DNA from: Halovivax limisalsi
GTDB taxonomy: Archaea > Halobacteriota > Halobacteria > Halobacteriales > Natrialbaceae
Direction of reading: 5' to 3'
DNA: 64,000 bases
NCBI RefSeq assembly: GCF_023093535.1
Contig: NZ_CP095757.1
Span: 2,976,001 to 3,040,000 of the forward strand
Shown: positions 1 to 64,000 of the stretch, piece by piece
Position numbering within the stretch: the first letter of the stretch is position 1
Layout: every line of letters starts with the position of its first letter
Program-made: the position numbers and the translations under genes
Notes under the pieces: model-generated
Seen by the model: only the letters and a program-made list of their open reading frames with translations
Databases searched by the model: none
What the model was told of the DNA's origin: nothing

Positions 1-229
1 CGTCCTGGCGACCGATAAACGTACTCAAGGTTTCGAATTGGATTTCATCGTCGAGGTAGAGTTCGACGACTGCTTCGTTGAACGATTCGTCGTCCTCGAT
101 ATCCGAGAGATACTCGCGAAGCGCTTCCGTTACGATTTCCGTTCGGTTCCGGTGGGTAATCTCCGCGGCGATGTCGGCCTTTTCGAGGAGTTCCTCCGGA
201 AGTCGGAAGTTAGCTCGTGTCGTTCCCAT
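1..229 (-). CDS. Ribbon-helix-helix (CopG-type) DNA-binding protein, C-terminus cut off by window edge
   Basis: The minus strand reads from an ATG at 229 into the left edge, giving 76 visible residues. The N-terminus TTRANFRLPEELLEKAD is a typical ribbon-helix-helix strand and first helix, followed by TEIVTEALREYL as the second helix. Such short proteins are usually dimeric DNA-binding repressors, often the antitoxin partner of a PIN-domain toxin. A partner gene would lie beyond the left edge and cannot be seen. GC is lower here than in the next genes, which fits a mobile toxin-antitoxin module but does not prove it. Confidence 0.75.
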   Translation of the reverse strand, partial: MGTTRANFRLPEELLEKADIAAEITHRNRTEIVTEALREYLSDIEDDESFNEAVVELYLDDEIQFETLSTFIGRQD

Positions 230-423
230 GGGTCGTTGTGGGTACGTTGTACGTACAGGGAGAAAAAGCTAGGGTCGTTCGAGTACGTCTTCTCTGGAAA
301 TCACTTGTTCGATTGCCGCTGACACAGAATCTGACCCGCTGTCGCCGCCAGTGTGATCCAAAACTGGCCGCTTCGACCTCCGCGAAACGACCACTTTTGA
401 CACGCCGCGTCGAACCCTCGACC

Positions 424-1368
424 ATGCCACGCGAGACAGTCTCTCACGAGGAGGGCGCGATCTACGAGTTCACGCCGGATCTCGACCCGATCGCCACCGT
501 CGACTCGGGCACCCAGATCACGATCGAGACGCGGGACAGCCTGGACGGGGCGGTCCAGACGGACGAGGATCTGATCGAATCGGTCCCCGAGGAGGTCAAC
601 GCCGCGACGGGACCGATCGCGGTCTCGGGCGCCGAACCCGGGGACGTGCTGGCCGTCGAGATCGAGGCCGTCCGCCTCGCCGAGGATCGCGGTCGCGTCG
701 TCACGATCGACGGCTTCGGCCTGCTCGACGGCCGCGAGGAGATCGAGGCGCCGCGGACGACCGTCACACCGGTCGCGGACGACACGTCACCCGACGCCGA
801 GGCGGTCACCGATACGGTGATCGAGTTCGGCGATCACGAGGTCGCGGTCGATCCCTGCATCGGGACCATCGGCGTCGCGCCAGCGAGCGAGTCCTACACC
901 ACGCTCGTGCCCCACGATCACGGCGGCAACCTCGACACGACCGACGTCTCGGCTGGCAACACGATCTACTTCCCCGTCTTCCAGGATGGCGCGATGCTCG
1001 CGATGGGCGACAGCAAAGCCGCGATGGCCGACGGCGAGATGTGCGGCACCGGCGCCGAGATCGCGACCGATATCGACGTCACCGTCGCGGTGATCGACGG
1101 CGACGACGTCGCGGTCGACCTCGACCGACCGCTGATCGAGACCGCCGAGACCTGGAAGACCGTCGCCAGCGCCGAGACGATGGAGGCGGCGTGTGAACTG
1201 GCAAACTTGGACGCGATCGACCTGCTCGCCGCCGAGCACGGCTTCGACCCGACGGAGGCCTACATGTTCTCGAGTCTCGTCGGCGGGCTGGAGATCAGCC
1301 AGGTCGTCGACCCGCTGGTCACCGTCCGCAACGCGATCCCGAAGACGCACTGTCGCGGGCCGTTCTGA
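424..1368 (+). CDS. Acetamidase/formamidase family protein
   Basis: This 314-residue protein matches the FmdA/AmdA family, cytoplasmic amidases that hydrolyse formamide or short aliphatic amides to the acid and ammonia. Family-typical segments are PHDHGGNLDTTDV near residue 160, then YFPVFQDGAMLAMGD and KAAMADGEMCGTGAE near 185-210. The ATG at 424 is preferred over the longer in-frame extension from 217, because that extension is Arg-rich and runs through a lower-GC stretch with no family similarity. The gene stands alone, with a short intergenic region on each side. The true amide substrate is not known, and nitrogen scavenging is the usual inference. Confidence 0.88.
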   Translation: MPRETVSHEEGAIYEFTPDLDPIATVDSGTQITIETRDSLDGAVQTDEDLIESVPEEVNAATGPIAVSGAEPGDVLAVEIEAVRLAEDRGRVVTIDGFGLLDGREEIEAPRTTVTPVADDTSPDAEAVTDTVIEFGDHEVAVDPCIGTIGVAPASESYTTLVPHDHGGNLDTTDVSAGNTIYFPVFQDGAMLAMGDSKAAMADGEMCGTGAEIATDIDVTVAVIDGDDVAVDLDRPLIETAETWKTVASAETMEAACELANLDAIDLLAAEHGFDPTEAYMFSSLVGGLEISQVVDPLVTVRNAIPKTHCRGPF

Positions 1369-1488
1369 GGCCGCCTCGGCGGGCCCCACGCGGTGTCGAC
1401 GTACGGGTCACGGCGCCGCGGCGAGACCAAACGGACTCGCCGACCGTCGACCACCACCGCTTTGAGGGCGCCCTGCGAAGACCTGCGC

Positions 1489-1929
1489 ATGAATGCGAGT
1501 CGGTTTCGTCGGCCCCCGCAGTTCAAGTTGGCCGACGTCGCCCAGCAGCTGGTCGGCGGCTTCCTTCTCGCCGGGCCGTTCGTCGTCACCGCTGAGGTCT
1601 GGGACCTCGCAGCGAGCATGAACGCGATCCAGGGACTCCTCACCGTCACCGTCGTCTTCGCCATCGGCTACGCCAGTCTGTACAAGGCCAATGACGAGCG
1701 GGATGCAGACGCAGAGCACGAAGTCGCCGGCATCCCGCTCCGGTTCATTTCGCTGATGGTCATCTCGTTCGGCTCCGTGACGATCCTGGCGCTGCTACTC
1801 GACGCCCCGGACGTCTTCGTCGGTGGCTCCCTCCTGTCCACCCCGACGCTCGAGACCACCGCGAAGGCGATCAGCGTCGGCTCGATCTTCAGCGTCGTCG
1901 GCGCATCGACGGCCGACTCGGTGCTATAG
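1489..1929 (+). CDS. DUF2391 (TIGR02587-like) integral membrane protein
   Basis: A 146-residue membrane protein starting MNASRFRRPPQF. Hydrophobic helices are visible at about 20-40 (QLVGGFLLAGPFVVTAEVWD), 45-65, 85-108 (FISLMVISFGSVTILALLL) and 122-143. The C-terminal pattern with KAISVGSIFSVVGASTADSVL recalls the DUF2391 family of putative inner-membrane proteins, whose role is unknown. The ATG at 1489 is used; an in-frame extension back to 1393 is basic and not membrane-like. It follows the acetamidase by 120 bp on the same strand but need not be co-transcribed with it. Confidence 0.7.
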   Translation: MNASRFRRPPQFKLADVAQQLVGGFLLAGPFVVTAEVWDLAASMNAIQGLLTVTVVFAIGYASLYKANDERDADAEHEVAGIPLRFISLMVISFGSVTILALLLDAPDVFVGGSLLSTPTLETTAKAISVGSIFSVVGASTADSVL

Positions 1930-1995
1930 GGGACAGCGTCCCACCGAGGACGGCCCGAGTGTGATCGCACCGCACCTGCTGCTGCGACCGACCCG

Positions 1996-2850
1996 TTACC
2001 GCGTTGACGCGACCGGCCCGGCTCTAGCCGCGTGCGTGTAGACGAACTCCTTGAGTAACTTCGCAGCGAGCGACGCCGCCTGACCGTCGTCGCGATCGTT
2101 GACCTCGACGACGTCGAACCCCGTCGCGGACGGCGCGACGGCCCGAACCGCCTCACGCAGCTCGCGGGGGGCGAGTCCGAACGGCTCCATGGTTCCCGTC
2201 CCGGGCGCGTAGGCCGGATCCGCGCCGTCGATGTCGACGCTGAGATAGGTCTCCCGATCGGCGAGCAGGGCGTCGACGTCGGTCTCGTCGAGCCACTCGC
2301 GAACCGACTCCGGCGGGACGACGGTGACGTCGTCGGCCGCAGCTCGCTCCCACTCGGCCTCGCACCCGGTCCTCGCACCCAGGATGATCGCCTCGTCCAC
2401 CCCGAGGTCCTGATCCTCGAGGATTCTGCGGGTCACGCAGGCGTGGCTGAGCGGGTTGCCGCCGTACTCGTCGCGCAGATCGAGGTGCGCGTCGAGACAG
2501 ACGAGGACGTCGGGTTCGGTCGCTCTCGCGCCCGCGAGCGAGATGGTGTGTTCGCCGCCGATCGCGACCGGGACGGCCTCGTCCCAGGCGACGTCGCGCA
2601 GGGTCCCCTCGAGGTAGTCGAGGTACTCGGAAACGTCGTCCCAGGCGCGGACGTCGCCGCCGTCGGCGACGCCGAGCGTCGAAAAGTGCTGATCCGTCCG
2701 GTGATCGTAATCGTCGAACGTCTCCGCAAACTGGCGCACGCGCCGGGGCCCGAAGCGGGTTCCCGGCTCGAAGGTCGTCGACGCGTCCAGGGGCGCGCCG
2801 ACGATCACGAAGTTCGCGTCTCCGCGCTCGGCGGTCGCCCCGGGAAACAT
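1996..2850 (-). CDS. speB: Agmatinase / ureohydrolase (SpeB family)
   Basis: This 284-residue ureohydrolase should cleave agmatine to putrescine and urea. The binuclear manganese ligands are visible in GGEHTISLAG, in CLDAHLDLRDEYGG and in SVDIDGADPAY, followed by the family's GTGTMEPFGL. Its ATG overlaps the stop of the aIF-5A gene by one base (TGATG), so the two are translated from one message and probably coupled. Archaeal aIF-5A carries hypusine, whose aminobutyl group comes from a polyamine. The pairing therefore suggests that this enzyme supplies the modification pathway rather than bulk polyamine. Confidence 0.93.
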   Translation of the reverse strand: MFPGATAERGDANFVIVGAPLDASTTFEPGTRFGPRRVRQFAETFDDYDHRTDQHFSTLGVADGGDVRAWDDVSEYLDYLEGTLRDVAWDEAVPVAIGGEHTISLAGARATEPDVLVCLDAHLDLRDEYGGNPLSHACVTRRILEDQDLGVDEAIILGARTGCEAEWERAAADDVTVVPPESVREWLDETDVDALLADRETYLSVDIDGADPAYAPGTGTMEPFGLAPRELREAVRAVAPSATGFDVVEVNDRDDGQAASLAAKLLKEFVYTHAARAGPVASTR

Positions 2851-3224
2851 CAGACGATCTTGCGCTTTCCTTCCATCTCGAGGAATTCGATCTCGTCGTC
2901 GGGCGAGGCGTCGACGTCCTCGGGAACCCGCATGGTGAACGTCTCGTAGCTCTCCAGATCCATCACCTGCATGTCGTCGCCGTCGACGGAGACGATCTGG
3001 CCCTGCTTTCGCTCGATGATCGGGACGCGGATCTTGGCGTCGACCGGCTGGCTGAGCGAGCGCTTCTTCTCGTCGAAGACGCCTTTCGCTTCGATGCGGG
3101 CCTTCGCGCTACCGTGTTTGCCCGGCTTCGCGGTCGAGTAGGCGTTGATCTGACACGCCGCCTCGTCGATCATGACGTAGCCACCTTCCTGGAGGTCGCG
3201 AACTTCCTGCTGCTGTGTCGCCAT
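2850..3224 (-). CDS. eif5a: Translation initiation factor aIF-5A
   Basis: A 124-residue archaeal IF-5A. The N-terminal SH3-like barrel carries the hypusination loop [14 protein letters not shown]; Lys36, in PGKHG, is the expected hypusine site. The C-terminal OB-fold runs from about residue 70 to the end. In the cell it relieves ribosome stalling on difficult peptide sequences. The start at 3224 gives [16 protein letters not shown], the usual archaeal N-terminus, and a TATA-like element sits about 28 bp upstream, so the message is probably leaderless. The stop overlaps the agmatinase start. Confidence 0.97.
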
Positions 3225-3247
3225 ACCCGCTCGTATCCAACCGAGCG

Positions 3248-3256
3248 CCATAAACG
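3248..3256 (-). promoter_or_regulatory. TATA-like element for the aIF-5A/agmatinase operon
   Basis: On the minus strand GTTTATGG lies about 28 bp before the ATG at 3224. That is the usual distance from a haloarchaeal TATA box to a leaderless start. The surrounding DNA is otherwise GC-rich. Confidence 0.5.
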
Positions 3257-3346
3257 GTTTGAATCCGACCGGCCCCCGATGCCGGGGCCGCGGCGCGGCG
3301 GTCAGCGACGCCCGAATACAGCCGCGAACGCCGTATTCAGAGGCGG

Positions 3347-4465
3347 TCACGCCGATAAGTCGGTTACGACCTCGACGCCGCTGATCTCGTACTCGCCCAT
3401 CGCCGCGAGCCGATCCGAGACGTCGCTCAGCGAGACGCGGTTCGTCACCAGCCGACCGGGATCCAGTTTGCCGGCGTCGATCAGGCGGAGCAGTTCGTCG
3501 TACCGCGTCGGCGGCATCCCCCGCGAGCCGAGCACCGAGATCTCCCAGCGCGTGATGGCGTCCATCGGGAGCGAGATCTCGCCGCGTTCGGCCTCGGTCG
3601 TGATTCCCAGCTGCACGTGCGTCCCGCGCGGCCGGAGCGATCGAACGCTGTTCCGACAGGTCTCGGCCCGCCCGAGCGCGTCGACCGAGACGTCGACGCC
3701 GCCGTCGGGGCCCGGACCGGCACCCGCGGGCGCCCCCGACGGGTCGGAGTCGTCGCGAACGAGCCGCGAGATCGCCGCGGGGACGTCCGCCACGCCGCTG
3801 GCGTCGACGGTCTCGTCGGCGCCCAGCGCCGCGGCCATCGATAGGGGTTCCTCGCGGACGTCGACGGCGACGACGCTCGCGCCGAGCGCGTCGGCGATCT
3901 GTACCGCGGCCAGGCCGAGGCCACCACAACCGTGGACGGCTACCCGGGTGCCTGCACCGACGTCGGCGCGGTGGTCCAGCGCGTGAAACGCCGTCACGTA
4001 CCGACAGCCGAGGGCGGCCATCGACGCCGCCGAGACGCCGTCGGGCAGGGAGACGGCGTTGTAGTCCGCGCGAGGAACGTGGACCCGCTCGGCGAACGCG
4101 CCTGGGGCCTCGGGTTCGAATCCGAGCGCCCACCCGTCTTCACAGACGTTTCCGTGACCGTCGAGGCAGTGCGGACAGGTACCGTCACCGAGGTTGAACG
4201 GGACGGCGACCCGATCGCCCTCCCGGAGCGTGTCGACTCGCGAACCGACCTCGATCACGCGTCCCGCGGGTTCGTGACCCAGAATCTGTCCGAGCGGGAC
4301 CCGGTCGTCGGCCCACTCGCCGTGGCCCATCCAGGCGTGCCAGTCGCTCCGACAGATTCCGCACGCTTCGACTTCGACCACGACGCCGTGGGGCGCCGGG
4401 TCGGGCGGATCGACGTCACGGATCGCGAGCGCCTCGCCGTAGTCGTCGAGCACTGCTGCGCGCAT
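3347..4465 (-). CDS. Zinc-dependent medium-chain alcohol dehydrogenase family protein
   Basis: A 372-residue MDR-superfamily oxidoreductase. The catalytic zinc region is seen in [12 protein letters not shown] (Cys35, with Cys38 close by) and GHEPAG. The nucleotide-binding Rossmann motif is [15 protein letters not shown] near 190. The structural-zinc lobe reads [15 protein letters not shown], so the first of the four usual cysteines is replaced by Asp, leaving three. A Gly/Pro/Ala-rich insert (residues about 255-270) interrupts the C-terminal half. The ATG at 4465 is chosen because the longer reading frame upstream only translates a DNA tandem repeat. The substrate cannot be told; the protein resembles zinc-binding dehydrogenases for alcohols or polyols. 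Confidence 0.88.
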
Positions 4466-4495
4466 ACGCTCGCATCGTCGCCGGGCGGGTAAAGG

Positions 4496-4582
4496 GGTTC
4501 TGCGGGTGGCCGGGACGAGGTTCTGCGGGTGACCGGGAGACGGGGTTCTACGGGTGGCCGGGACGAGGTTCTGCGGGTGAGC
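4496..4582. repeat. Short tandem repeat, about 23 bp, four copies, upstream of the dehydrogenase gene
   Basis: The core GGTTCTGCGGGTGGCCGGG occurs at 4496, in variant form at 4519 and 4544, and partly at 4567. The copies differ by one or two bases and by spacer length. They fill most of the 169-bp gap between the aminotransferase stop (4635) and the dehydrogenase start (4465). They could be a slippage product or a regulatory array. On the minus strand they lie in the expected promoter/leader zone. Confidence 0.8.
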
Positions 4583-4634
4583 GCTCGGGTGCGTGCGGGT
4601 CGCTCGATCATCCGGCCCGCTCACCGCGCCGGTC

Positions 4635-5747
4635 TCACCCGATCACGCGACCGACTCGCTCCAGACCCGTCCGCAGTTCGGCCGTCGGCAACCCGAACCC
4701 GATCCGGAAGTACTCGGGGTGGCCGAAGTACTCGCCGGGCGCGAGGACGACGCCCTCGTCCTCGACGACCGTACGACAGAAGTCCGTCCCGTTCTCGAAC
4801 CCGTCGGGGACGGTCACGAAGCCGTTCACGCCGACCGGATCGTACCACTCCAGGTCGTGTTCGGCGAGGAACTCCCGGACGATCGCCCGGTTCTCGGTCG
4901 CCAGCTCGCGGTTTTCCGCCAGGATCTCGTCCTCCCGCTCGCCCAGGGCCTGTTTCGCGACGTGCTGGCCGAAGATACTCGGCGAGATCGTCGTGTAGTC
5001 CTTCCAGCGCACCGCGGCCGCGACGACGGGTTCGGGCCCGACCAGCCAGCCGAATCGCGTCCCGGCCAGGCCGTAGGCCTTCGTCAGGCTCGTCGTCGAG
5101 ATGCCGCGGTCGTAGCGCGCCGCGACCGGCTCCAGGGGGTCGTCGGCGAGCAGGCGGTACACCTCGTCGCAGAGCAGGTAGGCGTCGTGGTCGGCGGCGA
5201 TCTCGGCTACCTCGTCGACGACCGACTGCGGGTGGTAGCGCCCCGTCGGGTTGTTCGGGTTATTGAGTACGACGACGGTCGTCTCGTCGGTCACCGCCGC
5301 GGCGACCGCGTCGACGTCGAGTTCCCAGGTCGGCGCCTCGAGGTCGACCCGGGTGACCGACCCGATCGCCTCCGGGACGGCGTGGAGGGCCTGGTACGTC
5401 GGCGTGACGACGACCGCGTGGGCGCCGGTGGCGAGGCCAGTCGCCGCCCCGGACCCAGTCGCGTCACCGGGACCATCCGCGTCGAGCAGTCCCAGAAACG
5501 CGAGGAAGTTCGCCTCCTGCGTGCCGCAGGTGAAACAGATTTCGTCCGGGCCGCGATCGTATCGGGCGGCCACGTCGGCCCGGAAGTCGGGGTCGCCGTC
5601 GGTCGGAATCACGTACCCCAGCTCGCCGGGATCGGTGTCGAAGCGCTCCGCCGAGAGGCTGCGGATGCCGCTCTCGGCGAGCATGACGTCCGCGTCGTGT
5701 TCGTACTCGTCGAACCAGCGTTCGAGGCCGAACGGTTCGATCTGCAT
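4635..5747 (-). CDS. PLP-dependent class I/II aminotransferase
   Basis: A 370-residue fold-type I aminotransferase. Visible signatures are the substrate-loop NNPNNPTGRYHP, LLCDEVYRLLAD (PLP-pyridine Asp), and the Schiff-base lysine in STTSLTKAYGLAGTRFGW. RIGFG near the C-terminus supplies the carboxylate-binding Arg. A short insert DGPGDATGSGAATGLATG (about residue 90) is a low-complexity haloarchaeal loop. The ATG at 5747 gives MQIEPFGLERWFDEYEHDAD, a natural N-terminus. A GTG 132 bp further upstream is possible but less likely. The amino-acid substrate is undetermined. It lies 122 bp downstream of the enolase-superfamily gene, perhaps in one transcript. Confidence 0.9.
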   Translation of the reverse strand: MQIEPFGLERWFDEYEHDADVMLAESGIRSLSAERFDTDPGELGYVIPTDGDPDFRADVAARYDRGPDEICFTCGTQEANFLAFLGLLDADGPGDATGSGAATGLATGAHAVVVTPTYQALHAVPEAIGSVTRVDLEAPTWELDVDAVAAAVTDETTVVVLNNPNNPTGRYHPQSVVDEVAEIAADHDAYLLCDEVYRLLADDPLEPVAARYDRGISTTSLTKAYGLAGTRFGWLVGPEPVVAAAVRWKDYTTISPSIFGQHVAKQALGEREDEILAENRELATENRAIVREFLAEHDLEWYDPVGVNGFVTVPDGFENGTDFCRTVVEDEGVVLAPGEYFGHPEYFRIGFGLPTAELRTGLERVGRVIG

Positions 5748-5869
5748 GTCGGGGTCTACGGGTCCCAGCGGGCAAGTAGGTACGGTCACGGGCAAGCGAA
5801 CAAAGGTGGTCGGGAAATCGACTACGGGTAGTCCCGAGCGGCGGGGCGACCGAGCCCGGTTCGCCGAAC

Positions 5870-6940
5870 TCACGCCCACCGGAACCCGGTCGCGTCACTC
5901 GGCGGCGAGAGCGGGGACGCCGGCAGCTCGTCGGGCACCGTGGGACGGTTGTAGGCCCGCGGCGCGACGTCGTTCGGACCGTCGGGGTAGTACAGGGAGG
6001 CGAGCAGCTGGAGTTGGCCGCGACCCACGCCGAGTTCGAACTGCCCGCCGCCGTACAGCCGGATGTCGTTCTCGCGGCCGTACGCGAGCGTCTCGAAGAG
6101 CGATCCGAGCGAGCCGAACCGGGAGGGCTTGACGTTCAGCCGCGCGGGTTCGAACGGCAGGTCGCGAACGTCGTCGAGGCCGTGGATCGGCGCGTCCCAC
6201 GAGACCCGCTCGCGGACGGCCGGGTCCTCGAACAGGGGTCGCGTCTCCTCGGTGAGGGCCGGATCCTCGATCACGGCGTCCGGGAACGCCTCGAAGAGCC
6301 GTTCGTACAGCTCCGGATCGCCCGGATTGTCGACGTCGGTCCCCTCGTAGTGGCCCTTGAGGTCGAGGATCCGGACGGCGTCGGTCTCGACCAGCGCGTC
6401 GATCACGTCGTCGGTCCACTCGTCCGTGGGATCGAGTTTGAACTCGACGTCGGGAACGCGTTCGAGGAGCTCGTCGACCCGGTCGGTCGTCGGCGGGTCG
6501 CCGAGCCGGGTGCTGGCGACGAAGTGCATCGGCGCCGGGTCGCGATCGACCGCGCTCGCCAGGTCGGTCCCCGCCTGGCGGAGGGCGAGGTCGAGCGCCG
6601 CGCTCTCGACGCCCCACCGCCGGTAGTTGCGAAACGCGTCCCGGGTCGGTGCGCCGGCCGGGAACAGATCGAGATCGCTCACGTGAGCGGAGAACGAGTG
6701 GATCGAGTCGTACTCGCCGGCGAGGTCGGGCAGGCCCGTCCGCGCGAGCGCATCGTGTTCGTCGGCGTCGTAGGTGACGTCCTCGCCCCGCCCGGTCACG
6801 GGCTCGCCGCTCGGGCCTGAGCCCGACAGCGAGACGATCGTCGTCACCCGGGTGAAGTCGCTCGACGTCTCGCGTTCGCGCCGGGAGAGCGAGACGTCCT
6901 CGATCGCGAGCGGCAGGTCGGCCAGCCGATCGTAGTCCAT
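5870..6940 (-). CDS. Enolase-superfamily protein (mandelate racemase/muconate lactonizing enzyme-like)
   Basis: A 356-residue protein with the C-terminal barrel order of the enolase superfamily. EFKLDPTDEW and ILDLKGHYEGTDV hold candidate catalytic lysine and metal-ligand positions, VIEDPALTEE is the usual I-E-D/E-P strand, and LNVKPSRFGSLGSL matches the second-lysine strand of the o-succinylbenzoate-synthase and dipeptide-epimerase groups. The N-terminal capping domain is divergent. These enzymes abstract the alpha-proton of a carboxylate under Mg2+; the actual substrate is unknown. The aminotransferase gene follows on the same strand, so the two may act on one amino or keto acid, which is inference only. 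Confidence 0.75.
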   Translation of the reverse strand: MDYDRLADLPLAIEDVSLSRRERETSSDFTRVTTIVSLSGSGPSGEPVTGRGEDVTYDADEHDALARTGLPDLAGEYDSIHSFSAHVSDLDLFPAGAPTRDAFRNYRRWGVESAALDLALRQAGTDLASAVDRDPAPMHFVASTRLGDPPTTDRVDELLERVPDVEFKLDPTDEWTDDVIDALVETDAVRILDLKGHYEGTDVDNPGDPELYERLFEAFPDAVIEDPALTEETRPLFEDPAVRERVSWDAPIHGLDDVRDLPFEPARLNVKPSRFGSLGSLFETLAYGRENDIRLYGGGQFELGVGRGQLQLLASLYYPDGPNDVAPRAYNRPTVPDELPASPLSPPSDATGFRWA

Positions 6941-7041
6941 AGGGGCACTGAGACGGCCAGGCGCAAAGGCGTTCCCGACGTCGATCGGGCTCGAGGCGTT
7001 CCCGACGGCGATCGATCCCGTGCCAAATCGGGGTGGCGGCG

Positions 7042-8727
7042 TCAGTCTTCGTCCTCCCGTTCTCGCCGCCGGCTCCGCAGGCGCTGGCGGGTGAACTGCG
7101 GCTGCGCGCTGATCCCCTCGCGCTCCCGGAAGGACCGACGAAGCGCGATCGCCGCCACGAGAACCAGCCCACCGCCCACGACGGCGACCGCGATCGCGTC
7201 GAGCGCGACGCCGATCCCGGCCGTGACGACGCCGGCGGCGAACGAGAGGCCGTAGACGATCCGCCTCGCGAGGTCGTCGAGGAGTCCGTCGGGATCGGAC
7301 AGGCCCGCCTGCACGTACAGGTCGTCCCGCTCGACGCGGTCGAGCGCGGCCTCGGCTTTCGGCGGGATCCGGACCGTCGCGGCCGCCGACTCGCGGAGCT
7401 GCTCGCCGGCCTCCTCGAGGTAGGCGCGGGCGGTCTCCTCGCGATACCCGCGCTCGGTGAGAAACGACGTCGCCGTCGCGATGAAGTCGAAGTCGGGGTC
7501 GAGGGTCACGCAGACGCCCTCGACGACGGTCGCGACCCGGAGGACGAGCGCGAGGTTGCGCGGCAGGCGAAACGGGAACTCGTAGATCGAGTCCTCGATC
7601 TGGGCGACGATGTTCTGAACTCGGCGCTGGTCGACGTCCTCGCCGCGGGCGTCCTGGATGGCGAGTTCGAGCACCTCGGACATCACCGCGCGGTCGGCCG
7701 CCGGGCTCAGCGTCCCCACCTCGATCAGGGCGTCGAGGACGGCGTCGGTGTCGCGCCTGGCGATCGCGACGTAGAAGTCGACGATCTTGTCCTGGACGAA
7801 CGGATCGACCCGGCCGGACATGCCGAAGTCGTAGAAGACGATGCGGCCCTCGTCGTCGACGGCGAGGTTGCCGGGGTGCGGGTCGGCGTGAAAGACGCCG
7901 TCCTCGATGACCATCTGCATGTAGGCGCGCTGGAGGCGATCGGCGAGGTCGACGCGGTCGATCCCCCGCTCGTCGAGCGTCTCGACGTCGGTGATCTTGG
8001 TTCCCTCGACGTACTCCATGGTGAGGACCCGTTCACCCGAGTGGCTTTCGACCACGTCGGGGAAGACGACGCTCGGGTCGTCCGCGAAGTTCCCGGCGAT
8101 CGTCTCGAGCATCCGCGCCTCGCGCTCGTAGTCCATCTCCTGGCGGATGGTCCGGTCGAACTCCTCGGCCAGCGTCTCGAGCGAGTACGCCCGCGCGTCG
8201 TCGACGAACCGCTGTAACACCGGGATCGTCCAGTGGAGCACCCGGAGATCGGTCGCGACGAGGGACTCGACGCCCGGTCGACGAACCTTCACCGCGACGT
8301 CCGCACCGTCGAGCCGCGCCCGGTAGACCTGGCCCAGGCTCGCGCCGCTGATCGGGTCGCGATCGAACGAGTCGAACCGATCGGCGACGGGCCCGAGATC
8401 GTCCTCGATCACCGCCTCCGCGGCCGACCATTCGGCCGGCGGCACCTCGTCCTGCAGCGCCGAGAGCACGTCGAGGTAGACGGGCGGCAGGACGTCGGGC
8501 CGGCTCGAGAGGAGCTGGCCGAGTTTGACGAACGTCGGCCCCAGCTCGAAGAGGATCGAGAGCAGGGCCTCGGCGCGCCGGCGCTGCGTTTCTGCGGCGA
8601 CGGTTCGGGGCCGGCCGAACAGGACGAATCGTCGACGGTCGCGGGCGAACGCCCACAGCAGGGGGAGGAATCGCCAGCAGACGATCAGAAAGCGACCGTA
8701 CGCGCGAAGTCGTCCCAGCGTGCTCAC
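7042..8727 (-). CDS. ABC1/AarF/UbiB-type atypical kinase-like membrane protein
   Basis: A 561-residue UbiB-family protein. The diagnostic KxGQ motif is seen in FVKLGQLLSSRPD (residues about 68-80). The Ala/Gly-rich nucleotide loop is SGASLGQVYRA, the catalytic loop is HADPHPGNLAV near 283, and the metal-binding motif is YDFG near 300. Two hydrophobic C-terminal segments (about 490-535) anchor it to the membrane. UbiB proteins are ATPases needed for isoprenoid-quinone biosynthesis or transport in bacteria and eukaryotes. In haloarchaea a role with menaquinone or lipids is inferred. Hsp20 is encoded only a few bases upstream on the same strand. Confidence 0.92.
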   Translation of the reverse strand: MSTLGRLRAYGRFLIVCWRFLPLLWAFARDRRRFVLFGRPRTVAAETQRRRAEALLSILFELGPTFVKLGQLLSSRPDVLPPVYLDVLSALQDEVPPAEWSAAEAVIEDDLGPVADRFDSFDRDPISGASLGQVYRARLDGADVAVKVRRPGVESLVATDLRVLHWTIPVLQRFVDDARAYSLETLAEEFDRTIRQEMDYEREARMLETIAGNFADDPSVVFPDVVESHSGERVLTMEYVEGTKITDVETLDERGIDRVDLADRLQRAYMQMVIEDGVFHADPHPGNLAVDDEGRIVFYDFGMSGRVDPFVQDKIVDFYVAIARRDTDAVLDALIEVGTLSPAADRAVMSEVLELAIQDARGEDVDQRRVQNIVAQIEDSIYEFPFRLPRNLALVLRVATVVEGVCVTLDPDFDFIATATSFLTERGYREETARAYLEEAGEQLRESAAATVRIPPKAEAALDRVERDDLYVQAGLSDPDGLLDDLARRIVYGLSFAAGVVTAGIGVALDAIAVAVVGGGLVLVAAIALRRSFREREGISAQPQFTRQRLRSRRREREDED

Positions 8728-8732
8728 CCCGG

Positions 8733-9086
8733 TTACTCGGATTCCTCGACGACGTCGATCTCGGTCTCGTCGGGTTTCGGAATCTGCACCCGGAGCACAC
8801 CCCGCTCGACGGTCGTCTCGATCGCCGGGTCCGCGAGGCCGTCGGGAAGCGACAGCCGAAGCTCCCGGTCGTCGGCGCGATTCCGTTCGACGTACTCGTA
8901 ATCGTCGGGGTGGGTCCGATCGCGAGTCGCCTCGATCACGAGCGTCCCGTCGTCGGTGGAGACGTCGACGGACGTCGCGGAGACGCCCGGAACGTCGATG
9001 ACGAGGAGGTAGGACCCCTCGTCCTCGAGCAGGTCGTAGAACACGTCGCTGGGGAGGGTTCGAAGGGCGTCGCGGAGAGCAGCCAT
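8733..9086 (-). CDS. Hsp20/alpha-crystallin family small heat-shock protein
   Basis: A 117-residue small chaperone. The alpha-crystallin domain runs from YLLVIDVPGVS to the end, with ELRLSLPDGLADPAI and VERGVLRVQIPK as the last strands. The classical C-terminal I-x-I anchor appears only as EIDVVEE, so oligomer contacts may differ. The ATG at 9086 is used rather than the longer frame from 9143, whose extra residues are not typical. It ends 6 bp before the AarF/UbiB gene begins, which makes co-transcription likely. Confidence 0.87.
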   Translation of the reverse strand: MAALRDALRTLPSDVFYDLLEDEGSYLLVIDVPGVSATSVDVSTDDGTLVIEATRDRTHPDDYEYVERNRADDRELRLSLPDGLADPAIETTVERGVLRVQIPKPDETEIDVVEESE

Positions 9087-9227
9087 CGGTCGCTCTTCGA
9101 ACCGGGAGACGAAAAAGGCCGCGATCGTGTCACCAGGTCGCACTGACCGGTCGGTCGGACCGATCGCGACGGCGCTCCGGTGGGCCGTCGCGGCAGGGAT
9201 TATACGCTACGCCGCCGAAGCGCCGCC

Positions 9228-11258
9228 ATGGACCTCACGGAATTTCAGGACCTGGCCTCGCCGGAGACGGCCCGCGAGGCCATTCAGGACCTGGCGCTTT
9301 CCGCCGGGACCGAACGCGTCCCCCTCGAGGAGGCGACCGGACGAGTGCTGGCGGACCGGATCGACGCCGACATCGACGTCCCCGGCTTCGATCGCGCGAG
9401 TCTGGACGGCTTCGCGCTACGAGCGAGCGACACCGACGGGGCTGACGAGGGCGAGCCGGCACGGCTATCGGTCGTGGGCACGGTCCACACCGGCGAGCGA
9501 CCCCCGGTCGCGGTGGAGCCGGGCGAGGCGGTCGAAATATCGACCGGCGCCGTCATGCCGACGGGCGCAGACGCGATGGTTCCCGTCGAGTTGACGAACC
9601 GCACGTTCGAGACGGAGGAGGGTGAGACCGACACCGCCGACGAGGGCGATACGGAGGGGACCGACGCGGACGAGACCGTGCGAGTACGGACGAGCGTCGA
9701 CCCGGGAGAGAACGTCGCGTTCGCCGGCTCCGACGTCGCGGCGGGCGAGCGCGCGCTCGGCCCGGGCACGACGCTGTCGCCGCGCGAAATCGGTCTCCTG
9801 GCCGCCCTCGGTACCGAAACGGTGCCCGTCAGATCGCGACTCCGCGTCGGTATCGTTCCGACGGGTGAGGAACTCGTCCCGCCGGGCGAGGCGATCGACA
9901 GCACTCGGGGCGAGATCTACGACGTCAACAGCGAGACGATCGCGGCCGCGGTCGAGGACGCCGGCGGCGAGGCCGTCCGCTTTCCCCACGTCGGCGACGA
10001 CTGGGCCGCGATGGAGGCAGTTCTGCGGCGGGCGGCCGACGAGTGCGACCTCGTCCTGTCGTCCGGTTCGACCAGCGCGGGCGCGATGGACGTCGTCCAC
10101 CGCGTGATCGAGGACCTCGGCGAGGTCCTCGTCCACGGCGTGCGCGTCAAGCCGGGCAAACCGATGCTCGTCGGCCGGCTCGGCGAGGCCGGCTACGTCG
10201 GGCTCCCCGGCTACCCGGTCTCGGCGCTGATGGTGTTCCTGACGTTCGTCGCCCCGGCGATTCGCGACGCCGTCGGCGAGTCCGAGACCGAGGCGACGAT
10301 CCGCGGACGCCTGGCCGTCGACGAGGACTTCGCGGAAGACCGCCACCGCCTGATTCCGGTCGGCCTCGTCGACCCGGGACCCGGCGAGACGGTCGGCGGC
10401 GAAGAAACGCTGAATGCGGACGCGTCGAGAGACGTGGACGAGTCGACGGGTGCGGAAGAGTCGGTCGACAGGGGAGGGCCGAGCGATGGGGGCGACGCAC
10501 TCGTCTACCCGGTCGACAAGGGGAGCGGCGCGACGACGAGTCTCGCCCGGGCGGACGGTATCGTGGAGATGCCGGCAGCGGTGGACACCCTGGCCGCCGG
10601 TTCGACGGTGACCGTCAGGCCCTTCGGCGCGCACGCCGAGGCGCCGACGCTGCTGGTCGTCGGCGAGGACGATCCGACGATCACCCGCGCCCTCGACGCG
10701 ATCGACGACCCGCGCTACCTCCCCGAGGGGTCCGGACCGGCGATGGGGTGGCTCCGCTCCGGCGTTCCGGACGTCGCCGTCGTGGCCGGGCCGCTGGAAG
10801 ACGCACACGACTGGGAACCAGTCGCCCGGTTCGAGCGGGAGTGGGGACTGCTCGTCCCGGCCGGCAACCCCGACGACGTCGCCGGACTCGCCGACCTGGT
10901 CGATCGCGACTTGCGCTTCGGCAACCGATCGACGGATTCGGGCGTACGTCGGTGTCTCGACGACGCCCTCGCGGCGCTGGCGACGGATCGCGGGGAGAAA
11001 CGCGACGCCTCCGCTACGATCGACGGCTACGAGGTGGCGTTGCGAGGCCACGAGAGCCCCGCCGGGCGCGTCGCGGCGGGCGAAGCGGCGGTCGGCCTCG
11101 GACTGGCCGAGACGGCGGCGCGCCTCGGCCTCGCGTTCGTCCCGGTCGGCGACCTGTCGGTTCGGCTCCTCGCGAATCCGGCCCGGCGCGGGAAGGCGGC
11201 GATCGACCGGCTGGCCGACCGGGCGCGAGCGCTGGCGGCGACCGATCCGGAGCGGTGA
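9228..11258 (+). CDS. moeA: MoeA molybdopterin molybdenumtransferase fused to a C-terminal periplasmic-binding-like domain
   Basis: A 676-residue two-part protein. Residues about 1-400 are MoeA, which inserts molybdate (or tungstate) into adenylylated molybdopterin. Support comes from SLDGFALRASD, VEISTGAVMPTGADAMVPVE, the nucleotide-binding SSGSTSAGAMDVV, and VGLPGYPVSALMVF. An acidic insert (about 140-165) is haloarchaeal in style, and a second acidic linker covers about 400-430. From about residue 475 (TLLVVGEDDPTIT) to the end it resembles the PBP/LysR-substrate-type domain found fused to some archaeal MoeA proteins, with GVPDVAVVAG and RFGNRSTDSGVRRCLDD. That domain may bind molybdate or a cofactor intermediate. 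The ATG at 9228 is the natural start. Confidence 0.93.
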   Translation: MDLTEFQDLASPETAREAIQDLALSAGTERVPLEEATGRVLADRIDADIDVPGFDRASLDGFALRASDTDGADEGEPARLSVVGTVHTGERPPVAVEPGEAVEISTGAVMPTGADAMVPVELTNRTFETEEGETDTADEGDTEGTDADETVRVRTSVDPGENVAFAGSDVAAGERALGPGTTLSPREIGLLAALGTETVPVRSRLRVGIVPTGEELVPPGEAIDSTRGEIYDVNSETIAAAVEDAGGEAVRFPHVGDDWAAMEAVLRRAADECDLVLSSGSTSAGAMDVVHRVIEDLGEVLVHGVRVKPGKPMLVGRLGEAGYVGLPGYPVSALMVFLTFVAPAIRDAVGESETEATIRGRLAVDEDFAEDRHRLIPVGLVDPGPGETVGGEETLNADASRDVDESTGAEESVDRGGPSDGGDALVYPVDKGSGATTSLARADGIVEMPAAVDTLAAGSTVTVRPFGAHAEAPTLLVVGEDDPTITRALDAIDDPRYLPEGSGPAMGWLRSGVPDVAVVAGPLEDAHDWEPVARFEREWGLLVPAGNPDDVAGLADLVDRDLRFGNRSTDSGVRRCLDDALAALATDRGEKRDASATIDGYEVALRGHESPAGRVAAGEAAVGLGLAETAARLGLAFVPVGDLSVRLLANPARRGKAAIDRLADRARALAATDPER

Positions 11259-11446
11259 GGGCCCGGTCGATCGGACGCGATGCCCGGCACCGACCGGATT
11301 GATCGGCCGCGATAGCTGGCACCGGCCAGTCGATGGGATGTCGCGCCTGGCACCCCGACTCGTCGGACGCGGTGACCGTCGCCGACCGAGTACGCTCATT
11401 GCAACTGAGTGTGGCGTTTTTAGGTCCATCCGATGTACGTCCCCCA

Positions 11447-12094
11447 ATGTCGACAATCGCCGAGTTTCGGATCCCCGCAACCGACCTGGCGCTCGCGGAC
11501 GCGTTCGACCGGATTCCGGACCTGACCGTCCAGCTCGAGTCCTCGATCTCGCGAACCGTCCCCTCCATGTGGATCGCCGGGGACGAGCCGCCGGCGGTAT
11601 CCGAGGCCCTCGCCGCCGACGACTCCGTCGCCGGGGCGGAGCTCCTGATCGAAACCCCCGAGCGACTCCTCTACGACGTCGAACCGACGCCGGAGACGCG
11701 GACCCGTTTCGATCGCCTCCTCGAGGCCGACGCGACGGTCCTCGACGCGACGGGCAGATCCGGCTGGTGGCAACTCGAGATGCGATTTCCCGACCGGAAC
11801 GCGCTGGCCGCGACGCACGATCGACTCGACGAGGCGGGCACCGCGATCGAGATCGTCCGGGTCTCCCAGCTCGGCGGCCGACCGACCGCGCACCCGCGAC
11901 TCACGCCGGAGCAGCGCGAGGCGCTCGTCGCCGCCTTCGAGCACGGCTACTTCGAGATCCCGCGTCGCACGTCGATGGAGGAACTGGCCGACGAACTCGG
12001 CATCTCCCACCAGGCGCTCTCCGAGCGGCTCCGCCGCGCCTACGAGACCCTCGTCGACGCGGAACTCCAGCCCGCCGGGGAGTACGCCCCCTGA
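11447..12094 (+). CDS. HTH_10 (bacterio-opsin-activator type) transcriptional regulator
   Basis: A 215-residue regulator. The C-terminal HTH_10 domain is clear: LTPEQREALVAAFEHGYFEIPR, split here as LTPEQREALVAAF and GYFEIPR, then TSMEELADELGISHQALSERLRR (recognition helix from SHQALSER). The N-terminal about 150 residues form the sensor-like domain common to Bat-type haloarchaeal proteins. It has no membrane segment and no visible cofactor motif. The ATG at 11447 is used; an upstream extension would include non-coding-like sequence. Targets cannot be deduced. Confidence 0.88.
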   Translation: MSTIAEFRIPATDLALADAFDRIPDLTVQLESSISRTVPSMWIAGDEPPAVSEALAADDSVAGAELLIETPERLLYDVEPTPETRTRFDRLLEADATVLDATGRSGWWQLEMRFPDRNALAATHDRLDEAGTAIEIVRVSQLGGRPTAHPRLTPEQREALVAAFEHGYFEIPRRTSMEELADELGISHQALSERLRRAYETLVDAELQPAGEYAP

Positions 12095-12199
12095 GACCGC
12101 TCGGCGGGTCGGCGATGCGATCGTCGGAAGAAAACGGGACGGGATCGGCGCAGCTCGAATCCGCGAGTCGCCACCAGAATCGCGAGCCGGACGGGTGGC

Positions 12200-12835
12200 T
12201 CACGGCAGTTGGAGTTCGTCGAACGAGCGGACGCGGTGGTCGCCCATGACGCAGTGGCCGCGCCGTTCCGGGCCGTGGCGGTCGACGTGGATCGCGTCGA
12301 GGCCGGCGTTCCAGGCGGCGCCGACGTCGCACGAGCCGTCGCCGGCGAGCACGCCCCGCTGGTCGGTCCGACGGACCCGGAGGTCCGAGAGCACCGACTC
12401 GACCGGCGTCGGATCCGGCTTCCAGCCCGTCTCGTTCGTACAGCACAGGACGGCGTCGAACCAGTCTTCGATGCCCAGGTGCTCGAGGATCGGCCGGGTC
12501 AGGAACGACTGGCAGTGAGTCACCAGTCCCACGGGCGATTCCAGGTCGGCGACGAACGCGGCGTCGTCGTAGAGGTAGGTCGCCTCGGCGCGAACCTGCG
12601 GGTCCTCGACGTCGTGAAACGCTCGCCAGAACGGCTCGGGGTCGACGCCCCACTCGCGAAGCTGGCGATTGCGGGACCCGGTCAGGCCGTGCCACAGGAT
12701 CGTCGCCTCCTCGTCGTCGAACGGGCGACCCAGCCGGTCGCCGACCCGGTCGAAGACCGTGCGGGTGTACTCCCACTCGACGTCGACCAGCGTTCCGTCG
12801 AGATCGAGGAGCCAGTAGTCGTACGACGGCGCCAT
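12200..12835 (-). CDS. HAD-superfamily hydrolase (phosphoglycolate phosphatase-like)
   Basis: A 211-residue HAD phosphatase. Motif I is LLDLDGTLVD with the nucleophile Asp10 and Asp12. Motif II is GLVTHCQ, motif III is the Lys in GWKPDPTPVES, and motif IV is LAGDGSCDVGAAWNAG. An alpha-helical C1 cap lies between motifs I and II, as in phosphoglycolate or small phosphosugar phosphatases. The ATG at 12835 is preferred over the GTG three codons upstream. It converges with the HTH_10 gene. The substrate is unknown. Confidence 0.87.
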   Translation of the reverse strand: MAPSYDYWLLDLDGTLVDVEWEYTRTVFDRVGDRLGRPFDDEEATILWHGLTGSRNRQLREWGVDPEPFWRAFHDVEDPQVRAEATYLYDDAAFVADLESPVGLVTHCQSFLTRPILEHLGIEDWFDAVLCCTNETGWKPDPTPVESVLSDLRVRRTDQRGVLAGDGSCDVGAAWNAGLDAIHVDRHGPERRGHCVMGDHRVRSFDELQLP

Positions 12836-12938
12836 GCGGACCACACTATACTGCGTTCGACAATATGGGTGTTATGGTCGCAGAAGGTCGCGGGCGGTCG
12901 GCGGAAGCAACCGAACCGACCGTCGACGGGAAACGGAG

Positions 12939-13178
12939 TCACGCGGTCGCGTCGCTCGCACCGAGGACGATCTCGAGTCGACCGGCCTCGATGAGGCGGT
13001 CGATCTGGTCGTGCGTGAAGCGACCGTCGCAGTTCGCACCGACGAACGCCACGATATCCTCACCAACCTCGGTAACGGTCGCGAGATCCGCGCCGTCCCG
13101 GTGGTGATACCGGACGGCCGTCCCCGGGAACAGGGCTGCAGACGTGAGTTGGCCGGTTCGGCGGCCGGTTCGACGCAT
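12939..13178 (-). CDS. Small conserved-looking haloarchaeal hypothetical protein
   Basis: A 79-residue acidic protein with no motif I recognise. It has a predicted beta-rich centre (AVRYHHRDGADLATVTEVGE, DIVAFVGANCDG) and a C-terminal helix THDQIDRLIEAGRLEIV. Amino-acid composition and third-codon GC fit a real gene. The start is uncertain: an ATG at 13178 is used, while an in-frame upstream start at 13223 would add 15 Arg-rich residues. Confidence 0.6.
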   Translation of the reverse strand: MRRTGRRTGQLTSAALFPGTAVRYHHRDGADLATVTEVGEDIVAFVGANCDGRFTHDQIDRLIEAGRLEIVLGASDATA

Positions 13179-13318
13179 ACCGCAAGCTCGTTCCCTGCGA
13201 CGGGTGGGCTCCCGGGTGCGCAAATACAGCGCTTATCGTCGGCCGAGCCGATCGACCGCTCGAGACGCCCACGAGGCTTCGTCGAACGAGTACCGGACAC
13301 CCCGCGATCGATCTCGAC

Positions 13319-13627
13319 TCAGTGATCGAGGTCGTCCGCGGTCTCGGACGCGCCCTGTTCGGACTCGATGATCTCGGCCATCTCGATGTCCGCGTCCGTA
13401 ATACCGCCCTCGTCGTGGGTCGTCAGCCGGATCTCGACTTCCTTGAAGCGGATGACGATCTCCGGGTGGTGAAACTGGGCTTCCGCGATCTCGCCGACCA
13501 TCTGGGCGAAGTTGACGCCGTGGAGGTAATCGGTGAACTCGTAGACGCGAACGATCTCGTCGCCCTCGCGCTCCCAGCCTCGCGGGAGCGCCTCGTCGAT
13601 TTCGTCGTCGGACAGTCGGTCAGCCAT
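13319..13627 (-). CDS. Pterin-4a-carbinolamine dehydratase
   Basis: A 102-residue PCD/DCoH family protein. The active-site region is seen as AEAQFHHPEIVIRFKEVEI, where the two adjacent His and the Pro match the family motif, followed by LTTHDEGGITDADIEMA. The enzyme dehydrates 4a-hydroxytetrahydropterin during recycling of a tetrahydropterin cofactor. The ATG at 13627 gives the usual MADRLSDDEIDEAL start. A short acidic tail follows the domain. No aromatic amino acid hydroxylase lies nearby, so the cofactor partner is unknown. Confidence 0.93.
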   Translation of the reverse strand: MADRLSDDEIDEALPRGWEREGDEIVRVYEFTDYLHGVNFAQMVGEIAEAQFHHPEIVIRFKEVEIRLTTHDEGGITDADIEMAEIIESEQGASETADDLDH

Positions 13628-13743
13628 GAAGCAACCGTGGGTGGCCAGTGAAATAATGATTGTGCCTCGCTGGCCGTCGAGCCCGACAGACGGGGCGGAT
13701 GCGACGGTTGTGCGCTCGGCGGTCGTCCGCTCGCCGGCGCGCG

Positions 13744-15063
13744 TCAATCGTCCTCGGCGGCGCCGACCGACGGCTCGGTCGGCCCGTCGGTGCCGGTCGG
13801 GTCCGCGGCGGCCGCCTGCTCCGGCCCGAACGCGGGGTCGAAGAGTCGCAGCGCCGTGTCGATCGTCTCCCAGTCGTCGTCGACGGCGGCCTCGCGCAGG
13901 CTCTTCGTCGGGGCCGCAAGCAACTGGTTGACGATGGCGTCGGCCATCGTCTCGACGATCTCGCGCTGGTCGTCGGGCAGGTCGGTTCGATCCTCGAGCC
14001 GGGAGAGCGCCGTCTGCACCTCGCGCGATTTGATCCGATCCGCGCTCTCGTACATCGCGGCGATCACGTCGTCGGCCCGGGCCCGCTTGATCTGGGTGAG
14101 CAAGCGCTCGAACTCGCGATCGACCAGTCGCTCGACCTCCCGGGCGGCCGACTGGCGGCGGCTGCGGGTTCGGTCGGTCACCGACTCGAGGTCGTCGAGG
14201 TCGTAGACGGTGACCGACGCCGGCTCGGCCGCGGCCGGTTCGACGTCCCGCGGCTGGCCGAGGTCGACGACGACTTGCTCGCGGTCGCCGAGATCGGCCG
14301 CCGACAGCACCGGTTCCGGCGATCCGGTCGCGGCCACGACGACCGACGCGGACGATGCGGCGGCCTCGAGTTCCGAAAGCGCGAGCGCGTCACCCTCGAC
14401 GTCGAGCGTCTCCCGGAGCGACTCGGCGCGTTCGAGCGTGCGGTTCGCGATCGAGATCGAGGCGACGCCGCTCGATTCCAGCGCGCGTGCGGCGAGCTGA
14501 GCCATCTCGCCCGCGCCGACGACGAGGCAGTCCGCCCCGGCGAGGTCGATCGTTTCGCCAGCCAGTTCGACGGCCGCGGAGCCGAGCGAGACGATCCCCT
14601 CGTTGATTTCGGTTTCGGTGCGCGCCCGGTCGCCGACGTGCATCGCCTTGGTGACGACGGGGTCGAGCAACTCGCCGATGCCGCCCGCGGCCCGGGCGTC
14701 CTGATAGGCGTCGCTCACCTGGCCGATGATCTGGTCCTCGCCGAGAACGACCGACTCCAGGCCGCACGCGACCCGGAGGATGTGCCGAATGCTCGGCTCG
14801 TGGGTCGCCCGCCGGACGGCGTCGGTCGGCGCCGCCGCGAAAAAGTCCGCGAGCGCGTCGGCGCCGTCCGCCGGCGTCGGCGCGACCACGTACGCCTCCA
14901 CTCGGTTGCAGGTCGCCAGGACGAACGCTTCGGTCACCGACGGCGCCGACAGGAGCGTTCCGACGCCCTCGTGCTGGGACGGCGGGGTCACGGAGGCGAG
15001 GTCGTCGACGTCCGCCGTCTCGTGCGTGACGCGAGCGCTCGTGACCACGCCGTGGGCGGTCAC
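13744..15063 (-). CDS. hemA: Glutamyl-tRNA reductase
   Basis: A 439-residue HemA, which reduces glutamyl-tRNA to glutamate-1-semialdehyde, the first step of the C5 haem and corrinoid pathway. The catalytic Cys52 sits in VLATCNRVEAYV. The NADPH-binding domain shows CLVVGAGEMAQLAARAL, and the C-terminal dimerisation helix starts near 320. A Pro/Thr/Glu-rich tail of about 25 residues is extra. A GTG start at 15063 is supported by a strong Shine-Dalgarno GGAGGTG 7 bases upstream (15071-15077). The siroheme synthase gene often found beside haloarchaeal hemA is not present here. Confidence 0.96.
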   Translation of the reverse strand: MTAHGVVTSARVTHETADVDDLASVTPPSQHEGVGTLLSAPSVTEAFVLATCNRVEAYVVAPTPADGADALADFFAAAPTDAVRRATHEPSIRHILRVACGLESVVLGEDQIIGQVSDAYQDARAAGGIGELLDPVVTKAMHVGDRARTETEINEGIVSLGSAAVELAGETIDLAGADCLVVGAGEMAQLAARALESSGVASISIANRTLERAESLRETLDVEGDALALSELEAAASSASVVVAATGSPEPVLSAADLGDREQVVVDLGQPRDVEPAAAEPASVTVYDLDDLESVTDRTRSRRQSAAREVERLVDREFERLLTQIKRARADDVIAAMYESADRIKSREVQTALSRLEDRTDLPDDQREIVETMADAIVNQLLAAPTKSLREAAVDDDWETIDTALRLFDPAFGPEQAAAADPTGTDGPTEPSVGAAEDD

Positions 15064-15365
15064 GCCGGCCCACCTCCGAGTTCGATCCAGTCCGGTCCGT
15101 CCTCGTTCACGCTCCGTCGATAGCCAGTCCGGCTACGTAAAGCTGTCCAAAGGACGGCGACAAAACGGCCGTCTGCGGGCACGAATCACCGAAGTTCCCG
15201 CCCGGAAGCCCGCAATATTGTGGGTTCGGTTCGGCTGACGGTCCGTGTGTCGCCAGACGAGTGACTCACCGGCCGGTACACGGTTCGGTTAGCTCGCAGC
15301 CCCCGGTTCGGTCCATCCCGAGACGTACGGTTCGACGCGCGTTCGGTTCGTGCGTCGATACCCGT
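15064..15365. other. 302-bp intergenic region with hemA ribosome-binding site and TATA-like element
   Basis: There is no convincing gene here. On the minus strand GGAGGTG at 15071-15077 is a near-perfect Shine-Dalgarno for hemA, so its message has a leader, unlike most genes in this window. A TATA-like AGCTTTACGTAG lies at about 15133-15144. The rest up to the DUF5778 stop shows no feature I can name. Confidence 0.55.
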
Positions 15366-15767
15366 TCAGCCCTCCACGCCCGTCGCCTCGAAGCCGAGTT
15401 CCTCGACGCCGTCGAGGATCGCGTCCTGGTCCGCGCTCGCCTCGTAGTAGAAGACGAGGTCGAAACTCCCCTGGCGGAGGAGTTGCTGGCACTCCCAGAC
15501 GAAGTCGTCGCCGTCGAGCGTCCGACCCTGGTGCTGGTTCGACGCGAAGTCGGTGTCGTCGTTGCCGGAGTAGACGTAACAGTCGGCCGGGTCGAAGTCG
15601 GCCGCCTCGGCGATGACGTCGCCGACGTCGATCGTGGCCTGCATCATCTTGACGTCTTCCTGGCCGTCGTACGGCGTGTGGACGATCGTCCCGTTCAGGT
15701 CGATCTCGCCGGGTTCGAGCAACGCCTGCGTTCGGCGGTGTAGCTCCTCGTCGATGATCCGTCCCAT
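15366..15767 (-). CDS. Haloarchaeal conserved protein, DUF5778-like
   Basis: A 133-residue acidic soluble protein, MGRIIDEELHRRTQALLEPG at the N-terminus. Segments such as DVKMMQATIDVGDVIAEAA, CYVYSGNDDTDFASNQHQG and FVWECQQLLRQGSFDLVFYY resemble a haloarchaea-specific family that I recall as DUF5778. The family name comes from memory and no function is known. There are no membrane segments and no metal motif. The gene ends about 300 bp upstream of hemA on the same strand. Confidence 0.7.
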   Translation of the reverse strand: MGRIIDEELHRRTQALLEPGEIDLNGTIVHTPYDGQEDVKMMQATIDVGDVIAEAADFDPADCYVYSGNDDTDFASNQHQGRTLDGDDFVWECQQLLRQGSFDLVFYYEASADQDAILDGVEELGFEATGVEG

Positions 15768-15956
15768 TGGGAGCTACCAGTCGGTCGTCCCTGATAGCGC
15801 TCACGATTCCCGTCCGAGGGGTTGCCGCTACGGAGTCGGGCGGTCGACCGCGTCGGACCACGCTCGCCCGCCCGACCGGACACCGTCGCCGCACCGATCT
15901 CCCCGCGATCAGTCTCCGTCGACGGGTTTTACACCCACGCCGACGAACCGAGCGGC

Positions 15957-16163
15957 ATGGATTCGCGCAGGGTTGTCGGCGCCTGCCTCGTCACGATCGG
16001 CATCGTCGGCCTCCTGGGCCTGCAGTCCAGCGGATCGCTCCGCCACCCCGTCGACGCGATCGCCGAGACCGGGCCCGTCGCGTACGGCGCGATCGGGCTG
16101 GCCATCGTCTGCGTAACCGTCGGTCTCGTGGTTCTTCTAGGGTCGTTCGTCGACGCGACGTGA
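15957..16163 (+). CDS. Small two-helix membrane protein
   Basis: A 68-residue protein, MDSRRVVGACLVTIGIVGLL, with two hydrophobic helices (about 6-24 and 44-64) separated by a short acidic loop. Nothing identifies a family. The ATG at 15957 is preferred; the frame is open upstream but not membrane-like. It sits alone between divergently and convergently oriented neighbours. Confidence 0.6.
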   Translation: MDSRRVVGACLVTIGIVGLLGLQSSGSLRHPVDAIAETGPVAYGAIGLAIVCVTVGLVVLLGSFVDAT

Positions 16164-16267
16164 TCTCTCCTGGCGCGCGGCGGCCCGCCGGTCCACCCGC
16201 TCCCGACGATCCGATCGTCGTCGCCAACCTGCCAAATCCGATCGGCGGCACCGACCGTCCGACGCCG

Positions 16268-16873
16268 CTACCGACCGAACCGTCGCGCGCGATTGCAGTA
16301 CTCGAGGACGGCCCGCAGAAAGTCGCGGTTGCGAAAGTCCCGCCAGTTCACGTCGGTGAAGTACAGTTCGGAGTAGACGGACTGCCAGATCATGAAATCA
16401 GAGAGGCGTTCCGCGCCCGTCTTGATGACGAGGTCCGGCTCCTCCGTGAAGACGAGCCGCGATTCGATCGTCTCGGCGTCGATCGCGGCCGGTTCGAGCT
16501 CGCCGGCGTCGACCGCCTCCGAGAGCGTCCGCACCGCCGTCGTGAACTCGTGTTTGCCGCCGAGGCCGATCCCGATCTGGATCGGCGCCTCGGCGGGCGA
16601 TCGGTCCGTCGGGCCGCGGACGGCGAGTTCGTCGGCGGTCTCGAGCGACTCCAGTTCGCGCCGCAGGGTCGGGATCGCCTCGCGGTCGAGGACGCTCACG
16701 TAGACGGTCACCCGATCGGCGACGTCCATCGCCCAGTCGAAAAACGACGTGAGCGTCTCGTAGGCCCCGCGTTCGAGGAGGTCGCGCTCCGTGATCACGA
16801 GCGCCACGTGGTCGGGACCGTCGCTCTCGTGACGGGCGATCCGGTATCGCAGGTACCGCTCGTAGACCCCCAC
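16268..16873 (-). CDS. Cis-prenyltransferase (undecaprenyl diphosphate synthase)-like protein lacking the catalytic Asp motif
   Basis: A 201-residue protein of the UppS fold. The C-terminal half keeps GIGLGGKHEF, DLVIKTGAERLSDFMIWQS and ELYFTDVNWRDFRNRDF, close to the isopentenyl-diphosphate-binding region of UppS. In the N-terminal half the usual H-V-A-I-I-M-D-G-N-G-R reads HVALVITERDLLE, so Thr28 sits where the catalytic Asp should be and the pyrophosphate-binding loop is gone. It is also shorter than a typical UppS. It may be a non-catalytic subunit, as NgBR is for eukaryotic DHDDS, or have another role. The GTG start at 16873 faces DUF92 across a 177-bp divergent promoter region. Confidence 0.78.
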   Translation of the reverse strand: MGVYERYLRYRIARHESDGPDHVALVITERDLLERGAYETLTSFFDWAMDVADRVTVYVSVLDREAIPTLRRELESLETADELAVRGPTDRSPAEAPIQIGIGLGGKHEFTTAVRTLSEAVDAGELEPAAIDAETIESRLVFTEEPDLVIKTGAERLSDFMIWQSVYSELYFTDVNWRDFRNRDFLRAVLEYCNRARRFGR

Positions 16874-17017
16874 GGGCTAGGACACTTCGTCGTCACTCCT
16901 TACCGTTTCGGTCCGTCGAGTTCGATCGAGGCGGGTCGGCGGCTCCCGTTGCGGGTGAGTTCGAGCGAAATCCAGAGCCAGAACCCCTCACACGCCCCTT
17001 CGAGACAGTCAAGAACC

Positions 17018-17026
17018 GTTAAGTAA
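17018..17026 (+). promoter_or_regulatory. TATA-like element for the DUF92 gene
   Basis: GTTAAGTAA lies 25-30 bp before the GTG at 17051 within an otherwise GC-rich divergent intergenic region. This fits a leaderless haloarchaeal transcript. Confidence 0.4.
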
Positions 17027-17050
17027 CCCCCACAGAAAGGGTCGGCTACT

Positions 17051-18373
17051 GTGACAGCGACCGTCCGACGGGCGAGCGTCGTCGCGTTCCTCAGTACGCT
17101 CGCCCTGAGCGTTCCACTGCTCGGGACGTCGGTCGGCGGTGCGATCGTCGTCGTCTGCACGCTCGTCGGGTTCGGCGTCCGACGCGGCAGGGTGTTCGAC
17201 GCGCTCGCGCTTCCAGCCGACCGGGAAGACGGTCGGCTCAACTCGTTACTCTTGCTCGTCCTCGCGATCGTCGTCCTCGGCGCGCTCGCGGGCGCGAGTA
17301 GCCTGCCGTGGCCGATCGTCGTCGGCGTGATCGTGCTTCTGGGCTACGGCGACCTCGGTGAAGCCATCGTCCGACGGCGAGGCGCCGACCGCGCGGTCGC
17401 GGCCGCAGCCTTCTGCGTCGTCGGCGGAGCGGCCGCCGTCGCGGGACAGGGGATCTCGCACGCGGCCGCCGGGACCGCAATCGAGTCGATCCTGCCGACG
17501 GCGCTCTTTCTGGGAGCCAGCGGTGCGCTCTTCGCCGCGATCCTGCGCGAGCAACTGCCGCGGTACGACGACCCGCTCGTCCTCGTCGCGACCGGCGGAC
17601 TCTGCTGGCTCCTCTCGCTGCTCGAACCCGTCCTCTCGGGCGCCGACCTCGCGGTATCGGTCTTCGTCGTGGTCGTCCTCGGCTACACCTCCTACCGACT
17701 GGATACCGCGTCGGTGACCGGAATGCTCGCCGGCGTCCTGCTCGGACTCGTGACGATCGTGCTCGGGGGGTGGGGCTGGTTCGCCGTCCTCATCTCGTTT
17801 TTCGCCATCGGCGGGCTCTCGACGAAGTATCGATACCAGGAGAAGGCCGCCCGCGGCGTCGCCGAAGCGAACAACGGCGCGCGCGGCAGTGCGAACGTCT
17901 TCAGCAACTCGGCGGTCGCCCTCGTCGCCGTTGTCGGCTACGCCGCCAGCCTCGTCTCGCTCGTCGAGATCGACCCCACCGTCTTCCAGTTCGCGTTCGC
18001 CGGGGCGCTCGCGACCGCCCTCGGCGACACCCTCTCGAGCGAGATCGGCGGCGTCTACGATAATCCGCGCCTGATCACGACTCTCAAACCCGTCCCGCCG
18101 GGGACCGACGGCGCCGTCACCTGGCAGGGCGAACTCGCCGGACTCGTCGGCAGCGCGACCGTCGCCGGGATCGCGACCGCGAGTTTCGGGGCCATCGGCG
18201 GCCTCGGGTCCGCCGTCGTGATCACGGCCGGCGTCGTCGGCATGACAGTCGATAGCATCCTGGGAGCGACGCTCGAAGGGACGAGACTCGGCAACCAGAG
18301 CGTCAACTTCTGTGCGACGCTGTCTGGGGCCCTCGTCGCCGCCGTCGCCATCTCCGGAATCGGACCGTTCTGA
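17051..18373 (+). CDS. DUF92 (TMEM19/VTE6-like) integral membrane protein
   Basis: A 440-residue protein with around 10 to 12 hydrophobic helices. The DUF92 core is visible as GLSTKYRYQEKAARGVAEAN, GARGSANVFSNSAVAL, then ALATALGDTLSSEIGG and GTDGAVTWQGELAGLVGS. Eukaryotic and cyanobacterial relatives include VTE6, a phytyl-phosphate kinase, so an isoprenoid-phosphate kinase activity is plausible. The N-terminal about 170 residues form an additional membrane region. The start is GTG, with a TATA-like element suitably placed. It is divergent from a prenyltransferase-like gene, which strengthens the link with polyprenol metabolism. Confidence 0.88.
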   Translation: MTATVRRASVVAFLSTLALSVPLLGTSVGGAIVVVCTLVGFGVRRGRVFDALALPADREDGRLNSLLLLVLAIVVLGALAGASSLPWPIVVGVIVLLGYGDLGEAIVRRRGADRAVAAAAFCVVGGAAAVAGQGISHAAAGTAIESILPTALFLGASGALFAAILREQLPRYDDPLVLVATGGLCWLLSLLEPVLSGADLAVSVFVVVVLGYTSYRLDTASVTGMLAGVLLGLVTIVLGGWGWFAVLISFFAIGGLSTKYRYQEKAARGVAEANNGARGSANVFSNSAVALVAVVGYAASLVSLVEIDPTVFQFAFAGALATALGDTLSSEIGGVYDNPRLITTLKPVPPGTDGAVTWQGELAGLVGSATVAGIATASFGAIGGLGSAVVITAGVVGMTVDSILGATLEGTRLGNQSVNFCATLSGALVAAVAISGIGPF

Positions 18374-18430
18374 GCCGTCCGCCTCGAGACCAGGGCCTGG
18401 GACGGACTCGGCGTCCCGGACGTTGTCGGT

Positions 18431-20011
18431 TCACGCCGGTTCGTCCGCGACCTCGTCGGCCGCCAGGACGGAGACCGACGCCGGCCGTTTGACGAACTGG
18501 CCGAGCGAGTCCGCCACGATCGTCGAGACGCCGGTGGCCGCCGCGACGTCGAGCACCTGCTGCGTACAGATCGCGTCGAGCACGACGACGGCCGGCGCGT
18601 CCTCGAGGTCGTCGAGCGTCGGCACGGCCTCGTCCGCGGGTCGCTCCGCGATCGAGTCGCCCGCTTCGTCGAGGATCCGCACGCGGTCGGTATCGTCCCC
18701 GACGATCTCCTCGACGTGGTCGTAGACCGACGACGCCGTCGAGACCGCGTCGGTCGCCTCGCGATCGGTCGAGGACTGATCCGGTTCGACCGAGCCGTCG
18801 TCGCTCGCGCCGTCCGCCGGCGACGTCGGCGTGATTGGCTCGCGGGTCGATTCCCCCGAACTACCCGCCTCGGTGTTACCAGCCGCCGACCCGGCCCGAG
18901 CGCCGGTCCGGGCCGTCGGTTCGTCCCGGCTGGTCGCGCCCTCCCGGACGGCAGCGTCGTCGACGGTGCTTGGAGCCACCGACTCGGCTGACGGGAGCGG
19001 TTCGTCGGCCGCCACGGAGTCGACGGCCGACGGCGATTCGTCGTTCGATCCTGCGTCGTCCGGCGTCGGATCGTCGGTCGAGACGGCGTCGGCGAGCCGA
19101 CTCGTGGGCGCGGGCGTGGCGCTCCCGTCGGTTGCGGCGATCGTCGATCGATCCCCAGCGCCGGACTCGGTGCTCGCCGGCTCGGACTCACCATCGACGG
19201 CGTCGGCCGAGACGACCGAGTCGATCGGCGTCTTGTTCCGTAACGCGTTGAAGACGTGGTGGTGGTCCAGTTCTTCGACCGACCGCCCCTCCGGCGGCCG
19301 AGCGACGTAGTCGACGTCGCCGACCTGGCGCAGTTCCTCGAGGATCAACGATCCCCCGCGGTCGGCGTCCAGAAACGCCGTCGTCGTTCGTTTGGTCGTC
19401 AGCATCGCGATCGCGTCCGGGACGTCGGTTCCCTCCACCGCGACGGCGTTCTTGATGCCGTAGGAGAGTAACGTCAGCACGTCCGCCCGACCCTCGACGA
19501 CGATGATCGCGTCGCCGTCGGCGACGCGTGGCCCCGCCGGCAGCCCGGCGTACTCGGTGACGTCCGCGACCCGGACCCGTTCGCGGACCGCGTCCAGGAT
19601 CTCCGAAGACGACATGACGCTGTCTTGGAAGCCCGTTTGGAGGAGATCCGTCGCTCGCTCGACGACCTCCCGTCGTTTCGCCGCTCGGACGTCCTCGATC
19701 TCCGCGACCTCGAACGTGGCGCGACACGGCCCGACGCGATCGATCGTCTCCAGGGCCGCTGCGAGCGTCGCCGTCTCAACCTTGTCGAGGCTGCTCGCGA
19801 TCGTGACGTCGCCGGTCGACTCGCCGCCGGCGCTGCGGACCGTGACGTCGATCCGTCCGACCTTCCCGGTTCGTCGCAACTCGGGGAGGTCGAGTTCGTC
19901 GCCCAGGAGGCCCTCCGTCTGGCCGAAAATCGCGCCGACGACGTCGCTCCGCTCGACGATGCCGGCCGCGGTGACCTCCGCGTGGATCAGGTATTTTTCG
20001 GTGTCCTCCAT
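18431..20011 (-). CDS. dnaG: Archaeal DNA primase-like protein DnaG
   Basis: A 526-residue archaeal DnaG. The N-terminal domain begins MEDTEKYLIHAEVTAAGIVE. The TOPRIM domain has IIVVEGRADVLTLL near 170 and TAFLDADRGGSLILEEL near 215, giving the acidic metal-binding residues. Residues about 290-430 are a very acidic Ser/Asp/Glu/Ala-rich insert, longer than in many relatives and typical of halophiles. The last about 90 residues form the conserved C-terminal domain. Archaeal DnaG associates with the RNA exosome and has primase activity in vitro. The gene converges with DUF92. Confidence 0.95.
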   Translation of the reverse strand: MEDTEKYLIHAEVTAAGIVERSDVVGAIFGQTEGLLGDELDLPELRRTGKVGRIDVTVRSAGGESTGDVTIASSLDKVETATLAAALETIDRVGPCRATFEVAEIEDVRAAKRREVVERATDLLQTGFQDSVMSSSEILDAVRERVRVADVTEYAGLPAGPRVADGDAIIVVEGRADVLTLLSYGIKNAVAVEGTDVPDAIAMLTTKRTTTAFLDADRGGSLILEELRQVGDVDYVARPPEGRSVEELDHHHVFNALRNKTPIDSVVSADAVDGESEPASTESGAGDRSTIAATDGSATPAPTSRLADAVSTDDPTPDDAGSNDESPSAVDSVAADEPLPSAESVAPSTVDDAAVREGATSRDEPTARTGARAGSAAGNTEAGSSGESTREPITPTSPADGASDDGSVEPDQSSTDREATDAVSTASSVYDHVEEIVGDDTDRVRILDEAGDSIAERPADEAVPTLDDLEDAPAVVVLDAICTQQVLDVAAATGVSTIVADSLGQFVKRPASVSVLAADEVADEPA

Positions 20012-20209
20012 TGGGATCTTCGCTCCGGTTTCGGAACGACGGTACTTTTCTAAAGGGAGGTGGGCGAGACTCTAATACCTGTTGACCGACGCCGCTCGCC
20101 GTCGACCGTACCCCGTGTGGCCGCCAGCCGACCCCTGTTTCGCCGCGACGGCAACTCGCCGACAGCGCGAAAGTGAGGATGAGGTCGAGGGGCCGACTGA
20201 CGGTCCGAT

Positions 20210-21124
20210 TCAGGCGTCGACCGCGGTCGGCCGGTAGGTACGCAGGTACCACCAGCCCAGGAGGGCGGTGAGTACGAGCAGGCCGCCGAGGAAGAAGAGC
20301 GAGCCCGGCGAAAAGGCCGAGAAGAGGCCGTCGACCGCCGCGTCGAGGAGTTCGACGACGCCGTCCGGCTCGGCGCCACTCGGATCGTCGACGGAGGTGT
20401 TGGCGGAATCGAGAAACTCGCCGTCACCCCCGTCTCGGGCGGCGTCCGCGGACGCGTCGGCGCCGTCAGCGGCGTCCGCCTCCTCCGTTCGTTCGCCGTC
20501 GGCGCCGTCCGTCCCGCCGCCGTCGCCACCGTCGCCGCCGCCATCCGCCGCATCGTCGGACCCGCCGCTGGCGCTATCCTCCCCGTCGGCCCCGGCGATT
20601 TCCCAGCCGCCGTCGTCACGAGGTGCGGCCCCGTCACCGGTGACTGTCACCAGTTCGCCGTCGACGCTGTCCTCGGTCGATGTGGGGGTGAACCGCTCGG
20701 CCGCCGCCTGGACGAACAGACTCGCCGCGGCGAGGACCCCGACGCCGCCGACGTATCGGGAGACAGCCTGTTTCAGCTGACTGGCGCGCGACTCGTCGCT
20801 GGTGACGATGAGCGGGCCGTTCGCCGTCGCGTAGACGCTCATCTCATTGCCGCGGGAGGAGTACCAGGTGTCGACGACCTCGACCAGACCGGCGTCCTCT
20901 AGCTTCTCCAGGTGGTAGCGAACGTTCTGGATTGACGAGTCGATCGCGTCGGCGACGTCGCTCGGCGTTCCCGGGTCCTCGTCGAGCGTCGCGTAGATTC
21001 GTCGCGCGGTCGTCGAGGAGAGCGCACCGAACACCGCGTCGGCGTCTTCGTCGTCCAGGTCGACGACGCGCGGCGTGCCGTCGGTCGAGGGCGCCTCCGA
21101 GCGAAGTGGGAACAGCCGAGCCAT
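20210..21124 (-). CDS. Membrane-tethered winged-helix (ArsR-like) regulator
   Basis: A 304-residue protein. The winged helix covers about 25-100, with FGALSSTTARRIYATLDEDP, DVADAIDSSIQNVRYHLEKL and GLVEVVDTWYSSRGNEMSVY. A hydrophobic segment lies at about 127-145 (VGGVGVLAAASLFVQAAA). Then comes a Gly/Asp-rich spacer of some 90 residues, and a second helix at about 275-297 (SLFFLGGLLVLTALLGWWYL). This suggests a DNA-binding head in the cytoplasm held to the membrane by two helices with the acidic spacer outside. A TATA-like element lies about 30 bp upstream. The signal sensed is unknown. Confidence 0.82.
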   Translation of the reverse strand: MARLFPLRSEAPSTDGTPRVVDLDDEDADAVFGALSSTTARRIYATLDEDPGTPSDVADAIDSSIQNVRYHLEKLEDAGLVEVVDTWYSSRGNEMSVYATANGPLIVTSDESRASQLKQAVSRYVGGVGVLAAASLFVQAAAERFTPTSTEDSVDGELVTVTGDGAAPRDDGGWEIAGADGEDSASGGSDDAADGGGDGGDGGGTDGADGERTEEADAADGADASADAARDGGDGEFLDSANTSVDDPSGAEPDGVVELLDAAVDGLFSAFSPGSLFFLGGLLVLTALLGWWYLRTYRPTAVDA

Positions 21125-21149
21125 GCGTCACCCGGACGTTCGTCGGGTA

Positions 21150-21160
21150 TCACCTATAGA
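21150..21160 (-). promoter_or_regulatory. TATA-like element for the membrane-tethered regulator
   Basis: Minus-strand CTATAGG lies about 30 bp upstream of the ATG at 21124, within an AT-richer stretch (21145-21200). On the plus strand the same stretch carries CTAAAATATCG at 21170-21180, a possible divergent promoter for the next gene. Confidence 0.45.
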
Positions 21161-21405
21161 CTTTCCCAACCTAAAATATCGATTTTACCTACGGAATTCC
21201 CGGTTCTCGAACGGTGAGTCCGCACGATCCGAGGATCGCACCAGTTCGACGGTTCGACGACGATCGGCCGGAATGGACCGGCCACTACGTTTCCGATATT
21301 CAACTAAAATGCGCATTGTTCCCGCGCCAAGAGCGGATAGTGGCCACGGACGGTGGTGAAATCCGGTTCGTAACGGTTTCGGTCCGCGGGCGCGAACGAT
21401 TCCGC

Positions 21406-21678
21406 ATGAACAGGCTCGCGCCGGCTGGCGAGGGACGCTGGGAACTCCCCCGTCACGCCCACCTCGTCGTCTCCGAGCGGCTGGAGCGGGGGTTACTCAC
21501 CATCTACGACTGCGCCGCGGCGCAACAACCGCCGACCGCGACGCTCCTCGGGACGCTCGAGCGCGTCGATGCCGACGCCGAGACCCGTCCGAATCCGACG
21601 GGCCGCGTCGTCAGTCTGCGAGAACCGGCGACGCTCGTGGCGACGGGCGCCGATCGATACGCGATCGAATCCGGGTGA
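21406..21678 (+). CDS. Hypothetical haloarchaeal protein, start uncertain
   Basis: From the ATG at 21406 this encodes 90 residues with no recognised domain. Hydrophobic strands alternate with charged turns (HAHLVVSERLERGLLTIYDC, TATLLGTLERVD). The frame is open back to a GTG at 21214, and a TATA-like element at 21170-21180 would suit that longer 154-residue form. However, codon third-position GC is much lower before 21406 than after it, so the shorter form is preferred. It lies downstream of an AT-rich divergent intergenic region. Confidence 0.55.
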   Translation: MNRLAPAGEGRWELPRHAHLVVSERLERGLLTIYDCAAAQQPPTATLLGTLERVDADAETRPNPTGRVVSLREPATLVATGADRYAIESG

Positions 21679-21816
21679 CGAACGGCTGTACGATAGTCGG
21701 GACGGCACGTCGACCGACAGGAGTGCCACGTCGACTGCGCCCGTCACGGAGCGGACCACCGGATCGTCCGCGTCGCGACTCGCCGGGTTTGAGTACCCCG
21801 TCGACGAAGGGAGGGT

Positions 21817-22731
21817 ATGCAAACGCACGTCGTGCCGGTCGGCTTCGACTACGATCGGTTGATCGCGCCGCTCGTCCGCGATCAACGGACCGTCGATCGC
21901 GCGATCCTGCTCGAAGGCGCCGTGGGGAGCGAGGCCAACGTCGAGTACTCCCGCAACCTCGCGCGCAAGCTCGAGACGGACTTCGAGAACTTGCTCGGCG
22001 CCGAAACCGAACGGTTCGTCCTCGAGGACGTCTACGACTACGACGGCGCCTTCGCCCAGGCCTACGACCTCATCACGGCCGAGCTCGACGCGGGAAACGA
22101 GGTCTGGGTCAACGTCGCGGCGATGCCGCGGACGGTGAGTTTCGCCTTCGCGAACGCCGCCCACTCGCTGATGGTCGAACGCGAGGACGAGCGCGACCAG
22201 ATTCACGCCTACTACACGGCCCCGGAGAAGTACCTCGAGACCGAACTCGCCGAAGAGTTGCGCGCCCAGCGCGAGTTGCTCGCGACGCTGCTGAACGCTA
22301 ACGAGGACGGCACGGTGCGAATCGATCCCGAGCGCATCGAGAGCCGCCTCGAGAGCGCCCGCGATCTCCTCGCGGAGTTCGACGAACGCGGCACCACCAT
22401 CGGGGCGAAGGAGATCGACGGCTCGCACGTGGTCGAGCTGCCGGTCGCGACGTTCTCGAACGTCAAGCCGTTCGAGGAGCTCATCCTCTTCAAGCTCGGC
22501 GAGGACGGCGAGTTCGAGTCGGTCTCGGAGCTCGCGGGGGCGCTCGCGGACGAACTCAACGAGGAGTACACCGACAGCTTCCGCTCGAAGGTCATCTACA
22601 CCGTCGATCGACTCGGCCCCGGCGGGAAGGGCCTCATCGAGCGCGACGAGCGCGGCAAGTCCCACCGGACGCGCCTGTCGACGATCGGCGAACTCTGGGT
22701 GCGAACGCACGCGGATAGAGAGATCGACTGA
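21817..22731 (+). CDS. DUF6293 (HFX_2341 family) CARF-like/winged-helix regulator
   Basis: A 304-residue protein, MQTHVVPVGFDYDRLIAPLV at the N-terminus. The first about 150 residues show the alternating strand/helix order of a Rossmann-like sensor (RAILLEGAVGSE, VWVNVAAMPRTVSFAFANA). The C-terminal about 110 residues form winged-helix DNA-binding domains (VKPFEELILFKLGEDGEFES, RSKVIYTVDRLGPGGKGLIE). I recall this architecture as DUF6293/HFX_2341, which recalls the CARF-type Csa3 regulators. No CRISPR or cas gene is in the window. A GGAGG sits directly before the ATG with only 2 bases of spacing, so leaderless translation is more likely. Confidence 0.82.
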   Translation: MQTHVVPVGFDYDRLIAPLVRDQRTVDRAILLEGAVGSEANVEYSRNLARKLETDFENLLGAETERFVLEDVYDYDGAFAQAYDLITAELDAGNEVWVNVAAMPRTVSFAFANAAHSLMVEREDERDQIHAYYTAPEKYLETELAEELRAQRELLATLLNANEDGTVRIDPERIESRLESARDLLAEFDERGTTIGAKEIDGSHVVELPVATFSNVKPFEELILFKLGEDGEFESVSELAGALADELNEEYTDSFRSKVIYTVDRLGPGGKGLIERDERGKSHRTRLSTIGELWVRTHADREID

Positions 22732-22810
22732 GCGCGGCGCGACCGGTATCGAGCCGCAGCCGAACGGGCCGCCCACCCAGCCTTTTCACGGCGTCGCTGG
22801 AACTGAGCGC

Positions 22811-24331
22811 ATGCGCGTCCTGGTCGTCCTCGGGCACCCCCGGACCGACAGCCTCTGCGGGGATCTGGCTCGCTCGTACCGCGACGGCGTCCGCGCGGCC
22901 GGCCACGACGTCGAGACGCTCTTCCTCGCCGACCTCGAGTTCGACCCGCACGTGCGGCGGGAACGGCCGGCCGACCAGCCGCTGGAACCCGACCTGACGG
23001 AGGCCGCGTCGCTGATCCGGTGGGCCGATCACCTCGCGTTCGTCTACCCCAACTGGTGGGGGACGATGCCGGCCCTGCTGAAGGGCTTTTTCGATCGCGT
23101 GTTCCGCTCTGGATTCGCCTTCGATTTTTACGAAGAGGGCGAGGGCGCGGGCCATCGCGAACTCCTCGACGGGAGAACGGCGGACCTGCTCGTGACGATG
23201 GACGTCCCGCCGTGGGTGTTTCGGTTGATCCAGCGCGAACCGGGAACCAACGCGGTCGAGCGGGCCACGCTCGGATTTGCGGGCGTCCGGACGACGGAGA
23301 CGGCCTACTTCGGCTCCGTCGAGCGTTCGTCGGTCGAGGAGCGCCGGGCGTGGCTGGATCGCGCCGAACGGCTGGGTCGTCGCCTCGAAACGGGTCCCGA
23401 CTCGCGAGTCGACCGGGTCAAACGAGCCGTCGGGACGGCCATCGGCGCGCTCCGCCTGCAATTCTACCCGATGGCCTGGATCGCGTACGCGATCGGTGCG
23501 CTGGCGGCCGCGGAATCGACGTCCGTCCTCGCCTCGAACCCGTTCTGGCTCGGCTTCGGATTCATCTTCTTCCTCGAGGTCGCGACCGTGCTGAGCAACG
23601 AGTACGCCGATTACGAGACCGATCGCCGGAACACCTTCGCCGGCCCGTTCACCGGCGGCTCTCGCGTCCTGGTCGAGGATCGGCTGGATTTTCGAACCGT
23701 GGGAATCGGGGCCGTCGGCGCCGGGCTGGCCGCAGCCGCGTTCGGTCTCGCCACACCCCTCCTGGGCCCAGGTCCGCCACCGGCGGTCACCGCCATCGCG
23801 GGCGGGCTAGCCGTACTGGCGCTGGGATATACCCTCCCGCCGCTCGAGCTGTCCTACCGGACGCTCGGCGAACTCACCGTCGCCGTCACGCACGGTCCCG
23901 GCGTGCTCCTCCTCGGATACGTCGGCCTCGGCGGGTCCGTTCAGGATCCGCTTCCATGGCTCCTGGGGCTTCCACTCCTGCTATCGATTCTGCCCTCGAT
24001 AACGCTGGCCGGGATCCCCGACAGGGCCGCCGATCGGGCCGCGGGCAAAACCACGATCGCCGTCAGATTCGGGTTCGACGGGGCCGCTATCGTCGCGTTC
24101 GCGACGACGATTCTGGCCGCAATTGCCGCCCTCTCCGCGTTCGGAGGCACCGGTCTCTCGGTACCCGTACCCCTGCTCGTCGGCGTGGTAGGGCACGCCG
24201 CCCTCCTTACGCGGGTCGTTCACCGACGGGTCCGCGGCCTGGAGTGTCCGCGACGCATCGACGGGGCGATGATCGCGGCGCTCGCCTATATCGGCTGGTT
24301 CGAAGCCTTCGCGCTGCTGGCGGTCCTGTGA
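22811..24331 (+). CDS. Fusion of NAD(P)H:quinone-oxidoreductase-like flavodoxin fold with UbiA prenyltransferase
   Basis: A 506-residue single reading frame with two domains. Residues about 1-195 match the MdaB/NQO flavodoxin-fold family: VLGHPRTDSLCG is the FMN/FAD phosphate loop and FVYPNWWGTMPALLKGFFD is the family motif. Residues about 215-505 are a UbiA membrane prenyltransferase. It has several hydrophobic helices, a first Asp motif VLSNEYADYETDRRN near 260-272 and a second GIPDRAADRAAGKTT near 400. UbiA enzymes attach polyprenyl chains to aromatic rings in quinone or lipid synthesis. The flavodoxin part could reduce the quinone product or precursor. The gene follows the DUF6293 regulator by 79 bp. 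Confidence 0.9.
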   Translation: MRVLVVLGHPRTDSLCGDLARSYRDGVRAAGHDVETLFLADLEFDPHVRRERPADQPLEPDLTEAASLIRWADHLAFVYPNWWGTMPALLKGFFDRVFRSGFAFDFYEEGEGAGHRELLDGRTADLLVTMDVPPWVFRLIQREPGTNAVERATLGFAGVRTTETAYFGSVERSSVEERRAWLDRAERLGRRLETGPDSRVDRVKRAVGTAIGALRLQFYPMAWIAYAIGALAAAESTSVLASNPFWLGFGFIFFLEVATVLSNEYADYETDRRNTFAGPFTGGSRVLVEDRLDFRTVGIGAVGAGLAAAAFGLATPLLGPGPPPAVTAIAGGLAVLALGYTLPPLELSYRTLGELTVAVTHGPGVLLLGYVGLGGSVQDPLPWLLGLPLLLSILPSITLAGIPDRAADRAAGKTTIAVRFGFDGAAIVAFATTILAAIAALSAFGGTGLSVPVPLLVGVVGHAALLTRVVHRRVRGLECPRRIDGAMIAALAYIGWFEAFALLAVL

Positions 24332-24363
24332 ATATCGCGCCAGGGCGACACAAACTCGGCCCA

Positions 24364-27141
24364 TTACTCGGCGCGGAACCGCGTCAGGAGCCGTTCGCGA
24401 ACGACCAGCAGGCTCGGCAACACGAGCAAACAGGACAGGAAGGCGAGGATGATCGCCAGCCCCGTCACGATCCCGAAGCGACGAAGGGGCGGCGCAAGCG
24501 CGAGCGCCAGGACGCCGAACCCGGCGGCCGTCGTCGCCGCGCTGCCAAGCAGCGCACCGCCCGTCCCCGTTACGGTCGCCATCAAGGCGTTCTCGACGTC
24601 GACCGGTGCCGCCCCGCCGTTCGCCGCTCGCTTCGTCGAGGTTCCTGCGGATCCTCGCTTCTCGCGGCTCCCGTTGGTCGCCGCTCGGTTTGCCGAGGTT
24701 TCGGTGAAACCTCGCTTCTCGCGGCTCCCGTTGGTCGCCGCTCGGTTTGCCGAGGTTTCGGTGAAACCTCGCTTCTCACTCACGAACCGTTCTCCCAGGT
24801 GGATGCTGTAGTCGACCCCCAGCCCGATCGCCAGGCTCGTGATGACGGCCGTCTCGCTGTTGAACGGCAGCTCCAGCAGCGCCATCATGCCGATGAGGCA
24901 GGCGAGCGCGATCACGACCGGTGCCATCGTGATCGGGCCGAGCGAGGGCGCGCCGTGGCGGAGCCAGTACAGCGCCGTCAGGAAGACGAGGATGACGACC
25001 AGGGTTACGGCCAGCGCCTGGACGAGCGTCTCCAGGAGCGCGTCCTGGACGACCGCGGTCTGAACGGGGCCCCCGGTCGGCGTCGCCCGCACGTCCGCCC
25101 CGGCTTCGATCTCGTCGGCGAGGGCCTCCACGTCCGCCGCGACGTCCTGCGCGCTCGCGTCGCCGCGGACGCTCACGACGAGGCGGAGCGACTCGTACTC
25201 GCCGTCGGTGCGCTCGATCACCGTTCCGGCCCGCTCGGCGTCGGCCCCGTACAGGGCGTCGTACAGTCCTGCGATGTCCTCGTCCGGCACGGCGTCGCCG
25301 GTCGTCTCGCGTTCGTCGAGCGCGACGGCCACGTCGTCGTTCGCGGCCGCGAGATCGCGGGCGACCGAGAGCGGTCCCTCGACGGCGGCGGTTCCGTCCG
25401 GCGCCGCGTCGATCGTCTCCCACTCGCCACCGGCGGTTCTCGCGCCCTCGATCGCCGGAAGGACTTCGGGGTCGGTCACACCCCCATCGCCGCCATCCGG
25501 TCGTATCAGAATCTCCGCCTGCGACCCCTCGCCGCCCGCCCGGAAGTTCTCGCCGAGGTACGTCGCGTCGTCGGCGATCGTGTACGTTCCCGCAGCCAGC
25601 GGGCCGGGGAGGGACTTGGCCCAGTCGGGTGCATCGCGAGGGAGGAAGTCGGTCCGGTTGAACTCCGTGTCGATGGTCGTGGCGCCGTAGGCGCCGACCG
25701 ACGCGAGGACGACCGTCACGATCACGACCGCGATCGGCGCCCGTCGGGCGAGGGCGACGCCGGCAGCGAGGGCCCGGTTCACGGGCCCTGGCGTCGTCCC
25801 GAACGCGGCCTTGGCCCGGTTGCGCTCGAATCGATTCTCGAGGATGCCGTCGACCTCGGCCTTCAGCGCCGGGATCAACACGCCGAACGCGACGAGCGCG
25901 GCGAAGATGCCGCCGGCCGAGAGGATCGCGAAGTCGCGGATCGCCGGGAGCGGGCTGACCACGTTCGAGAGGAACCCGACGCCGGTCGAAAACGTCGCCG
26001 CCGCGAGCGCGAGGATCACGCCGCCGAGCCCGACCGCCATTCCGGTCCTGATTCCGACACCCTCGCCGCCCGCGTGCGTGTCCGCGTCACCCTCGTCGTC
26101 GACTGACTTCGAATCGCCTGCGCGGGCTTCGCGATAGCGCATCACCACGTGCAGCGAGTAGTCGATCGAGAGCCCGATCAGGAGGAACGGAACGGCGATC
26201 AGCAACTGGCTCGAGGGGATCGCGAGCCACCCCATCAGGCCCGCCAACCAGGCCATTACGACCGCGATGCCGGCGATCCCGAGGAGGACGTCGACGACGT
26301 CGCGGTACGTCACGCCGAGGATGAACAGGACCAGCACAAATGCGACGGGCGTGATGATCGCGAAACTGTCGCCGACCGCGTTCGAGGAGGCCTCGTCACT
26401 GATCCCCTGCCCGAAGACGAAGCCGTCGTCGAATCGCTCGTCGAACAGCGATTCGAGTTCGACCTGCGCCTCGGAGACGGTCCGCGGTTCCGCATCTTCC
26501 CCCGCAGCATCTTCCTGAAACACGAGGGTGAGTCGCGATTCCGCGTCGGTGGTCCCCGGCTCGTAGTCGCTCGGCAGGAACGCGGTGGGGTCGGTTCCGG
26601 CAGGGGTGCCCTCGGAGTCGGGACCCGATTCTCCGCTCAGTACGTCCGTCAGGAGCGCTTCGACCTCGTCGGCGGGACGGGATTCGAGCGCATCGATCTG
26701 TTCGTCGAGCGTCGGTCGGCCGGTCTCCGGCGGTCCGTCACTCTCCGCGGCGCGGTCCTCGAAGACCGCGGCGGTCGCGACGACGTTCTCGATGCCCTGG
26801 AACCCGGGTTCGGCCAGCGTCCCGTCGATCGATGCCGTGGACCGGGCGTCGGCCTGCAAGTACAGCCCGTCGAGCAGCGAGTCCTTCGTGAGGACGTCGC
26901 CACCATCGTCGCGGACGACGATCTGGGCGACGATCCGGTCGTCCGTCTCGTAGCGGTCCTCGACGTAGTCTCCGGCCCGCGTCTCGGGCGCGTCGACGTC
27001 GAACTCGCCGATGCCGGCGCTTCCGGCGTCCCCGACGGCAGCGCCGGCCGCGACGACGGCCGTGAGTACCACCGCGGCGACGACGACCGCGCGGCTGTGA
27101 CCGACGAGCCACGCGGCGTAGCGGTCGGCCAGATCGGTCAC
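24364..27141 (-). CDS. RND/MMPL-type membrane transporter
   Basis: A 925-residue exporter with two repeated halves. Each half has one N-terminal helix, a large external domain and five further helices. Sterol-sensing-like segments are visible at SIDYSLHVVMRYREA (about 330) and GVDYSIHLGERFVSE (about 780). Acidic external loops fit a halophile. Related MMPL proteins export lipids, hydrophobic compounds or, in HpnN, hopanoids. Residues about 787-846 hold an in-frame insertion of three 19-residue tandem repeats that breaks the loop after the second DYSIH helix. It is divergent from the next gene, with a palindrome between them. Confidence 0.88.
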   Translation of the reverse strand: MTDLADRYAAWLVGHSRAVVVAAVVLTAVVAAGAAVGDAGSAGIGEFDVDAPETRAGDYVEDRYETDDRIVAQIVVRDDGGDVLTKDSLLDGLYLQADARSTASIDGTLAEPGFQGIENVVATAAVFEDRAAESDGPPETGRPTLDEQIDALESRPADEVEALLTDVLSGESGPDSEGTPAGTDPTAFLPSDYEPGTTDAESRLTLVFQEDAAGEDAEPRTVSEAQVELESLFDERFDDGFVFGQGISDEASSNAVGDSFAIITPVAFVLVLFILGVTYRDVVDVLLGIAGIAVVMAWLAGLMGWLAIPSSQLLIAVPFLLIGLSIDYSLHVVMRYREARAGDSKSVDDEGDADTHAGGEGVGIRTGMAVGLGGVILALAAATFSTGVGFLSNVVSPLPAIRDFAILSAGGIFAALVAFGVLIPALKAEVDGILENRFERNRAKAAFGTTPGPVNRALAAGVALARRAPIAVVIVTVVLASVGAYGATTIDTEFNRTDFLPRDAPDWAKSLPGPLAAGTYTIADDATYLGENFRAGGEGSQAEILIRPDGGDGGVTDPEVLPAIEGARTAGGEWETIDAAPDGTAAVEGPLSVARDLAAANDDVAVALDERETTGDAVPDEDIAGLYDALYGADAERAGTVIERTDGEYESLRLVVSVRGDASAQDVAADVEALADEIEAGADVRATPTGGPVQTAVVQDALLETLVQALAVTLVVILVFLTALYWLRHGAPSLGPITMAPVVIALACLIGMMALLELPFNSETAVITSLAIGLGVDYSIHLGERFVSEKRGFTETSANRAATNGSREKRGFTETSANRAATNGSREKRGSAGTSTKRAANGGAAPVDVENALMATVTGTGGALLGSAATTAAGFGVLALALAPPLRRFGIVTGLAIILAFLSCLLVLPSLLVVRERLLTRFRAE
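24604..24774. repeat. Three 57-bp in-frame tandem repeats inside the RND transporter gene
   Basis: Units at 24661-24717 and 24718-24774 are identical; 24604-24660 is a diverged third copy. Each of the two exact units contains CGAGGTTTC-GGT-GAAACCTCG, a perfect 9-bp hairpin with a 3-base loop. The third copy keeps the hairpin with one mismatch. The encoded 19-residue unit reads REKRGFTETSANRAATNGS. Length is a multiple of three, so the transporter frame survives. Confidence 0.92.
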
Positions 27142-27250
27142 GCTCGCGCCACCCCCGTTTCCCTTCCCTCGAACTGGGCCCCTCGGCTCCCGGTCATCGT
27201 CGGATTTCCTCCCCGCACATTCATAGAGGTTCGGTTACAACCGACTACGT

Positions 27251-27269
27251 ATAATCGATATACGATTAT
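27251..27269. promoter_or_regulatory. Perfect 19-bp palindrome overlapping a start codon
   Basis: ATAATCG-ATATA-CGATTAT has 7-bp arms and a 5-base spacer, and the right arm includes the first two bases of the ATG at 27268. A second inverted repeat, CGTATA-ATCGA-TATACG at 27248-27264, overlaps it. AT-rich DNA is rare in this region. It could be a repressor operator shared with the divergent RND transporter gene. Confidence 0.6.
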
Positions 27270-27918
27270 GAATACGGACACCGACCGGGATCGGGGATTG
27301 TTGAGCCCCGCCGACCGGGCCTATCTGCTCGGCGAGCGCGAGATGAGCCACGACCAGTCCCGCCGAAACGCCGAGGCGCGGATCCGCTCTCGAATTCGGG
27401 ACGGCATCATCGACTTCGACCTCCTCCTGCACACGCTGGCGAAGAAAGATCGCGAACAGGTCTTCGCCGACGTGCACACCGACGACGAACTCCTGGACGG
27501 CCTCCGGGCGATGATCGCGTTCGCCTACGTCGGCGCGCGCGAACAGGGCCTTCCGTTCGAGGAGGTGCTGGGTCCGGCCGTGCGGAGCTCCGAGGAGGCC
27601 ATCGCAGCCAAGCGAGACGGCGCAACCGTCTCCGTCGACGTCACGTTCGACGTCGAGACGACCGAAGCGGAGCCGATCGACGGCGTCGCCGCTCGCCTCG
27701 AGGCCGGCGACCCCGTCACCCCGCGGGAACTCTTCTCGCTCGTGATGCAGGGCGATCACGACCCGGCTCGTCACGACGAGATCGTGCTCGTCAGCCCGGA
27801 CGGCGTGGACGCGAGTCCATCCCCCGTCGACGACGAGTTCCTCGAGCGCCTGGCGACGTACTTGGAGGGCGAGTTGATTCGCGAAACGGAGACGAGAGCC
27901 GTCATCCGACCGGGGTAG
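27268..27918 (+). CDS. Haloarchaeal hypothetical protein, soluble
   Basis: A 216-residue acidic protein. The N-terminal part (LSPADRAYLLGEREMSHDQS, RNAEARIRSRIRDGIIDFDL) is helical and charged and recalls a widely seen haloarchaeal family of unknown function that often lies beside transporters or regulators. The C-terminal half has strand-like segments (ATVSVDVTFDVETTEAE, DEIVLVSPDGVDASPSPVDD). No catalytic motif is visible. The start ATG overlaps a palindrome, and the RND transporter is divergent, which suggests shared regulation. Confidence 0.75.
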   Translation: MNTDTDRDRGLLSPADRAYLLGEREMSHDQSRRNAEARIRSRIRDGIIDFDLLLHTLAKKDREQVFADVHTDDELLDGLRAMIAFAYVGAREQGLPFEEVLGPAVRSSEEAIAAKRDGATVSVDVTFDVETTEAEPIDGVAARLEAGDPVTPRELFSLVMQGDHDPARHDEIVLVSPDGVDASPSPVDDEFLERLATYLEGELIRETETRAVIRPG

Positions 27919-28003
27919 CACGTGACCGTTCCGACGGTGTGTCGATACGTTCTGCGGCAGGCGTACCCTGGGACTTACCACGTCGGTCGTTCCACCTGGG
28001 GAC

Positions 28004-28504
28004 GTGAGCGACGCCCCCATCGACGACTTCGACCACGAATCGCACGTGCGCCGGGCGATCGACCTCGCTCGCGAGGCCGCCGACCGCGGCGACGAACCGT
28101 TCGGGAGCGTGCTCGTTCGCGACGATTCGGTCGTCACGTCCGCGTCGAACCGCGTGGTCACGGCGGACGACATCCGCCGTCACCCGGAACTCGATCTCGC
28201 GACGCGTGCCTGTCGAGAGTTCGAGCCGGACGAGCGCGCGGAGACTGTGATGTACACGAGCACGGAACCGTGTCCGATGTGCGCCGGCGGCATGGCCACG
28301 GCCGGGTTCGACCGCGTCGTCTACAGCGTCGGCGGCGACGAGCTGGCGGCGATGACCGGCGGAACGGAGCCGTCCGTTCGATCGGCCGACATCCTCGACG
28401 GCGTCACGTCGGTCGTCGGTCCGGTCCTGAACGACGAGGGGCGAGCGGTCCACGAGGACTACGGCTGGTCGGATCCGAGCGGACGACGGCAGGATTCCGC
28501 TTAG
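28004..28504 (+). CDS. Nucleoside/tRNA-type deaminase (cytidine and deoxycytidylate deaminase superfamily)
   Basis: A 166-residue zinc deaminase. The second zinc motif is canonical, STEPCPMCAGGMA. The first, usually H-A-E, reads RRHPELDLATRACREF, so the zinc His and catalytic Glu are separated by Pro. The fold order fits the guanine/cytosine/tRNA-adenosine deaminase group (EAADRGDEPFGSVLVRDD near residue 25). A GTG start at 28004 is used. The substrate is probably a free nucleobase or nucleoside, not a tRNA, but this cannot be fixed. Confidence 0.85.
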   Translation: MSDAPIDDFDHESHVRRAIDLAREAADRGDEPFGSVLVRDDSVVTSASNRVVTADDIRRHPELDLATRACREFEPDERAETVMYTSTEPCPMCAGGMATAGFDRVVYSVGGDELAAMTGGTEPSVRSADILDGVTSVVGPVLNDEGRAVHEDYGWSDPSGRRQDSA

Positions 28505-28771
28505 CGAAATCGACGACCGGGGCGCTGGCGCGAAAGTTTGAAGCCGAACGGCCGCCCACGTGTTCGATATGCCATCGCCCGTCGCGGCCACGCGCCGCTC
28601 CGACGGTCCGCTGGGCGCCGTTTTCGTAGGGGCGTCCTAGCCCCGCACAGCCATCGTTTCGACGGATGTATTGACCCCGGCAGGAATTTGCGAGTAACGA
28701 CCAGTCTCAGCAATGATCACACCAACGCTATCGCAGCGATCACGGACGTATCGACGACGCCCGCTTCGGGC

Positions 28772-28776
28772 GGTGA
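28772..28776 (+). promoter_or_regulatory. Ribosome-binding site deciding the ValRS start
   Basis: GGTGA, complementary to the 16S rRNA 3' end, lies 4 bases before the ATG at 28781. This supports the start MSGDAERQ over the later in-frame ATG at 28970. Confidence 0.45.
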
Positions 28777-28780
28777 GAGA

Positions 28781-31700
28781 ATGAGCGGCGATGCCGAGCG
28801 CCAGCGAGGCATCGACGAAGCGAGCGGTGAAACCGCGAGCAACGAGGCCGACCAGCGGGAAGCCTCGGACAGAGCGAACGGAGAGCGGCGGCGATCCGCG
28901 ACCGGTGCCGCGGAAACCGACGAGACGGCCGCCGGGGACGAGACCGAGTCGACTGACCGGACGCCGTCCATGGAGGGAACCTACGAACCGGACGACATCG
29001 AATCCCACTGGCAGCGCCGGTGGGTCGAGACGGACACGTACGCCTACGAGGGCGACCCGGAGCAGGACCCGAACACCGTCTATTCCATCGACACGCCACC
29101 GCCGACGGTCTCGGGAAGCCTCCACATGGGCCACCTCTACGGCCACACGCTGCAGGACTTCGCGGCCCGCTTCCAGCGGATGGCCGACGGCGACGTCCTC
29201 TTCCCGTTCGGCTACGACGACAACGGTATCGCGAGCGAGCGCCTGACGGAGGACGAACTCGACATCCGCCACCAGGACTACGAGCGCCAGGAGTTCCAGG
29301 ATCTCTGCCGCGAAGTCTGTCGGGAGTACGAGGCCGAGTTCACCGAGAAGATGCAGGGCCTGGGCTGCTCGATCGACTGGAATCGAACCTACAAGACGAT
29401 CGAGCCGCGGGTCCAGCGCATCTCGCAGCTGTCATTTCTCGATCTCTACGAGAAGGGGCGGGAGTACCGCAAGAAGGCGCCCGCGATCTGGTGTCCCGAG
29501 TGCGAGACGGCGATCTCGCAGGTCGAGGTCGAGGACGACGAGCGCGGCTCGCACTTCAACGACATCGCGTTCGGTATTACCAGCGACGGCACCGACCGCG
29601 AGGAGTTCGTCATCTCCACGACCCGGCCGGAACTGCTCCCGGCCTGCGTCGCCGTCTTCGTCCACCCCGACGATGACGAGAATCAGGATCTCGTCGGCGA
29701 GACGGCCCGGGTCCCCATCTTCGGTCACGAGGTCCCGATCATCGAAGACGACCGCGTCGACGTGGAGAAGGGCAGCGGGATCGTCATGTGCTGTACGTTC
29801 GGCGACCAGAACGACATCGAGTGGTACCAGGCCCACGACCTCCCGCTGCGCGTCGCCATCGACGAGACCGCGACGATGACCGACCTCGCCGGGGAGTACG
29901 AGGGCCTCTCGACCGAGGAGGCCCGCGAGGCAATCGTCGAGGACCTGGAGGACGAGGGCTACCTGCGAGACCGCTGGGAGATCACCCACGCAGTCGGGGT
30001 CCACGAGCGCTGTGACACGCCCGTCGAGTTCCGCGTCTCCAAGCAGTGGTACGTCGAGATCCTCGACCACAAGGAGGAGTACCTGGAAGCGGGCCGGGAG
30101 ATGGACTGGTACCCCGAGAAGATGTTCACCCGCTACAAGCACTGGATCGAGGGGCTGGAGTGGGACTGGCTCATCTCCCGCCAGCGCGACTCGGGGATTC
30201 CATTCCCGGTCTGGTACTGCGCGGACTGCGACGAACCGGTCGTGGCCGACAAGGCGGACCTGCCGGTCGATCCGCTCTCGGACGACCCGCCGGTCGATAG
30301 CTGTCCCGCGTGCGGCCACGAGGCGTTCGAACCCGAGGCCGACGTCTTCGACACGTGGGCGACCTCGTCGCTGACGCCGCTGATCAACGCCGGCTGGGAC
30401 TGGGACGGCGAGGTCGCAAGTAGCGCGGAACGCAGTTCCGCGGACCGTTCGAGCGGGCACGGCCCGCGAGAAGACGAAGTGAGCGACCTCGGAGCGGAGA
30501 GCGGGGAGCGTCAGCGACCCGCGAACGGCGAGGGCGCTCGCGCCCTGGAAACGGTGAGCGGGGAGCGTCAACGACCCGCGAACGGCGAGGACGCCGGTGA
30601 CGGTGGCGAAGGTGGGTTCACCATGGACCACCCGGAGCTGTACCCGTTCGACCTCCGCCCGCAGGGCCACGACATCATCTCGTTCTGGCTGTTCCACACG
30701 GTCATCAAGTGCTACGAGCACACCGGCGAGGTGCCCTTCGACGCGACGCTGATCAACGGCCACGTTCTGGACGAGAACCGCGAGAAGATGTCCAAATCGC
30801 GGGGGAACATCGTCGCGCCCGACGAGGTCGTCGCGGAGTACCCCGTCGACGCCATCCGGTTCTGGGCGGCCAGCGCCGCGGTCGGCGACGACTTCCCGTA
30901 CCAGGAGCAGGATCTGCGCGCCGGCGAGAAGCTCCTGCGCAAGCTCTGGAACGCCTCGAAACTCGTCGACAGCCTCGCGCCCGTCGATCCCGACGAGCCC
31001 GACGAGCTCGCGGCGATCGACCGCTGGCTGCTGGCGGAACTCGACGACGCGGTCGCCGACCTCACCGCGCACTTCGAGGCCCACGAGTACGCGAAGGCCC
31101 GCGACCGCCTGCGGACGTTCTTCTGGAACACCTTCTGCGACGACTACCTCGAGATCGCGAAGGAGCGATCCGACGACCCCTCGACCGCCTACGCGCTCCG
31201 GACCGCCCACCGCACCTTCCTCGAACTCTGGGCGCCGATCCTGCCCCACGTCACCGAGGAGATCTGGCAGGCCAGTTACGCCGCTGAGGGCGCCGATATC
31301 GACGCGTCGAGCATCCACCGCCGCGAGTGGCCCGAGCCGCGGGGCTACGACGCCGACCTCGCGGCCGGCGAGACCGCGATGGCCGTCATCTCGGCGCTGC
31401 GGCGCTACAAGAGCGAGCGCCAGCTCCCGCTGAACAGCGACCTCGATCGCGTCGCCGTCTACGGCGACGTCGACGGGTTCGAAGACGCCATCGCGAACGT
31501 CATGCACGTCGCGGACCTCGAGAGCCTCGAATCCGAACCGGAGATCACCACGGCGATCGACTCGATCGACCTCGACTACGCGACGGTCGGGCCCGAGTAC
31601 GGCTCGAAAGTCGGCGAGATCGACGCCGCAATCGACGCCGGCGAGTACGACCTGACCGACGACGGCTCGCTCGCCGTCGCCGGCGAGACCCTCGATAGCG

Positions 31701-31801
31701 ACCTGTTCGAGGTCGAACGCGAGCGGACGTACGACGGTTCCGGCACGATGGTCGAGACCGACGACGCGATCGTCATCGTCGAGACCCGAGGACCGACGTA
31801 G
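28781..31801 (+). CDS. valS: Valyl-tRNA synthetase
   Basis: A 1006-residue class Ia synthetase charging tRNA-Val. The HIGH-type motif is SLHMGHLYGH near 115 and the KMSKS motif is EKMSKSRGN near 668. The CP1 editing domain lies between, and two zinc-type Cys pairs appear at WCPECE and CADCDEPV. The first about 60 residues are an acidic extension. Residues about 544-613 are an in-frame repeat-containing insertion rich in Ser, Glu and Arg that separates NAGWDWDGE from FTMDHPELYP, normally almost adjacent. The anticodon-binding domain occupies the C-terminal third. The start is backed by a Shine-Dalgarno-like GGTGA. Confidence 0.96.
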   Translation: MSGDAERQRGIDEASGETASNEADQREASDRANGERRRSATGAAETDETAAGDETESTDRTPSMEGTYEPDDIESHWQRRWVETDTYAYEGDPEQDPNTVYSIDTPPPTVSGSLHMGHLYGHTLQDFAARFQRMADGDVLFPFGYDDNGIASERLTEDELDIRHQDYERQEFQDLCREVCREYEAEFTEKMQGLGCSIDWNRTYKTIEPRVQRISQLSFLDLYEKGREYRKKAPAIWCPECETAISQVEVEDDERGSHFNDIAFGITSDGTDREEFVISTTRPELLPACVAVFVHPDDDENQDLVGETARVPIFGHEVPIIEDDRVDVEKGSGIVMCCTFGDQNDIEWYQAHDLPLRVAIDETATMTDLAGEYEGLSTEEAREAIVEDLEDEGYLRDRWEITHAVGVHERCDTPVEFRVSKQWYVEILDHKEEYLEAGREMDWYPEKMFTRYKHWIEGLEWDWLISRQRDSGIPFPVWYCADCDEPVVADKADLPVDPLSDDPPVDSCPACGHEAFEPEADVFDTWATSSLTPLINAGWDWDGEVASSAERSSADRSSGHGPREDEVSDLGAESGERQRPANGEGARALETVSGERQRPANGEDAGDGGEGGFTMDHPELYPFDLRPQGHDIISFWLFHTVIKCYEHTGEVPFDATLINGHVLDENREKMSKSRGNIVAPDEVVAEYPVDAIRFWAASAAVGDDFPYQEQDLRAGEKLLRKLWNASKLVDSLAPVDPDEPDELAAIDRWLLAELDDAVADLTAHFEAHEYAKARDRLRTFFWNTFCDDYLEIAKERSDDPSTAYALRTAHRTFLELWAPILPHVTEEIWQASYAAEGADIDASSIHRREWPEPRGYDADLAAGETAMAVISALRRYKSERQLPLNSDLDRVAVYGDVDGFEDAIANVMHVADLESLESEPEITTAIDSIDLDYATVGPEYGSKVGEIDAAIDAGEYDLTDDGSLAVAGETLDSDLFEVERERTYDGSGTMVETDDAIVIVETRGPT
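30420..30600. repeat. In-frame repeat-rich insertion within valS
   Basis: A 35-bp unit starting GAGCGGGGAGCGTCAGCGAC occurs at 30499-30533 and again at 30556-30590 with one change. Small hairpins CGGAAC-GCA-GTTCCG (about 30428-30442) and GGCG-CTCG-CGCC sit nearby. The block is rich in Ser/Glu/Arg codons and has no counterpart in ordinary ValRS proteins. Confidence 0.85.
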
Positions 31802-31964
31802 GGCGAGTTGGCCGCGCGTCGCTCGGGTCGAAGACGGTCCACGCCGCGACGGTTCCCCGGCGAGTGGGGCCGCGATCGAAGGTTCGACCGACGTGGCACC
31901 ACCGCTCGGCCGATCGGTGAACGCGTGAAAATCCTCGTTCGGTGGGCCGACGGCTCGATGACAG

Positions 31965-31976
31965 CAATAATTATAA
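31965..31976 (+). promoter_or_regulatory. TATA-like promoter element before the DUF7344 gene
   Basis: AATAATTATAAG stands out in GC-rich DNA about 100 bp before the ATG at 32077. Transcription would start near 32000, leaving a leader of about 75 bases, or the real start is earlier (the frame is open to 31942). Confidence 0.5.
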
Positions 31977-32076
31977 GCGAAGACGACGTGTTGACGAACG
32001 TGCTCGACCGACGTCGGCCGGCGAGTTGCGTCGGGTGAACGCGGGGAGGCGAGTACGTCGAAACCGATTCACCGAC

Positions 32077-32427
32077 ATGATCCGAGGTAGCTCATCACGG
32101 GACGTCCGGCGAACCGACGGGGAACCCACCATCGAGACCGTCTTCGAACTCCTCGCCAACCGACAGCGGCGCTACGCACTCCACTGTCTGAGCGGGAGCC
32201 GAGGGCCACTTTCGGTGACCGACCTCGCCAGGCGAATCGAGCGGCGCGACCCGCGCGACTCGGCGTCGAGTCGGATGGAACGCAAAACGGCGCTCAGACA
32301 CTGTCACCTCCCGAAACTCCGCGCGGCGAACGTCGTCGACTACGACCCGGACACCGGACAGGTGCGCCCCCGGTCGGAACTCACGAGGCTCGAACCGTTC
32401 CTCGAACTCGCCCGCGCCGAAGAGTGA
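32077..32427 (+). CDS. DUF7344-type small winged-helix protein
   Basis: A 116-residue protein. The core TIETVFELLANRQRRYALHC followed by SVTDLARRIERRD and LRHCHLPKLRAANVVDYDPD is the common haloarchaeal winged-helix family, in which the protein recognises when two helices and a wing bind DNA. The ATG at 32077 is used; the frame stays open to 31942 but those residues are Arg-rich. Targets are unknown. A strong TATA-like element lies upstream. Confidence 0.82.
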   Translation: MIRGSSSRDVRRTDGEPTIETVFELLANRQRRYALHCLSGSRGPLSVTDLARRIERRDPRDSASSRMERKTALRHCHLPKLRAANVVDYDPDTGQVRPRSELTRLEPFLELARAEE

Positions 32428-32479
32428 GAGCGCCGTCCCGGGGAGGCGGGCGAGCAGTCCCTCGTCAGGCAGGCTGGGA

Positions 32480-33178
32480 TTACCCGGCCCGGCCGTCGCG
32501 CTCGCACGAGACGGCCCGGATCGACAGCGCCAGGAAGAGCGCCAGGAGCGTGAAGGCCGTCGCGCCGGCGCCGGCGACCCCGAGCGCGTCCGCGCCGAGG
32601 AACAGCTGCGTGTCGCGGGCCGTCGGGAGCAACGTGTGGTGGGGCGTCCCGCCGACGACGGGAACGAAGAAATCGACCAGCAGGTCGAGGCCGTACCAGA
32701 CCGTCGCGACGCCGACCGCCCACACCGGAAAGTCAGAGATGCGGTGGAGGACCAGCGCCTGGACGACCATCGCCAGGTGGCTCACGAAGAGGAAGGCGTA
32801 CATCGCCGGGTGGATCCCCTGCGCGGCGTACTGTTCTGAAAACGCGAGCAACGTGTAGGGCGTCCAGAGCCCCAGGATGATGTTTCCGAAGAACGCCATC
32901 GCCGTGAGCCAGGGGCGTTCGCGGCCGAGTTTCCACGATGCGATGGCGAGCGCGATCAACAGCGTCGCGAGCGGGCTGTCGGGGACGAACGGCCACATGG
33001 CCGTCGGCGTGACGGTGAACTGATAGCGGTAGTACCAGAACCCGAAGGCCGTCCCGGCGAGGTTGATCGCGACGACGAGCCAGGCGTATCGCAGGCCGAG
33101 ATCTTCGAGGCGCCGCGGCACGGGCGCGAGCCAGCGTGGAAGCGCGCGCCGGCGCGGCAGTTCCGCGGAGCGAGCCAT
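32480..33178 (-). CDS. DUF1405 integral membrane protein
   Basis: A 232-residue protein with about six hydrophobic helices. The first motif region [20 protein letters not shown] followed by [13 protein letters not shown] is characteristic of DUF1405, and [17 protein letters not shown] and [17 protein letters not shown] lie in later helices. The family has unknown function. It is divergent from pdxS, with a 172-bp region between them. Confidence 0.87.
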
Positions 33179-33350
33179 CGTGCGAGGCCTCTCGGTGTAT
33201 CCGCAAAGAGGTAGCGATCCGGGAGCGTCCGGGATGGGTCCCGGATCCGAAAGCTCGAGCTCGCCCGGAGACGGGACGGTGGTCGGCACCGATGCGGGGC
33301 GATTTGACGGAATGGACACGCGTAAGTGGAGCCGTTGCGTAGGCCTCAGC

Positions 33351-34259
33351 ATGGCCGACTCTACCGATCTCGAGGAGCTTCGACGGGGGACCGACCTCGT
33401 CAAGCGCGGCTTCGCTCGCATGCAGAAGGGCGGCGTCATCATGGACGTCGTCGATCCCGAACAGGCCCGCATCGCGGAAGAGGCCGGCGCCGTCGCGGTG
33501 ATGGCCCTGGAGGCCGTCCCCGCGGACATCAGAAAGCGCGGCGGCGTCGCCAGGATGGCCGACCCCGGCGACGTCGCGGAGATCGTCGAATCGGTGTCGA
33601 TCCCCGTGATGGGCAAGGCCCGGATCGGACACACGAAGGAAGCCCAGATCCTGGAGGCCGTCGGCGTGGACATGATCGACGAGTCCGAGGTGCTCACCCC
33701 CGCCGACGACGCCTTCCACATCGAGAAGCGCGAGTTCACGGCGCCGTTCGTCTGCGGCGCGCGCGACCTCGGCGAGGCGCTGCGCCGGATCGACGAGGGT
33801 GCGGCGATGATCCGCACGAAGGGCGAGGCCGGCACCGGCGACGTCAACCAGGCCGTCCACCACCAGCGCACGATCAAGGGCGCCATCCGCGAACTCGAGG
33901 GGATGACCCGCGAGGAGCGCGAGGCCTACGCCCGCGAGATCGAGGCGCCCGCCGACCTCGTCCACGAGACCGCCGAGATGGGGCGGCTCCCGGTCGTCAA
34001 CTTCGCGGCCGGCGGCATCGCGACGCCGGCCGACGCGGCGCTCATGATGCACCACGAGTGCGACGGCATCTTCGTCGGCAGCGGCATCTTCGGCGCGGAG
34101 AACCCGCCCGAAATGGCCGAGGCGATCGTCCAGGCGACGACCAACTGGGACGACCCCGAGACGCTGGCCGAGATTTCGAAGGACCTCGGCAAGGGGATGA
34201 AAGGCGACGCGAACGTCGACCTGCCCGAGGAGGAGAAGCTACAGGGACGCGGCGTCTAG
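33351..34259 (+). CDS. pdxS: Pyridoxal 5'-phosphate synthase lyase subunit
   Basis: A 302-residue PdxS (SNZ/PDX1) barrel enzyme. It makes PLP from ribose 5-phosphate, glyceraldehyde 3-phosphate and ammonia delivered by PdxT. The sequence is highly conserved: [39 protein letters not shown] with the catalytic Lys, [36 protein letters not shown] with the second Lys, and IFVGSGIFG. No pdxT lies in this window, so the glutaminase must be encoded elsewhere. The ATG at 33351 gives [20 protein letters not shown], the normal start. Confidence 0.97.
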
Positions 34260-34549
34260 AAACGCCACTCGATTTTCGAACCGGAGCAAGGACATCGTCC
34301 CGGTCATCTCGTCTTTCGATTGCCGATCGACTGGAGTCGTCGGGTGATCGCCAGTCCGATGCCATCGGTGCCGTCGATCCTCGGATCAGTACCCGGCCGC
34401 CGGTTACTCGCCGACCAGATCAACTGTACCGAGCGAGAAGTACGAACGAGAAAGGCACGGGAAACCAGCCGTCAGAGTGAGGTTCGATTGGATCCGCTGA
34501 TCAGACGAATCCACACCGGTTTGGCAGCGCAACCGCTCCGGCAGATGGC

Positions 34550-37500
34550 TTACTGCCGGAGTCTCACCGCGACGAGAGTGAGTGCGAACAGAGCCGCGAC
34601 GAGTCCGAAGCCGGGAATGGAATCGTCGGTTCCGGATTCCGGTGGCTCAGTGGCGTCGTCATCGGTGCTGATTTCGAGCGATTCCGTCGTCGTTTCGTCG
34701 TGGACGGAGACAGTCTGTGAGACGCTCTCTCGGTCCACGTCCGTTGGAACCGGCCCGGTTAGCTCGACCGTTTCACTCGTTCCAGATTCGAGTTCGACAG
34801 CACTCGTTGCAACGGTGAATCCGTCGATCTCGTACGCGATCGTCTCAGTTATAACCCAACTTCCATCGTTGGTGACTGTCGCCGTCGCTGTCACGTTCTC
34901 GTCGGGTTCGGCCGTGGATGGCATCGTCACGTCATCGAGAACGACGGATGGCTTGTTCTCCCTGACCTGAACCGATGCGGTAGCAGTATCCTCGCCCGCC
35001 TCGGTAGCGATCTCGATCGTCTCTCCTGCCGAGTTCGCCGGAACCGAGACGGTCGTCGAAACGGTGGCCGTCTCGCCGGCATCGAGAGTTACCGATTCGG
35101 TAGCAGCCTCATCGCCCGCGACATCGATCGATACCGTTTCGGAACCCGATTCACCGCCGACGTTTTCGACGGTCACGTCGATCCCGATTGAGTCGCCGGT
35201 ATCGACCTCGTCGGGAACCGATAGCTCCGTGATCGCGAACTCGGCCGGGTCGGCGGGTTCGGTCGGCGGCGGCAGAACGATGCCTCCGCCGCCCCCGCCG
35301 CCGGATTCGGCCTCAAGTTCGACGGTCGTCGTATCGTGGTCGTCGGCCGTAGCGACGACGAGGTCGTGAGTTCCGGCGTCGAGATTTGCCGTACCGAGCG
35401 TCACCGTGACCGATTGGGTTGTGCCGGCTGCGAGATCGAGCGTCCGATTCGCGGTCACGTCGCCGCCCAGAGCGACGTCGACCGACGCGTTCGACCGATT
35501 CGCCCCGTCGTTTGCGACGGTGATGGTCGCGTTGAGCGCATTGCCGACCTCGACTGGTGCGTTCGTCGCCTCGATCGAGACCGGGAACCTCGTCGGTTTC
35601 TCGACCGTGACGGGCAGGGATGCTGTCTCGTTCGAGGTCGAGACGGACGCAGTCAGGTTGCCCGCGGTATCGGCGGTCCAGTTGAACTGCACCGAGGTCC
35701 GTGCGCCGCCATCGAGCGAGATCGTGCGGGTATCGACCACTTCATCGCCGATTTCGAGGGCGACGGATTGGTTGCCAGCCACGGTCCCGCCGTTTTCGAT
35801 CGTCGCATTGACGAGTAGCGTCTCGCCCGTCAGGACCGGACTGTTCGACTCCAGGGCGGGAATCTCGAACGTCGGTGGTCGAGTGACGGTGACGGTCGTC
35901 TGTACGTCGTCGTCGCTCGTGGCGAGGGTGAGAGTGTTGTCACCGGCTTCGTCGTCGGTTGTTTCCCAGGAGAGGCTCACGGATTCCGTCTCGTTCGGTG
36001 CCAGCTCTCCAGTTTGGACCTCGTCGACGACCGTCCCGTTAGCGAGCAGCGTCACGGTGTCGCTACCCGCTTCGTTGCCGATGTTTTCGATCGTCGCATC
36101 GGCGCTCACCGTCTCGCCAGCGTCGACGCGCTCCGGAACCTCGCCGAGTTCGATCGCGAACACGCTTTCGGTTGTCACCTCGACGGAAACGGAGACGTTC
36201 GCAGAATCGGTGGTGCCGTCGCCATCGGTGACGGTGAGTGTCGCGTCGTACGTGCCCGCGGCCTCGTACGTGTGAGATGCGGTGGGATCGGCGGTTTCGG
36301 TCGTCGTTCCATCGCCGAAGTCCCACTGGTAGGTCGCGATCGAGCCGACGCTGTCGCTGGCATCGAACGTGACAGGTTCGCCAACGGTCGGGGTTTCCGG
36401 CGTGGCCGTCAGGACAGCAGAAACCGTTCCGTCGGTTCCGATGTACTCGATATCGGTTACCCTGCCGTCGTGGATGTCGTGGTCGGTCGACGGCGTCCCG
36501 TCGGCCGGATCGACGGTCAGATACCGCCCGTCGGACAGTCCCGCGATCAGCACGCCGTCGTCAGCGTCCATTTCGAGTTGGGTGACCGACTGCCCGACGT
36601 CGTTCGTCCAGTCGATCGATCCGTTCTCGGCGTCGAGCGCGGAGATCGACTGCCCACCGCCAGTATAGATCGTTTCGCCATCGGAAGCGACGAACACATC
36701 CTCGATGTTCGCACCGAGCGTTTCGTTCCACGATTCCGTCCCCGTGGTCGAGTCGATGGCGGTGACGGTTCCGTCGGTCGTCGACACGTACACGACCGCA
36801 CTATCCGGACTGACGTCGATCGCCGTCGTCGATGCATCGAGGGTCAGATCCCACGTGATCGAGCCGTCCGCCGCGTCGTGAGCGATCACGTCCCCGCCTT
36901 GCTGGCCCGCGTAGACGGTCGACCCGTCCGGCGAGACGGCCACGGCGAGGCCGTCATCCCAGTCCGTGTTCTTCGTCCAGCGGACATTTCCGGTCTCGAC
37001 GTCGATCGCCTTCAGCGGGACGTCGTCTTCGTGGCTGGCGTAGAGCGTCTCCCCGTCGGACGCCAGCGCCAGATCGGTCACGTCCACGCTGGCGCGCGAG
37101 AGTTCCCCTAGCTGAACGCCCGAATCCGCGTCGATCGCGCGGACCGTTCCGTCGTCGCCACCCGAGAAGACGACGGCTCCGTTCGGCCCCGGTTCGACGG
37201 CTCGAACCGACGACGTGTGCCCGTTGAACCGCCACCGGGTGAGGGGACCGGTGGAGTGATTTCCGGCGCCGAAGGCGCGGACGCTGTTGTCCGCACTGGC
37301 CGAGTAAAGCGACTCGGTCTGGGCAGCCTGAATTCCTGTAATTGTGAGATCCGTAGCTATCGATTCGTCCGCTTCGACCGTGACGTCTGTCGTCGACGCC
37401 TGCTGCCAGGCTGTCGCCTCCAGCGTGTACGTACCAGTATCGTGCGTGATCGTGTACCCGCCCGTGTCGTTCGTCGTCGTGGAGGCGACGGGCGCCTCGT

Positions 37501-40500
37501 CGGTGGTCTCGTAGAGGAAGACGCGTGCGTCCTCGACGGGGTCGCCCGAGCCGTCCGTGACGGTCCCCGCAACGCTGCCCGTTTCGGTTGGCGTCGGCTC
37601 GTCGACGTAGGTGAGGGCAGCGATAGTATTGCTGTGGACGGGAAGCGGCACGGCCGGACTGCCGTCAGTCGGATCGAGTACCTGAACATCGCCGTCGTTG
37701 AGGCCGACGACGAGCGTCTCGCGGTCGGCATCGACCGTCAGGCCGCGGACGCCGGTGGCGGTGCCCGTCTGCCAGTGGCCGACGCCGGCGTGCGCGTCGA
37801 CGGCGTGAACCTGACTCGCTCCGCCGGCGAAGACGAGATGGCCGTCCGGACCCATCTCGACGTTGCTGACGCCGCTGTTGAAGCCGCCGTAGGCCCAGCG
37901 CGTCGTACCGGTCTGGGCGTCGATCGCCCGGACGGTCTGATCCTGACTGTTCGTGTAGACGGTGTGGCCGTCAGGGTGGACGACGATATCGGTCACGTCG
38001 CCACGGTGATCGATCGACCACTCGATCGAGCCGTCCGCGGCGTCGTGGGCGAGCACCTCGCCGCCCTGCTGGCCCGCGTAAACGGTCGACCCGTCCGGCG
38101 AGACGGCCACGGCGAGGCCGTCATCCCAGTCCGTGTTCTTCGTCCAGCGGACATTTCCGGTCTCGACGTCGATCGCCTTCAGCGGGACGTCGTTTTCGTG
38201 GCTGGCGTAGAGCGTCTCCCCGTCGGACGCCAGCGCCAGATCGGTCACGTCCACGCTGGCGCGCGAGAGTTCCCCTAGCTGAACGCCCGATTCCGCATCG
38301 ATGGCGCGGACGGTTCCGTCGTCGCCACCCGAAAAGACCGTCTCGTCGTCCGGCCCCGCCGCGACGGCTCGAACCGACGACGAATGGCCGTCGAACTGCC
38401 AGCGTTCGGGTAGGCTCGACTCCGACGTGCTGGCGTCCGAGGCGACGACCGCATTATCGGTGCCGACGGTGTAGAGGAGGTCGGACTTCGCGTCCGCGAT
38501 CCCATCGATGGTCAGGTTTGCGGTCACCGATCCATCTGCCTCGACCGTGAGGTCTGTCGTCGACGCCTGCTGCCAGGCGGTCGCCTCCAGCGTGTACGTA
38601 CCAGTGTCGTGGGTGATCGCGTACGAGCCGTCGGCGTCCGTCGTCGTGGAGGCGACGGGAGCCTCGTCGGTGGTCTCGTAGAGGAAGACCCGCGCGTCTT
38701 CGACGGGGTCGCCCGAGCCGTCCGTGACAGTCCCCGCAACGCTGCCCGTTTCGGTTGGCGTCGGTTCGTCGACGTAGGTGAGGGCAGCGATAGTGTTGCT
38801 GTGGACGGGGAGCGACACGGCCGGACTGCCGTCAGTTGGATCGAATGCCTGAACATCGCCGTCGTTGAGGCCGACGACGAGCGTCTCGCGGTCGGCATCG
38901 ACCGTCAGGCCGCGGACGCCGGTCGCGGTGCCCGTCTGCCAGTGGCCGACGCCGGCGTGCGCGTCGACGGCGTGAATCTGGCTACCGCCGCCGGCGAAGA
39001 CGAGATGACCCTCCGGGCCCATCTCGACGTTGCTGACGCCGGTGTCGAAGCCGCCGTAGGCCCAGCGCGTCGTTCCGGTCTGGGCGTCGATCGCCCGCAC
39101 GGTCTGGTCGGTGCTGGTCGTATAGACCGTGTGGCCGTCGGGGTGGACGACGATATCGGTCACGTCGTTGCGGTGCTGAATCGACCACTCGATCGAGCCG
39201 TCCGCGGCGTCGTGGGCGAGCACGTCCCCGCCCTGCTGGCCCGCGTAGACGGTCGACCCGTCCGGCGAGACGGCCACGGCGAGGCCGTCATCCCAGTCCG
39301 TGTTCTTCGTCCAGCGGACATTTCCGGTCTCGACGTCGATAGCCCTCAACGGGACGTCGTCTTCGTGGCTGGCGTAGAGCGTCTCTCCGTCGGACGCCAG
39401 CGCCAGATCGGTCACGTCCTTGCCCGCGCGGGAGAGTTCGGCGCGCTGAACGCCCGAATCCGCGTCGATCGCGCGGACTGTTCCGTCGTCGCCACCCGAG
39501 AAGACCGTCTCGTCGTCCGGCCCCGCCGCGACGGCTCGAACCGACGACGAATGCCCGTCGAACTGCCAGCGTTCGGGCAGGCTCGAATCCAGAGAACTGG
39601 CGTCCGAGGCGACGACCGCGTTATCGGTACCGACGGTATAGAGGAGGTCGGATGTGGCGTCCGCGATCCCATCGACGGTCAGGTTTGCGGTCACCGATAC
39701 GTCCGCTTCGAGCGTGACGTCGGTCGTCGCTTCCTGCTGCCAGGCGGTCGCTTCGAGCGTGTACGTGCCAGTATCGTGCGTAATCGAGTACGTTCCCGTT
39801 GCGTCCGTCGTCGTCGAGGCGACTGGTGCCTCGTCGGTGGTCTCGTAGAGGAAGACCCGCGCGTCTTCGACGGGGTCGCCCGAGCCGTCCGTGACGGTTC
39901 CCTCGACGGTGCCGGTCGTCGCTGACGTGGCTTCGCCGACGTAGGCACTATCTCTGATTCCCTTTATGTGTGGTGTCTGCAGTGCTTCGACACTACCCGA
40001 GGCTGGATCGAGGGACGTCACCTCTCCACTCGATTGGGCGACCCGAAGCGTCGTCCGATCGGGATCGACGACCAGATCGGTCACGCTGTTCGAGACGCCG
40101 GTTTGCCAGTGACCGACACCCGAATGCGCGTCGATGGCGTGAACGCCACCGGACCCACCAGCGAAGAGGAGATGCCCGTCCGGCCCGATCTCCACGCTGT
40201 TGACGCCGGCATCGAGGCCGCCGTAGGCCCATCGAGTGGCCCCGGTCTGCGCGTCGATCGCTCGGACGGTCTGGTCCTGGCTCGCGGTGTAGACGGTGTG
40301 ACCGTCGGGATGAACGACGATAGCAGAGACATCGTTTCGATGGGTAACTGACCATTCGACCGTGCCATCGGCGGCGTCGTGTGCCGTGAGATCGCCGCCT
40401 TGCTGACCAACGTAGACGGTGGCGTCGTCGGGCGAGAGAGACACGGACATATCGTCGTCCCAGTCCTGGTTGACGCTCCAGTCGACGGTTCCGTTGTCGA

Positions 40501-40990
40501 TGTCCACGGCGCTGGTGCCAGCGTCGTCTTCGTAGCTGACGTAGATCGTCTCCCCATCTGAATCGATAGCGAGGTCGAGAATGTCCGTACCGGAGGGAGC
40601 GAAGCGCTCGACGTGTGCGCCGGATTCGGCGTCTATCGCGTGGACACTTCCGTTGGTACCACCGGTGAACACTGACGAGCCATCGGGACTGACCGCCACT
40701 GCGGCCACGGAATTCGACGGCGAGTCGAATGTCCACAGTTCGGTTCCGTTCGGCGCGCTCGCACGGACGGTCCCGTCGTCTGATGCGGTGAGGACGTATT
40801 CATCGGTCTGTTCGACGACCGAACTGTTCACGGTTGATTGCGGTTCCAGAACCCCGGTCGGCTCGGTAACGGCCTGCTGTCCGCCGACGGGAGCGACGAG
40901 GAACAGACAGCCGACGACGAGCAAGAAACCGAGAACGCCACCGATTCGTGAACGGGCAGGAACGGAACTGGTTGCCGATCCCCCCATCAT
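34550..40990 (-). CDS. Very large secreted surface protein: four beta-propellers, CarboxypepD_reg-like spacers, PKD, CARDB domains, PGF-CTERM anchor
   Basis: A 2146-residue exported protein. A signal peptide is seen at the start (GGVLGFLLVVGCLFLVAPVG). Propeller-type repeats (VAVSPDGSTVYAGQQGGDV, VHPDGHTVYT, TRWAYGG) fill about residues 41-1520 in four units. Three carboxypeptidase-regulatory-like spacers (VAGTVTDGSGDPVEDARVFL) lie near 360, 750 and 1140. A PKD domain (TYQWDFGDGTTT, ASHTYEAAGTYDATLTV) is near 1521-1607, and four or five CARDB-like domains follow to about 2090. A Gly-rich linker sits near 1900. The C-terminus reads IPGFGLVAALFALTLVAVRL, a PGF-CTERM signal for archaeosortase processing and lipid anchoring. 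The ATG at 40990 is used; a GTG at 40996 is possible. Confidence 0.93.
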   Translation of the reverse strand: MMGGSATSSVPARSRIGGVLGFLLVVGCLFLVAPVGGQQAVTEPTGVLEPQSTVNSSVVEQTDEYVLTASDDGTVRASAPNGTELWTFDSPSNSVAAVAVSPDGSSVFTGGTNGSVHAIDAESGAHVERFAPSGTDILDLAIDSDGETIYVSYEDDAGTSAVDIDNGTVDWSVNQDWDDDMSVSLSPDDATVYVGQQGGDLTAHDAADGTVEWSVTHRNDVSAIVVHPDGHTVYTASQDQTVRAIDAQTGATRWAYGGLDAGVNSVEIGPDGHLLFAGGSGGVHAIDAHSGVGHWQTGVSNSVTDLVVDPDRTTLRVAQSSGEVTSLDPASGSVEALQTPHIKGIRDSAYVGEATSATTGTVEGTVTDGSGDPVEDARVFLYETTDEAPVASTTTDATGTYSITHDTGTYTLEATAWQQEATTDVTLEADVSVTANLTVDGIADATSDLLYTVGTDNAVVASDASSLDSSLPERWQFDGHSSSVRAVAAGPDDETVFSGGDDGTVRAIDADSGVQRAELSRAGKDVTDLALASDGETLYASHEDDVPLRAIDVETGNVRWTKNTDWDDGLAVAVSPDGSTVYAGQQGGDVLAHDAADGSIEWSIQHRNDVTDIVVHPDGHTVYTTSTDQTVRAIDAQTGTTRWAYGGFDTGVSNVEMGPEGHLVFAGGGSQIHAVDAHAGVGHWQTGTATGVRGLTVDADRETLVVGLNDGDVQAFDPTDGSPAVSLPVHSNTIAALTYVDEPTPTETGSVAGTVTDGSGDPVEDARVFLYETTDEAPVASTTTDADGSYAITHDTGTYTLEATAWQQASTTDLTVEADGSVTANLTIDGIADAKSDLLYTVGTDNAVVASDASTSESSLPERWQFDGHSSSVRAVAAGPDDETVFSGGDDGTVRAIDAESGVQLGELSRASVDVTDLALASDGETLYASHENDVPLKAIDVETGNVRWTKNTDWDDGLAVAVSPDGSTVYAGQQGGEVLAHDAADGSIEWSIDHRGDVTDIVVHPDGHTVYTNSQDQTVRAIDAQTGTTRWAYGGFNSGVSNVEMGPDGHLVFAGGASQVHAVDAHAGVGHWQTGTATGVRGLTVDADRETLVVGLNDGDVQVLDPTDGSPAVPLPVHSNTIAALTYVDEPTPTETGSVAGTVTDGSGDPVEDARVFLYETTDEAPVASTTTNDTGGYTITHDTGTYTLEATAWQQASTTDVTVEADESIATDLTITGIQAAQTESLYSASADNSVRAFGAGNHSTGPLTRWRFNGHTSSVRAVEPGPNGAVVFSGGDDGTVRAIDADSGVQLGELSRASVDVTDLALASDGETLYASHEDDVPLKAIDVETGNVRWTKNTDWDDGLAVAVSPDGSTVYAGQQGGDVIAHDAADGSITWDLTLDASTTAIDVSPDSAVVYVSTTDGTVTAIDSTTGTESWNETLGANIEDVFVASDGETIYTGGGQSISALDAENGSIDWTNDVGQSVTQLEMDADDGVLIAGLSDGRYLTVDPADGTPSTDHDIHDGRVTDIEYIGTDGTVSAVLTATPETPTVGEPVTFDASDSVGSIATYQWDFGDGTTTETADPTASHTYEAAGTYDATLTVTDGDGTTDSANVSVSVEVTTESVFAIELGEVPERVDAGETVSADATIENIGNEAGSDTVTLLANGTVVDEVQTGELAPNETESVSLSWETTDDEAGDNTLTLATSDDDVQTTVTVTRPPTFEIPALESNSPVLTGETLLVNATIENGGTVAGNQSVALEIGDEVVDTRTISLDGGARTSVQFNWTADTAGNLTASVSTSNETASLPVTVEKPTRFPVSIEATNAPVEVGNALNATITVANDGANRSNASVDVALGGDVTANRTLDLAAGTTQSVTVTLGTANLDAGTHDLVVATADDHDTTTVELEAESGGGGGGGIVLPPPTEPADPAEFAITELSVPDEVDTGDSIGIDVTVENVGGESGSETVSIDVAGDEAATESVTLDAGETATVSTTVSVPANSAGETIEIATEAGEDTATASVQVRENKPSVVLDDVTMPSTAEPDENVTATATVTNDGSWVITETIAYEIDGFTVATSAVELESGTSETVELTGPVPTDVDRESVSQTVSVHDETTTESLEISTDDDATEPPESGTDDSIPGFGLVAALFALTLVAVRLRQ
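36430..40870. repeat. Four-fold repeat with exact 1,167-bp period in the surface-protein gene
   Basis: The same bases of the CAGTCC box recur at 36961, 38128, 39295 and 40462, exactly 1,167 bp (389 codons) apart each time. Units 2 and 3 are nearly identical at the DNA level for about 1.1 kb. Unit 4 is the same over its first part and then diverges, and unit 1 is the most diverged. This suggests duplication followed by recent gene conversion. Confidence 0.93.
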
Positions 40991-41231
40991 TGACACCCAT
41001 TACTGCTTAGAATAATTCGATCCGCCCGAATTTGATACCCTAATCCTGTATTCATATTATGTACAGCCAGGGTTTTGAAAGAGCCATATAAAAAAGTTAA
41101 GAAACAGATAGATACGAAAAAGGACGCAACTCGAACCGTGTCAAAAGGCCGTAATCGTGGCTCTGAGAAAGTCTGCAGAGGGGGACCTCTACACGAGTAA
41201 TAGTTGCGAAAATTTTTAATAGATATAATTA
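40991..41231. other. AT-rich intergenic region upstream of the large surface-protein gene
   Basis: About 240 bp with unusually low GC separates the thrB stop from the surface-protein start. On the minus strand GAATTATTCTAAG (about 41006-41018) is a candidate TATA element at about the right distance, and TACATAATATG (about 41050-41060) is another. Runs of A and T near 41210-41222 could end the thrB transcript. No gene is seen. Confidence 0.6.
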
Positions 41232-42107
41232 CTACAAGATTTCCACGCCCTGGCCGACCTCCGTCTGATAGGCGCGACTCTCGACGCCGACCGCGTCGAA
41301 CGCGTCGATCATCGCGGCCGCGACGGATCGCCGGTCGCCCGGCCGACAAACGGCGAGCATTGCCGGTCCAGCGCCGCTGATCGTGACCCCGGTCGCCCCC
41401 GCTTCGCGGGCGGCTTCACCCACGCGCTCGTAGCCGTCGATGAGCGCGGCGCGTTCGGGCGTGACGACGCTGTCGTGCATCCCGCGGCCGACCAGTTCGG
41501 GATCGTCGCGGGCCATCCCCGCGGTCAGCGTCGCCGCCGCGCCGACCGTCTCGACGAGGTCGTCCATCGACGCATTTGCTGGGACGACGCCCCTGGCGTC
41601 CCGCGTCGAGACGACCGTCTCGGGCAGGCAGGCGACCAGCGAGAGCGAGGCGTCGATCGCCGTAATTCCGCCCGCAGTGACGATGGTGAACCCGCCCAGA
41701 ATCGCGGGGGCGACGTTGTCCGCGTGCGCTTCGCCGGAGACGACGGCCTCGCCCTCCGCCGCGGCGCGGACGAGCGTCTCCGCGTCGTGGCCGAGATCGT
41801 AGAGGCGGTCGATGGCGACGGCGGTGGCCGCGGCGCTCGCGGCCGACGACCCGAGGCCGGACGACGGTCTGACCCCTTTGTCGATCTCGATTCGTGCGGG
41901 TGCGTCGAGCGCGTCCGCGACGGCACCCGCGGTGTTGTCCGCCGGATCGGTCGGGATGTACCGGCTGCCGACGCCGGTGATCTCGATCGACGTGGTCTCG
42001 GCGCGCTCGACACGCACTACGTCCGCCGGGCGGGCGAGCGCGAGGCCGAAGACGTCGAATCCGCTGCCGAGATTCGCGCTCGTCGCCGGCGCCCGGACGG
42101 TGACCAT
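41232..42107 (-). CDS. thrB: Homoserine kinase (GHMP family)
   Basis: A 291-residue GHMP kinase that phosphorylates homoserine in threonine synthesis. The ATP-binding motif is VRPSSGLGSSAASAAATAVA. The N-terminal VTVRAPATSANLGSGFDVFG is typical of ThrB, as is ATGVTISGAGPAMLAVCRPG near the C-terminus. The ATG at 42107 is used in preference to a longer frame upstream. No other threonine gene is adjacent. Confidence 0.95.
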   Translation of the reverse strand: MVTVRAPATSANLGSGFDVFGLALARPADVVRVERAETTSIEITGVGSRYIPTDPADNTAGAVADALDAPARIEIDKGVRPSSGLGSSAASAAATAVAIDRLYDLGHDAETLVRAAAEGEAVVSGEAHADNVAPAILGGFTIVTAGGITAIDASLSLVACLPETVVSTRDARGVVPANASMDDLVETVGAAATLTAGMARDDPELVGRGMHDSVVTPERAALIDGYERVGEAAREAGATGVTISGAGPAMLAVCRPGDRRSVAAAMIDAFDAVGVESRAYQTEVGQGVEIL

Positions 42108-42254
42108 GCCCGACGTAGCGCCAGGGACCGCAAAAAGGTAGCGGGACGGACGGCAGGTCGGACGGAGAGGCTGTAGCCAGCGGTTACGGTCGGATCGCGC
42201 CGACGGCGACCCCGAGATATTTCGTCGTCGGCGTGGAGGCCAGACGGACGACCC

Positions 42255-43352
42255 GTGCACGACGGACCATCGGCCCGGGACGCGGGCCAGCGAGAGGCGC
42301 CGTCCGCCGAATCATCACACACGTGTACCGGGCACCGTCCCCCAGAGCGACCGGCGAACCGACGTGACGACGACCCGCTCGTCTCGGTGGTGATACCGAC
42401 GCACGATCGTCCCGACGGGCTGCGCCGCGCCGTCGACAGCGTCCTCGCACAGACGCACGACCCGGTCGAAGTGGTGGTCGTCGACGACGCCTCGCGGGTC
42501 CCGGCTCGCGACGTCCTCGCCGAGGCGATCGAGCAGTCACGAACCGACGGGGTGGGAGCACCGATCGAGCGATTCGAGGTCGTCCGCTTCGAGTCCAACC
42601 GCGGCGGCGCGGCCGCGCGAAACGCGGGGATCGAGGCCGCCAGCGGGGCCTATGTCGCCTTCCTCGACGACGACGATCGGTGGGATCCGGCGAAGCTCGA
42701 CCGACAGGTCGACCGGCTCGAAGCCGCACCCGCGGGCGTCGGGGTCTGTTACACCGGCGTCGTCCAGGTCGGCGACTCGGGCGGGCGGACGGCGGTCTCG
42801 CGGCCGACGCACGACGGGGACCTCACCAAGACGTTGCTCGTTCGCAACGTCGTCGGGACGATATCGTCCGTCGTGATACGCCGCGAGGTGGTCGAGACCG
42901 TCGGCGGGTTAGACGAACGCTTTCCGAGCTGGCAGGACTGGGCGTACTACCTGCGCTGCTCGGACGCGTACCGGTTCTGCGCGGTTCGGGAGCCGCTGAC
43001 GATCCGTCACAACGCGGGCGACCAGCTCAGCGGCGACTACCGGACGAAGCGAGCGGAGAGTGCGCCGCTGTTCAGACGGGAGTTCGGCCCGGTCGCGACC
43101 CGGTACGGCCCCTCCGTCGAACGGGCGTTCGAGGCCGCCGTCGACTACCACCTCGGGCTGGCCGCGATCCGCGCCGACGAGTACGGGGCGGCGAGACGCC
43201 ACTTCCTCGCGGCGCTCCGCCGAAACCCGCGCCGGCCGGTGGTCGCGTGCTACCTCCTCGCCGTCGCGGGCGGGCGGGTCACGTACGAAACGCTCTACCG
43301 ACTCGACTCGGTCCTCCCGATCCGACGGCTGAAACGGGCGCTCCGGGAGTGA
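42255..43352 (+). CDS. Family 2 glycosyltransferase
   Basis: A 365-residue GT-A enzyme. The nucleotide-sugar domain runs from about residue 40 (PLVSVVIPTHDRPDGLRRAV) through the RNAGIEAASGAYVAFLDDDD segment, which holds the DxD-type metal motif. A later SWQDWAYYLRC segment resembles the acceptor region. The C-terminal 100 residues are helical (EYGAARRHFLAALRRNPRR), a feature shared with the partial gene at the right edge. The first about 40 residues look disordered, and the GTG at 42255 is the earliest start. It opens the glycan-assembly region. Confidence 0.88.
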   Translation: MHDGPSARDAGQREAPSAESSHTCTGHRPPERPANRRDDDPLVSVVIPTHDRPDGLRRAVDSVLAQTHDPVEVVVVDDASRVPARDVLAEAIEQSRTDGVGAPIERFEVVRFESNRGGAAARNAGIEAASGAYVAFLDDDDRWDPAKLDRQVDRLEAAPAGVGVCYTGVVQVGDSGGRTAVSRPTHDGDLTKTLLVRNVVGTISSVVIRREVVETVGGLDERFPSWQDWAYYLRCSDAYRFCAVREPLTIRHNAGDQLSGDYRTKRAESAPLFRREFGPVATRYGPSVERAFEAAVDYHLGLAAIRADEYGAARRHFLAALRRNPRRPVVACYLLAVAGGRVTYETLYRLDSVLPIRRLKRALRE

Positions 43353-43472
43353 CGGGCACGCCTGACGCAACCGGTATTCCGGCAGTAACGGGCGCCTACG
43401 GGACGGAACCGGGGCGGGTATTTTCCCCTCGGATCGTCGTACCCCGACCGGAGTATCCGGCGTGATAGAACG

Positions 43473-44789
43473 ATGAACGGCGGGACCGAGGGGCCGTCGA
43501 GGAAGGACACCACCTCGAGCGGGTGGACCACGTCGACCGTCGCGTCCGCCCTCGAACGGGGGTCGATCCTCGCCGCCGTGCCGATTCTCGAAGTGCTGAT
43601 CGCCGTCTCGCTGTTCCCGGCGGTCTACCTCGGCGCGGACCGACTCGCACCGATCGAGGCCGCCCTGCCGGTGAACTTCTACTACCTCGCGATCACGCTC
43701 GCCACGCTGCTCGCGCTCGGGACGGTCCTGCGAGCCGGGTACGGGGTCGGCCGCGACCGGCGCGTCGATCCGCGATCGGCGGCCGTCTTCTTCGCCGCGC
43801 TCGCGTTCGTCGCCTGGGCGGCGCTCAGCCTCCGCTGGACGGTCGAAAGCGGCGAGTACGCGACGTACAAGCTCGAACGGCTGGCCCTCTTCGGCCCGCT
43901 CCTGCTCGGATTCGGGCTCGTGCTCGCCCGATCGCGTCGCCGACTCGTCGCGTTCGCGCTGGTGATGGGCGCGATCGGCGTCTGGCTCGCCGCGGAAGCG
44001 TTGTACGCGACGCACGTCCTCGGCGAGATGGCGTTCGTCACCGTCGGCTCCGACACGTACCTCGTCCACGGTCGGGCGATCGGGTTCGCCGCGCCGTTGC
44101 TCTCGGGGGTGGTGGTCGCTCGACGCCACCCGGCGATCCGCCTCGTCGCCGGTGCGATGATCGCCGCCGCCCTCGTCGGCAGCGCGACCGCCGGCGGCCG
44201 TGGTCCGTTCGTCGCCCTGCTCGCGGCGCTGGGGACGTTCGTCCTCGTCGAGGGCCTGACTGCGGCGGCCGCGAGGCGGGTGACGCCGGCGGGCGTCGCC
44301 GCGAGCGTCGGCTCCGCGATCGCCATCGTCGGCGGCGCCCTCCTCATGATCCGAACGCTCGGCTCGACGCCCTGGACGCTCGAACGCCTCGGTACCGTCG
44401 GCTCGGATTCCGCCACGGAGACGCGACTGCACATGCTCGAAGAGGCGACGAACCTCTGGCTCGAACGGCCGCTCCTCGGCCACGGGATCGGTAGCTACGA
44501 CGCCCTCACGGCGACCGGACACGAGTACCCCCACAACGTGATCGTCGAGACGCTCGCTGAACTGGGCCTCGTCGGATTCGGCCTCGCCGCGCTGGTCGTC
44601 CTGCCGGGGCTCGTCGCCTCGCTGGCCGCGCGCGTTCGCGGCGGAAGCGCCATGCACACCGCCGTCGTGGCGCTCTTCGTCTACATGCTCGTCAACGCCT
44701 GCCTCTCCTTCGACCTCCAGTCGAACCGCCAGCTGTTCTTCGCCGCCGGCCTCCTGGCGCTCGGCTGGACCGCGCGGAACGACGAGTGA
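43473..44789 (+). CDS. O-antigen ligase / Wzy-like membrane protein (first of two)
   Basis: A 438-residue membrane protein with about 10 to 12 helices. The diagnostic Wzy_C-type region is FWLERPLLGHGIGSYDAL in outline (here NLWLERPLLGHGIGSYDAL), followed by HEYPHNVIVETLAELGLVG, the catalytic external loop with its His. These proteins polymerise or transfer lipid-linked oligosaccharide on the outer face of the membrane. It follows the GT2 gene by 120 bp and converges with a second member of the same family. Confidence 0.87.
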   Translation: MNGGTEGPSRKDTTSSGWTTSTVASALERGSILAAVPILEVLIAVSLFPAVYLGADRLAPIEAALPVNFYYLAITLATLLALGTVLRAGYGVGRDRRVDPRSAAVFFAALAFVAWAALSLRWTVESGEYATYKLERLALFGPLLLGFGLVLARSRRRLVAFALVMGAIGVWLAAEALYATHVLGEMAFVTVGSDTYLVHGRAIGFAAPLLSGVVVARRHPAIRLVAGAMIAAALVGSATAGGRGPFVALLAALGTFVLVEGLTAAAARRVTPAGVAASVGSAIAIVGGALLMIRTLGSTPWTLERLGTVGSDSATETRLHMLEEATNLWLERPLLGHGIGSYDALTATGHEYPHNVIVETLAELGLVGFGLAALVVLPGLVASLAARVRGGSAMHTAVVALFVYMLVNACLSFDLQSNRQLFFAAGLLALGWTARNDE

Positions 44790-44847
44790 GACGACCGCTC
44801 GCATCCGCGGCGACCGACCAGACAGCGTCGGGCGAGGGTGGATCGGC

Positions 44848-46203
44848 TCACTCCGACGAGTCGTCGCGCGGCCGGTCGCCTCGACTCGAACCCCCGTCTT
44901 CGACGACGTCGGCGGTCTCGGCCGTCGGCGCGGACGCCGAATTCGACGGGCGCCCGCGGGACCCCGCGAACGTCGCGACCGGCACCGGCCACTCCTCGAC
45001 TCCTCGCGCGTGGGATGCCACGACGAGGGACACGAGGAGCCAGTAGAACACGTCGGTGTAGAGCATCGCCACCGGGGCGAACGTCGCCAGCGCGAGCAGG
45101 AGGCCCGTCGACGCGTATCGGGGTCCCGGGTTCCGACGTACCGCGACGGCGGGGAGAAGCGCGAGAACGGCGAACGCGAGGAGGCCGACGGCCCCGAGTT
45201 CGGCGGCGACGCCGACGACGGTGTTGTGCGGGTCGGCGGACATCGACTCGGGCGTCAGCGCCCCGTACGTACCGGCCCCGGACCCGAGGAACGGGCGAGC
45301 GCCGAACGCCTCGAACCCCACCTCCCAGATGGGCGTCCGTCCGCCGAGCGTGTCGAGGCGCGACGTCGCGGCCGGCAATCGGTCGAGAAAGACGCCGAGC
45401 GAACCGATTCGCCGAACCGCGACGACGAACAGCCCGACGAGAAGACCGGTTCCGACGACGTGGCGGCGTCCGAATTTGATCGGTGGACCGCGGCGGGCGA
45501 GGGCGACCCCACCGAGCGCGCCGAGGACGAGGAGGGCGACGACCCCCTGGCGCGACCCCGTCGCGAGCACCATGAACGGCAGGAGCGCGAGGTAGGCGAC
45601 GTCGATGACGCCGAGGAGGACCCGATCGGAGCGTCGATCGGCGACGAAGAGCCCGGCGGCGACGGGGGCGACGAGGACGAGCCACCGCGCGAGGACGTTC
45701 GCGTTGACGCCGTGGGCGACGTGTCTCCTGCTCAGCAGTCCGCCTTGCTGGAGGACGTCGACCACGCCGAGGAGCCCGACGACGAAGACGCCGAGGACGA
45801 GCGCCTGACCCACGATCGCGATCCGTCGCCGCGACCGGAGGAGGTCCCAGGCGACGACGAGCACCGCGAGGACGTAGCCCAGCGTCGCGACCCGGACCGC
45901 CGTCATCGACGTATCGATCGTCCAGGCGAGACTCGCCGCGGCGACGAGCACGAACGCGCCGACGGCCGCGTGAAACGGGTGCGGTCGTCGCATCGAGCCC
46001 CTGACGAGGACGAGGAGGCCCCAGCCGCTCCAGATCGCGAGCGCGAGGAGCGGTCCGATCGAGACGCCGATCGCGGGAACGACGAGCGCGTGGCGAAGCG
46101 GGAGGAGGAACGCGTACCCGACGAAGAGGACGAAGAGGAGCCGTTCGGCGAGCTGTTCGCCGCTCGACGGACCGATCGCCGCCCGGGGTGGGCCGGCCCC
46201 CAT
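44848..46203 (-). CDS. O-antigen ligase / Wzy-like membrane protein (second of two)
   Basis: A 451-residue polytopic membrane protein. The ligase-type loop reads GGRTPIWEVGFEAFGARPF, FLGSGAGTYGALTPES and DPHNTVVGVAAELGAVG. The C-terminal tail of about 45 residues is hydrophilic and Asp/Ser-rich. The ATG at 46203 is chosen from the start of the hydrophobic region (LAERLLFVLFVGYAFLLP). It converges on the first polymerase gene, with 58 bp between the stops. Two different polymerases may serve two glycans, or one may act as ligase. Confidence 0.85.
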   Translation of the reverse strand: MGAGPPRAAIGPSSGEQLAERLLFVLFVGYAFLLPLRHALVVPAIGVSIGPLLALAIWSGWGLLVLVRGSMRRPHPFHAAVGAFVLVAAASLAWTIDTSMTAVRVATLGYVLAVLVVAWDLLRSRRRIAIVGQALVLGVFVVGLLGVVDVLQQGGLLSRRHVAHGVNANVLARWLVLVAPVAAGLFVADRRSDRVLLGVIDVAYLALLPFMVLATGSRQGVVALLVLGALGGVALARRGPPIKFGRRHVVGTGLLVGLFVVAVRRIGSLGVFLDRLPAATSRLDTLGGRTPIWEVGFEAFGARPFLGSGAGTYGALTPESMSADPHNTVVGVAAELGAVGLLAFAVLALLPAVAVRRNPGPRYASTGLLLALATFAPVAMLYTDVFYWLLVSLVVASHARGVEEWPVPVATFAGSRGRPSNSASAPTAETADVVEDGGSSRGDRPRDDSSE

Positions 46204-46290
46204 ATCGGTCGACACTCGACAGCGCGACGTAAACGGGCGTCGACGGTTCCTTCCGAACGACCCCCGCCTCGAAACCGTCCGCGATCGTAA

Positions 46291-46306
46291 GATCGGTTTA
46301 CCGATC
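46291..46306. promoter_or_regulatory. Inverted repeat in a divergent promoter region
   Basis: GATCGG-TTTA-CCGATC, with perfect 6-bp arms and a 4-base spacer, lies between the second polymerase (start 46203) and the GT4 gene (start 46381). It could be an operator for both. Confidence 0.4.
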
Positions 46307-46380
46307 CGTAGGCGACATGTACAGCCGAAAGTGGCTACTGGCCCGGTCGACGACCTTTCCGGACGCTCCGATACACGGCC

Positions 46381-47511
46381 ATGAACCGGACCCGTTCGCC
46401 CCGACGACGCTCGCTGGTCTACTTCGTCTCGACGCGAACCGCGGGCGGCGCCCAGACCGGCATGGTCCGGTTGCTCGACGGCCTGGATCCGGAACGCTGG
46501 GACGTGACGGTCGCGAGCGTCACCAGCGCAGACACCGACGTCGGCCCGGAGCTCCCTGACCGGGCGAAGCGGATCGACCTCGACAGACGATCGCCGGTTC
46601 GGGGCCCGATCGCGCTGTACCGCGCGGTCGCGGACGCGGACGTCCTCGTCTGTTCGCTTTACCACGCGACGATCGTCGGCCGACTGCTGAGTACCCTCGC
46701 GGGAGTGTCGGTCGTCAACTGGCACCACAGCGTTCGGTTCGCGAACGGGCTCCGCGAACGCTGCTACCTGGCAACCGCAGGGCTCTCAGATCGCATCCTC
46801 GCGGATTCGCCCGCGGTCGCGACCGTGCTGGACGAATCCTACGGCCTCGGCGAGAAAGTCAGCACCGTCCCGATCGCCGGCATCGACCTCGAGGAGTTCC
46901 GGCCGACGACCCACGCGGCCGGCGACGAACTCCGGGTCGTCACCGTCGGGTCGCTCGTACCGGCGAAGCGACACCGGGCGGTGCTCGAAGCCGCGCGCGT
47001 GCTGGACGAGCGCGAGGGCGCCCCGTCGGTCTCGGTCACGATCGCCGGGTCGGGCGAGCTGGCCGCCGATCTCCGACAGCGGCGCGACGCGCTGGGCCTC
47101 CAGCGCGTCTCGCTCCCCGGACACGTCGACGACGTCCCCGCCCTCCTTCGCGAGCACGATATCTACCTCCACACCGCCGCGTACGAGGGGCTCTGCCTCG
47201 CCGCGCTGGAGGCGATGGCCTGCGAACTCCCGGTCGTCTCGACGCGCGTCGGCGGCCCCGCGACCTACGTCGAGGACGGCCGATCGGGCTACTTGCTCGA
47301 CGAGGCGGATCCACACGCGATCGCCGACGCGATCCGCCGGCTATCGGATCCCGACCGGCGCCGGGAGTTCGGCGGCCGCGGGCGCGAGATCGTCGAGAAC
47401 GGCTACTCGCAGGCTGCGCTGGTCTCGGCGTTCGAGTCCGCCATCGAAGCGTGTCTGGACGGAAACGAGCGCGAACGGGTCGACGGGCGGGCGAGGGTGG
47501 AGCCGTCGTGA
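46381..47511 (+). CDS. Family 4 glycosyltransferase (GT-B fold)
   Basis: A 376-residue retaining GT-B enzyme. The N-terminal acceptor domain begins LVYFVSTRTAGGAQTGMVRL. The C-terminal donor domain has VVTVGSLVPAKRHRAVLEAA, VTIAGSGELAADLRQRRDAL and the E-x7-E motif YEGLCLAALEAMACELPVVS. A hydrophilic tail follows residue 355. It is divergent from the second polymerase, across a region holding an inverted repeat. Confidence 0.9.
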   Translation: MNRTRSPRRRSLVYFVSTRTAGGAQTGMVRLLDGLDPERWDVTVASVTSADTDVGPELPDRAKRIDLDRRSPVRGPIALYRAVADADVLVCSLYHATIVGRLLSTLAGVSVVNWHHSVRFANGLRERCYLATAGLSDRILADSPAVATVLDESYGLGEKVSTVPIAGIDLEEFRPTTHAAGDELRVVTVGSLVPAKRHRAVLEAARVLDEREGAPSVSVTIAGSGELAADLRQRRDALGLQRVSLPGHVDDVPALLREHDIYLHTAAYEGLCLAALEAMACELPVVSTRVGGPATYVEDGRSGYLLDEADPHAIADAIRRLSDPDRRREFGGRGREIVENGYSQAALVSAFESAIEACLDGNERERVDGRARVEPS

Positions 47512-47524
47512 CGGCCACCCGTGT

Positions 47525-48292
47525 TCAGGGCGCACCCGCCAGGGGTGCGACGCGTTCCTCGAACGCCTCGCGCACGCGACGGTGCGTCGCCTCGATCCCG
47601 CTCGCCTCGGTGTCGATCGAGACGACCCGCGACTCGTCGGGGAGGGCGTCGAAGAGGCGATCGTAACACGCGTTCTTCGCCGCGTGTTCGTCGGGCGCGG
47701 TTCGCCCGTCCGACTCCCGCTCCCAGGCGGTGCTCGACGCCGCGAGGAGTCGAACGTGCAGGTCGGGATCGGGAACGAGCCGCGAGAGCCTCGCCAGCCG
47801 CCGTTCGTCGAAGCCGTAGCGCCAGGCCACGCGGACCAGGTCGTCGTGGAGGTATCGATCGAGTACCACGACGCCGCCGTCGCGCTCGATGCGCGGCGTG
47901 GCCCACGACTGCCAGACGCCGCGCGCGAGAAAGCCGAGGCCGAGGGCTCGCCCCACCATGCTCGATGACGTCCCGCTAGTGGTGGGCGAACTGTCGGTCG
48001 TATCGGTGTCGGCGGACGAGGCATCGGCCGGATCCGCGTCGGCGGACGGACCGCCGGCTGCGGATGCTGCGTCGCCGCGAACGAAGGCGGCTTCGCGCTC
48101 GAGGAACCGCGGCGCGATCCGGTCTTTGAGGAGCCGCAGCGGGCGCGCGTTCGGTCCGACGGCGGTCGCGTACCGGGCGTCGACGCCCCGTCCGCGCAGG
48201 TGGCGGACGAGCAGGCGCGCCTGCGTGGTCTTGCCCGACCCGTCGATCCCGCTGAACGCCACGAGCGGCGGACGCACAGCCCGTTCAGTCAC
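47525..48292 (-). CDS. Thymidylate kinase-like P-loop kinase in the glycan cluster
   Basis: A 255-residue P-loop kinase. Walker A is AFSGIDGSGKTTQARLL near residue 15, and the DR-type motif is VLDRYLHDDLVRVAWRYG near 145. Both match the dTMP kinase family. Residues about 84-112 are a low-complexity Ala/Asp/Ser/Thr insert replacing the usual lid region spacing. It is probably not the cell's housekeeping Tmk, given its place in a glycan cluster and its overlap with the nucleotidyltransferase-like gene. A role in phosphorylating a nucleotide or glycan intermediate is inference. Confidence 0.8.
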   Translation of the reverse strand: MTERAVRPPLVAFSGIDGSGKTTQARLLVRHLRGRGVDARYATAVGPNARPLRLLKDRIAPRFLEREAAFVRGDAASAAGGPSADADPADASSADTDTTDSSPTTSGTSSSMVGRALGLGFLARGVWQSWATPRIERDGGVVVLDRYLHDDLVRVAWRYGFDERRLARLSRLVPDPDLHVRLLAASSTAWERESDGRTAPDEHAAKNACYDRLFDALPDESRVVSIDTEASGIEATHRRVREAFEERVAPLAGAP

Positions 48293-49322
48293 GGCTCACG
48301 ACCTTCGCGCCGCGCAGGGCGACGTTGAGGGGGAGTTCGTACCACCCGCCGTCGGGCGAGCGCGCGTGTTCGAGCCAGGCGCGAGCGAGTTCCATCGCGG
48401 GCAGTGCCCGGGGCAACGAGACGGTCGCCGGGCGGTGCTCGACGTCGTCGATCACCTCGCGGGCCGCGGTCACCGCGAGGTCGTACCCCGTCGGCCAGCC
48501 CTCGATCGCGGCGAGGTGGCGGCCGCGTTCGATCGTCCGGTGGCGCTCGATCGCCCGCTCGCGGTCCCCGCTCGTCCGATCGGCGCGCTCCTCGCCCGGG
48601 TCGCCGGCGAGGTGGCGAACGATCGTCACCGCCTCGGGAAGGCCCATCGCGAAGTTCTCGAAGACGGCGTGGGCGGCGTGGATCACCGCGTCGATCGTCG
48701 GATCCGGATACCAGACGCCGTCGATCCGGGTCCGCGAGTCGAGGACCGGCTCGGCCGGCACGTACCGGAGGCCGTTCCACGAGACGTCGCGGTGGAGGTG
48801 AATCGGGTGACGAACCGGGTGTTCGTACAGCCGCTTGCCGGGTTCCGAGCGGGCGAGGGGGTGGGCCGGGAACGAGGTCCGTCGCCACCCGTTCTCGGTG
48901 AGGAGCGAATCGACCCGCGACCAGTCGCGCTCGGCCGCGAGGAGGTTGACGTCCCACGGGTGCCAGGGCAGGTCGACGTTCGTCTTGATCACCGCGTATG
49001 GAACGTCGCGTCCGTCCAGGATGTCGTCGACGAGCGCCAGGTCGAGGCGAAACTGGTCGAGCCGCGCCTGTCGACGCCGGCGTTCGGCGGCGAGATATCG
49101 CCCGGTCGCGTCGTCGAGGTCAGAGGGGCGTGTCCACGAACCGGGCGGCGTCGCCGAGCCGTTCGCGACGTCGTCGTCAGCCGCCCGGTACAGTTGCTCG
49201 AGGAGGGGGATCGCGGTCCCGCTGGCGTCGGCGCGCTCGAGCGCCCCGACCCAGTCAGTCGTGCCGGCGGTCGCGTACCTGACCGCGAGCGCCTCCGGCG
49301 CGCGCGTTGCGGCCTCGCTCAT
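48285..49322 (-). CDS. NTP_transf_5-type nucleotidyltransferase-like protein
   Basis: A 345-residue protein. The likely catalytic region is DVPYAVIKTNVDLPWHPWDV followed by NLLAAERDWSRVDSLLTENG. Family members normally carry D-x-D in this strand; here it is Asp-Val-Asn, so the second acidic residue is missing. HPVRHPIHLHRDVSW supplies a further His-rich strand, and DAVIHAAHAVFENFAMGLPE a helix typical of the family. The ATG at 49322 is used. The stop overlaps the kinase start by 8 bp, so the two are translationally linked. Such proteins occur in polysaccharide and peptide-modifying clusters; the reaction is unknown. Confidence 0.77.
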   Translation of the reverse strand: MSEAATRAPEALAVRYATAGTTDWVGALERADASGTAIPLLEQLYRAADDDVANGSATPPGSWTRPSDLDDATGRYLAAERRRRQARLDQFRLDLALVDDILDGRDVPYAVIKTNVDLPWHPWDVNLLAAERDWSRVDSLLTENGWRRTSFPAHPLARSEPGKRLYEHPVRHPIHLHRDVSWNGLRYVPAEPVLDSRTRIDGVWYPDPTIDAVIHAAHAVFENFAMGLPEAVTIVRHLAGDPGEERADRTSGDRERAIERHRTIERGRHLAAIEGWPTGYDLAVTAAREVIDDVEHRPATVSLPRALPAMELARAWLEHARSPDGGWYELPLNVALRGAKVVSRD

Positions 49323-49534
49323 TCGCCCGCCAGCTACACCGGGCGCCGACATAGTGGTTTGCGGGTGCGGCCGGTGTACGGTCGGCGTACCGTCCCGTCG
49401 GAGGCGGCCGCTCACCGCCGGCGAGGACGGTGCGAGGGTGGTCGACCAGCCCGGAGCGGAAACCGGCCGCGCCGCCGACGCATTCGCGCCACTACTTTTC
49501 CGTCGGGCCGTCGAGCGACCGGTCGAGAGCGTCC

Positions 49535-51580
49535 ATGCCGACGTGTCCGTACTGCCTCCGCGGCGCCGTCGTCGACGGCGCGTGCGCGGCGTGCGATCGG
49601 TCGATTCGCACGCGAAACGGGATGCCCAGCGTTACGGCTGCGTGCGAGAGGGATCGACGAGTCGACGAACTTCGTCACCTCGCGGCGCTCGACGTCTCCG
49701 GGTCGCTCGATCCGGTCGCCGAGGCCCATCGGGCCGGTCGGCTCTCGACCGCCGTCGTCGATCGGTTCTTCGATCGGCGGCCGATCGGCTGGCGCGTGCT
49801 ACTCGAAGCGGCCCTCGGCGGGCGGTGTCTCGTCGTCGGCGCCGAAACCGAGGCCGCGGCGCTCGCGCTCGCGGAGGTGACCGAGTCGCTCTGGATCGCC
49901 GACGTGAACCCGGCGTCGCTCGAAGCGCTCGACGCCGTCGCGACCGCCACGGGAACGGCGCTGTGCCCGCTCCACGCCACGGTCGCCGAACTGCCGTTTC
50001 CGCCCGAGGCGTTCGACCTCGTCGTGGTCCAGTGTGCACCGAAATCGCTCGACGGCGTCCTCCCCCACCTCCGACCGCTCCTCGCGTCGGACGGGCGACT
50101 CGCGCTCGTGGTCGACGGCTGGCCGCGGGAACTGGGGCTGACGGCCCCGCTCGGTCTCGACGCTGCCAGTAACGGCGCGGGGGTTCGGTCGCGGATCGAG
50201 TCGACGATCGCGAGCCGCCCCGGTCGAGTCGGTCGGCGCCTCGAAGCAAACGGACTCGTCCGCGAGCGGTCGTACGCGCTCCTCTCGCGGGGGACCCACG
50301 AGAACGAACTCTCGGTCCCCCTCGGGAGCGCCGACGCGCGGCGGTGGCTCCTCCGGTCGTTCGACGGGACGGCCGGGCTACCCGGCGTCGGCGCGCTGGA
50401 TCGGCTCGCTGCGCTCTTCGATCGGACGGAACTCGTCGAGCGGTCCTGCCCGCGATACCTCCACGTCTGCGAACCGGTCCCGCCGGGCCGGTCGGCGGGC
50501 GCGGTCGAGTCGGCTTCCCCCGACGGAAACCGTGACGAGGCCCTCGTCGCGCTCGCCGGAAAGCACCGGACGACCGTTTTCGAACTCGCCGACGGCCGCC
50601 TCGATCGACTCAGGAAGGTCCCGAACGGTCGACGGCAGGCGGTGACGAACCGGCGAGCGCGGGACGCGACCGAGACCGCCGCGACCGTCGAATCGATCGA
50701 GCCGACGATCCCGGACGCGGTCGCCCGCGGCGGTCCGTTCGGTCCCGAACGCGTCGAACGGCCGGTGCGCGGTCGTCCGCTCGATCGGATCCTCGGGTCG
50801 GGACCCACCGCGACCGAACGGGCGATCGACGCCGCCTACGACTGGCTCGAACGCCTCCAACGGGGGACCCGCTCCCGACCGGAGCGAGTGACCCCGGCCG
50901 ACGCCGCGGCCGAGCTGACCGCGGATCGCTTCGGCCTCACCGATCCGCCGCGACTCGCGGGCGCGATCGAACCGCCGCGCGTCCTCGCCCACGGCGATTT
51001 CTTCGGCTCCAACATCTACGTCGCGACGGGCTCGAACGTCCCCGTCCAGGGCCTGGCCGACAGTCCCGGTCGGGAACGCTTCGGCGCGCGTGCCGAGCGG
51101 TCGTTCCAGCGGGTCGAACGGGGCCCGCGAACTGGCGCCGAGCGGTCGTTCCAGCGGGTCGAACGGCGCCGATCGAGTGAACGCACAGGACCGTCGACGC
51201 CCGGCTACGCGGTCTCGGGCGTCATCGACTGGGAGTGGGCGCGTCGGGACGCGAACCCGATCGTCGACGGCGGATTCTTCGCGCTCGAATCAGCCGCGCA
51301 CCTGGCCGGCGACTTCGAGGCCGGACTCGACCTGCTCGTCAGCGGGGAGAGCCGGCCCGCGCGCGCACTCGTCGATCGGCTGGGGGACTACGGCGACGCG
51401 ATCGGCGTCGAGTCGCACGCGCTCGCGGCGTTCCTGCCGATCGGCTACGTCGAACGAGCGCGACGCGACGCGGCGCTGGCCGGACGGCTCGACGTCGACT
51501 GGCCGGGACGGACGCGCCGCGTCTGGGACCGCCACGAAGCCCTGGCGCGACGGCTCAGTCGAACCCGTCGCCCTCGGTGA
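49535..51580 (+). CDS. Zinc ribbon + SAM-methyltransferase-like domain + aminoglycoside phosphotransferase-like kinase fusion
   Basis: A 681-residue multidomain protein. Cys4, Cys7, Cys17 and Cys20 form an N-terminal zinc ribbon. Residues about 95-250 look like a Rossmann methyltransferase (CLVVGAETEAAALALAEVTE, ELPFPPEAFDLVVVQCAPKS), although the usual GxGxG loop is degenerate (VVGAETEAAA). The C-terminal about 300 residues are an APH/choline-kinase-type domain: VLAHGDFFGSNIYV near 483 is the catalytic loop and GVIDWEWARRDANPIVDG near 561 the Mg-binding loop. An in-frame repeat interrupts the kinase between these motifs. It may phosphorylate a sugar or lipid acceptor. Its end overlaps the convergent GT4 gene by 26 bp. 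Confidence 0.8.
   Translation: MPTCPYCLRGAVVDGACAACDRSIRTRNGMPSVTAACERDRRVDELRHLAALDVSGSLDPVAEAHRAGRLSTAVVDRFFDRRPIGWRVLLEAALGGRCLVVGAETEAAALALAEVTESLWIADVNPASLEALDAVATATGTALCPLHATVAELPFPPEAFDLVVVQCAPKSLDGVLPHLRPLLASDGRLALVVDGWPRELGLTAPLGLDAASNGAGVRSRIESTIASRPGRVGRRLEANGLVRERSYALLSRGTHENELSVPLGSADARRWLLRSFDGTAGLPGVGALDRLAALFDRTELVERSCPRYLHVCEPVPPGRSAGAVESASPDGNRDEALVALAGKHRTTVFELADGRLDRLRKVPNGRRQAVTNRRARDATETAATVESIEPTIPDAVARGGPFGPERVERPVRGRPLDRILGSGPTATERAIDAAYDWLERLQRGTRSRPERVTPADAAAELTADRFGLTDPPRLAGAIEPPRVLAHGDFFGSNIYVATGSNVPVQGLADSPGRERFGARAERSFQRVERGPRTGAERSFQRVERRRSSERTGPSTPGYAVSGVIDWEWARRDANPIVDGGFFALESAAHLAGDFEAGLDLLVSGESRPARALVDRLGDYGDAIGVESHALAAFLPIGYVERARRDAALAGRLDVDWPGRTRRVWDRHEALARRLSRTRRPR
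51092..51166. repeat. In-frame 45-bp-spaced direct repeat inside the kinase domain
   Basis: A 30-bp unit beginning GCCGAGCGGTCGTTCCAGCG occurs at 51092-51121 and 51137-51166. The encoded repeat is AERSFQRVER. It lies between the catalytic loop and the Mg-binding loop of the kinase, where the family has a short turn. Confidence 0.88.
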
Positions 51581-52808
51581 GCGATTCGAGGATCCGCGTC
51601 GTCCGGGCGACCGTCAGCTCCCAGGATCCCGGTCGGTCAGTCTCGGGCGGCGACCCGTCGGTGGTCGCGTCGACACCGGATCCGTCGCCGGCCAGCGCGG
51701 AGGTGGCAGGGGTGGCGGAATCGATCGAGCGCCGCCCGCCGACGCCCGTCGTCTCCGCCAGCGCCGCGTCGAGCGCCTCCGCGAACGCGGCCGGAGCGGC
51801 CTCGCCGACGAGTCGATCTCGCGACGTCGCGACCGGGCGGAGCTGGGGCAGGTCGGTCGCGACGACCGGCACGCCGGCGGCCTGGGCTTCGAGCACCGTC
51901 CGGGGAACGCCCTCCGCGCGACTGGGGAGGACGAGCGCGTCGGCCGCGCGATAGCAGGCGGGCATCGCCTCGTGCGGCACCTCGCCAAGAAACTGGACCG
52001 CCTCGCCCGCTTCCCGCGCGGTCGCGTCGAGCTCGGACCGCAACGGGCCGTCGCCGCAGACGTAGAGCGTCGCCGCCGGCCGGCGATCCCGCAGGCGATC
52101 GACCGCGTCGACGGCGAGGCCCGGTCGCTTGCCCTCGACGAGACGGCCGACGAAGAGCACCGCGTCGCCTTCGCCGGCGATCCGCTCGGTCACGGGGCCA
52201 CCGGGCGAGAAGCGTTCGCGGTCGATGCCGTTGGGAACGACGGCGATCGGCGTGCGAACCCCGTAGGATCGCAGGCGGCTCCGGTCGACGTCGGTGTAAC
52301 AGAACACGACGTCAGCGGCGTCCAGCGTCGCGCGGCCGAGGGTTCGCAGATAGGCCTCGATGTACCGCCGGGGCGCGTTCTGCGAGAACACGCCGTGGTT
52401 CGTGATCGCGAGCGGCGTCGATCCGAGCGTTCGCCTGAGAGCGGCGAGGTTCGTCGAGAAGTACAGGTGCGAGTGGGCGTGGATCACGTCGTACCCGTCG
52501 GCCCCCGCGAAGTGGCGCGCGAGACCGACGGAGACGTCGTTGCCGAGCGGGGAGACGGTGGGGTCGTACCGGCGGAGCGTGTACCCGCTCGCGGACGACG
52601 GGCCGTCGTCGTTCGCGGTACCGTTACCGGCAACGCGCCCCTCGCCAGTCACGCGTTCGACAGACGGCGCCGACGGATCGTGTCGGATGGTCAGGACCGT
52701 CACGTCGTGGCCCATCGCCGCCTGATCGCGACTCATCGCGTGGACGTGGTAGGCCGCGCCGCCGGTCACGTCCGGGTGAACGGTGTGTGCGATTCGGAGG
52801 ATCTTCAT
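51555..52808 (-). CDS. Family 4 glycosyltransferase (GT-B fold)
   Basis: A 417-residue GT-B enzyme. MKILRIAHTVHPDVTGGAAY is the usual N-terminus of GT4 proteins that bind a lipid-linked acceptor. The donor domain shows VLFVGRLVEGKRPGLAVDAV, LYVCGDGPLRSELDATAREA and the E-x7-E motif in RAEGVPRTVLEAQAAGVPVV. An Asp/Thr/Ser-rich insertion near residue 370 precedes the last helix. The start overlaps the sugar-phosphate transferase stop by 4 bp (ATGA), so the two genes form an operon. Confidence 0.9.
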   Translation of the reverse strand: MKILRIAHTVHPDVTGGAAYHVHAMSRDQAAMGHDVTVLTIRHDPSAPSVERVTGEGRVAGNGTANDDGPSSASGYTLRRYDPTVSPLGNDVSVGLARHFAGADGYDVIHAHSHLYFSTNLAALRRTLGSTPLAITNHGVFSQNAPRRYIEAYLRTLGRATLDAADVVFCYTDVDRSRLRSYGVRTPIAVVPNGIDRERFSPGGPVTERIAGEGDAVLFVGRLVEGKRPGLAVDAVDRLRDRRPAATLYVCGDGPLRSELDATAREAGEAVQFLGEVPHEAMPACYRAADALVLPSRAEGVPRTVLEAQAAGVPVVATDLPQLRPVATSRDRLVGEAAPAAFAEALDAALAETTGVGGRRSIDSATPATSALAGDGSGVDATTDGSPPETDRPGSWELTVARTTRILESLTEGDGFD

Positions 52809-54301
52809 GGTGAGTTCCCGCGGAGCCACCGGCGAAGGCGCCGGCGGAGGAGGTCGGTCACGTCCGCCCCGACGAAGCGAAGCTGGGCGGCGACGATCCG
52901 GCAGTCGAGGGCGAACGACTGGCTCTCGATGTATTGCCGGTCGAGTTCGAGTTTTCGAGGGCCGGTCGTGCTGCCGACGTCGTTGACCTGGGCGAGTCCC
53001 GTGAGGCCCGGCTTGACGTGCCAGCGAACCCGCCAGCCGGGCACGGCCGCCTCGATGAGGCGCTCCTCGTCGATCCAGTTCGCCCGCGGCCCGACGACGC
53101 TCATGTCGCCCCGAAGGACCGACCAGAGCTGCGGAATCTCGTCGAGGTGCGTGCGCCGTAGGACCCGGCCGACCGGCGTGATCCCCTCGGTCTCGCGGTC
53201 GGCCTGGGGCACCGGGTTCTCGCTCTCGGGGCGCATCGTCCTGAACTTTCGGACGCGAATCCGACCGCCGAACGCCGCGGTCCGGGTCTGCTGATAGAGG
53301 ATCGATCCGTTCGACTCGCGCGCGAGCGTCGCCGCGAGGGCGAGCGCCACCGGTGCCAGCACCAGGAGGCCGACGGTCGCGAACGCGACGTCGAACGCCC
53401 GCTTCGAGACGTGGGTGTACCACGGCCAGGGATCGACGGTCACCTCGACCAGCGAGCCGCCGGCGTCCCCGGCGATCAGCACGTCGTCCGCGAGGGACTC
53501 GTGACTCACGACGGCGAGGCCGTGGTCGAACGCGACCGCCAGCGAGCCGAAACACTCGCCGCGGTCCGGTTCGGGGAACGCCAGCGCGAGCGTGTCCACG
53601 TCGTGGCGACGCACCAGCGACTCCAGCCTGGAGAGGCCGCCGAGTCGCTCGGCGGGATTCGGATTCGCGACCACGCCGACACCGGCCCGACCGCCGTCGG
53701 TCGCCGTCGGCACCTCGGCGACGCGCTCGCGTCGCGCTGGCGATCCGCCCGGCGCGTCGCGTTCCGTCGCGCCCGTGCGTCCGGCGTCCACTCCGGTCGG
53801 GGGTGACACGAATCCGATCGGGTTCACGGCCAGGTCGTCGGTGACGGCCTCGATCACGGCCCGATCGTCACCGACGACGAGGACTCGATTTGGGCGCTCG
53901 CGTCGGCGAAGCAACCAGTAGTACGGCGGAAGCGACACGGCCAGAATCCCCCAGACGGGGACGAGCGCCCCCGCTGGAAGCGAAAGCGGTCCGTACCCCG
54001 ACCCGAGGGGCCAGAGCAGGAGGCACGCGAGCGTGAGTCGCCCGAGCGTCGTCGCGAGCAGCGACGTCACTCTGCGCGGTCGCGGACGATACATCGGTTC
54101 GAGCGCCAATCCGATCACGAGGGCAGCCCCACTCGTCGCGACGACGATCGCGGCCGCGTCGGGCGCATCGAGCGCGGTCGGGTCGATAGGCGGGCCGTAC
54201 CCCGGAGTTCGCCGCGCGTAAAGGCTCCAGACGGTCGCTACCGCGGCCAGCCCGGTCGTCCCGATCGCACTCGCCGCCCGATACCACCAGCCCGAGTGCA
54301 T
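52805..54301 (-). CDS. Polyprenyl-phosphate sugar-phosphate transferase (WbaP/bacterial sugar transferase type)
   Basis: A 498-residue membrane protein. Four to five N-terminal helices (about 10-135) are followed by a Rossmann-like middle domain (RVLVVGDDRAVIEAVTDDLA). The C-terminal catalytic domain has VSKRAFDVAFATVGLLVLAP, ILYQQTRTAAFGGRIRVRKF, FRTMRPESENP, RRTHLDEIPQLWSVLRGDM and VGPRANWIDEERLI. Members transfer a sugar phosphate from UDP-sugar to a polyprenyl phosphate, starting lipid-linked glycan synthesis on the cytoplasmic face. The ATG at 54301 is used. It is the likely initiating enzyme of this cluster. Confidence 0.92.
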   Translation of the reverse strand: MHSGWWYRAASAIGTTGLAAVATVWSLYARRTPGYGPPIDPTALDAPDAAAIVVATSGAALVIGLALEPMYRPRPRRVTSLLATTLGRLTLACLLLWPLGSGYGPLSLPAGALVPVWGILAVSLPPYYWLLRRRERPNRVLVVGDDRAVIEAVTDDLAVNPIGFVSPPTGVDAGRTGATERDAPGGSPARRERVAEVPTATDGGRAGVGVVANPNPAERLGGLSRLESLVRRHDVDTLALAFPEPDRGECFGSLAVAFDHGLAVVSHESLADDVLIAGDAGGSLVEVTVDPWPWYTHVSKRAFDVAFATVGLLVLAPVALALAATLARESNGSILYQQTRTAAFGGRIRVRKFRTMRPESENPVPQADRETEGITPVGRVLRRTHLDEIPQLWSVLRGDMSVVGPRANWIDEERLIEAAVPGWRVRWHVKPGLTGLAQVNDVGSTTGPRKLELDRQYIESQSFALDCRIVAAQLRFVGADVTDLLRRRLRRWLRGNSP

Positions 54302-54579
54302 CCGTCGTGGGGTCGCCCTCGCCGCTCTTAATGCCGGAGCCTCGTTCCGGCGACAACGCCACCCTACGCGGGAGTTACTGTTCGAATCCGGTCCAGGCGA
54401 TGCCGGGCGGTTGCGGGCGCCTCGGTGACGACGAGCGGGAAGGCCGAGCTTACAGCCGCGATTCGAGCCGCGATGAGCCGGGGAACGGCCCGTAGGCCGG
54501 CCCAAACGGCGTTGGCCTGGCCAACGTTTATTCCTCCGCTCGAAGCAGGCACTCGCAATTCGGGTCGACCGACACTCTC

Positions 54580-56487
54580 ATGTCTGATACGAAGGATCTC
54601 GACGTCGAACTCAGCTGGCGCGAGAAGGGGCGAGCGCTCTACCGGGTCGCGCTGTTTCAACCCTGGTTCGCCGCCGGGGTGATCGCTCTCTCGCTCGTCG
54701 CCGCGCTGCTCGAGGGAATCGGACTCACGTTCATCCAGCCCATCATCGAGGTCGCCCAGGGCTCGGCCGACGCCGCCGAGTCGTCGGCGCTCGTGGGGCT
54801 GTTCCTCGCGGCGTACGACCGGCTCGGGCTCCCCTTCACGCTCGGCTCGCTCGTCGCCGGGGTGGCCGTCGTGATGACGATCCGCTACACGACGTCGTTC
54901 CTGGTCGGCTGGTTCCGGGCCGCGATCGAGACGCGCTACGTCAGGCACCTCCAGGAGGAGGCGTTCACAACGGCGCTGGACGCCGAGGTGGCGTACTTCG
55001 ACCAGGAGGGCTCCGACGACATCCTGAACGCGATCGTCACGCAGGCGGAGTACGCCGGCCGCGTCATCCGCTACGCGATCAACACCATCGAACAGGGCCT
55101 GCTCGCCCTGATGTACTTCGCCGTCGCGGTGGTCATCGCGCCCGCACTGGCCGTCGTGACCGCGGCGTTTCTCGGGACCGCGACCGTCCTCTTCCGGAAC
55201 GTCCTCCAGGGCGGCTACTCGCTCGGCGACGAGGTTGCCGACGCGAAGGAGGGGATCCAGTCGAACGCGCAGGCCGGCACGCAGGGCATCAGGGACGTGA
55301 AGGTCTTCGGCATGGTCGAGGAGCTAAAGCGCGGGTTCGTCAGCGCGGCCGACTCCTTCGAGCGCGCCCGCATCGCCCTCCTGCGCAACGACGCCGCGAT
55401 CCAGAACTTCTACCAGCTCACCGTCGCCGTCTCGGTGTTCGGCCTCATCTACGTCGCGCTGACGTTCCTCTCGCTGTCGGTGGGCGAACTCGGCGTCTTC
55501 CTCTTCGCGATGTTCCAGCTCGGCCCGAAGGTGAGCAGCCTGAATCGCTACCTCTACCGGGTCGAGGGCGAGCTCCCGCACCTGGTCCGCACGCAGGCGT
55601 TCGTCGAGGAACTCCAGCGCCACCGCGAACCTACGTCGGGCGCGACGGCGGGGGCTGACGCGGACGCGACGGCGGACCCGGACTCGGGCGCGACGGCGAC
55701 GTCCAACTCGAGCGCGACGGGGACTCCCGACGGCGGCGCGACCGCGACGCCCGTCTCGATCGACGAGTTCGCGTTCGACGACGTCCACTTCAGCTACGAG
55801 ACGAGCGACGAGTCGGTCCTGCAGGGCGTCTCCTTCGCGTTCGAGCGCGGCGACTTCGTCGCGTTCGTCGGGCCCTCGGGCGCCGGCAAGTCCACGATCG
55901 CGTCGCTGTTCGCCCGGCTCTACGAACCCGATTCAGGCCAGATCCGCGCCGACGGGACGCCGATCGACGCGTTCGACGTGAGCGAGTGGCGCGATCGCGT
56001 CTCGATCGTCCGCCAGGACCCGCACGTCTTCAACGAGTCGCTCCGTCGCAATATCACGATCGGCAAGCGAGACGCGAGCCAGGCCGAGATCGAGCGGGTC
56101 GCCCGGATCGCCCGCGTCACCGAGTTCCTCGACGAACTGCCCGAGGGCTACGACACGGTACTCGGCGACCAGGGCGTGAAGCTCTCCGGCGGCCAGCGCC
56201 AGCGCGTCGCGCTCGCCCGCGCCCTCCTCAAGGACGCCGACCTCCTGATCCTCGACGAGGCGACGAGCGATCTCGATACCGGCCTCGAACGCGAGGTCCA
56301 CGAGGGCATCGAAGCGATGGAGCGCGACTACGCCATGCTCGTCATCGCCCACCGCCTCTCGACGGTCACCAACGCCGACCGGATCTACACCATGGAGGAC
56401 GGACGGATCGTCGAGGACGGCCCCCACCGCGAACTCGTCGACGCCGACGGGACGTACTCGACGCTGTACGCGATGCAATCGGCCTGA
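54580..56487 (+). CDS. ABC transporter, fused TMD-NBD half transporter (MsbA/heteropolysaccharide exporter-like)
   Basis: A 635-residue half transporter. Six helices occupy about 25-330 (WFAAGVIALSLVAALLEGIG and following). The nucleotide-binding domain has Walker A FVGPSGAGKSTIASLFARLY, the signature LSGGQRQRVALARALL, Walker B DLLILDEATSDLD and an H-loop VIAHRLST. Between the two parts, residues about 350-390 are an Ala/Asp/Gly/Thr-rich linker with a repeated SGAT-like pattern. MsbA-type proteins flip lipid-linked oligosaccharides or lipids across the membrane. No Wzx-type flippase was recognised in the window, so this may do that job. Confidence 0.92.
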   Translation: MSDTKDLDVELSWREKGRALYRVALFQPWFAAGVIALSLVAALLEGIGLTFIQPIIEVAQGSADAAESSALVGLFLAAYDRLGLPFTLGSLVAGVAVVMTIRYTTSFLVGWFRAAIETRYVRHLQEEAFTTALDAEVAYFDQEGSDDILNAIVTQAEYAGRVIRYAINTIEQGLLALMYFAVAVVIAPALAVVTAAFLGTATVLFRNVLQGGYSLGDEVADAKEGIQSNAQAGTQGIRDVKVFGMVEELKRGFVSAADSFERARIALLRNDAAIQNFYQLTVAVSVFGLIYVALTFLSLSVGELGVFLFAMFQLGPKVSSLNRYLYRVEGELPHLVRTQAFVEELQRHREPTSGATAGADADATADPDSGATATSNSSATGTPDGGATATPVSIDEFAFDDVHFSYETSDESVLQGVSFAFERGDFVAFVGPSGAGKSTIASLFARLYEPDSGQIRADGTPIDAFDVSEWRDRVSIVRQDPHVFNESLRRNITIGKRDASQAEIERVARIARVTEFLDELPEGYDTVLGDQGVKLSGGQRQRVALARALLKDADLLILDEATSDLDTGLEREVHEGIEAMERDYAMLVIAHRLSTVTNADRIYTMEDGRIVEDGPHRELVDADGTYSTLYAMQSA

Positions 56488-56495
56488 TTGGGTTC

Positions 56496-56515
56496 GAGAG
56501 AGAGAGAGAGAGAGA
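56496..56515. repeat. Dinucleotide microsatellite, (GA)10
   Basis: Ten GA units lie just after the ABC transporter stop, in a short convergent intergenic region. Such simple repeats are uncommon in GC-rich archaeal genomes. Confidence 0.95.
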
Positions 56516-56626
56516 ACGGCTCGCGGGGTCGCTGTGAAACCGACCGTACGCGTCGTATCGGGCGGTCCGACCGGGCGGTGAGCGACCGGCTGGTCGGAGG
56601 CAAAGAACGCCGCCCGCGGCAGAAAC

Positions 56627-56645
56627 CACCGCCTCGAAGGCGGTG
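56627..56645. terminator. Perfect 8-bp hairpin between convergent genes
   Basis: CACCGCCT-CGA-AGGCGGTG forms an 8-bp stem with a 3-base loop between the ABC transporter (plus) and amphi-Trp (minus) ends. No T-run follows, so terminator function is uncertain; it may only shield transcript ends. Confidence 0.4.
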
Positions 56646-56689
56646 AGCGGGTCCTCGAAGCGGACGCGAAGTGCCCAATTGGCTTGGTT

Positions 56690-56983
56690 TCACGCGACGT
56701 CCGGCGGTTCGTCGTCGCTGCCGCCGGGCAGCTCCATCTCGATCTCGAGTTCCGGGTCTTCGACGCCGTCGAACTCGATCTCCAACTCGATCGGTTCCCC
56801 GAAGTCGAACGGTAGTTCCCACTCGTCGCCGACGAGCGTAACGGTGTCCTCGTCCCGCAGTTGTTCGCCCAGTTCGATCAGAAACTCACCGGCGTCGCTC
56901 GCGGTGAGACGGTACTCCCGTTCGAAGTTCCGTCCGGGTCGTATCGTCGTCGGGCCGTCGGCAGTGGATTCGTCGGCTCCCAT
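56690..56983 (-). CDS. Amphi-Trp domain protein
   Basis: A 97-residue acidic protein. The domain is seen in FEREYRLTASDAGEFLIELG, GEQLRDEDTVTLVGDEWELP and PIELEIEFDGVEDPELEIEM, with the Trp of the amphi-Trp motif in DEWELPF. The family occurs in archaea and bacteria and has no settled function. It overlaps the stop of the small upstream gene by one base. Confidence 0.87.
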   Translation of the reverse strand: MGADESTADGPTTIRPGRNFEREYRLTASDAGEFLIELGEQLRDEDTVTLVGDEWELPFDFGEPIELEIEFDGVEDPELEIEMELPGGSDDEPPDVA

Positions 56984-57147
56984 TATCGAATAACGTCGAT
57001 CGTAAGCGTGCTCGCGATCCAGCCGTCCGTATTCTCCGTCTCGGTGAAGACGTACCGGTCCGTTAGTTCGTGTGCCGTGATCAGCGGTCTCTCGTCGTCG
57101 GCGTCCGTCTCGGTGCCGGCGGTCTCCGGTTCGGCCTGCGATTCCAT
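56983..57147 (-). CDS. Small acidic protein (DUF7331-like)
   Basis: A 54-residue protein, MESQAEPETAGTETDADDER at the start. The second half, DRYVFTETENTDGWIAST, resembles the small DUF7331 haloarchaeal family I recall, in which a Y-x-x-x-x-x-x-x-x-x-W-I core is kept. The ATG at 57147 is used. It forms a two-gene unit with amphi-Trp, and a perfect palindrome lies just upstream. Confidence 0.55.
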   Translation of the reverse strand: MESQAEPETAGTETDADDERPLITAHELTDRYVFTETENTDGWIASTLTIDVIR

Positions 57148-57160
57148 GGACGTGCGCGAT

Positions 57161-57174
57161 TTAGGCCGGCCTAA
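57161..57174. promoter_or_regulatory. Perfect palindrome TTAGGCCGGCCTAA, candidate metal-regulator operator
   Basis: The 14-bp site TTAGG-CCGG-CCTAA lies 14 bp before the ATG at 57147. Half-sites and spacing resemble operators of DtxR/SirR/MntR-type metal regulators. A related, imperfect site with the same spacing (TTTGG-TGTG-CCTAG) overlaps the promoter of the Dps operon at 59151-59164. Confidence 0.5.
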
Positions 57175-57376
57175 TCCAATAAAGCTTCCTGTTCTCCCGT
57201 CGCGACAACGTACCGACCACCGCGCGTGTCCGCCGAACCGTTTCCGATCGGTCCTCGCCACGACCCGGTACCGCGTGGCGGCGTTGCCGCCACGGCATTC
57301 AGTTGCGGGCAGGCGGCCCGCAACTCGCTCGGTGCAAAACCGTCATGGGGAAAGGCCGACGGGTCGGCCTCCGTCG

Positions 57377-57958
57377 TCACCGCCGGGACACCGTGTTCGC
57401 GTGGCGCACGACGAGCGTCTCGTCGGCGAGGTACCGCTCGAGGACGTGCGCGTCCGCTTCGAGCGTCTTCAGATGGTTGCGCAGGAGCTCGCTCGTCGTC
57501 GGATCGCCGACTCGGTCCGCCAGTTCGATGTGTTCGCGCCGCTGCACCGCGAGCGTCGCGTAGCCATCGAGGTCGCGCTCGAGCGACGAGCGGATATCGT
57601 AGTGGTGGGCCGCCTCGATGTACAGCGGCGCGTGCTGGCGGATGCCCATCGGCCCGCAGGCCGGAACGCCGCCGAGTGCGGTGATTCGGACGGCGATATC
57701 GTCGGTCATCTCCGTGAGTCGGTCGGCGGCGGCCGCGAGGAAGTCGCCGATCGGCCTCGATTCGGCACCCTCGACGAGCCAGAAATGCTTGCGAACCTGA
57801 TTGAAGAGGATGTACAGCCCCGCCATCTCCTCGTTCAGGGCCGCGACCAGTTCCTCGGCGACGTCCCGTTCGATGCCGAGCGCGTTGTCGGCGACCGCGC
57901 CCCACTCCTGACGGACGTGAGCGGAATCGGGACTCCGGAGATGCGGCGTACTCGTCAT
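57377..57958 (-). CDS. Dps-family protein, third of three, ferroxidase residues lost
   Basis: A 193-residue ferritin-like protein. The Dps-type core is seen as LYILFNQVRKHFWLVEGAES and RITALGGVPACGPMGIRQHA. Compared with the first gene, the four ferroxidase positions (His52, His64, Asp79 and Glu83 there) are Phe59, Gly71, Asp86 and Val90 here, so only the Asp remains. It probably cannot oxidise iron by itself, and may form mixed cages with an active subunit or have another role. It overlaps the second gene's stop by 4 bp (ATGA), so they share a message. Confidence 0.87.
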   Translation of the reverse strand: MTSTPHLRSPDSAHVRQEWGAVADNALGIERDVAEELVAALNEEMAGLYILFNQVRKHFWLVEGAESRPIGDFLAAAADRLTEMTDDIAVRITALGGVPACGPMGIRQHAPLYIEAAHHYDIRSSLERDLDGYATLAVQRREHIELADRVGDPTTSELLRNHLKTLEADAHVLERYLADETLVVRHANTVSRR

Positions 57959-58536
57959 CGGTCCGTCAGCACCTCCGCTCGAACGAGCGTCTCGGCTTCG
58001 AGCGCTCGCTCGATGACGTGGGCGTCCGCCTCGAGGCGTTCGAGGTGGTCCCGGAGCAGTTCGGCCGTGCCCGGATCGCCCCGTTCCTCCGCGAGCGCGA
58101 CGTGGTCGCGCATCCCGGCGATCAGGGTCGCGTACCCCTCGAGGTCGCCCTCCAGGGATGCACGGAGGTCGTAGCGGTGCTCGGCCTCGAGCCGTACCTC
58201 GGCCCGTTCCTGAATCGTCGGCGGCGTGTTCGGGGGAATCCCGCCAAGTTCGACGATCCGAATCGCGAGCGCGTCGTTCATCGCCCGCAGGCGCTTGTAG
58301 GCGTCCTCGAGGAAGTCTGCGAGTGCCTCGTGTTCGGCGCCCGCCGCCGTCCAGAAGTGCTTGCGAAGCAGGTAGAACAGGTTGAACGATCCCGCGTGGT
58401 CGACGCTCAGGGCGTCGACGATCACGTCGGCGTCCGCGCGGTCGACCCGGAGCGCGTTCTCCGCGACGGAGCCCCACGCCTGTCGGCGTTCGCCCGTCTC
58501 GGGCTCCCGGACGAGTCGGCCCTGTTTCTGTGCCAT
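57955..58536 (-). CDS. Dps-family protein, second of three, ferroxidase residues lost
   Basis: A 193-residue ferritin-like protein. The core is FNLFYLLRKHFWTAAGAEHE and DALAIRIVELGGIPPNTPPT. By alignment with the first gene the ferroxidase positions are Phe61, Ala73, Asp88 and Ile92, so three of four ligands are missing. The gene lies 12 bp downstream of the first Dps gene and overlaps the third. Length and overall order match Dps proteins of haloarchaea, which usually form 12-subunit cages. Confidence 0.87.
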   Translation of the reverse strand: MAQKQGRLVREPETGERRQAWGSVAENALRVDRADADVIVDALSVDHAGSFNLFYLLRKHFWTAAGAEHEALADFLEDAYKRLRAMNDALAIRIVELGGIPPNTPPTIQERAEVRLEAEHRYDLRASLEGDLEGYATLIAGMRDHVALAEERGDPGTAELLRDHLERLEADAHVIERALEAETLVRAEVLTDR

Positions 58537-58548
58537 GTTGGGACCAGT

Positions 58549-59097
58549 TCAGTGGGTGGCGCTCTCGAGGACCAGGGTGTCGTCTTCGAGGTAGTGCTCG
58601 AAGTGGTGCCCGTCCTCCTCGAGCTCGACGAGGATCTCGCGCAACAGCTCGGCGGTCGCGGGGTCGCCGAGGTTCTCGGCGAGTTCGATCCTGTCGCGCA
58701 TCGACTCGATGATCTCGCCGTAGATCTCGAGGTCGTTCTCGAACATGGTGCGGACGTCGTAGACGTCCTCGCCCTCGAACTCGACGGTCGCGCGCTCTTC
58801 GAGGTTCGACGGGCCCGAGACGGGGACGCCGCCCAGCGCCTGCGCGCGCTCTGCGATCTCGTCGGCACCCGCCTCGACGCGTTCGTAGGCCTCCTCGAGG
58901 AACTCGTGGAGCGGGAGGAACTCGGCGCCCTCGACGACCCAGTGATGCTTCTTGAGCTGGTGGTAGAGGACGTACGAGTTGGCCAGTTCGGAGTTCAGCG
59001 CGTCGACGATCTGCTCGGCCTTGTCCCGGTCGAGCCGGAGCGCGTTTTCGTCGACGGTCCCGGCCCGTTGACGGACGGTCGTCTCTTGGGAGTTCAT
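58549..59097 (-). CDS. dpsA: Dps-type ferritin (DpsA), complete ferroxidase centre
   Basis: A 182-residue DpsA. It stores iron and protects DNA from Fenton chemistry in a 12-subunit cage. The ferroxidase set is complete: His52 (in KKHHWVVEGAE), His64 (in LPLHEFLEEAYE), Asp79 and Glu83 (in ADEIAERAQALGG). These positions match those I recall for the Halobacterium DpsA structure. The ATG at 59097 is used rather than the GTG one codon before. A strong TATA-like element with a DtxR-like box lies upstream, so iron control is likely. It starts a three-gene operon. Confidence 0.95.
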   Translation of the reverse strand: MNSQETTVRQRAGTVDENALRLDRDKAEQIVDALNSELANSYVLYHQLKKHHWVVEGAEFLPLHEFLEEAYERVEAGADEIAERAQALGGVPVSGPSNLEERATVEFEGEDVYDVRTMFENDLEIYGEIIESMRDRIELAENLGDPATAELLREILVELEEDGHHFEHYLEDDTLVLESATH

Positions 59098-59140
59098 CAC
59101 ACGGGTGATAGGCCCTCGACCACCTTATACCTTTCATCTA

Positions 59141-59164
59141 TCCTATATTTTTTGGTGTGCCTAG
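59141..59164 (-). promoter_or_regulatory. Dps operon promoter: TATA-like element with overlapping metal-regulator-like box
   Basis: Minus-strand CCAAAAAATATAGG lies about 45 bp before the dpsA ATG and stands out in GC-rich DNA. On the plus strand TTTGG-TGTG-CCTAG (59151-59164) overlaps it and has the same half-site spacing as the perfect palindrome at 57161. A bound regulator here would block TFB/TBP. Confidence 0.6.
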
Positions 59165-59299
59165 ATCCGCCGGCGATCTCGGGGCGGCGAAGTCTCGGAT
59201 GACCCGCCGAGCGCCGCGGTCGGGCCGTCGCCCGGCCGTGCGGTAGCGTGGGGAGCGACGGTTCGAAACCTCCTTCGGGTTGCGGTGGCCCGAACCGGT

Positions 59300-59734
59300 A
59301 TGGAGAGTGCTCCGCCGACGGCCGACGACGAAGCGCTGCTCGAACGCCTCGTCGAGACGAACGAGCGCACGTTCGACCCCGAGTTCTTCGACGGCGCCCA
59401 CATCGTCACCGCGGGCGTTCGGACGACCGACGGCTCCGTCTACGAGGGCGTGAGTTTACCGGCGAGCGTCGGCCGCGCGTCGATGTGCGGGGAACCCGTC
59501 GCGCTGGGCTCCGCGATCGCCGACGGGCACGGCCACGACGAGATCGAGACCTGCGCCGCCGTCTCGTACCCGATGCCGTCCCACGACGCGACCGAAGCAC
59601 GGATCATTCCGCCGTGCGGGTCCTGCCGGGAGCTGTTGGCGGATTACGACGAGGAGCTGCGCGTCATCGTCCCCGTCGATGGGGAGAACCGGGTCGTCAG
59701 CGCCGTCGACCTGCTCCCGACCCGGACGTGGTGA
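59300..59734 (+). CDS. Cytidine deaminase-like enzyme
   Basis: A 144-residue zinc deaminase. The first zinc motif reads MCGEPVALGSAI where CDA proteins usually have C-A-E; the second is IPPCGSCRELLADYDEEL. The size and order match homotetrameric cytidine or blasticidin-S deaminase-like proteins. The ATG at 59300 is used; the frame is open for five residues upstream. It is divergent from the Dps operon. Confidence 0.88.
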   Translation: MESAPPTADDEALLERLVETNERTFDPEFFDGAHIVTAGVRTTDGSVYEGVSLPASVGRASMCGEPVALGSAIADGHGHDEIETCAAVSYPMPSHDATEARIIPPCGSCRELLADYDEELRVIVPVDGENRVVSAVDLLPTRTW

Positions 59735-59802
59735 GGGCGGCTCGCAACGGACAGGTTCGGCCGATTGAAACCCCGGAACGTCTCGGGCGGCGTCCGACGA
59801 AC

Positions 59803-60786
59803 TCAATCGCTATCGAACGTTTTCTCCGGCGGGATGAACGTCCCGATCGATACCGTATACAGCGAGACGGTCGCCACCCGAAGCAGGGACGCGACCAGCA
59901 CCGCGAGCGGTGAAAGGACGATCGCGGTCGCGACGGCCACCACGAGCGGCATGTACGCCGGATCGATCGCGGTCGGCAGGTTCGGGGTGGCGGTGTAGGT
60001 CGAGGACAGGAAGTACGCCACGAGGACCGCCGGAACGCCGGTATAAATCAGCCGCCGGGAGAGCAGGGCGAGTTCCTGCTGGAGCGTGAGCGTCTTGAAG
60101 AACTGCCGCATCGTCGCGACGGCCTTCAGCAGCTCCAGCGCGTCGTCGAGCGCCTCGGCAGCCTCGTCGGAGAGGTCCTCGCCGTACCTGCTCTCGAGTC
60201 TCCGCGTGGTATCGAGGTGGTCGGCGTAGTCCGTCCCGAGCGTGACGACTAACGCCTCGAACGTGTCGTCGAGGGTCTCGACCGTCGAGAGGTGGTCCGC
60301 GTAGTCGGAGACGGAAGCGGCGTAGGCTCCGAAGTCGTCACTCGCGTCGACGGAGCGGATCCCGGCCTCGCGTTCGAACTCGCCGACGCGACGCTCCAGG
60401 GTGTCGGCGAGGAGGCCGAGAAACGCGACGGGTTCGTTCGGGCTCACGTCCACGTCAGCGATATCCTCGACGGTACGCCGGTAGTCGAGCGTTCCGTCCA
60501 GCTGGTCCGAGAGGTTCCCTGCCGAGCTGAACAGCCGCGAGAGGATGAGCTGGTTGATCGAGAGGGCGACCGTGAGAAGCGTCAGCAGACCGGACAGCAG
60601 GCCGCTCGACAGCGCCGTCGAGAGGTTGCTCCCGGGGCCGACGTAGATAAGGTCCAGCTCGATTAGCAGCGCTGTCAGGGCGGCGGCGAAGACTGAGAGT
60701 GCAGCGGCGACGCCGAGCCGGTGCCCGGTAATAAAGAGCCAGCGAGTCGCCGGGTTGCCGGCGTCTCTCGTCCACGAACCGGTCAT
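59803..60786 (-). CDS. Polytopic membrane protein of unknown function
   Basis: A 327-residue protein. Helices are visible at about 18-40 (LGVAAALSVFAAALTALLIE), 60-82 (GLLSGLLTLLTVALSINQL), 250-270 (LLSRRLIYTGVPAVLVAYFL) and 290-320. Between the second and third pairs lies a long, acidic, helical cytoplasmic or external domain (about 90-235) that could form a coiled coil. I recognise no family. The ATG at 60786 is used; a second ATG four codons upstream (60798) is equally possible. Confidence 0.7.
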   Translation of the reverse strand: MTGSWTRDAGNPATRWLFITGHRLGVAAALSVFAAALTALLIELDLIYVGPGSNLSTALSSGLLSGLLTLLTVALSINQLILSRLFSSAGNLSDQLDGTLDYRRTVEDIADVDVSPNEPVAFLGLLADTLERRVGEFEREAGIRSVDASDDFGAYAASVSDYADHLSTVETLDDTFEALVVTLGTDYADHLDTTRRLESRYGEDLSDEAAEALDDALELLKAVATMRQFFKTLTLQQELALLSRRLIYTGVPAVLVAYFLSSTYTATPNLPTAIDPAYMPLVVAVATAIVLSPLAVLVASLLRVATVSLYTVSIGTFIPPEKTFDSD

Positions 60787-61376
60787 TGACCGCTCCATCG
60801 TACACGTTACGATCCAGCTGTGGTACCAGCCGAAGACGGTTCCAGACCAACCGTGACGTCGGCCCGCGTGCGGACCGCACCTTGCTCCCCGGGGAGTGGT
60901 GGCGGTGACGCGGCCGATGGACCGGCGGGAGTCACCGGGAAAGGCGATTCCGGCGAGAGTAACGACCATCCGCGTATCGTCCGAGACGCCATAGCGTGAA
61001 CACGTGCCGGAACCCGATAAACCCGGGAGGGGTCGACGACGCGAACGAGACGGCCGATCGGCCGATCCGGCCGGGTGGACGAGCGGAGCGCCCGGCGCGA
61101 TGAAGCAGTGGGACTATCTGCGCAATTACTCTTCGCGTGCCGCTCGGACGGCGGCTGAGTGGAGGGGTCAAATCTATTGACTGGCTTGTGAGCGATCACC
61201 ACGCTGTGACCGTACCGCTAACGTCTTCGACAGGCGGATGGTGAGGCCCACAAGGTGTTCACTGCTCGTTTCTTCCGCCTCGTGACCGACTGCTAGCTCG
61301 GGTGTCACCCGTAAGCGCAGGTTACGCGGACTGACGATGGACGCACCCTATCTATCCGGCCGCCGCGAAGACGGAC
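60787..61376. other. 590-bp region without a recognised gene
   Basis: Frames here read as Arg-rich shadows, codon use is not gene-like, and I see no tRNA or repeat. The part near 61090-61200 (AAATCTATTG and similar) is AT-richer and may hold promoters for the downstream glycosyltransferase. It may also be a degraded remnant at the edge of the glycan region. Confidence 0.5.
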
Positions 61377-62705
61377 ATGAAGATCGGGGTACTGCCCAAC
61401 ATCTTCCCGAAGCTCTCGAAGACGTACGTGCTGGACCAGGTCACGGGCATGCTCGACCGGGGCCACGACGTGCGCCTGTACCCCTCGTACCCGTCGGACG
61501 AGTCCGTCCGCCATCCCGAGTTCGACGCGTACGAACTCGATCGGCGGACGACGTACATCGGGCCGCCGCGATCGCTCGGTCCCGCGGCCGCCGGCTCCGC
61601 GCGAAACGCCGTCTCGCTGGCGATCCGGCGACCGACGACGGTGCCCGAACTCGCACGGACGGCCTTGACCGACGGCCCCCGCGCCGCGGGAACGTTCACC
61701 TACCACGCTCGGACGGTGCTTCCCGACGATCTCGACGTGCTGCACGCCCACTTCGGGCCGGTCGGGCGACAAGCCGCCAGACTCGACCGCGTCGGCGCCG
61801 CCGAGGCGTTCGTGACGACGTTTCACGGCTGGGGGATCAGGGAGCGAGCGAACTACGACGACCTCTTCGAGCGGTGTGACGCCGTCCTCGCCACCTCGAG
61901 GCACGTCCGCGAGCGATTGCTCGACGCGGGAGCCGATCCCGACGCGGTCGACGTCCACCACGTCGGGATCGATCCGCGGCTGTACGACGAGACCGCATCG
62001 GAGGTGCCCCCGCCGGATGCTGCGGCCGTCGACGGCGGGACGGGAGCGGTCGACGGTCCGGGAGATTCACTCGACGATGGACGGGGCGAACACGGCCATC
62101 GCGCGGGGGACCACGGCGCCCGCCGCGAACTCGCGATCCTCACCGTCGCGCGCCTCCACGAGATCAAGGGACTCGAATACGCCATCCGGGCCGTCGACGG
62201 CCTCGCCGATCGGCTGCCGGCCGTCAACGTCACGTACCGGGTCGTCGGCGACGGGCCCCGGCGCGAGCACCTCGAGTCGGTGATCGAGACGCTGGATTGC
62301 GGCGATCGCGTCACCCTGTGCGGGGCGAAACCCCACGCGGCGGTCCGCGAGGCGCTTGGCGAGGCGGACGTCTTCTGCCTCCCGAGCCTCCACGAGGGGT
62401 TCGGCCTCGTGCTGCTCGAAGCCCAGGCGAGCGGGCTGGCGATCGTCGCCTCGGACGTCGGCGGGGTGCGAGAGGCCGTCCGCGCGGGCGAGAGCGCGCG
62501 CCTCGTTCCGCCGAAGGCGCCGGGCGCGATCGCCGACGAACTCGAATCGCTCGCCCGATCGCCGACCGAACGCGATCGGCTGGGGCGGGCCGGTCGACGG
62601 TACGTTCGCGAGAACTTCGACGTTCGAACGCTGAACGACGAACTCGAACGGCGCTACGAGCGAGTGCTCGCAGCGGGCGATCCGTCGAGGAGGGTCGACG
62701 CGTGA
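61377..62705 (+). CDS. Family 4 glycosyltransferase (GT-B fold)
   Basis: A 442-residue GT-B enzyme. The N-terminal domain starts MKIGVLPNIFPKLSKTYVLD and has LDVLHAHFGPVGRQAARLDR and FVTTFHGWGIRERANYDDLF. A Gly/Asp/His-rich insert (about 215-245) separates the two domains. The donor domain has LTVARLHEIKGLEYAIRAVD, YRVVGDGPRREHLESVIETL and the E-x7-E motif LHEGFGLVLLEAQASGLAIV. It resembles GT4 proteins of exopolysaccharide clusters. The GT2 gene downstream is 31 bp away, an operon. Confidence 0.92.
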   Translation: MKIGVLPNIFPKLSKTYVLDQVTGMLDRGHDVRLYPSYPSDESVRHPEFDAYELDRRTTYIGPPRSLGPAAAGSARNAVSLAIRRPTTVPELARTALTDGPRAAGTFTYHARTVLPDDLDVLHAHFGPVGRQAARLDRVGAAEAFVTTFHGWGIRERANYDDLFERCDAVLATSRHVRERLLDAGADPDAVDVHHVGIDPRLYDETASEVPPPDAAAVDGGTGAVDGPGDSLDDGRGEHGHRAGDHGARRELAILTVARLHEIKGLEYAIRAVDGLADRLPAVNVTYRVVGDGPRREHLESVIETLDCGDRVTLCGAKPHAAVREALGEADVFCLPSLHEGFGLVLLEAQASGLAIVASDVGGVREAVRAGESARLVPPKAPGAIADELESLARSPTERDRLGRAGRRYVRENFDVRTLNDELERRYERVLAAGDPSRRVDA

Positions 62706-62736
62706 ATCGACTCGGTCGAGTCGGGCCGCGGAGGGC

Positions 62737-63753
62737 GTGACCGTGACCGAGATCTCCGTCATCGTGCCCGTGTACGACGATCCCGACGGGCTCCGGGCGA
62801 CGCTCGAGTCGTTCGAGCGAGTCGAGTACCCGCCGGATCGCTACGAACTCCTCGTCGTGGACAACGGTTCGACGGACCATACGCGCGCGATCGCCCGCGC
62901 CGCCGCTCGCGAATCGGAGCCGGTCGAGCTGGTCGTCGAGGACGAGATTCAGAGTTCTTACGCCGCCAGGAACGCGGGAATCGCGCGGGCACGCGGCGAT
63001 CTCCTGGCGTTCGTCGACGCCGACGTCACCGTTCCGCCGTCGTTCCTCGCGGACGTCGCGGCGCTGTTCGACGAGCGCGACGTGGACTACGTCGCCCCCT
63101 CGGTCGAGGTGGTCGTCGAGGACGGGCGGTCGCCGACCGACGCGGACGGGCGGTCGACGCTCGTCGGGGCCTACGACGCCGCCGTCGGGTTTTCGACGGC
63201 CGTCACGATCCGCGAGCGCGACTACGCGCCGACGTGCTGTCTGATCGTTCGGCGATCCGTCCTCGAGGCCGTCGGCCCGTTCGACGAACGCCTGGTCTCG
63301 AGCGGCGACCGCGAGTTCGGTCGCCGGGTCGCCGACGCGGGGTTCGTCCAGCACCGCGCGACCGAGATCACCGTCTCCCACCCCGCGCGGACGACGGTTC
63401 GCGAGATGGTTTCGAAGGCCGCCCGGCTCGGAACCGGGCAGGCCCAGATCGCTCGACTGTACCCGGAGACCGGGTGGGTCAGACCCTGGCACCACCCGTA
63501 CAACGTCCTCCCGCCGCGGCCGGGTCACCTCCTTGCGAAGGTCGGGTCGGAGACACCGACGGGGCGCGCGCTCGCGTTCTACGTCTTCGCGTACGCGCTC
63601 AAGCTGACGCGCTGGGGGTTTCGCCTGCGGGCCCGGATCACCGGCGAGGCGGAACCGGAACGGCGAGAGCGGTGGCGACCGCGGGTCGAATCTGCGCTGA
63701 CCGGGCGCGAGCGAGACGAGGCGGCGCAGGCAGTCGGCGATCGGCGAGAGTAG
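62737..63753 (+). CDS. Family 2 glycosyltransferase
   Basis: A 338-residue GT-A enzyme. The catalytic domain starts ISVIVPVYDDPDGLRATLES, with VVDNGSTDHTRAIARAAARE, YAARNAGIARARGDLLAFVD and the DxD-type motif FVDADVTVPPSF. A C-terminal amphipathic region (FYVFAYALKLTRWGFRLRAR) may touch the membrane. GTG at 62737 is used; another GTG two codons on is possible. It shares a transcript with the GT4 gene before it. Confidence 0.9.
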   Translation: MTVTEISVIVPVYDDPDGLRATLESFERVEYPPDRYELLVVDNGSTDHTRAIARAAARESEPVELVVEDEIQSSYAARNAGIARARGDLLAFVDADVTVPPSFLADVAALFDERDVDYVAPSVEVVVEDGRSPTDADGRSTLVGAYDAAVGFSTAVTIRERDYAPTCCLIVRRSVLEAVGPFDERLVSSGDREFGRRVADAGFVQHRATEITVSHPARTTVREMVSKAARLGTGQAQIARLYPETGWVRPWHHPYNVLPPRPGHLLAKVGSETPTGRALAFYVFAYALKLTRWGFRLRARITGEAEPERRERWRPRVESALTGRERDEAAQAVGDRRE

Positions 63754-63801
63754 TGAGCGCCGACGGCGATCCGAACGCCCCGCTGTTGGCTCGCACCTCG
63801 A

Positions 63802-64000
63802 TTACGACCGACGCCCGGCGATCTCGCTCGAGAGGAGTCGATAACCCTTGCGGATTCCCGTCGCCAGCCGATAGGACCGGTCGAAGACTCGCTCGCCGAG
63901 CGTCGTCGCGAGGTAGAAGTAGAGGGTTCGAAGGTCCGGGCGGGTGCGGAGGGCGCGCTCGAACCGGTCGCGCGCGAGCGTCCGCCGGCCGGCCCGCCCC
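63802..64000 (-). CDS. C-terminus of a glycosyltransferase-like protein, cut off by window edge
   Basis: The minus strand is open from the right edge to a stop at 63802-63804, giving 65 residues. The segment ARDRFERALRTRPDLRTLYF followed by YLATTLGERVFDRSYRLATG resembles the helical C-terminus of the GT2 protein at 42255-43352 (ARRHFLAALRRNPRRPVVAC). It is likely a further glycosyltransferase of the cluster, but its catalytic part lies outside the window. It converges with the preceding GT2 gene. Confidence 0.6.
   Translation of the reverse strand, partial: GRAGRRTLARDRFERALRTRPDLRTLYFYLATTLGERVFDRSYRLATGIRKGYRLLSSEIAGRRS

Follow-up and report, generated by a model that had tools for sequence, protein, structure and literature searches.

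A single open reading frame of the haloarchaeon Halovivax limisalsi encodes what, judged from its sequence, is a genuine fusion of two domains, an NQO-type quinone reductase and a UbiA-family prenyltransferase, with both active sites kept. The same fusion gene is found in dozens of halophilic and alkaliphilic microbes, among them bacteria, and it is distinct from the gene that encodes MenA in the same genome. We put at roughly one in two the probability that the protein works as a bifunctional, membrane-bound quinone-reducing prenyltransferase, accessory and separate from MenA, which would act on free quinone head groups. Both domains belong to known families and the novelty is their fusion; domain databases may list this architecture, and no description of an NQO-UbiA fusion was found in the literature covered, a partial coverage with most subscription journals outside it.

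Domains, predicted fold and active sites

The gene lies in the window, i.e. the whole stretch of 64,000 nucleotides that was analyzed (contig NZ_CP095757.1, positions 2,976,001 to 3,040,000). Its frame starts with ATG and runs over 506 codons without internal stop or frameshift (Table 1). Flavodoxin_2 (PF02525) is recognized by Pfam at residues 1-178 (118 bits for a cut-off of 27, E 5e-34, profile positions 1-187 of 198) and UbiA (PF01040) at residues 224-471 (79.4 bits for a cut-off of 34.2, E 3e-22). The AlphaFold2 model, obtained with 34 fusion sequences as input (mean pLDDT 83, pTM 0.72), predicts a flavodoxin domain in front, two helices (residues 175-194 and 199-214) with a very short link between them, and a helical UbiA bundle behind. 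Re-alignment of this model to the PDB matched the UbiA half to ApUbiA (4od4) and human UBIAD1 (8djk), with a Z of 23.9 each and an rmsd of 2.9 over 263-265 residues, and the NQO half to NQO2, the M. marburgensis NQO, and S. mutans Smu.1420, with a Z of about 20. Besides, phmmer linked the NQO half to 3lcm (E 1.5e-21), and human UBIAD1 was the sole, remote match of the UbiA-half profile among the PDB sequences (E 4e-4). While NQO1/NQO2, MdaB, and the M. marburgensis NQO share the fold (Z about 18-20) and the signature motif of the NQO half, they are soluble stand-alone proteins, whereas this domain forms the front of a membrane enzyme in the fusion.

Table 1. Features of the fusion gene, with positions in the window
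Feature	Position	Strand	Basis or conservation
Whole gene, NQO-type quinone reductase-UbiA prenyltransferase fusion, 506 aa	22811..24331	+	ATG frame, Pfam, AlphaFold2
NQO/MdaB-like flavodoxin-fold domain, residues 1-195	22811..23395	+	Flavodoxin_2; structural matches; phmmer 3lcm
GHPRxxS, residues 8-14, expected flavin-phosphate loop	22832..22852	+	G8, H9, P10, R11, S14 invariant in 34 fusions
NQO signature FVYPNWWGTMPALLKGFFDRVF, residues 77-98	23039..23104	+	Y79, P80, N81, W82, W83, K91, G92, F93, D95, R96 invariant in 34 fusions
UbiA membrane prenyltransferase domain with short lead-in, residues 196-506 (UbiA proper from ~205)	23396..24328	+	Pfam UbiA; ApUbiA and UBIAD1 fold
R215	23453..23455	+	AfUbiA R22 by alignment; invariant in 34 fusions and in 18/18 UbiA-family rows of A2
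Asp motif 1, N263-E-Y-A-D267-Y-E-T-D271	23597..23623	+	N263, D267, D271 invariant in 34 fusions
GPFTGGSRVLV loop, subgroup signature after motif 1	23642..23674	+	(Nearly) invariant in fusions
YTxPPxxxSYRTLGE, residues 340-354	23828..23872	+	Counterpart of MenA YTxGxxxxGYxGLG(D/E) and AfUbiA Y139/S140
Asp motif 2, D404-R-A-A-D408, and K413	24020..24049	+	D404, D408, K413 invariant in 34 fusions

Conservation of the active sites was read from a gap-poor alignment of 34 haloarchaeal fusions (77% mean column identity) and from a second alignment, A2, of 18 UbiA-family rows. In the NQO half, the GHPRxxS motif is expected to be the flavin-phosphate loop, a role in flavin binding that is suggested by the family, and the signature aligns with the motif of NQO2 and MdaB, including the pattern P-x-W/Y-W...PA.LKG..DRV. 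In the UbiA half, the two Asp motifs of the superfamily (NDxxDxxxD and DxxxD) are found as NExxDxxxD and DxxxD, the second letter of motif 1 being the single departure from the expected active-site residues: at position 264, Glu is invariant in the 34 haloarchaeal copies, while the bacterial copy from Roseinatronobacter has the usual Asp. The two Asp of motif 2 are invariant in every row of A2 and Y340-T341 in the 34 fusions; according to A2, the GPFTGGSRVLV loop is partly common to two MenA-like relatives (L128 and L176). In AfUbiA, the binding of Mg2+ and diphosphate and the catalytic cluster involve R22, N68, Y139, D198, and D202, with R22 contacting the diphosphate (PMC4106721). All five align in A2 with invariant residues of the fused UbiA half.

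The sequence-only reading, which had described both domains as complete and in one frame, with an NQO/MdaB motif near residue 70-90 and both UbiA Asp motifs, is thereby confirmed by the single frame of 506 residues, the two Pfam domains above their cut-offs, the signature at residues 77-98, and the motifs N263-E-x-x-D267-x-x-x-D271 and D404-x-x-x-D408. It had also named two observations that would speak against it, namely a lack of the UbiA activity residues and a fusion confined to this genome with a frameshift at the junction. On alignment, the residues are present; the frame is intact and the fusion is widespread.

Distribution, maintenance and origin of the fusion

Close matches to the UbiA half occur in 33 of the 392 genomes searched in the order. 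The 30 loci that were fetched all carry the NQO domain in frame, and the three others have open frames of 506-521 aa, long enough for the fusion. In addition, the strong matches to the NQO domain among 292 genomes of the class all lie within open frames of more than 500 aa (22/22), at the same loci as the UbiA matches, and neither half was found apart from its partner as a close match in the class (292 and 392 genomes searched). Two bacteria carry the fusion as well. Carriers include Halovivax, Natrinema, Natronococcus, Natronoglomus, Natronorubrum, Saliphagus, and Halococcaceae MAGs; in Halovivax itself, only two of the five genomes have the fusion, which therefore is an accessory gene. The dN/dS values over 10 pairs range from 0.07 to 0.18 in the NQO half and from 0.18 to 0.35 in the UbiA half, showing that both are under purifying selection and thus maintained. 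The intact frame, the dozens of fused genomes, and the low dN/dS rule out a fusion due to chance, frameshift, or assembly accident. Viral contigs were searched as well, and no relative was confirmed in them.

The first of the two bacterial copies, a full fusion with 52-54% identity, comes from a Pseudomonadota genome (G834, locus L132/L162) and has transposase genes directly downstream, of the IS3 type as read from their sequence. The second, WP_277806833.1, is plasmid-borne in Roseinatronobacter sp. S2, which comes from an alkaline spring; it is ~49% identical over residues 1-421, and is annotated as NAD(P)H-dependent oxidoreductase only; genes for a P450, a catalase, and a superoxide dismutase lie nearby. 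In G834, UbiA and CyoE are present, no MenB was detected over the cut-off, and MqnA/D are absent, indicating that the fusion can exist without a recognizable menaquinone pathway; since the completeness of this assembly is not stated, the absence of Men and Mqn is not proof.

The fused copies group as a single clade for the NQO half (support 99/95) as well as for the UbiA half (100/97), the latter clade also holding a short UbiA-only sequence from a Deltaproteobacteria MAG (L015:7977-8513). As both trees give one fused clade, the data fit a single fusion event followed by horizontal transfer, in either direction. L015 is short and carries an internal deletion, and is therefore probably a decaying remnant of the fusion clade rather than an unfused ancestor.

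The nearest unfused relatives of the NQO half are proteobacterial. They include NAD(P)H oxidoreductases (L133-L143) which are ~43-51% identical to it and occupy the nearest branch of the tree, but which stand alone. No UbiA gene was found within ~1.5 kb of flank beside these Pseudomonadota genes, so that unfused NQO and UbiA partners side by side were rejected as a counterpart of the fusion. In Microbulbifer rhizosphaerae, another stand-alone protein (L014:7944-8564) with 48% identity to the NQO half was seen among genes for AMP-ligases, aminotransferases, and an MFS exporter, in what looks like a biosynthetic cluster.

In the window, the fusion gene is preceded by an HFX_2341-family regulator and followed by a convergent MMPL-type transporter, neighbors which are absent from most other carriers, where a helicase, ABC transporters, a stress protein, or a cupin are found instead. 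No conserved neighbors of the haloarchaeal fusion were detected. Since its neighbors are not common to most carriers, the gene is apparently transcribed on its own, its surroundings give no substrate, and a function deduced from an operon is ruled out.

Elsewhere in the window, in-frame tandem repeats with a period of 57 nt occur at 24613-24783 and 30483-30594 in two unrelated genes: the MMPL/RND transporter gene has three copies and a valyl-tRNA synthetase-like ORF has two. The equal unit length in both suggests a common kind of insertion. A unit of 1167 nt is furthermore repeated three times in tandem at 36851-39898 (93-95% identical in the best part), probably reflecting a gene or domain that was triplicated recently.

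Relation to MenA and to other UbiA-family proteins

The source genome has genes for eight or more UbiA-family proteins. One of them, L090, is a canonical MenA (369 bits on a MenA model for a cut-off of 264), flanked by MenB and by a MenC-like gene, as read from its sequence, at a distance of 0.9 Mb from the fusion. MenA and the fusion share a broad branch of the UbiA tree and the YT...GY.GLG(D/E) region, but the fused UbiA half is only 20% identical to the MenA of the genome, lies outside the men locus, is joined to an NQO domain, and fails the NCBIfam MenA models (best score 24.7 bits for a cut-off of 277). None of the NCBIfam equivalog models reached its cut-off with the fused UbiA half. A MenA is expected to be the sole DHNA prenyltransferase and to be located with the men genes, neither of which holds for the fusion. 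In the light of the model cut-offs and of a separate L090 beside menB/menC, the fusion is ruled out as the MenA of this organism.

In the UbiA tree, the fusion clade (100/97) sits with MenA-like rows on a weakly resolved branch (90/91, drawn open), apart from DGGGPS, CtaB, 4HB-UbiA, and the lycopene elongase (split 97/86), the last of which is a long branch of less sure placement. The phylogeny thus points to an extra paralogue within the wider MenA/UBIAD1 branch. As for the other paralogues of the genome, L089 is DGGGPS, L091 belongs to the PRK12875 family and is taken by us to be the lycopene elongase, and L093 and L094 are two more UbiA-like proteins with no NCBIfam equivalog over cut-off.

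Two further, separate fusions between heme A synthase and heme O synthase, CtaA-CtaB, were noticed in this genome (L087, 1447-2880, minus strand; L088, 664-2313, plus strand), CtaA being read from the sequence. They resemble the NQO-UbiA fusion in having a partner domain in front of a UbiA-family enzyme, but serve heme A/heme O synthesis and have an unrelated N-terminal domain. With these two, the genome holds at least three UbiA-family fusions.

The sequence-only reading had proposed that the fusion may represent a step of its own in the haloarchaeal synthesis of menaquinone or other prenyl lipids. As far as menaquinone is concerned, this is not borne out: a canonical MenA stands beside MenB and MenC, the fusion is patchy in its genus and without conserved neighbors, and it has bacterial carriers, one of which (G834) shows no MenB over cut-off and no MqnA/D. 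What holds of the proposal is the fusion with its active sites, together with a coupling of reduction and prenylation as its most economical explanation.

Possible functions

UbiA enzymes are known to alkylate electron-rich phenols or hydroquinones. Among the closest parallels is human UBIAD1, with which the fusion shares the UbiA fold, Asp motif 2, and the LG(D/E) motif, at ~16% identity by structural alignment; UBIAD1, however, has no reductase domain and needs an outside reductant in vitro. No product was obtained with UBIAD1 without DTT, from which its authors concluded that menadione reduction precedes prenylation (PMC4398444), and reduced menadione is drawn as the UBIAD1 acceptor in the AfUbiA paper (PMC4106721). 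Since the UBIAD1 acceptor must be reduced and the fused UbiA half belongs to the MenA/UBIAD1 branch, the NQO half would most simply supply the reduction of the acceptor, making quinone reduction coupled to prenylation the most economical reading of the fusion.

According to this mechanism, the flavodoxin-fold domain would transfer two electrons from NAD(P)H to a small quinone, thereby generating the hydroquinone, i.e. the nucleophilic form required by an aromatic UbiA enzyme. The UbiA domain would then join a polyprenyl group to this hydroquinone, with the Mg2+-polyprenyl diphosphate presumably held by the two Asp motifs, and the resulting prenylquinol would enter the membrane quinone pool. 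We infer the catalysis, the use of flavin and NAD(P)H, the order of the steps, and the substrate; any direct hand-off between the halves, the channelling suggested by the sequence-only reading, would be a further step beyond these. Most plausibly, the enzyme would capture free naphtho- or benzoquinone head groups, salvage them, or render them harmless, by a chemistry akin to that of human UBIAD1 on reduced menadione, with one chain supplying the reduction that the human enzyme gets from outside. A link to the methylated menaquinones known from alkaliphilic haloarchaea is conceivable.

Alternatively, the prenylated product, or else unrelated quinones, may be what the NQO half reduces. If the product is its target, the UbiA half would make a prenylated quinone, as a second route to demethylmenaquinone or to a menaquinone variant, which the NQO half would then hold in the reduced state, either for methylation or as an antioxidant. 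MenG-type methylation acts on the hydroquinone, which would suit this scheme, as would the placement of the UbiA half among MenA-like rows of the tree. The genome, however, already has a complete MenA locus, the fusion also occurs in a bacterium with neither MenB over cut-off nor MqnA/D, and the neighborhood of the fusion showed no conserved methyltransferase gene, making this scheme unlikely. Less probable still, the UbiA half may prenylate a non-quinone acceptor, such as another phenol or a lipid, while the reductase half feeds electrons into another step of a specialized prenyl-lipid pathway. Such a role would agree with the patchy, accessory distribution, with the P450 near the Roseinatronobacter copy, and with the close NQO-domain relative in the Microbulbifer cluster, but the motif and the structural neighbors of the NQO half are those of quinone reductases and no pathway genes recur around the haloarchaeal copies. 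Finally, a stress-defence quinone reductase, anchored to the membrane by a UbiA half that also docks the quinone and whose prenyl transfer is secondary or lost, appears the least probable, for even though the NQO half is the better conserved by dN/dS and catalase and superoxide dismutase genes lie near the Roseinatronobacter copy, a mere anchor would lose the Mg2+/diphosphate residues N263, D267, D271, D404, D408, and R215, all of which are invariant.

Returning to the coupling of quinone reduction with prenylation, a wider and distinctly more tentative proposal is that a horizontally mobile enzyme would, on its own, turn free quinone head groups into prenylquinols, thereby providing salt- and alkali-loving archaea and bacteria with a prenylquinone route outside Men, Mqn, and Ubi. 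With quinone-type acceptors, UbiA enzymes depend on the reduced form, for which UBIAD1 relies on electrons from outside the enzyme; a natural reductase-prenyltransferase chain would offer a ready system in which the coupling of the two reactions can be tested. If the proposed function is true, the fusion would indicate that quinones are salvaged, or made by a variant pathway, independently of Men and Ubi, and would provide a compact means of producing vitamin K-like compounds.

What the first reader, a model, noticed from the sequence alone, without database searches (positions are those of the whole stretch)
57377..59097. Three tandem Dps genes, two without a ferroxidase centre
The first subunit has all four iron ligands (His52, His64, Asp79, Glu83). 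In the other two the aligned positions are Phe-Ala-Asp-Ile and Phe-Gly-Asp-Val. Overlap and close spacing indicate one message, so mixed 12-subunit cages are possible, with inactive subunits shaping pores, DNA binding or iron exit.
Basis: partly seen in the sequence, partly recalled or inferred. Interest (0 to 1): 0.7.

Follow-up and report, generated by a model that had tools for sequence, protein, structure and literature searches.

The report
Ferroxidase-less Dps pair beside DpsA
A salt-loving archaeon carries, beside a normal iron-storing Dps gene, two sister Dps genes that lost the iron-oxidising site but are kept together in about one in ten of its relatives, which suggests that they are partner subunits of a mixed iron cage rather than dead copies.

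Summary
In detail: DpsA (A, 59097-58549), B (58536-57955) and C (57958-57377) lie in tandem on the minus strand, with the stated residues at the four ferroxidase positions. Relatives sharpen and partly change the reading. B and C are two well-supported sister clades, found only in Halobacteria. Searches with each find the same 40 of 391 genomes of the class; neither occurs alone. A lies directly upstream in 25 of the 40, so the conserved unit is the B-C pair, not the triplet. All 48 A proteins examined keep all four ligands; B and C keep Asp79 and usually lack the other three (position 52 is mostly Tyr; the window's Phe is a minority state). B and C evolve under purifying selection and their distances correlate (r = 0.96, against 0.67 for A-B). 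One genome has a natural in-frame B-C fusion; another has a fusion broken by an insertion. A palindrome resembling DtxR-type iron operators precedes most A-B-C operons. Most likely B and C are obligate partner subunits of ferroxidase-less, heteromeric Dps cages, alone or mixed with A. Assembly is not shown. Known fold, new heteromeric variant.

The parts
58549..59097 (-). dps A: canonical haloarchaeal DpsA with intact ferroxidase ligands H52, H64, D79, E83
   Evidence: NF041388 292 bits against cut-off 170; ligands invariant in 48/48 A relatives
57955..58536 (-). dps B: Dps-fold subunit with F61/A73/D88/I92 at the four ligand positions (A numbering 52/64/79/83)
   Evidence: AlphaFold2 pLDDT 78.7, best fold match 1MOJ; clade support 100/98
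57377..57958 (-). dps C: Dps-fold subunit with F59/G71/D86/V90 at the four ligand positions
   Evidence: AlphaFold2 pLDDT 79.6, best fold match 1MOJ; clade support 100/97
57955..57958 (-). 4-nt stop/start overlap (ATGA) joining B and C
   Evidence: -4 nt spacing recurs in about half of the loci, otherwise mostly +1 to +6 nt, with few exceptions
59150..59165 (-). imperfect palindrome TCTAGGCACACCAAAA resembling a DtxR/SirR-type iron operator, beginning 68 nt before the A start codon
   Evidence: 11 of 14 positions of TTTAGGC-NN-GCCTAAA; best match beats dinucleotide shuffles (p<=0.05) in 23 of 27 A-B-C operons; assignment to a DtxR-type regulator is inference
59123..59130 (-). TATA-like element GTATAAGG upstream of A; likely the single promoter of the operon
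   Evidence: inference from position and conservation in relatives

Best explanation
B and C are a paired set of ferroxidase-less Dps subunits derived from a haloarchaeal DpsA. The ferroxidase site was most simply lost in their common ancestor, which then duplicated. The two copies became mutually dependent, so the working species is most likely a B-C heterodimer built into a dodecameric cage, either B/C alone or mixed with the catalytic A subunit made from the same message. A (from the operon or elsewhere in the genome) supplies Fe(II) oxidation; B and C keep the fold, Trp53 and the putative pore-gate acid but not oxidation, and have a changed set of acidic residues. Expression is probably iron-dependent. 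Shown: sequence state, phylogeny, co-occurrence, fusion, selection. Inferred: heteromeric assembly, the role of A, iron control. The confidence is for an obligate B-C heteromer of ferroxidase-less Dps subunits; whether A shares the cage is treated as the first rival.
For: Searches with B and with C find exactly the same 40 of 391 genomes. The genes are adjacent in the same order, with -4 to +6 nt spacing in nearly all. B and C are each monophyletic and together one clade (100/98, 100/97, 100/100) sharing Y52, R73, T128, W12 and L129, so the site was probably lost before B and C split. Natural B-C fusion without an ATG at the C start in L068/G379, and the remnant of another in L069/G233. Distances correlate r(B,C)=0.96 against r(A,B)=0.67 in the same operons. 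dN/dS about 0.13-0.33, so not decaying. B and C differ at 20 conserved columns, 17 of them in positions 39-107 (helix A, helix B and the loop after it), the part that carries the inter-subunit ferroxidase site in Dps. Upstream palindrome in 23/27 A-B-C operons, and an Fe-dependent-repressor-type gene upstream on the opposite strand in L003, L048 and L051.
Against: No expression, mass or structural data. Co-occurrence and matching distances are also expected for any two genes inherited together. B and C could form separate homododecamers. No complex could be modelled here. The two fusions may be one event that spread. Only 4 of 14 B-C-only loci show the palindrome within 150 nt of B. A minority of B proteins keep two or three ligands (9/40).
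Confidence: 0.62

Rival explanations
1. Three-component cages: A, B and C co-assemble in one 12-mer, like the H and L chains of ferritin. A:B or A:C dimers could build half-sites from A's two histidines and the Asp79 that B and C retain. (This is compatible with the best explanation; it adds A to the cage.)
For: A lies 12-13 nt upstream of B in the window's family and several others. Asp79 is kept in 39/40 B and 40/40 C although the other three ligands are mostly gone. The A beside B-C in the window's family groups with that family's own DpsA, not with other operonic A proteins, yet sits at the same spacing. In one search every B-C genome has at least one further Dps match.
Against: In 15 of 40 genomes A is not adjacent. 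A-B distances correlate much less than B-C distances. Asp79 may be kept for structural reasons. Nearly all haloarchaea have an A anyway, so its presence says little.
Confidence: 0.38
2. B and C form ferroxidase-less cages whose main job is nucleic-acid binding or chromosome protection, as proposed for a ferroxidase-less Dps-like protein of Deinococcus.
For: B and C are far less acidic than A (mean net charge -23 and -14 against -32). They have conserved N-terminal extensions with arginines (GRLVREP; PHLRRP). Deinococcus geothermalis Dgeo_0257 lacks the centre and binds DNA six-fold more tightly than its canonical partner (PMC9820295).
Against: The upstream element and the neighbouring Fe-dependent-repressor-type genes in some loci point to metal control. 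The acidic position 150 is conserved in all three. Screening of charges in molar KCl makes tail-driven DNA binding doubtful (general knowledge).
Confidence: 0.2
3. B and C are decaying duplicates without function.
For: Catalytic residues lost; patchy occurrence (40/391); broken copies in G233 (insertion) and G221 (frameshift).
Against: Purifying selection (dN/dS 0.13-0.33), class-wide invariant B- and C-specific residues, and strict co-occurrence in the same 40 genomes.
Confidence: 0.05
4. B and C carry a different metal site (for example with Tyr52, Asp79 and loop residues Cys94, Met97, His102 of C) and a chemistry other than ferroxidation.
For: Tyr52 common and Asp79 near-universal; C loop GVPvCGPMGIRQH strongly conserved (Cys94 31/40, Met97 39/40, His102 37/40).
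Against: No conserved ExxH-type second site. Loop residues may serve the B-C interface. The loop is low-confidence in the models.
Confidence: 0.12

Closest known systems
Halobacterium salinarum DpsA (PDB 1MOJ/1TJO; NCBIfam NF041388)
   Same: Best sequence match of all three proteins and best fold match of the B and C models; A keeps all four ligands
   Different: Known as a single-gene homododecamer with ferroxidase centres; B and C lack three of the four ligands and come as a pair
Heteromultimeric bacterioferritins (Shewanella SoBfr1/2, Magnetospirillum Bfr1/2; PMC12120770)
   Same: Tandem-duplicated subunit genes in one operon; one subunit specialised for oxidation, the other lacking parts of the ferroxidase centre
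   Different: Bacterioferritins with haem-binding subunits; here 12-mer-type Dps, no haem ligand identified, and two different non-catalytic subunits
Animal ferritin H/L heteropolymers
   Same: Catalytic and non-catalytic isostructural subunits co-assemble (PMC7762939)
   Different: 24-mer ferritins of another branch of the superfamily; the L chain supplies acidic nucleation residues (PMC12532284), whereas B and C have lost acids that A conserves
Ferroxidase-less Dps proteins (Deinococcus geothermalis Dgeo_0257, PMC9820295; Lactococcus lactis DpsA/DpsB, from memory)
   Same: Dps-type protein without a conserved ferroxidase centre
   Different: Not described as an obligate pair in a conserved operon, nor as fused; Dgeo_0257 is only 11.5% identical to its canonical counterpart, B and C are 48% and 45% identical to A

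Membership tests
Dps (mini-ferritin) family | Ferritin-like four-helix domain with Dps-type sequence | tested here: met
   PF00210 above cut-off for A, B, C; best fold hits of B and C are Dps structures
Dps (mini-ferritin) family | Inter-subunit ferroxidase ligands His, His, Asp, Glu | tested here: not met
   Met in A (48/48); in B and C only Asp is kept as a rule. B and C are Dps-fold relatives without the catalytic site
Dps (mini-ferritin) family | Dodecameric cage | not testable with these tools
   No assembly data; only single chains were modelled
Haloarchaeal DpsA equivalog NF041388 | Score above curated cut-off of 170 bits | tested here: inconclusive
   A 292, C 183, B 168 bits; the model does not separate catalytic from non-catalytic forms, and a public record names all three dpsA
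Heteropolymeric ferritin (H/L or hetero-Bfr type) | Two or more subunit types in one cage | not testable with these tools
   Indirect support only: co-occurrence, fusion, co-evolution
Bacterioferritin or Dps-like protein with intra-subunit site | Conserved ExxH motifs in the helix bundle | tested here: not met
   No conserved ExxH pair in B or C
Haem-binding bacterioferritin | Met ligand at the two-fold interface | not tested
   No structure of the B-C interface was available

The most novel reading that the evidence does not exclude
A three-gene, three-role mini-ferritin: haloarchaea build heteromeric Dps cages in which an obligate non-catalytic B-C heterodimer is combined with catalytic DpsA, so that oxidation, entry and release or nucleation are divided among different subunits, a Dps counterpart of H/L ferritin.
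Probability: 0.3. Interest if true: 0.75.

Novelty: new variant of a known kind. Interest (0 to 1): 0.55.

Why it matters
Dps cages are treated as homododecamers, and automatic annotation calls all three genes dpsA. If B and C are obligate non-catalytic partners, about a tenth of sampled haloarchaea make mixed mini-ferritins. The A, B, B+C and A+B+C combinations would then give a clean natural system to separate oxidation from entry, nucleation and release in a 12-subunit cage.

Tried and rejected
Rfam scan of the window: nothing. Recurrent neighbours other than A: none class-wide; only lineage-local genes, plus P-type-ATPase-like or DtxR-type genes in some loci, so no fixed partner outside the operon. 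B or C outside Halobacteria: a phylum-wide search with C at E<=1e-20 listed matches only in the window's own order. Plasmid records: one further A-B-C set on a Halarchaeum megaplasmid. Intra-subunit diiron site: not found. Tandem origin of B/C from the operonic A: suggested by the rooted tree (85/74), but a monophyletic A is not rejected (AU p = 0.19), so left open. No paper on these genes was found in the held library; Zeth 2004 and Leyn 2015 are not held.

Full report
Observation. Three Dps genes lie on the minus strand: A 59097-58549, B 58536-57955, C 57958-57377. The gap A-B is 12 nt and B-C overlap by 4 nt. All match Pfam Ferritin and, best among solved structures, Halobacterium salinarum DpsA 1MOJ (E 1.7e-66, 2.3e-31, 4.8e-37). 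B and C are 48% and 45% identical to A. AlphaFold2 models of B and C made from a 14-row alignment (mean pLDDT 78.7 and 79.6) have 1MOJ as first Foldseek hit; their N-terminal extensions and the loop after helix B are low-confidence. The four ligand positions read H52/H64/D79/E83 in A, F/A/D/I in B and F/G/D/V in C, exactly as reported. The genome has a fourth, solitary DpsA.

Distribution. A search of 391 genomes of the class with B found B-like genes in 40. A separate search with C at E <= 1e-53 found C-like genes in exactly the same 40. So neither was seen alone. A lies directly upstream in 25 of these 40; in 15 it does not, though each of those genomes has at least one further Dps match. 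A phylum-wide search with C at E <= 1e-20 gave matches only within the window's order. Only one of the five genomes of the window's own genus has the pair. So the unit is old, patchy and, as far as searched, confined to haloarchaea, and the B-C pair, not the triplet, is its core.

What is conserved. All 48 A sequences examined keep the four ligands. B: position 52 is Tyr 35, Phe 3, His 2; position 64 Ala/Thr/Gly/Ser; position 79 Asp 39/40; position 83 mostly Val or Ile, Glu in 8. C: Tyr 30 at 52; Gly, Ala, Ser, Glu and others at 64; Asp 40/40 at 79; mostly Ile, Val or Leu at 83. Counting identity to H/H/D/E, 30 of 40 B and 38 of 40 C keep exactly one ligand; one B keeps three. Of acids conserved in A, both B and C lost positions 75, 83, 106, 128 and 131; B has Arg at 75 in 40/40. 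The acid at 150 is kept in all three groups (94, 93, 95%); by alignment offset this corresponds to the Listeria Dps pore-gate Asp130 (PMC8389677; the offset is inferred from the match ends, not checked residue by residue). E154, the H. salinarum mineral-nucleation residue (PMC12532284), is acidic in 94% of A, 80% of B and 38% of C. Mean net charge is -32 (A), -23 (B), -14 (C); B and C have conserved N-terminal extensions that A lacks.

Evolution. B and C are each a clade (100/98 and 100/97) and together one clade (100/100) in a tree rooted with cyanobacterial Dps (larger tree). They share Tyr52, Arg73, Thr128 and other residues absent from A, so ferroxidase loss most simply precedes their split. 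Whether they came from the operonic A by tandem duplication is suggested but not settled (support 85/74; AU p = 0.19 for a monophyletic A). In the window's family the operonic A groups with that family's own solitary DpsA, at the same 12-13 nt spacing as in other families; this could be replacement or gene conversion. dN/dS medians are 0.09-0.16 for A and 0.13-0.33 for B and C: constrained, not decaying. B and C pairwise distances correlate at 0.96 across 26 operons, A-B at 0.67. Shared inheritance explains part of this, but A shares the operon too.

Fusion. In L068 (G379) B and C lie in one open frame joined by a linker of roughly 45 residues, with no ATG at the usual C start. L069 (G233) has the remnant of such a fusion, broken by an insertion of about 0.5 kb with hairpin ends. 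G221 (L076) has a frameshifted B. A natural fusion is independent evidence that the two products work in one complex.

Regulation. An imperfect palindrome TTTAGGC-NN-GCCTAAA begins 65-88 nt before A in the operons that have it; the best match is better than dinucleotide shuffles (p <= 0.05) in 23 of 27 A-B-C operons, 10 of 21 solitary A genes and 4 of 14 B-C-only loci. The consensus was written down after looking at the sequences, so these p values are optimistic. Its likeness to DtxR/SirR/Idr operators is from memory; haloarchaeal DtxR-family regulators Idr1 and Idr2 act in iron homeostasis (PMC11349517). A gene with both Fe-dependent-repressor Pfam domains was checked in L051, and its homologues sit beside L003 and L048.

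Mechanism. I commit to B and C as obligate partners of a ferroxidase-less Dps heteromer, with A as the probable source of oxidation. Steps shown: sequence state, pairing, fusion, constraint, phylogeny. Steps inferred: heterodimer across the two-fold axis, cage formation, mixing with A, iron control. In a mixed A:B or A:C dimer, one site could combine A's two histidines with the Asp79 that B and C keep; this is only a hypothesis.

Comparison. In working principle it resembles H/L ferritin and hetero-bacterioferritin, where catalytic and less catalytic isostructural subunits share a cage (PMC7762939, PMC12120770). By descent B and C belong with haloarchaeal Dps. A ferroxidase-less Dps-like protein is known in Deinococcus (PMC9820295). 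I found no report of this gene set in the held library; that library lacks most subscription papers. The public record of one relative names all three genes dpsA, hiding the difference.

Noticed in passing
L069 (G233) about 5640-6140: B-C fusion interrupted by an insertion of about 0.5 kb bounded by AAGCCCACGA...TCGTGGG hairpins, like an IS200/IS605-type miniature element.
   Followed up: partly
L076 (G221) 4654-5228: B gene is frameshifted while A and C next to it are open; sequencing error or early decay.
   Followed up: no
L099 (Halarchaeum sp. CBA1220 plasmid pCBA1220-01) 5442-7124: The A-B-C set lies on a 603-kb megaplasmid; all three genes are annotated dpsA.
   Followed up: partly
L054, L058, L059 about +2400 from B; L053 about +1800: Long ORF that looks like a heavy-metal P-type ATPase downstream of B-C in several genomes; possible metal context. 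Not checked against a domain library.
   Followed up: no
L002 5582-5944: In Saliphagus infecundisoli B and C are 361 nt apart by my start choice, unlike all other intact loci; cause not examined.
   Followed up: no
window 59300-59734 +: Divergent ORF with cytidine-deaminase-like motifs (CGEPVALGSA...PPCGSCRELL), by eye; the Pfam scan used a wrong reading frame and gave nothing.
   Followed up: no
window 57377-59137 -: The C frame stays open upstream through B and A for 586 aa, a shadow of high G+C rather than a long protein.
   Followed up: yes
window 51500-63800: The operon sits beside ORFs resembling glycosyltransferases, a sugar transferase and an ABC exporter (by eye), a likely surface-glycan locus.
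   Followed up: no
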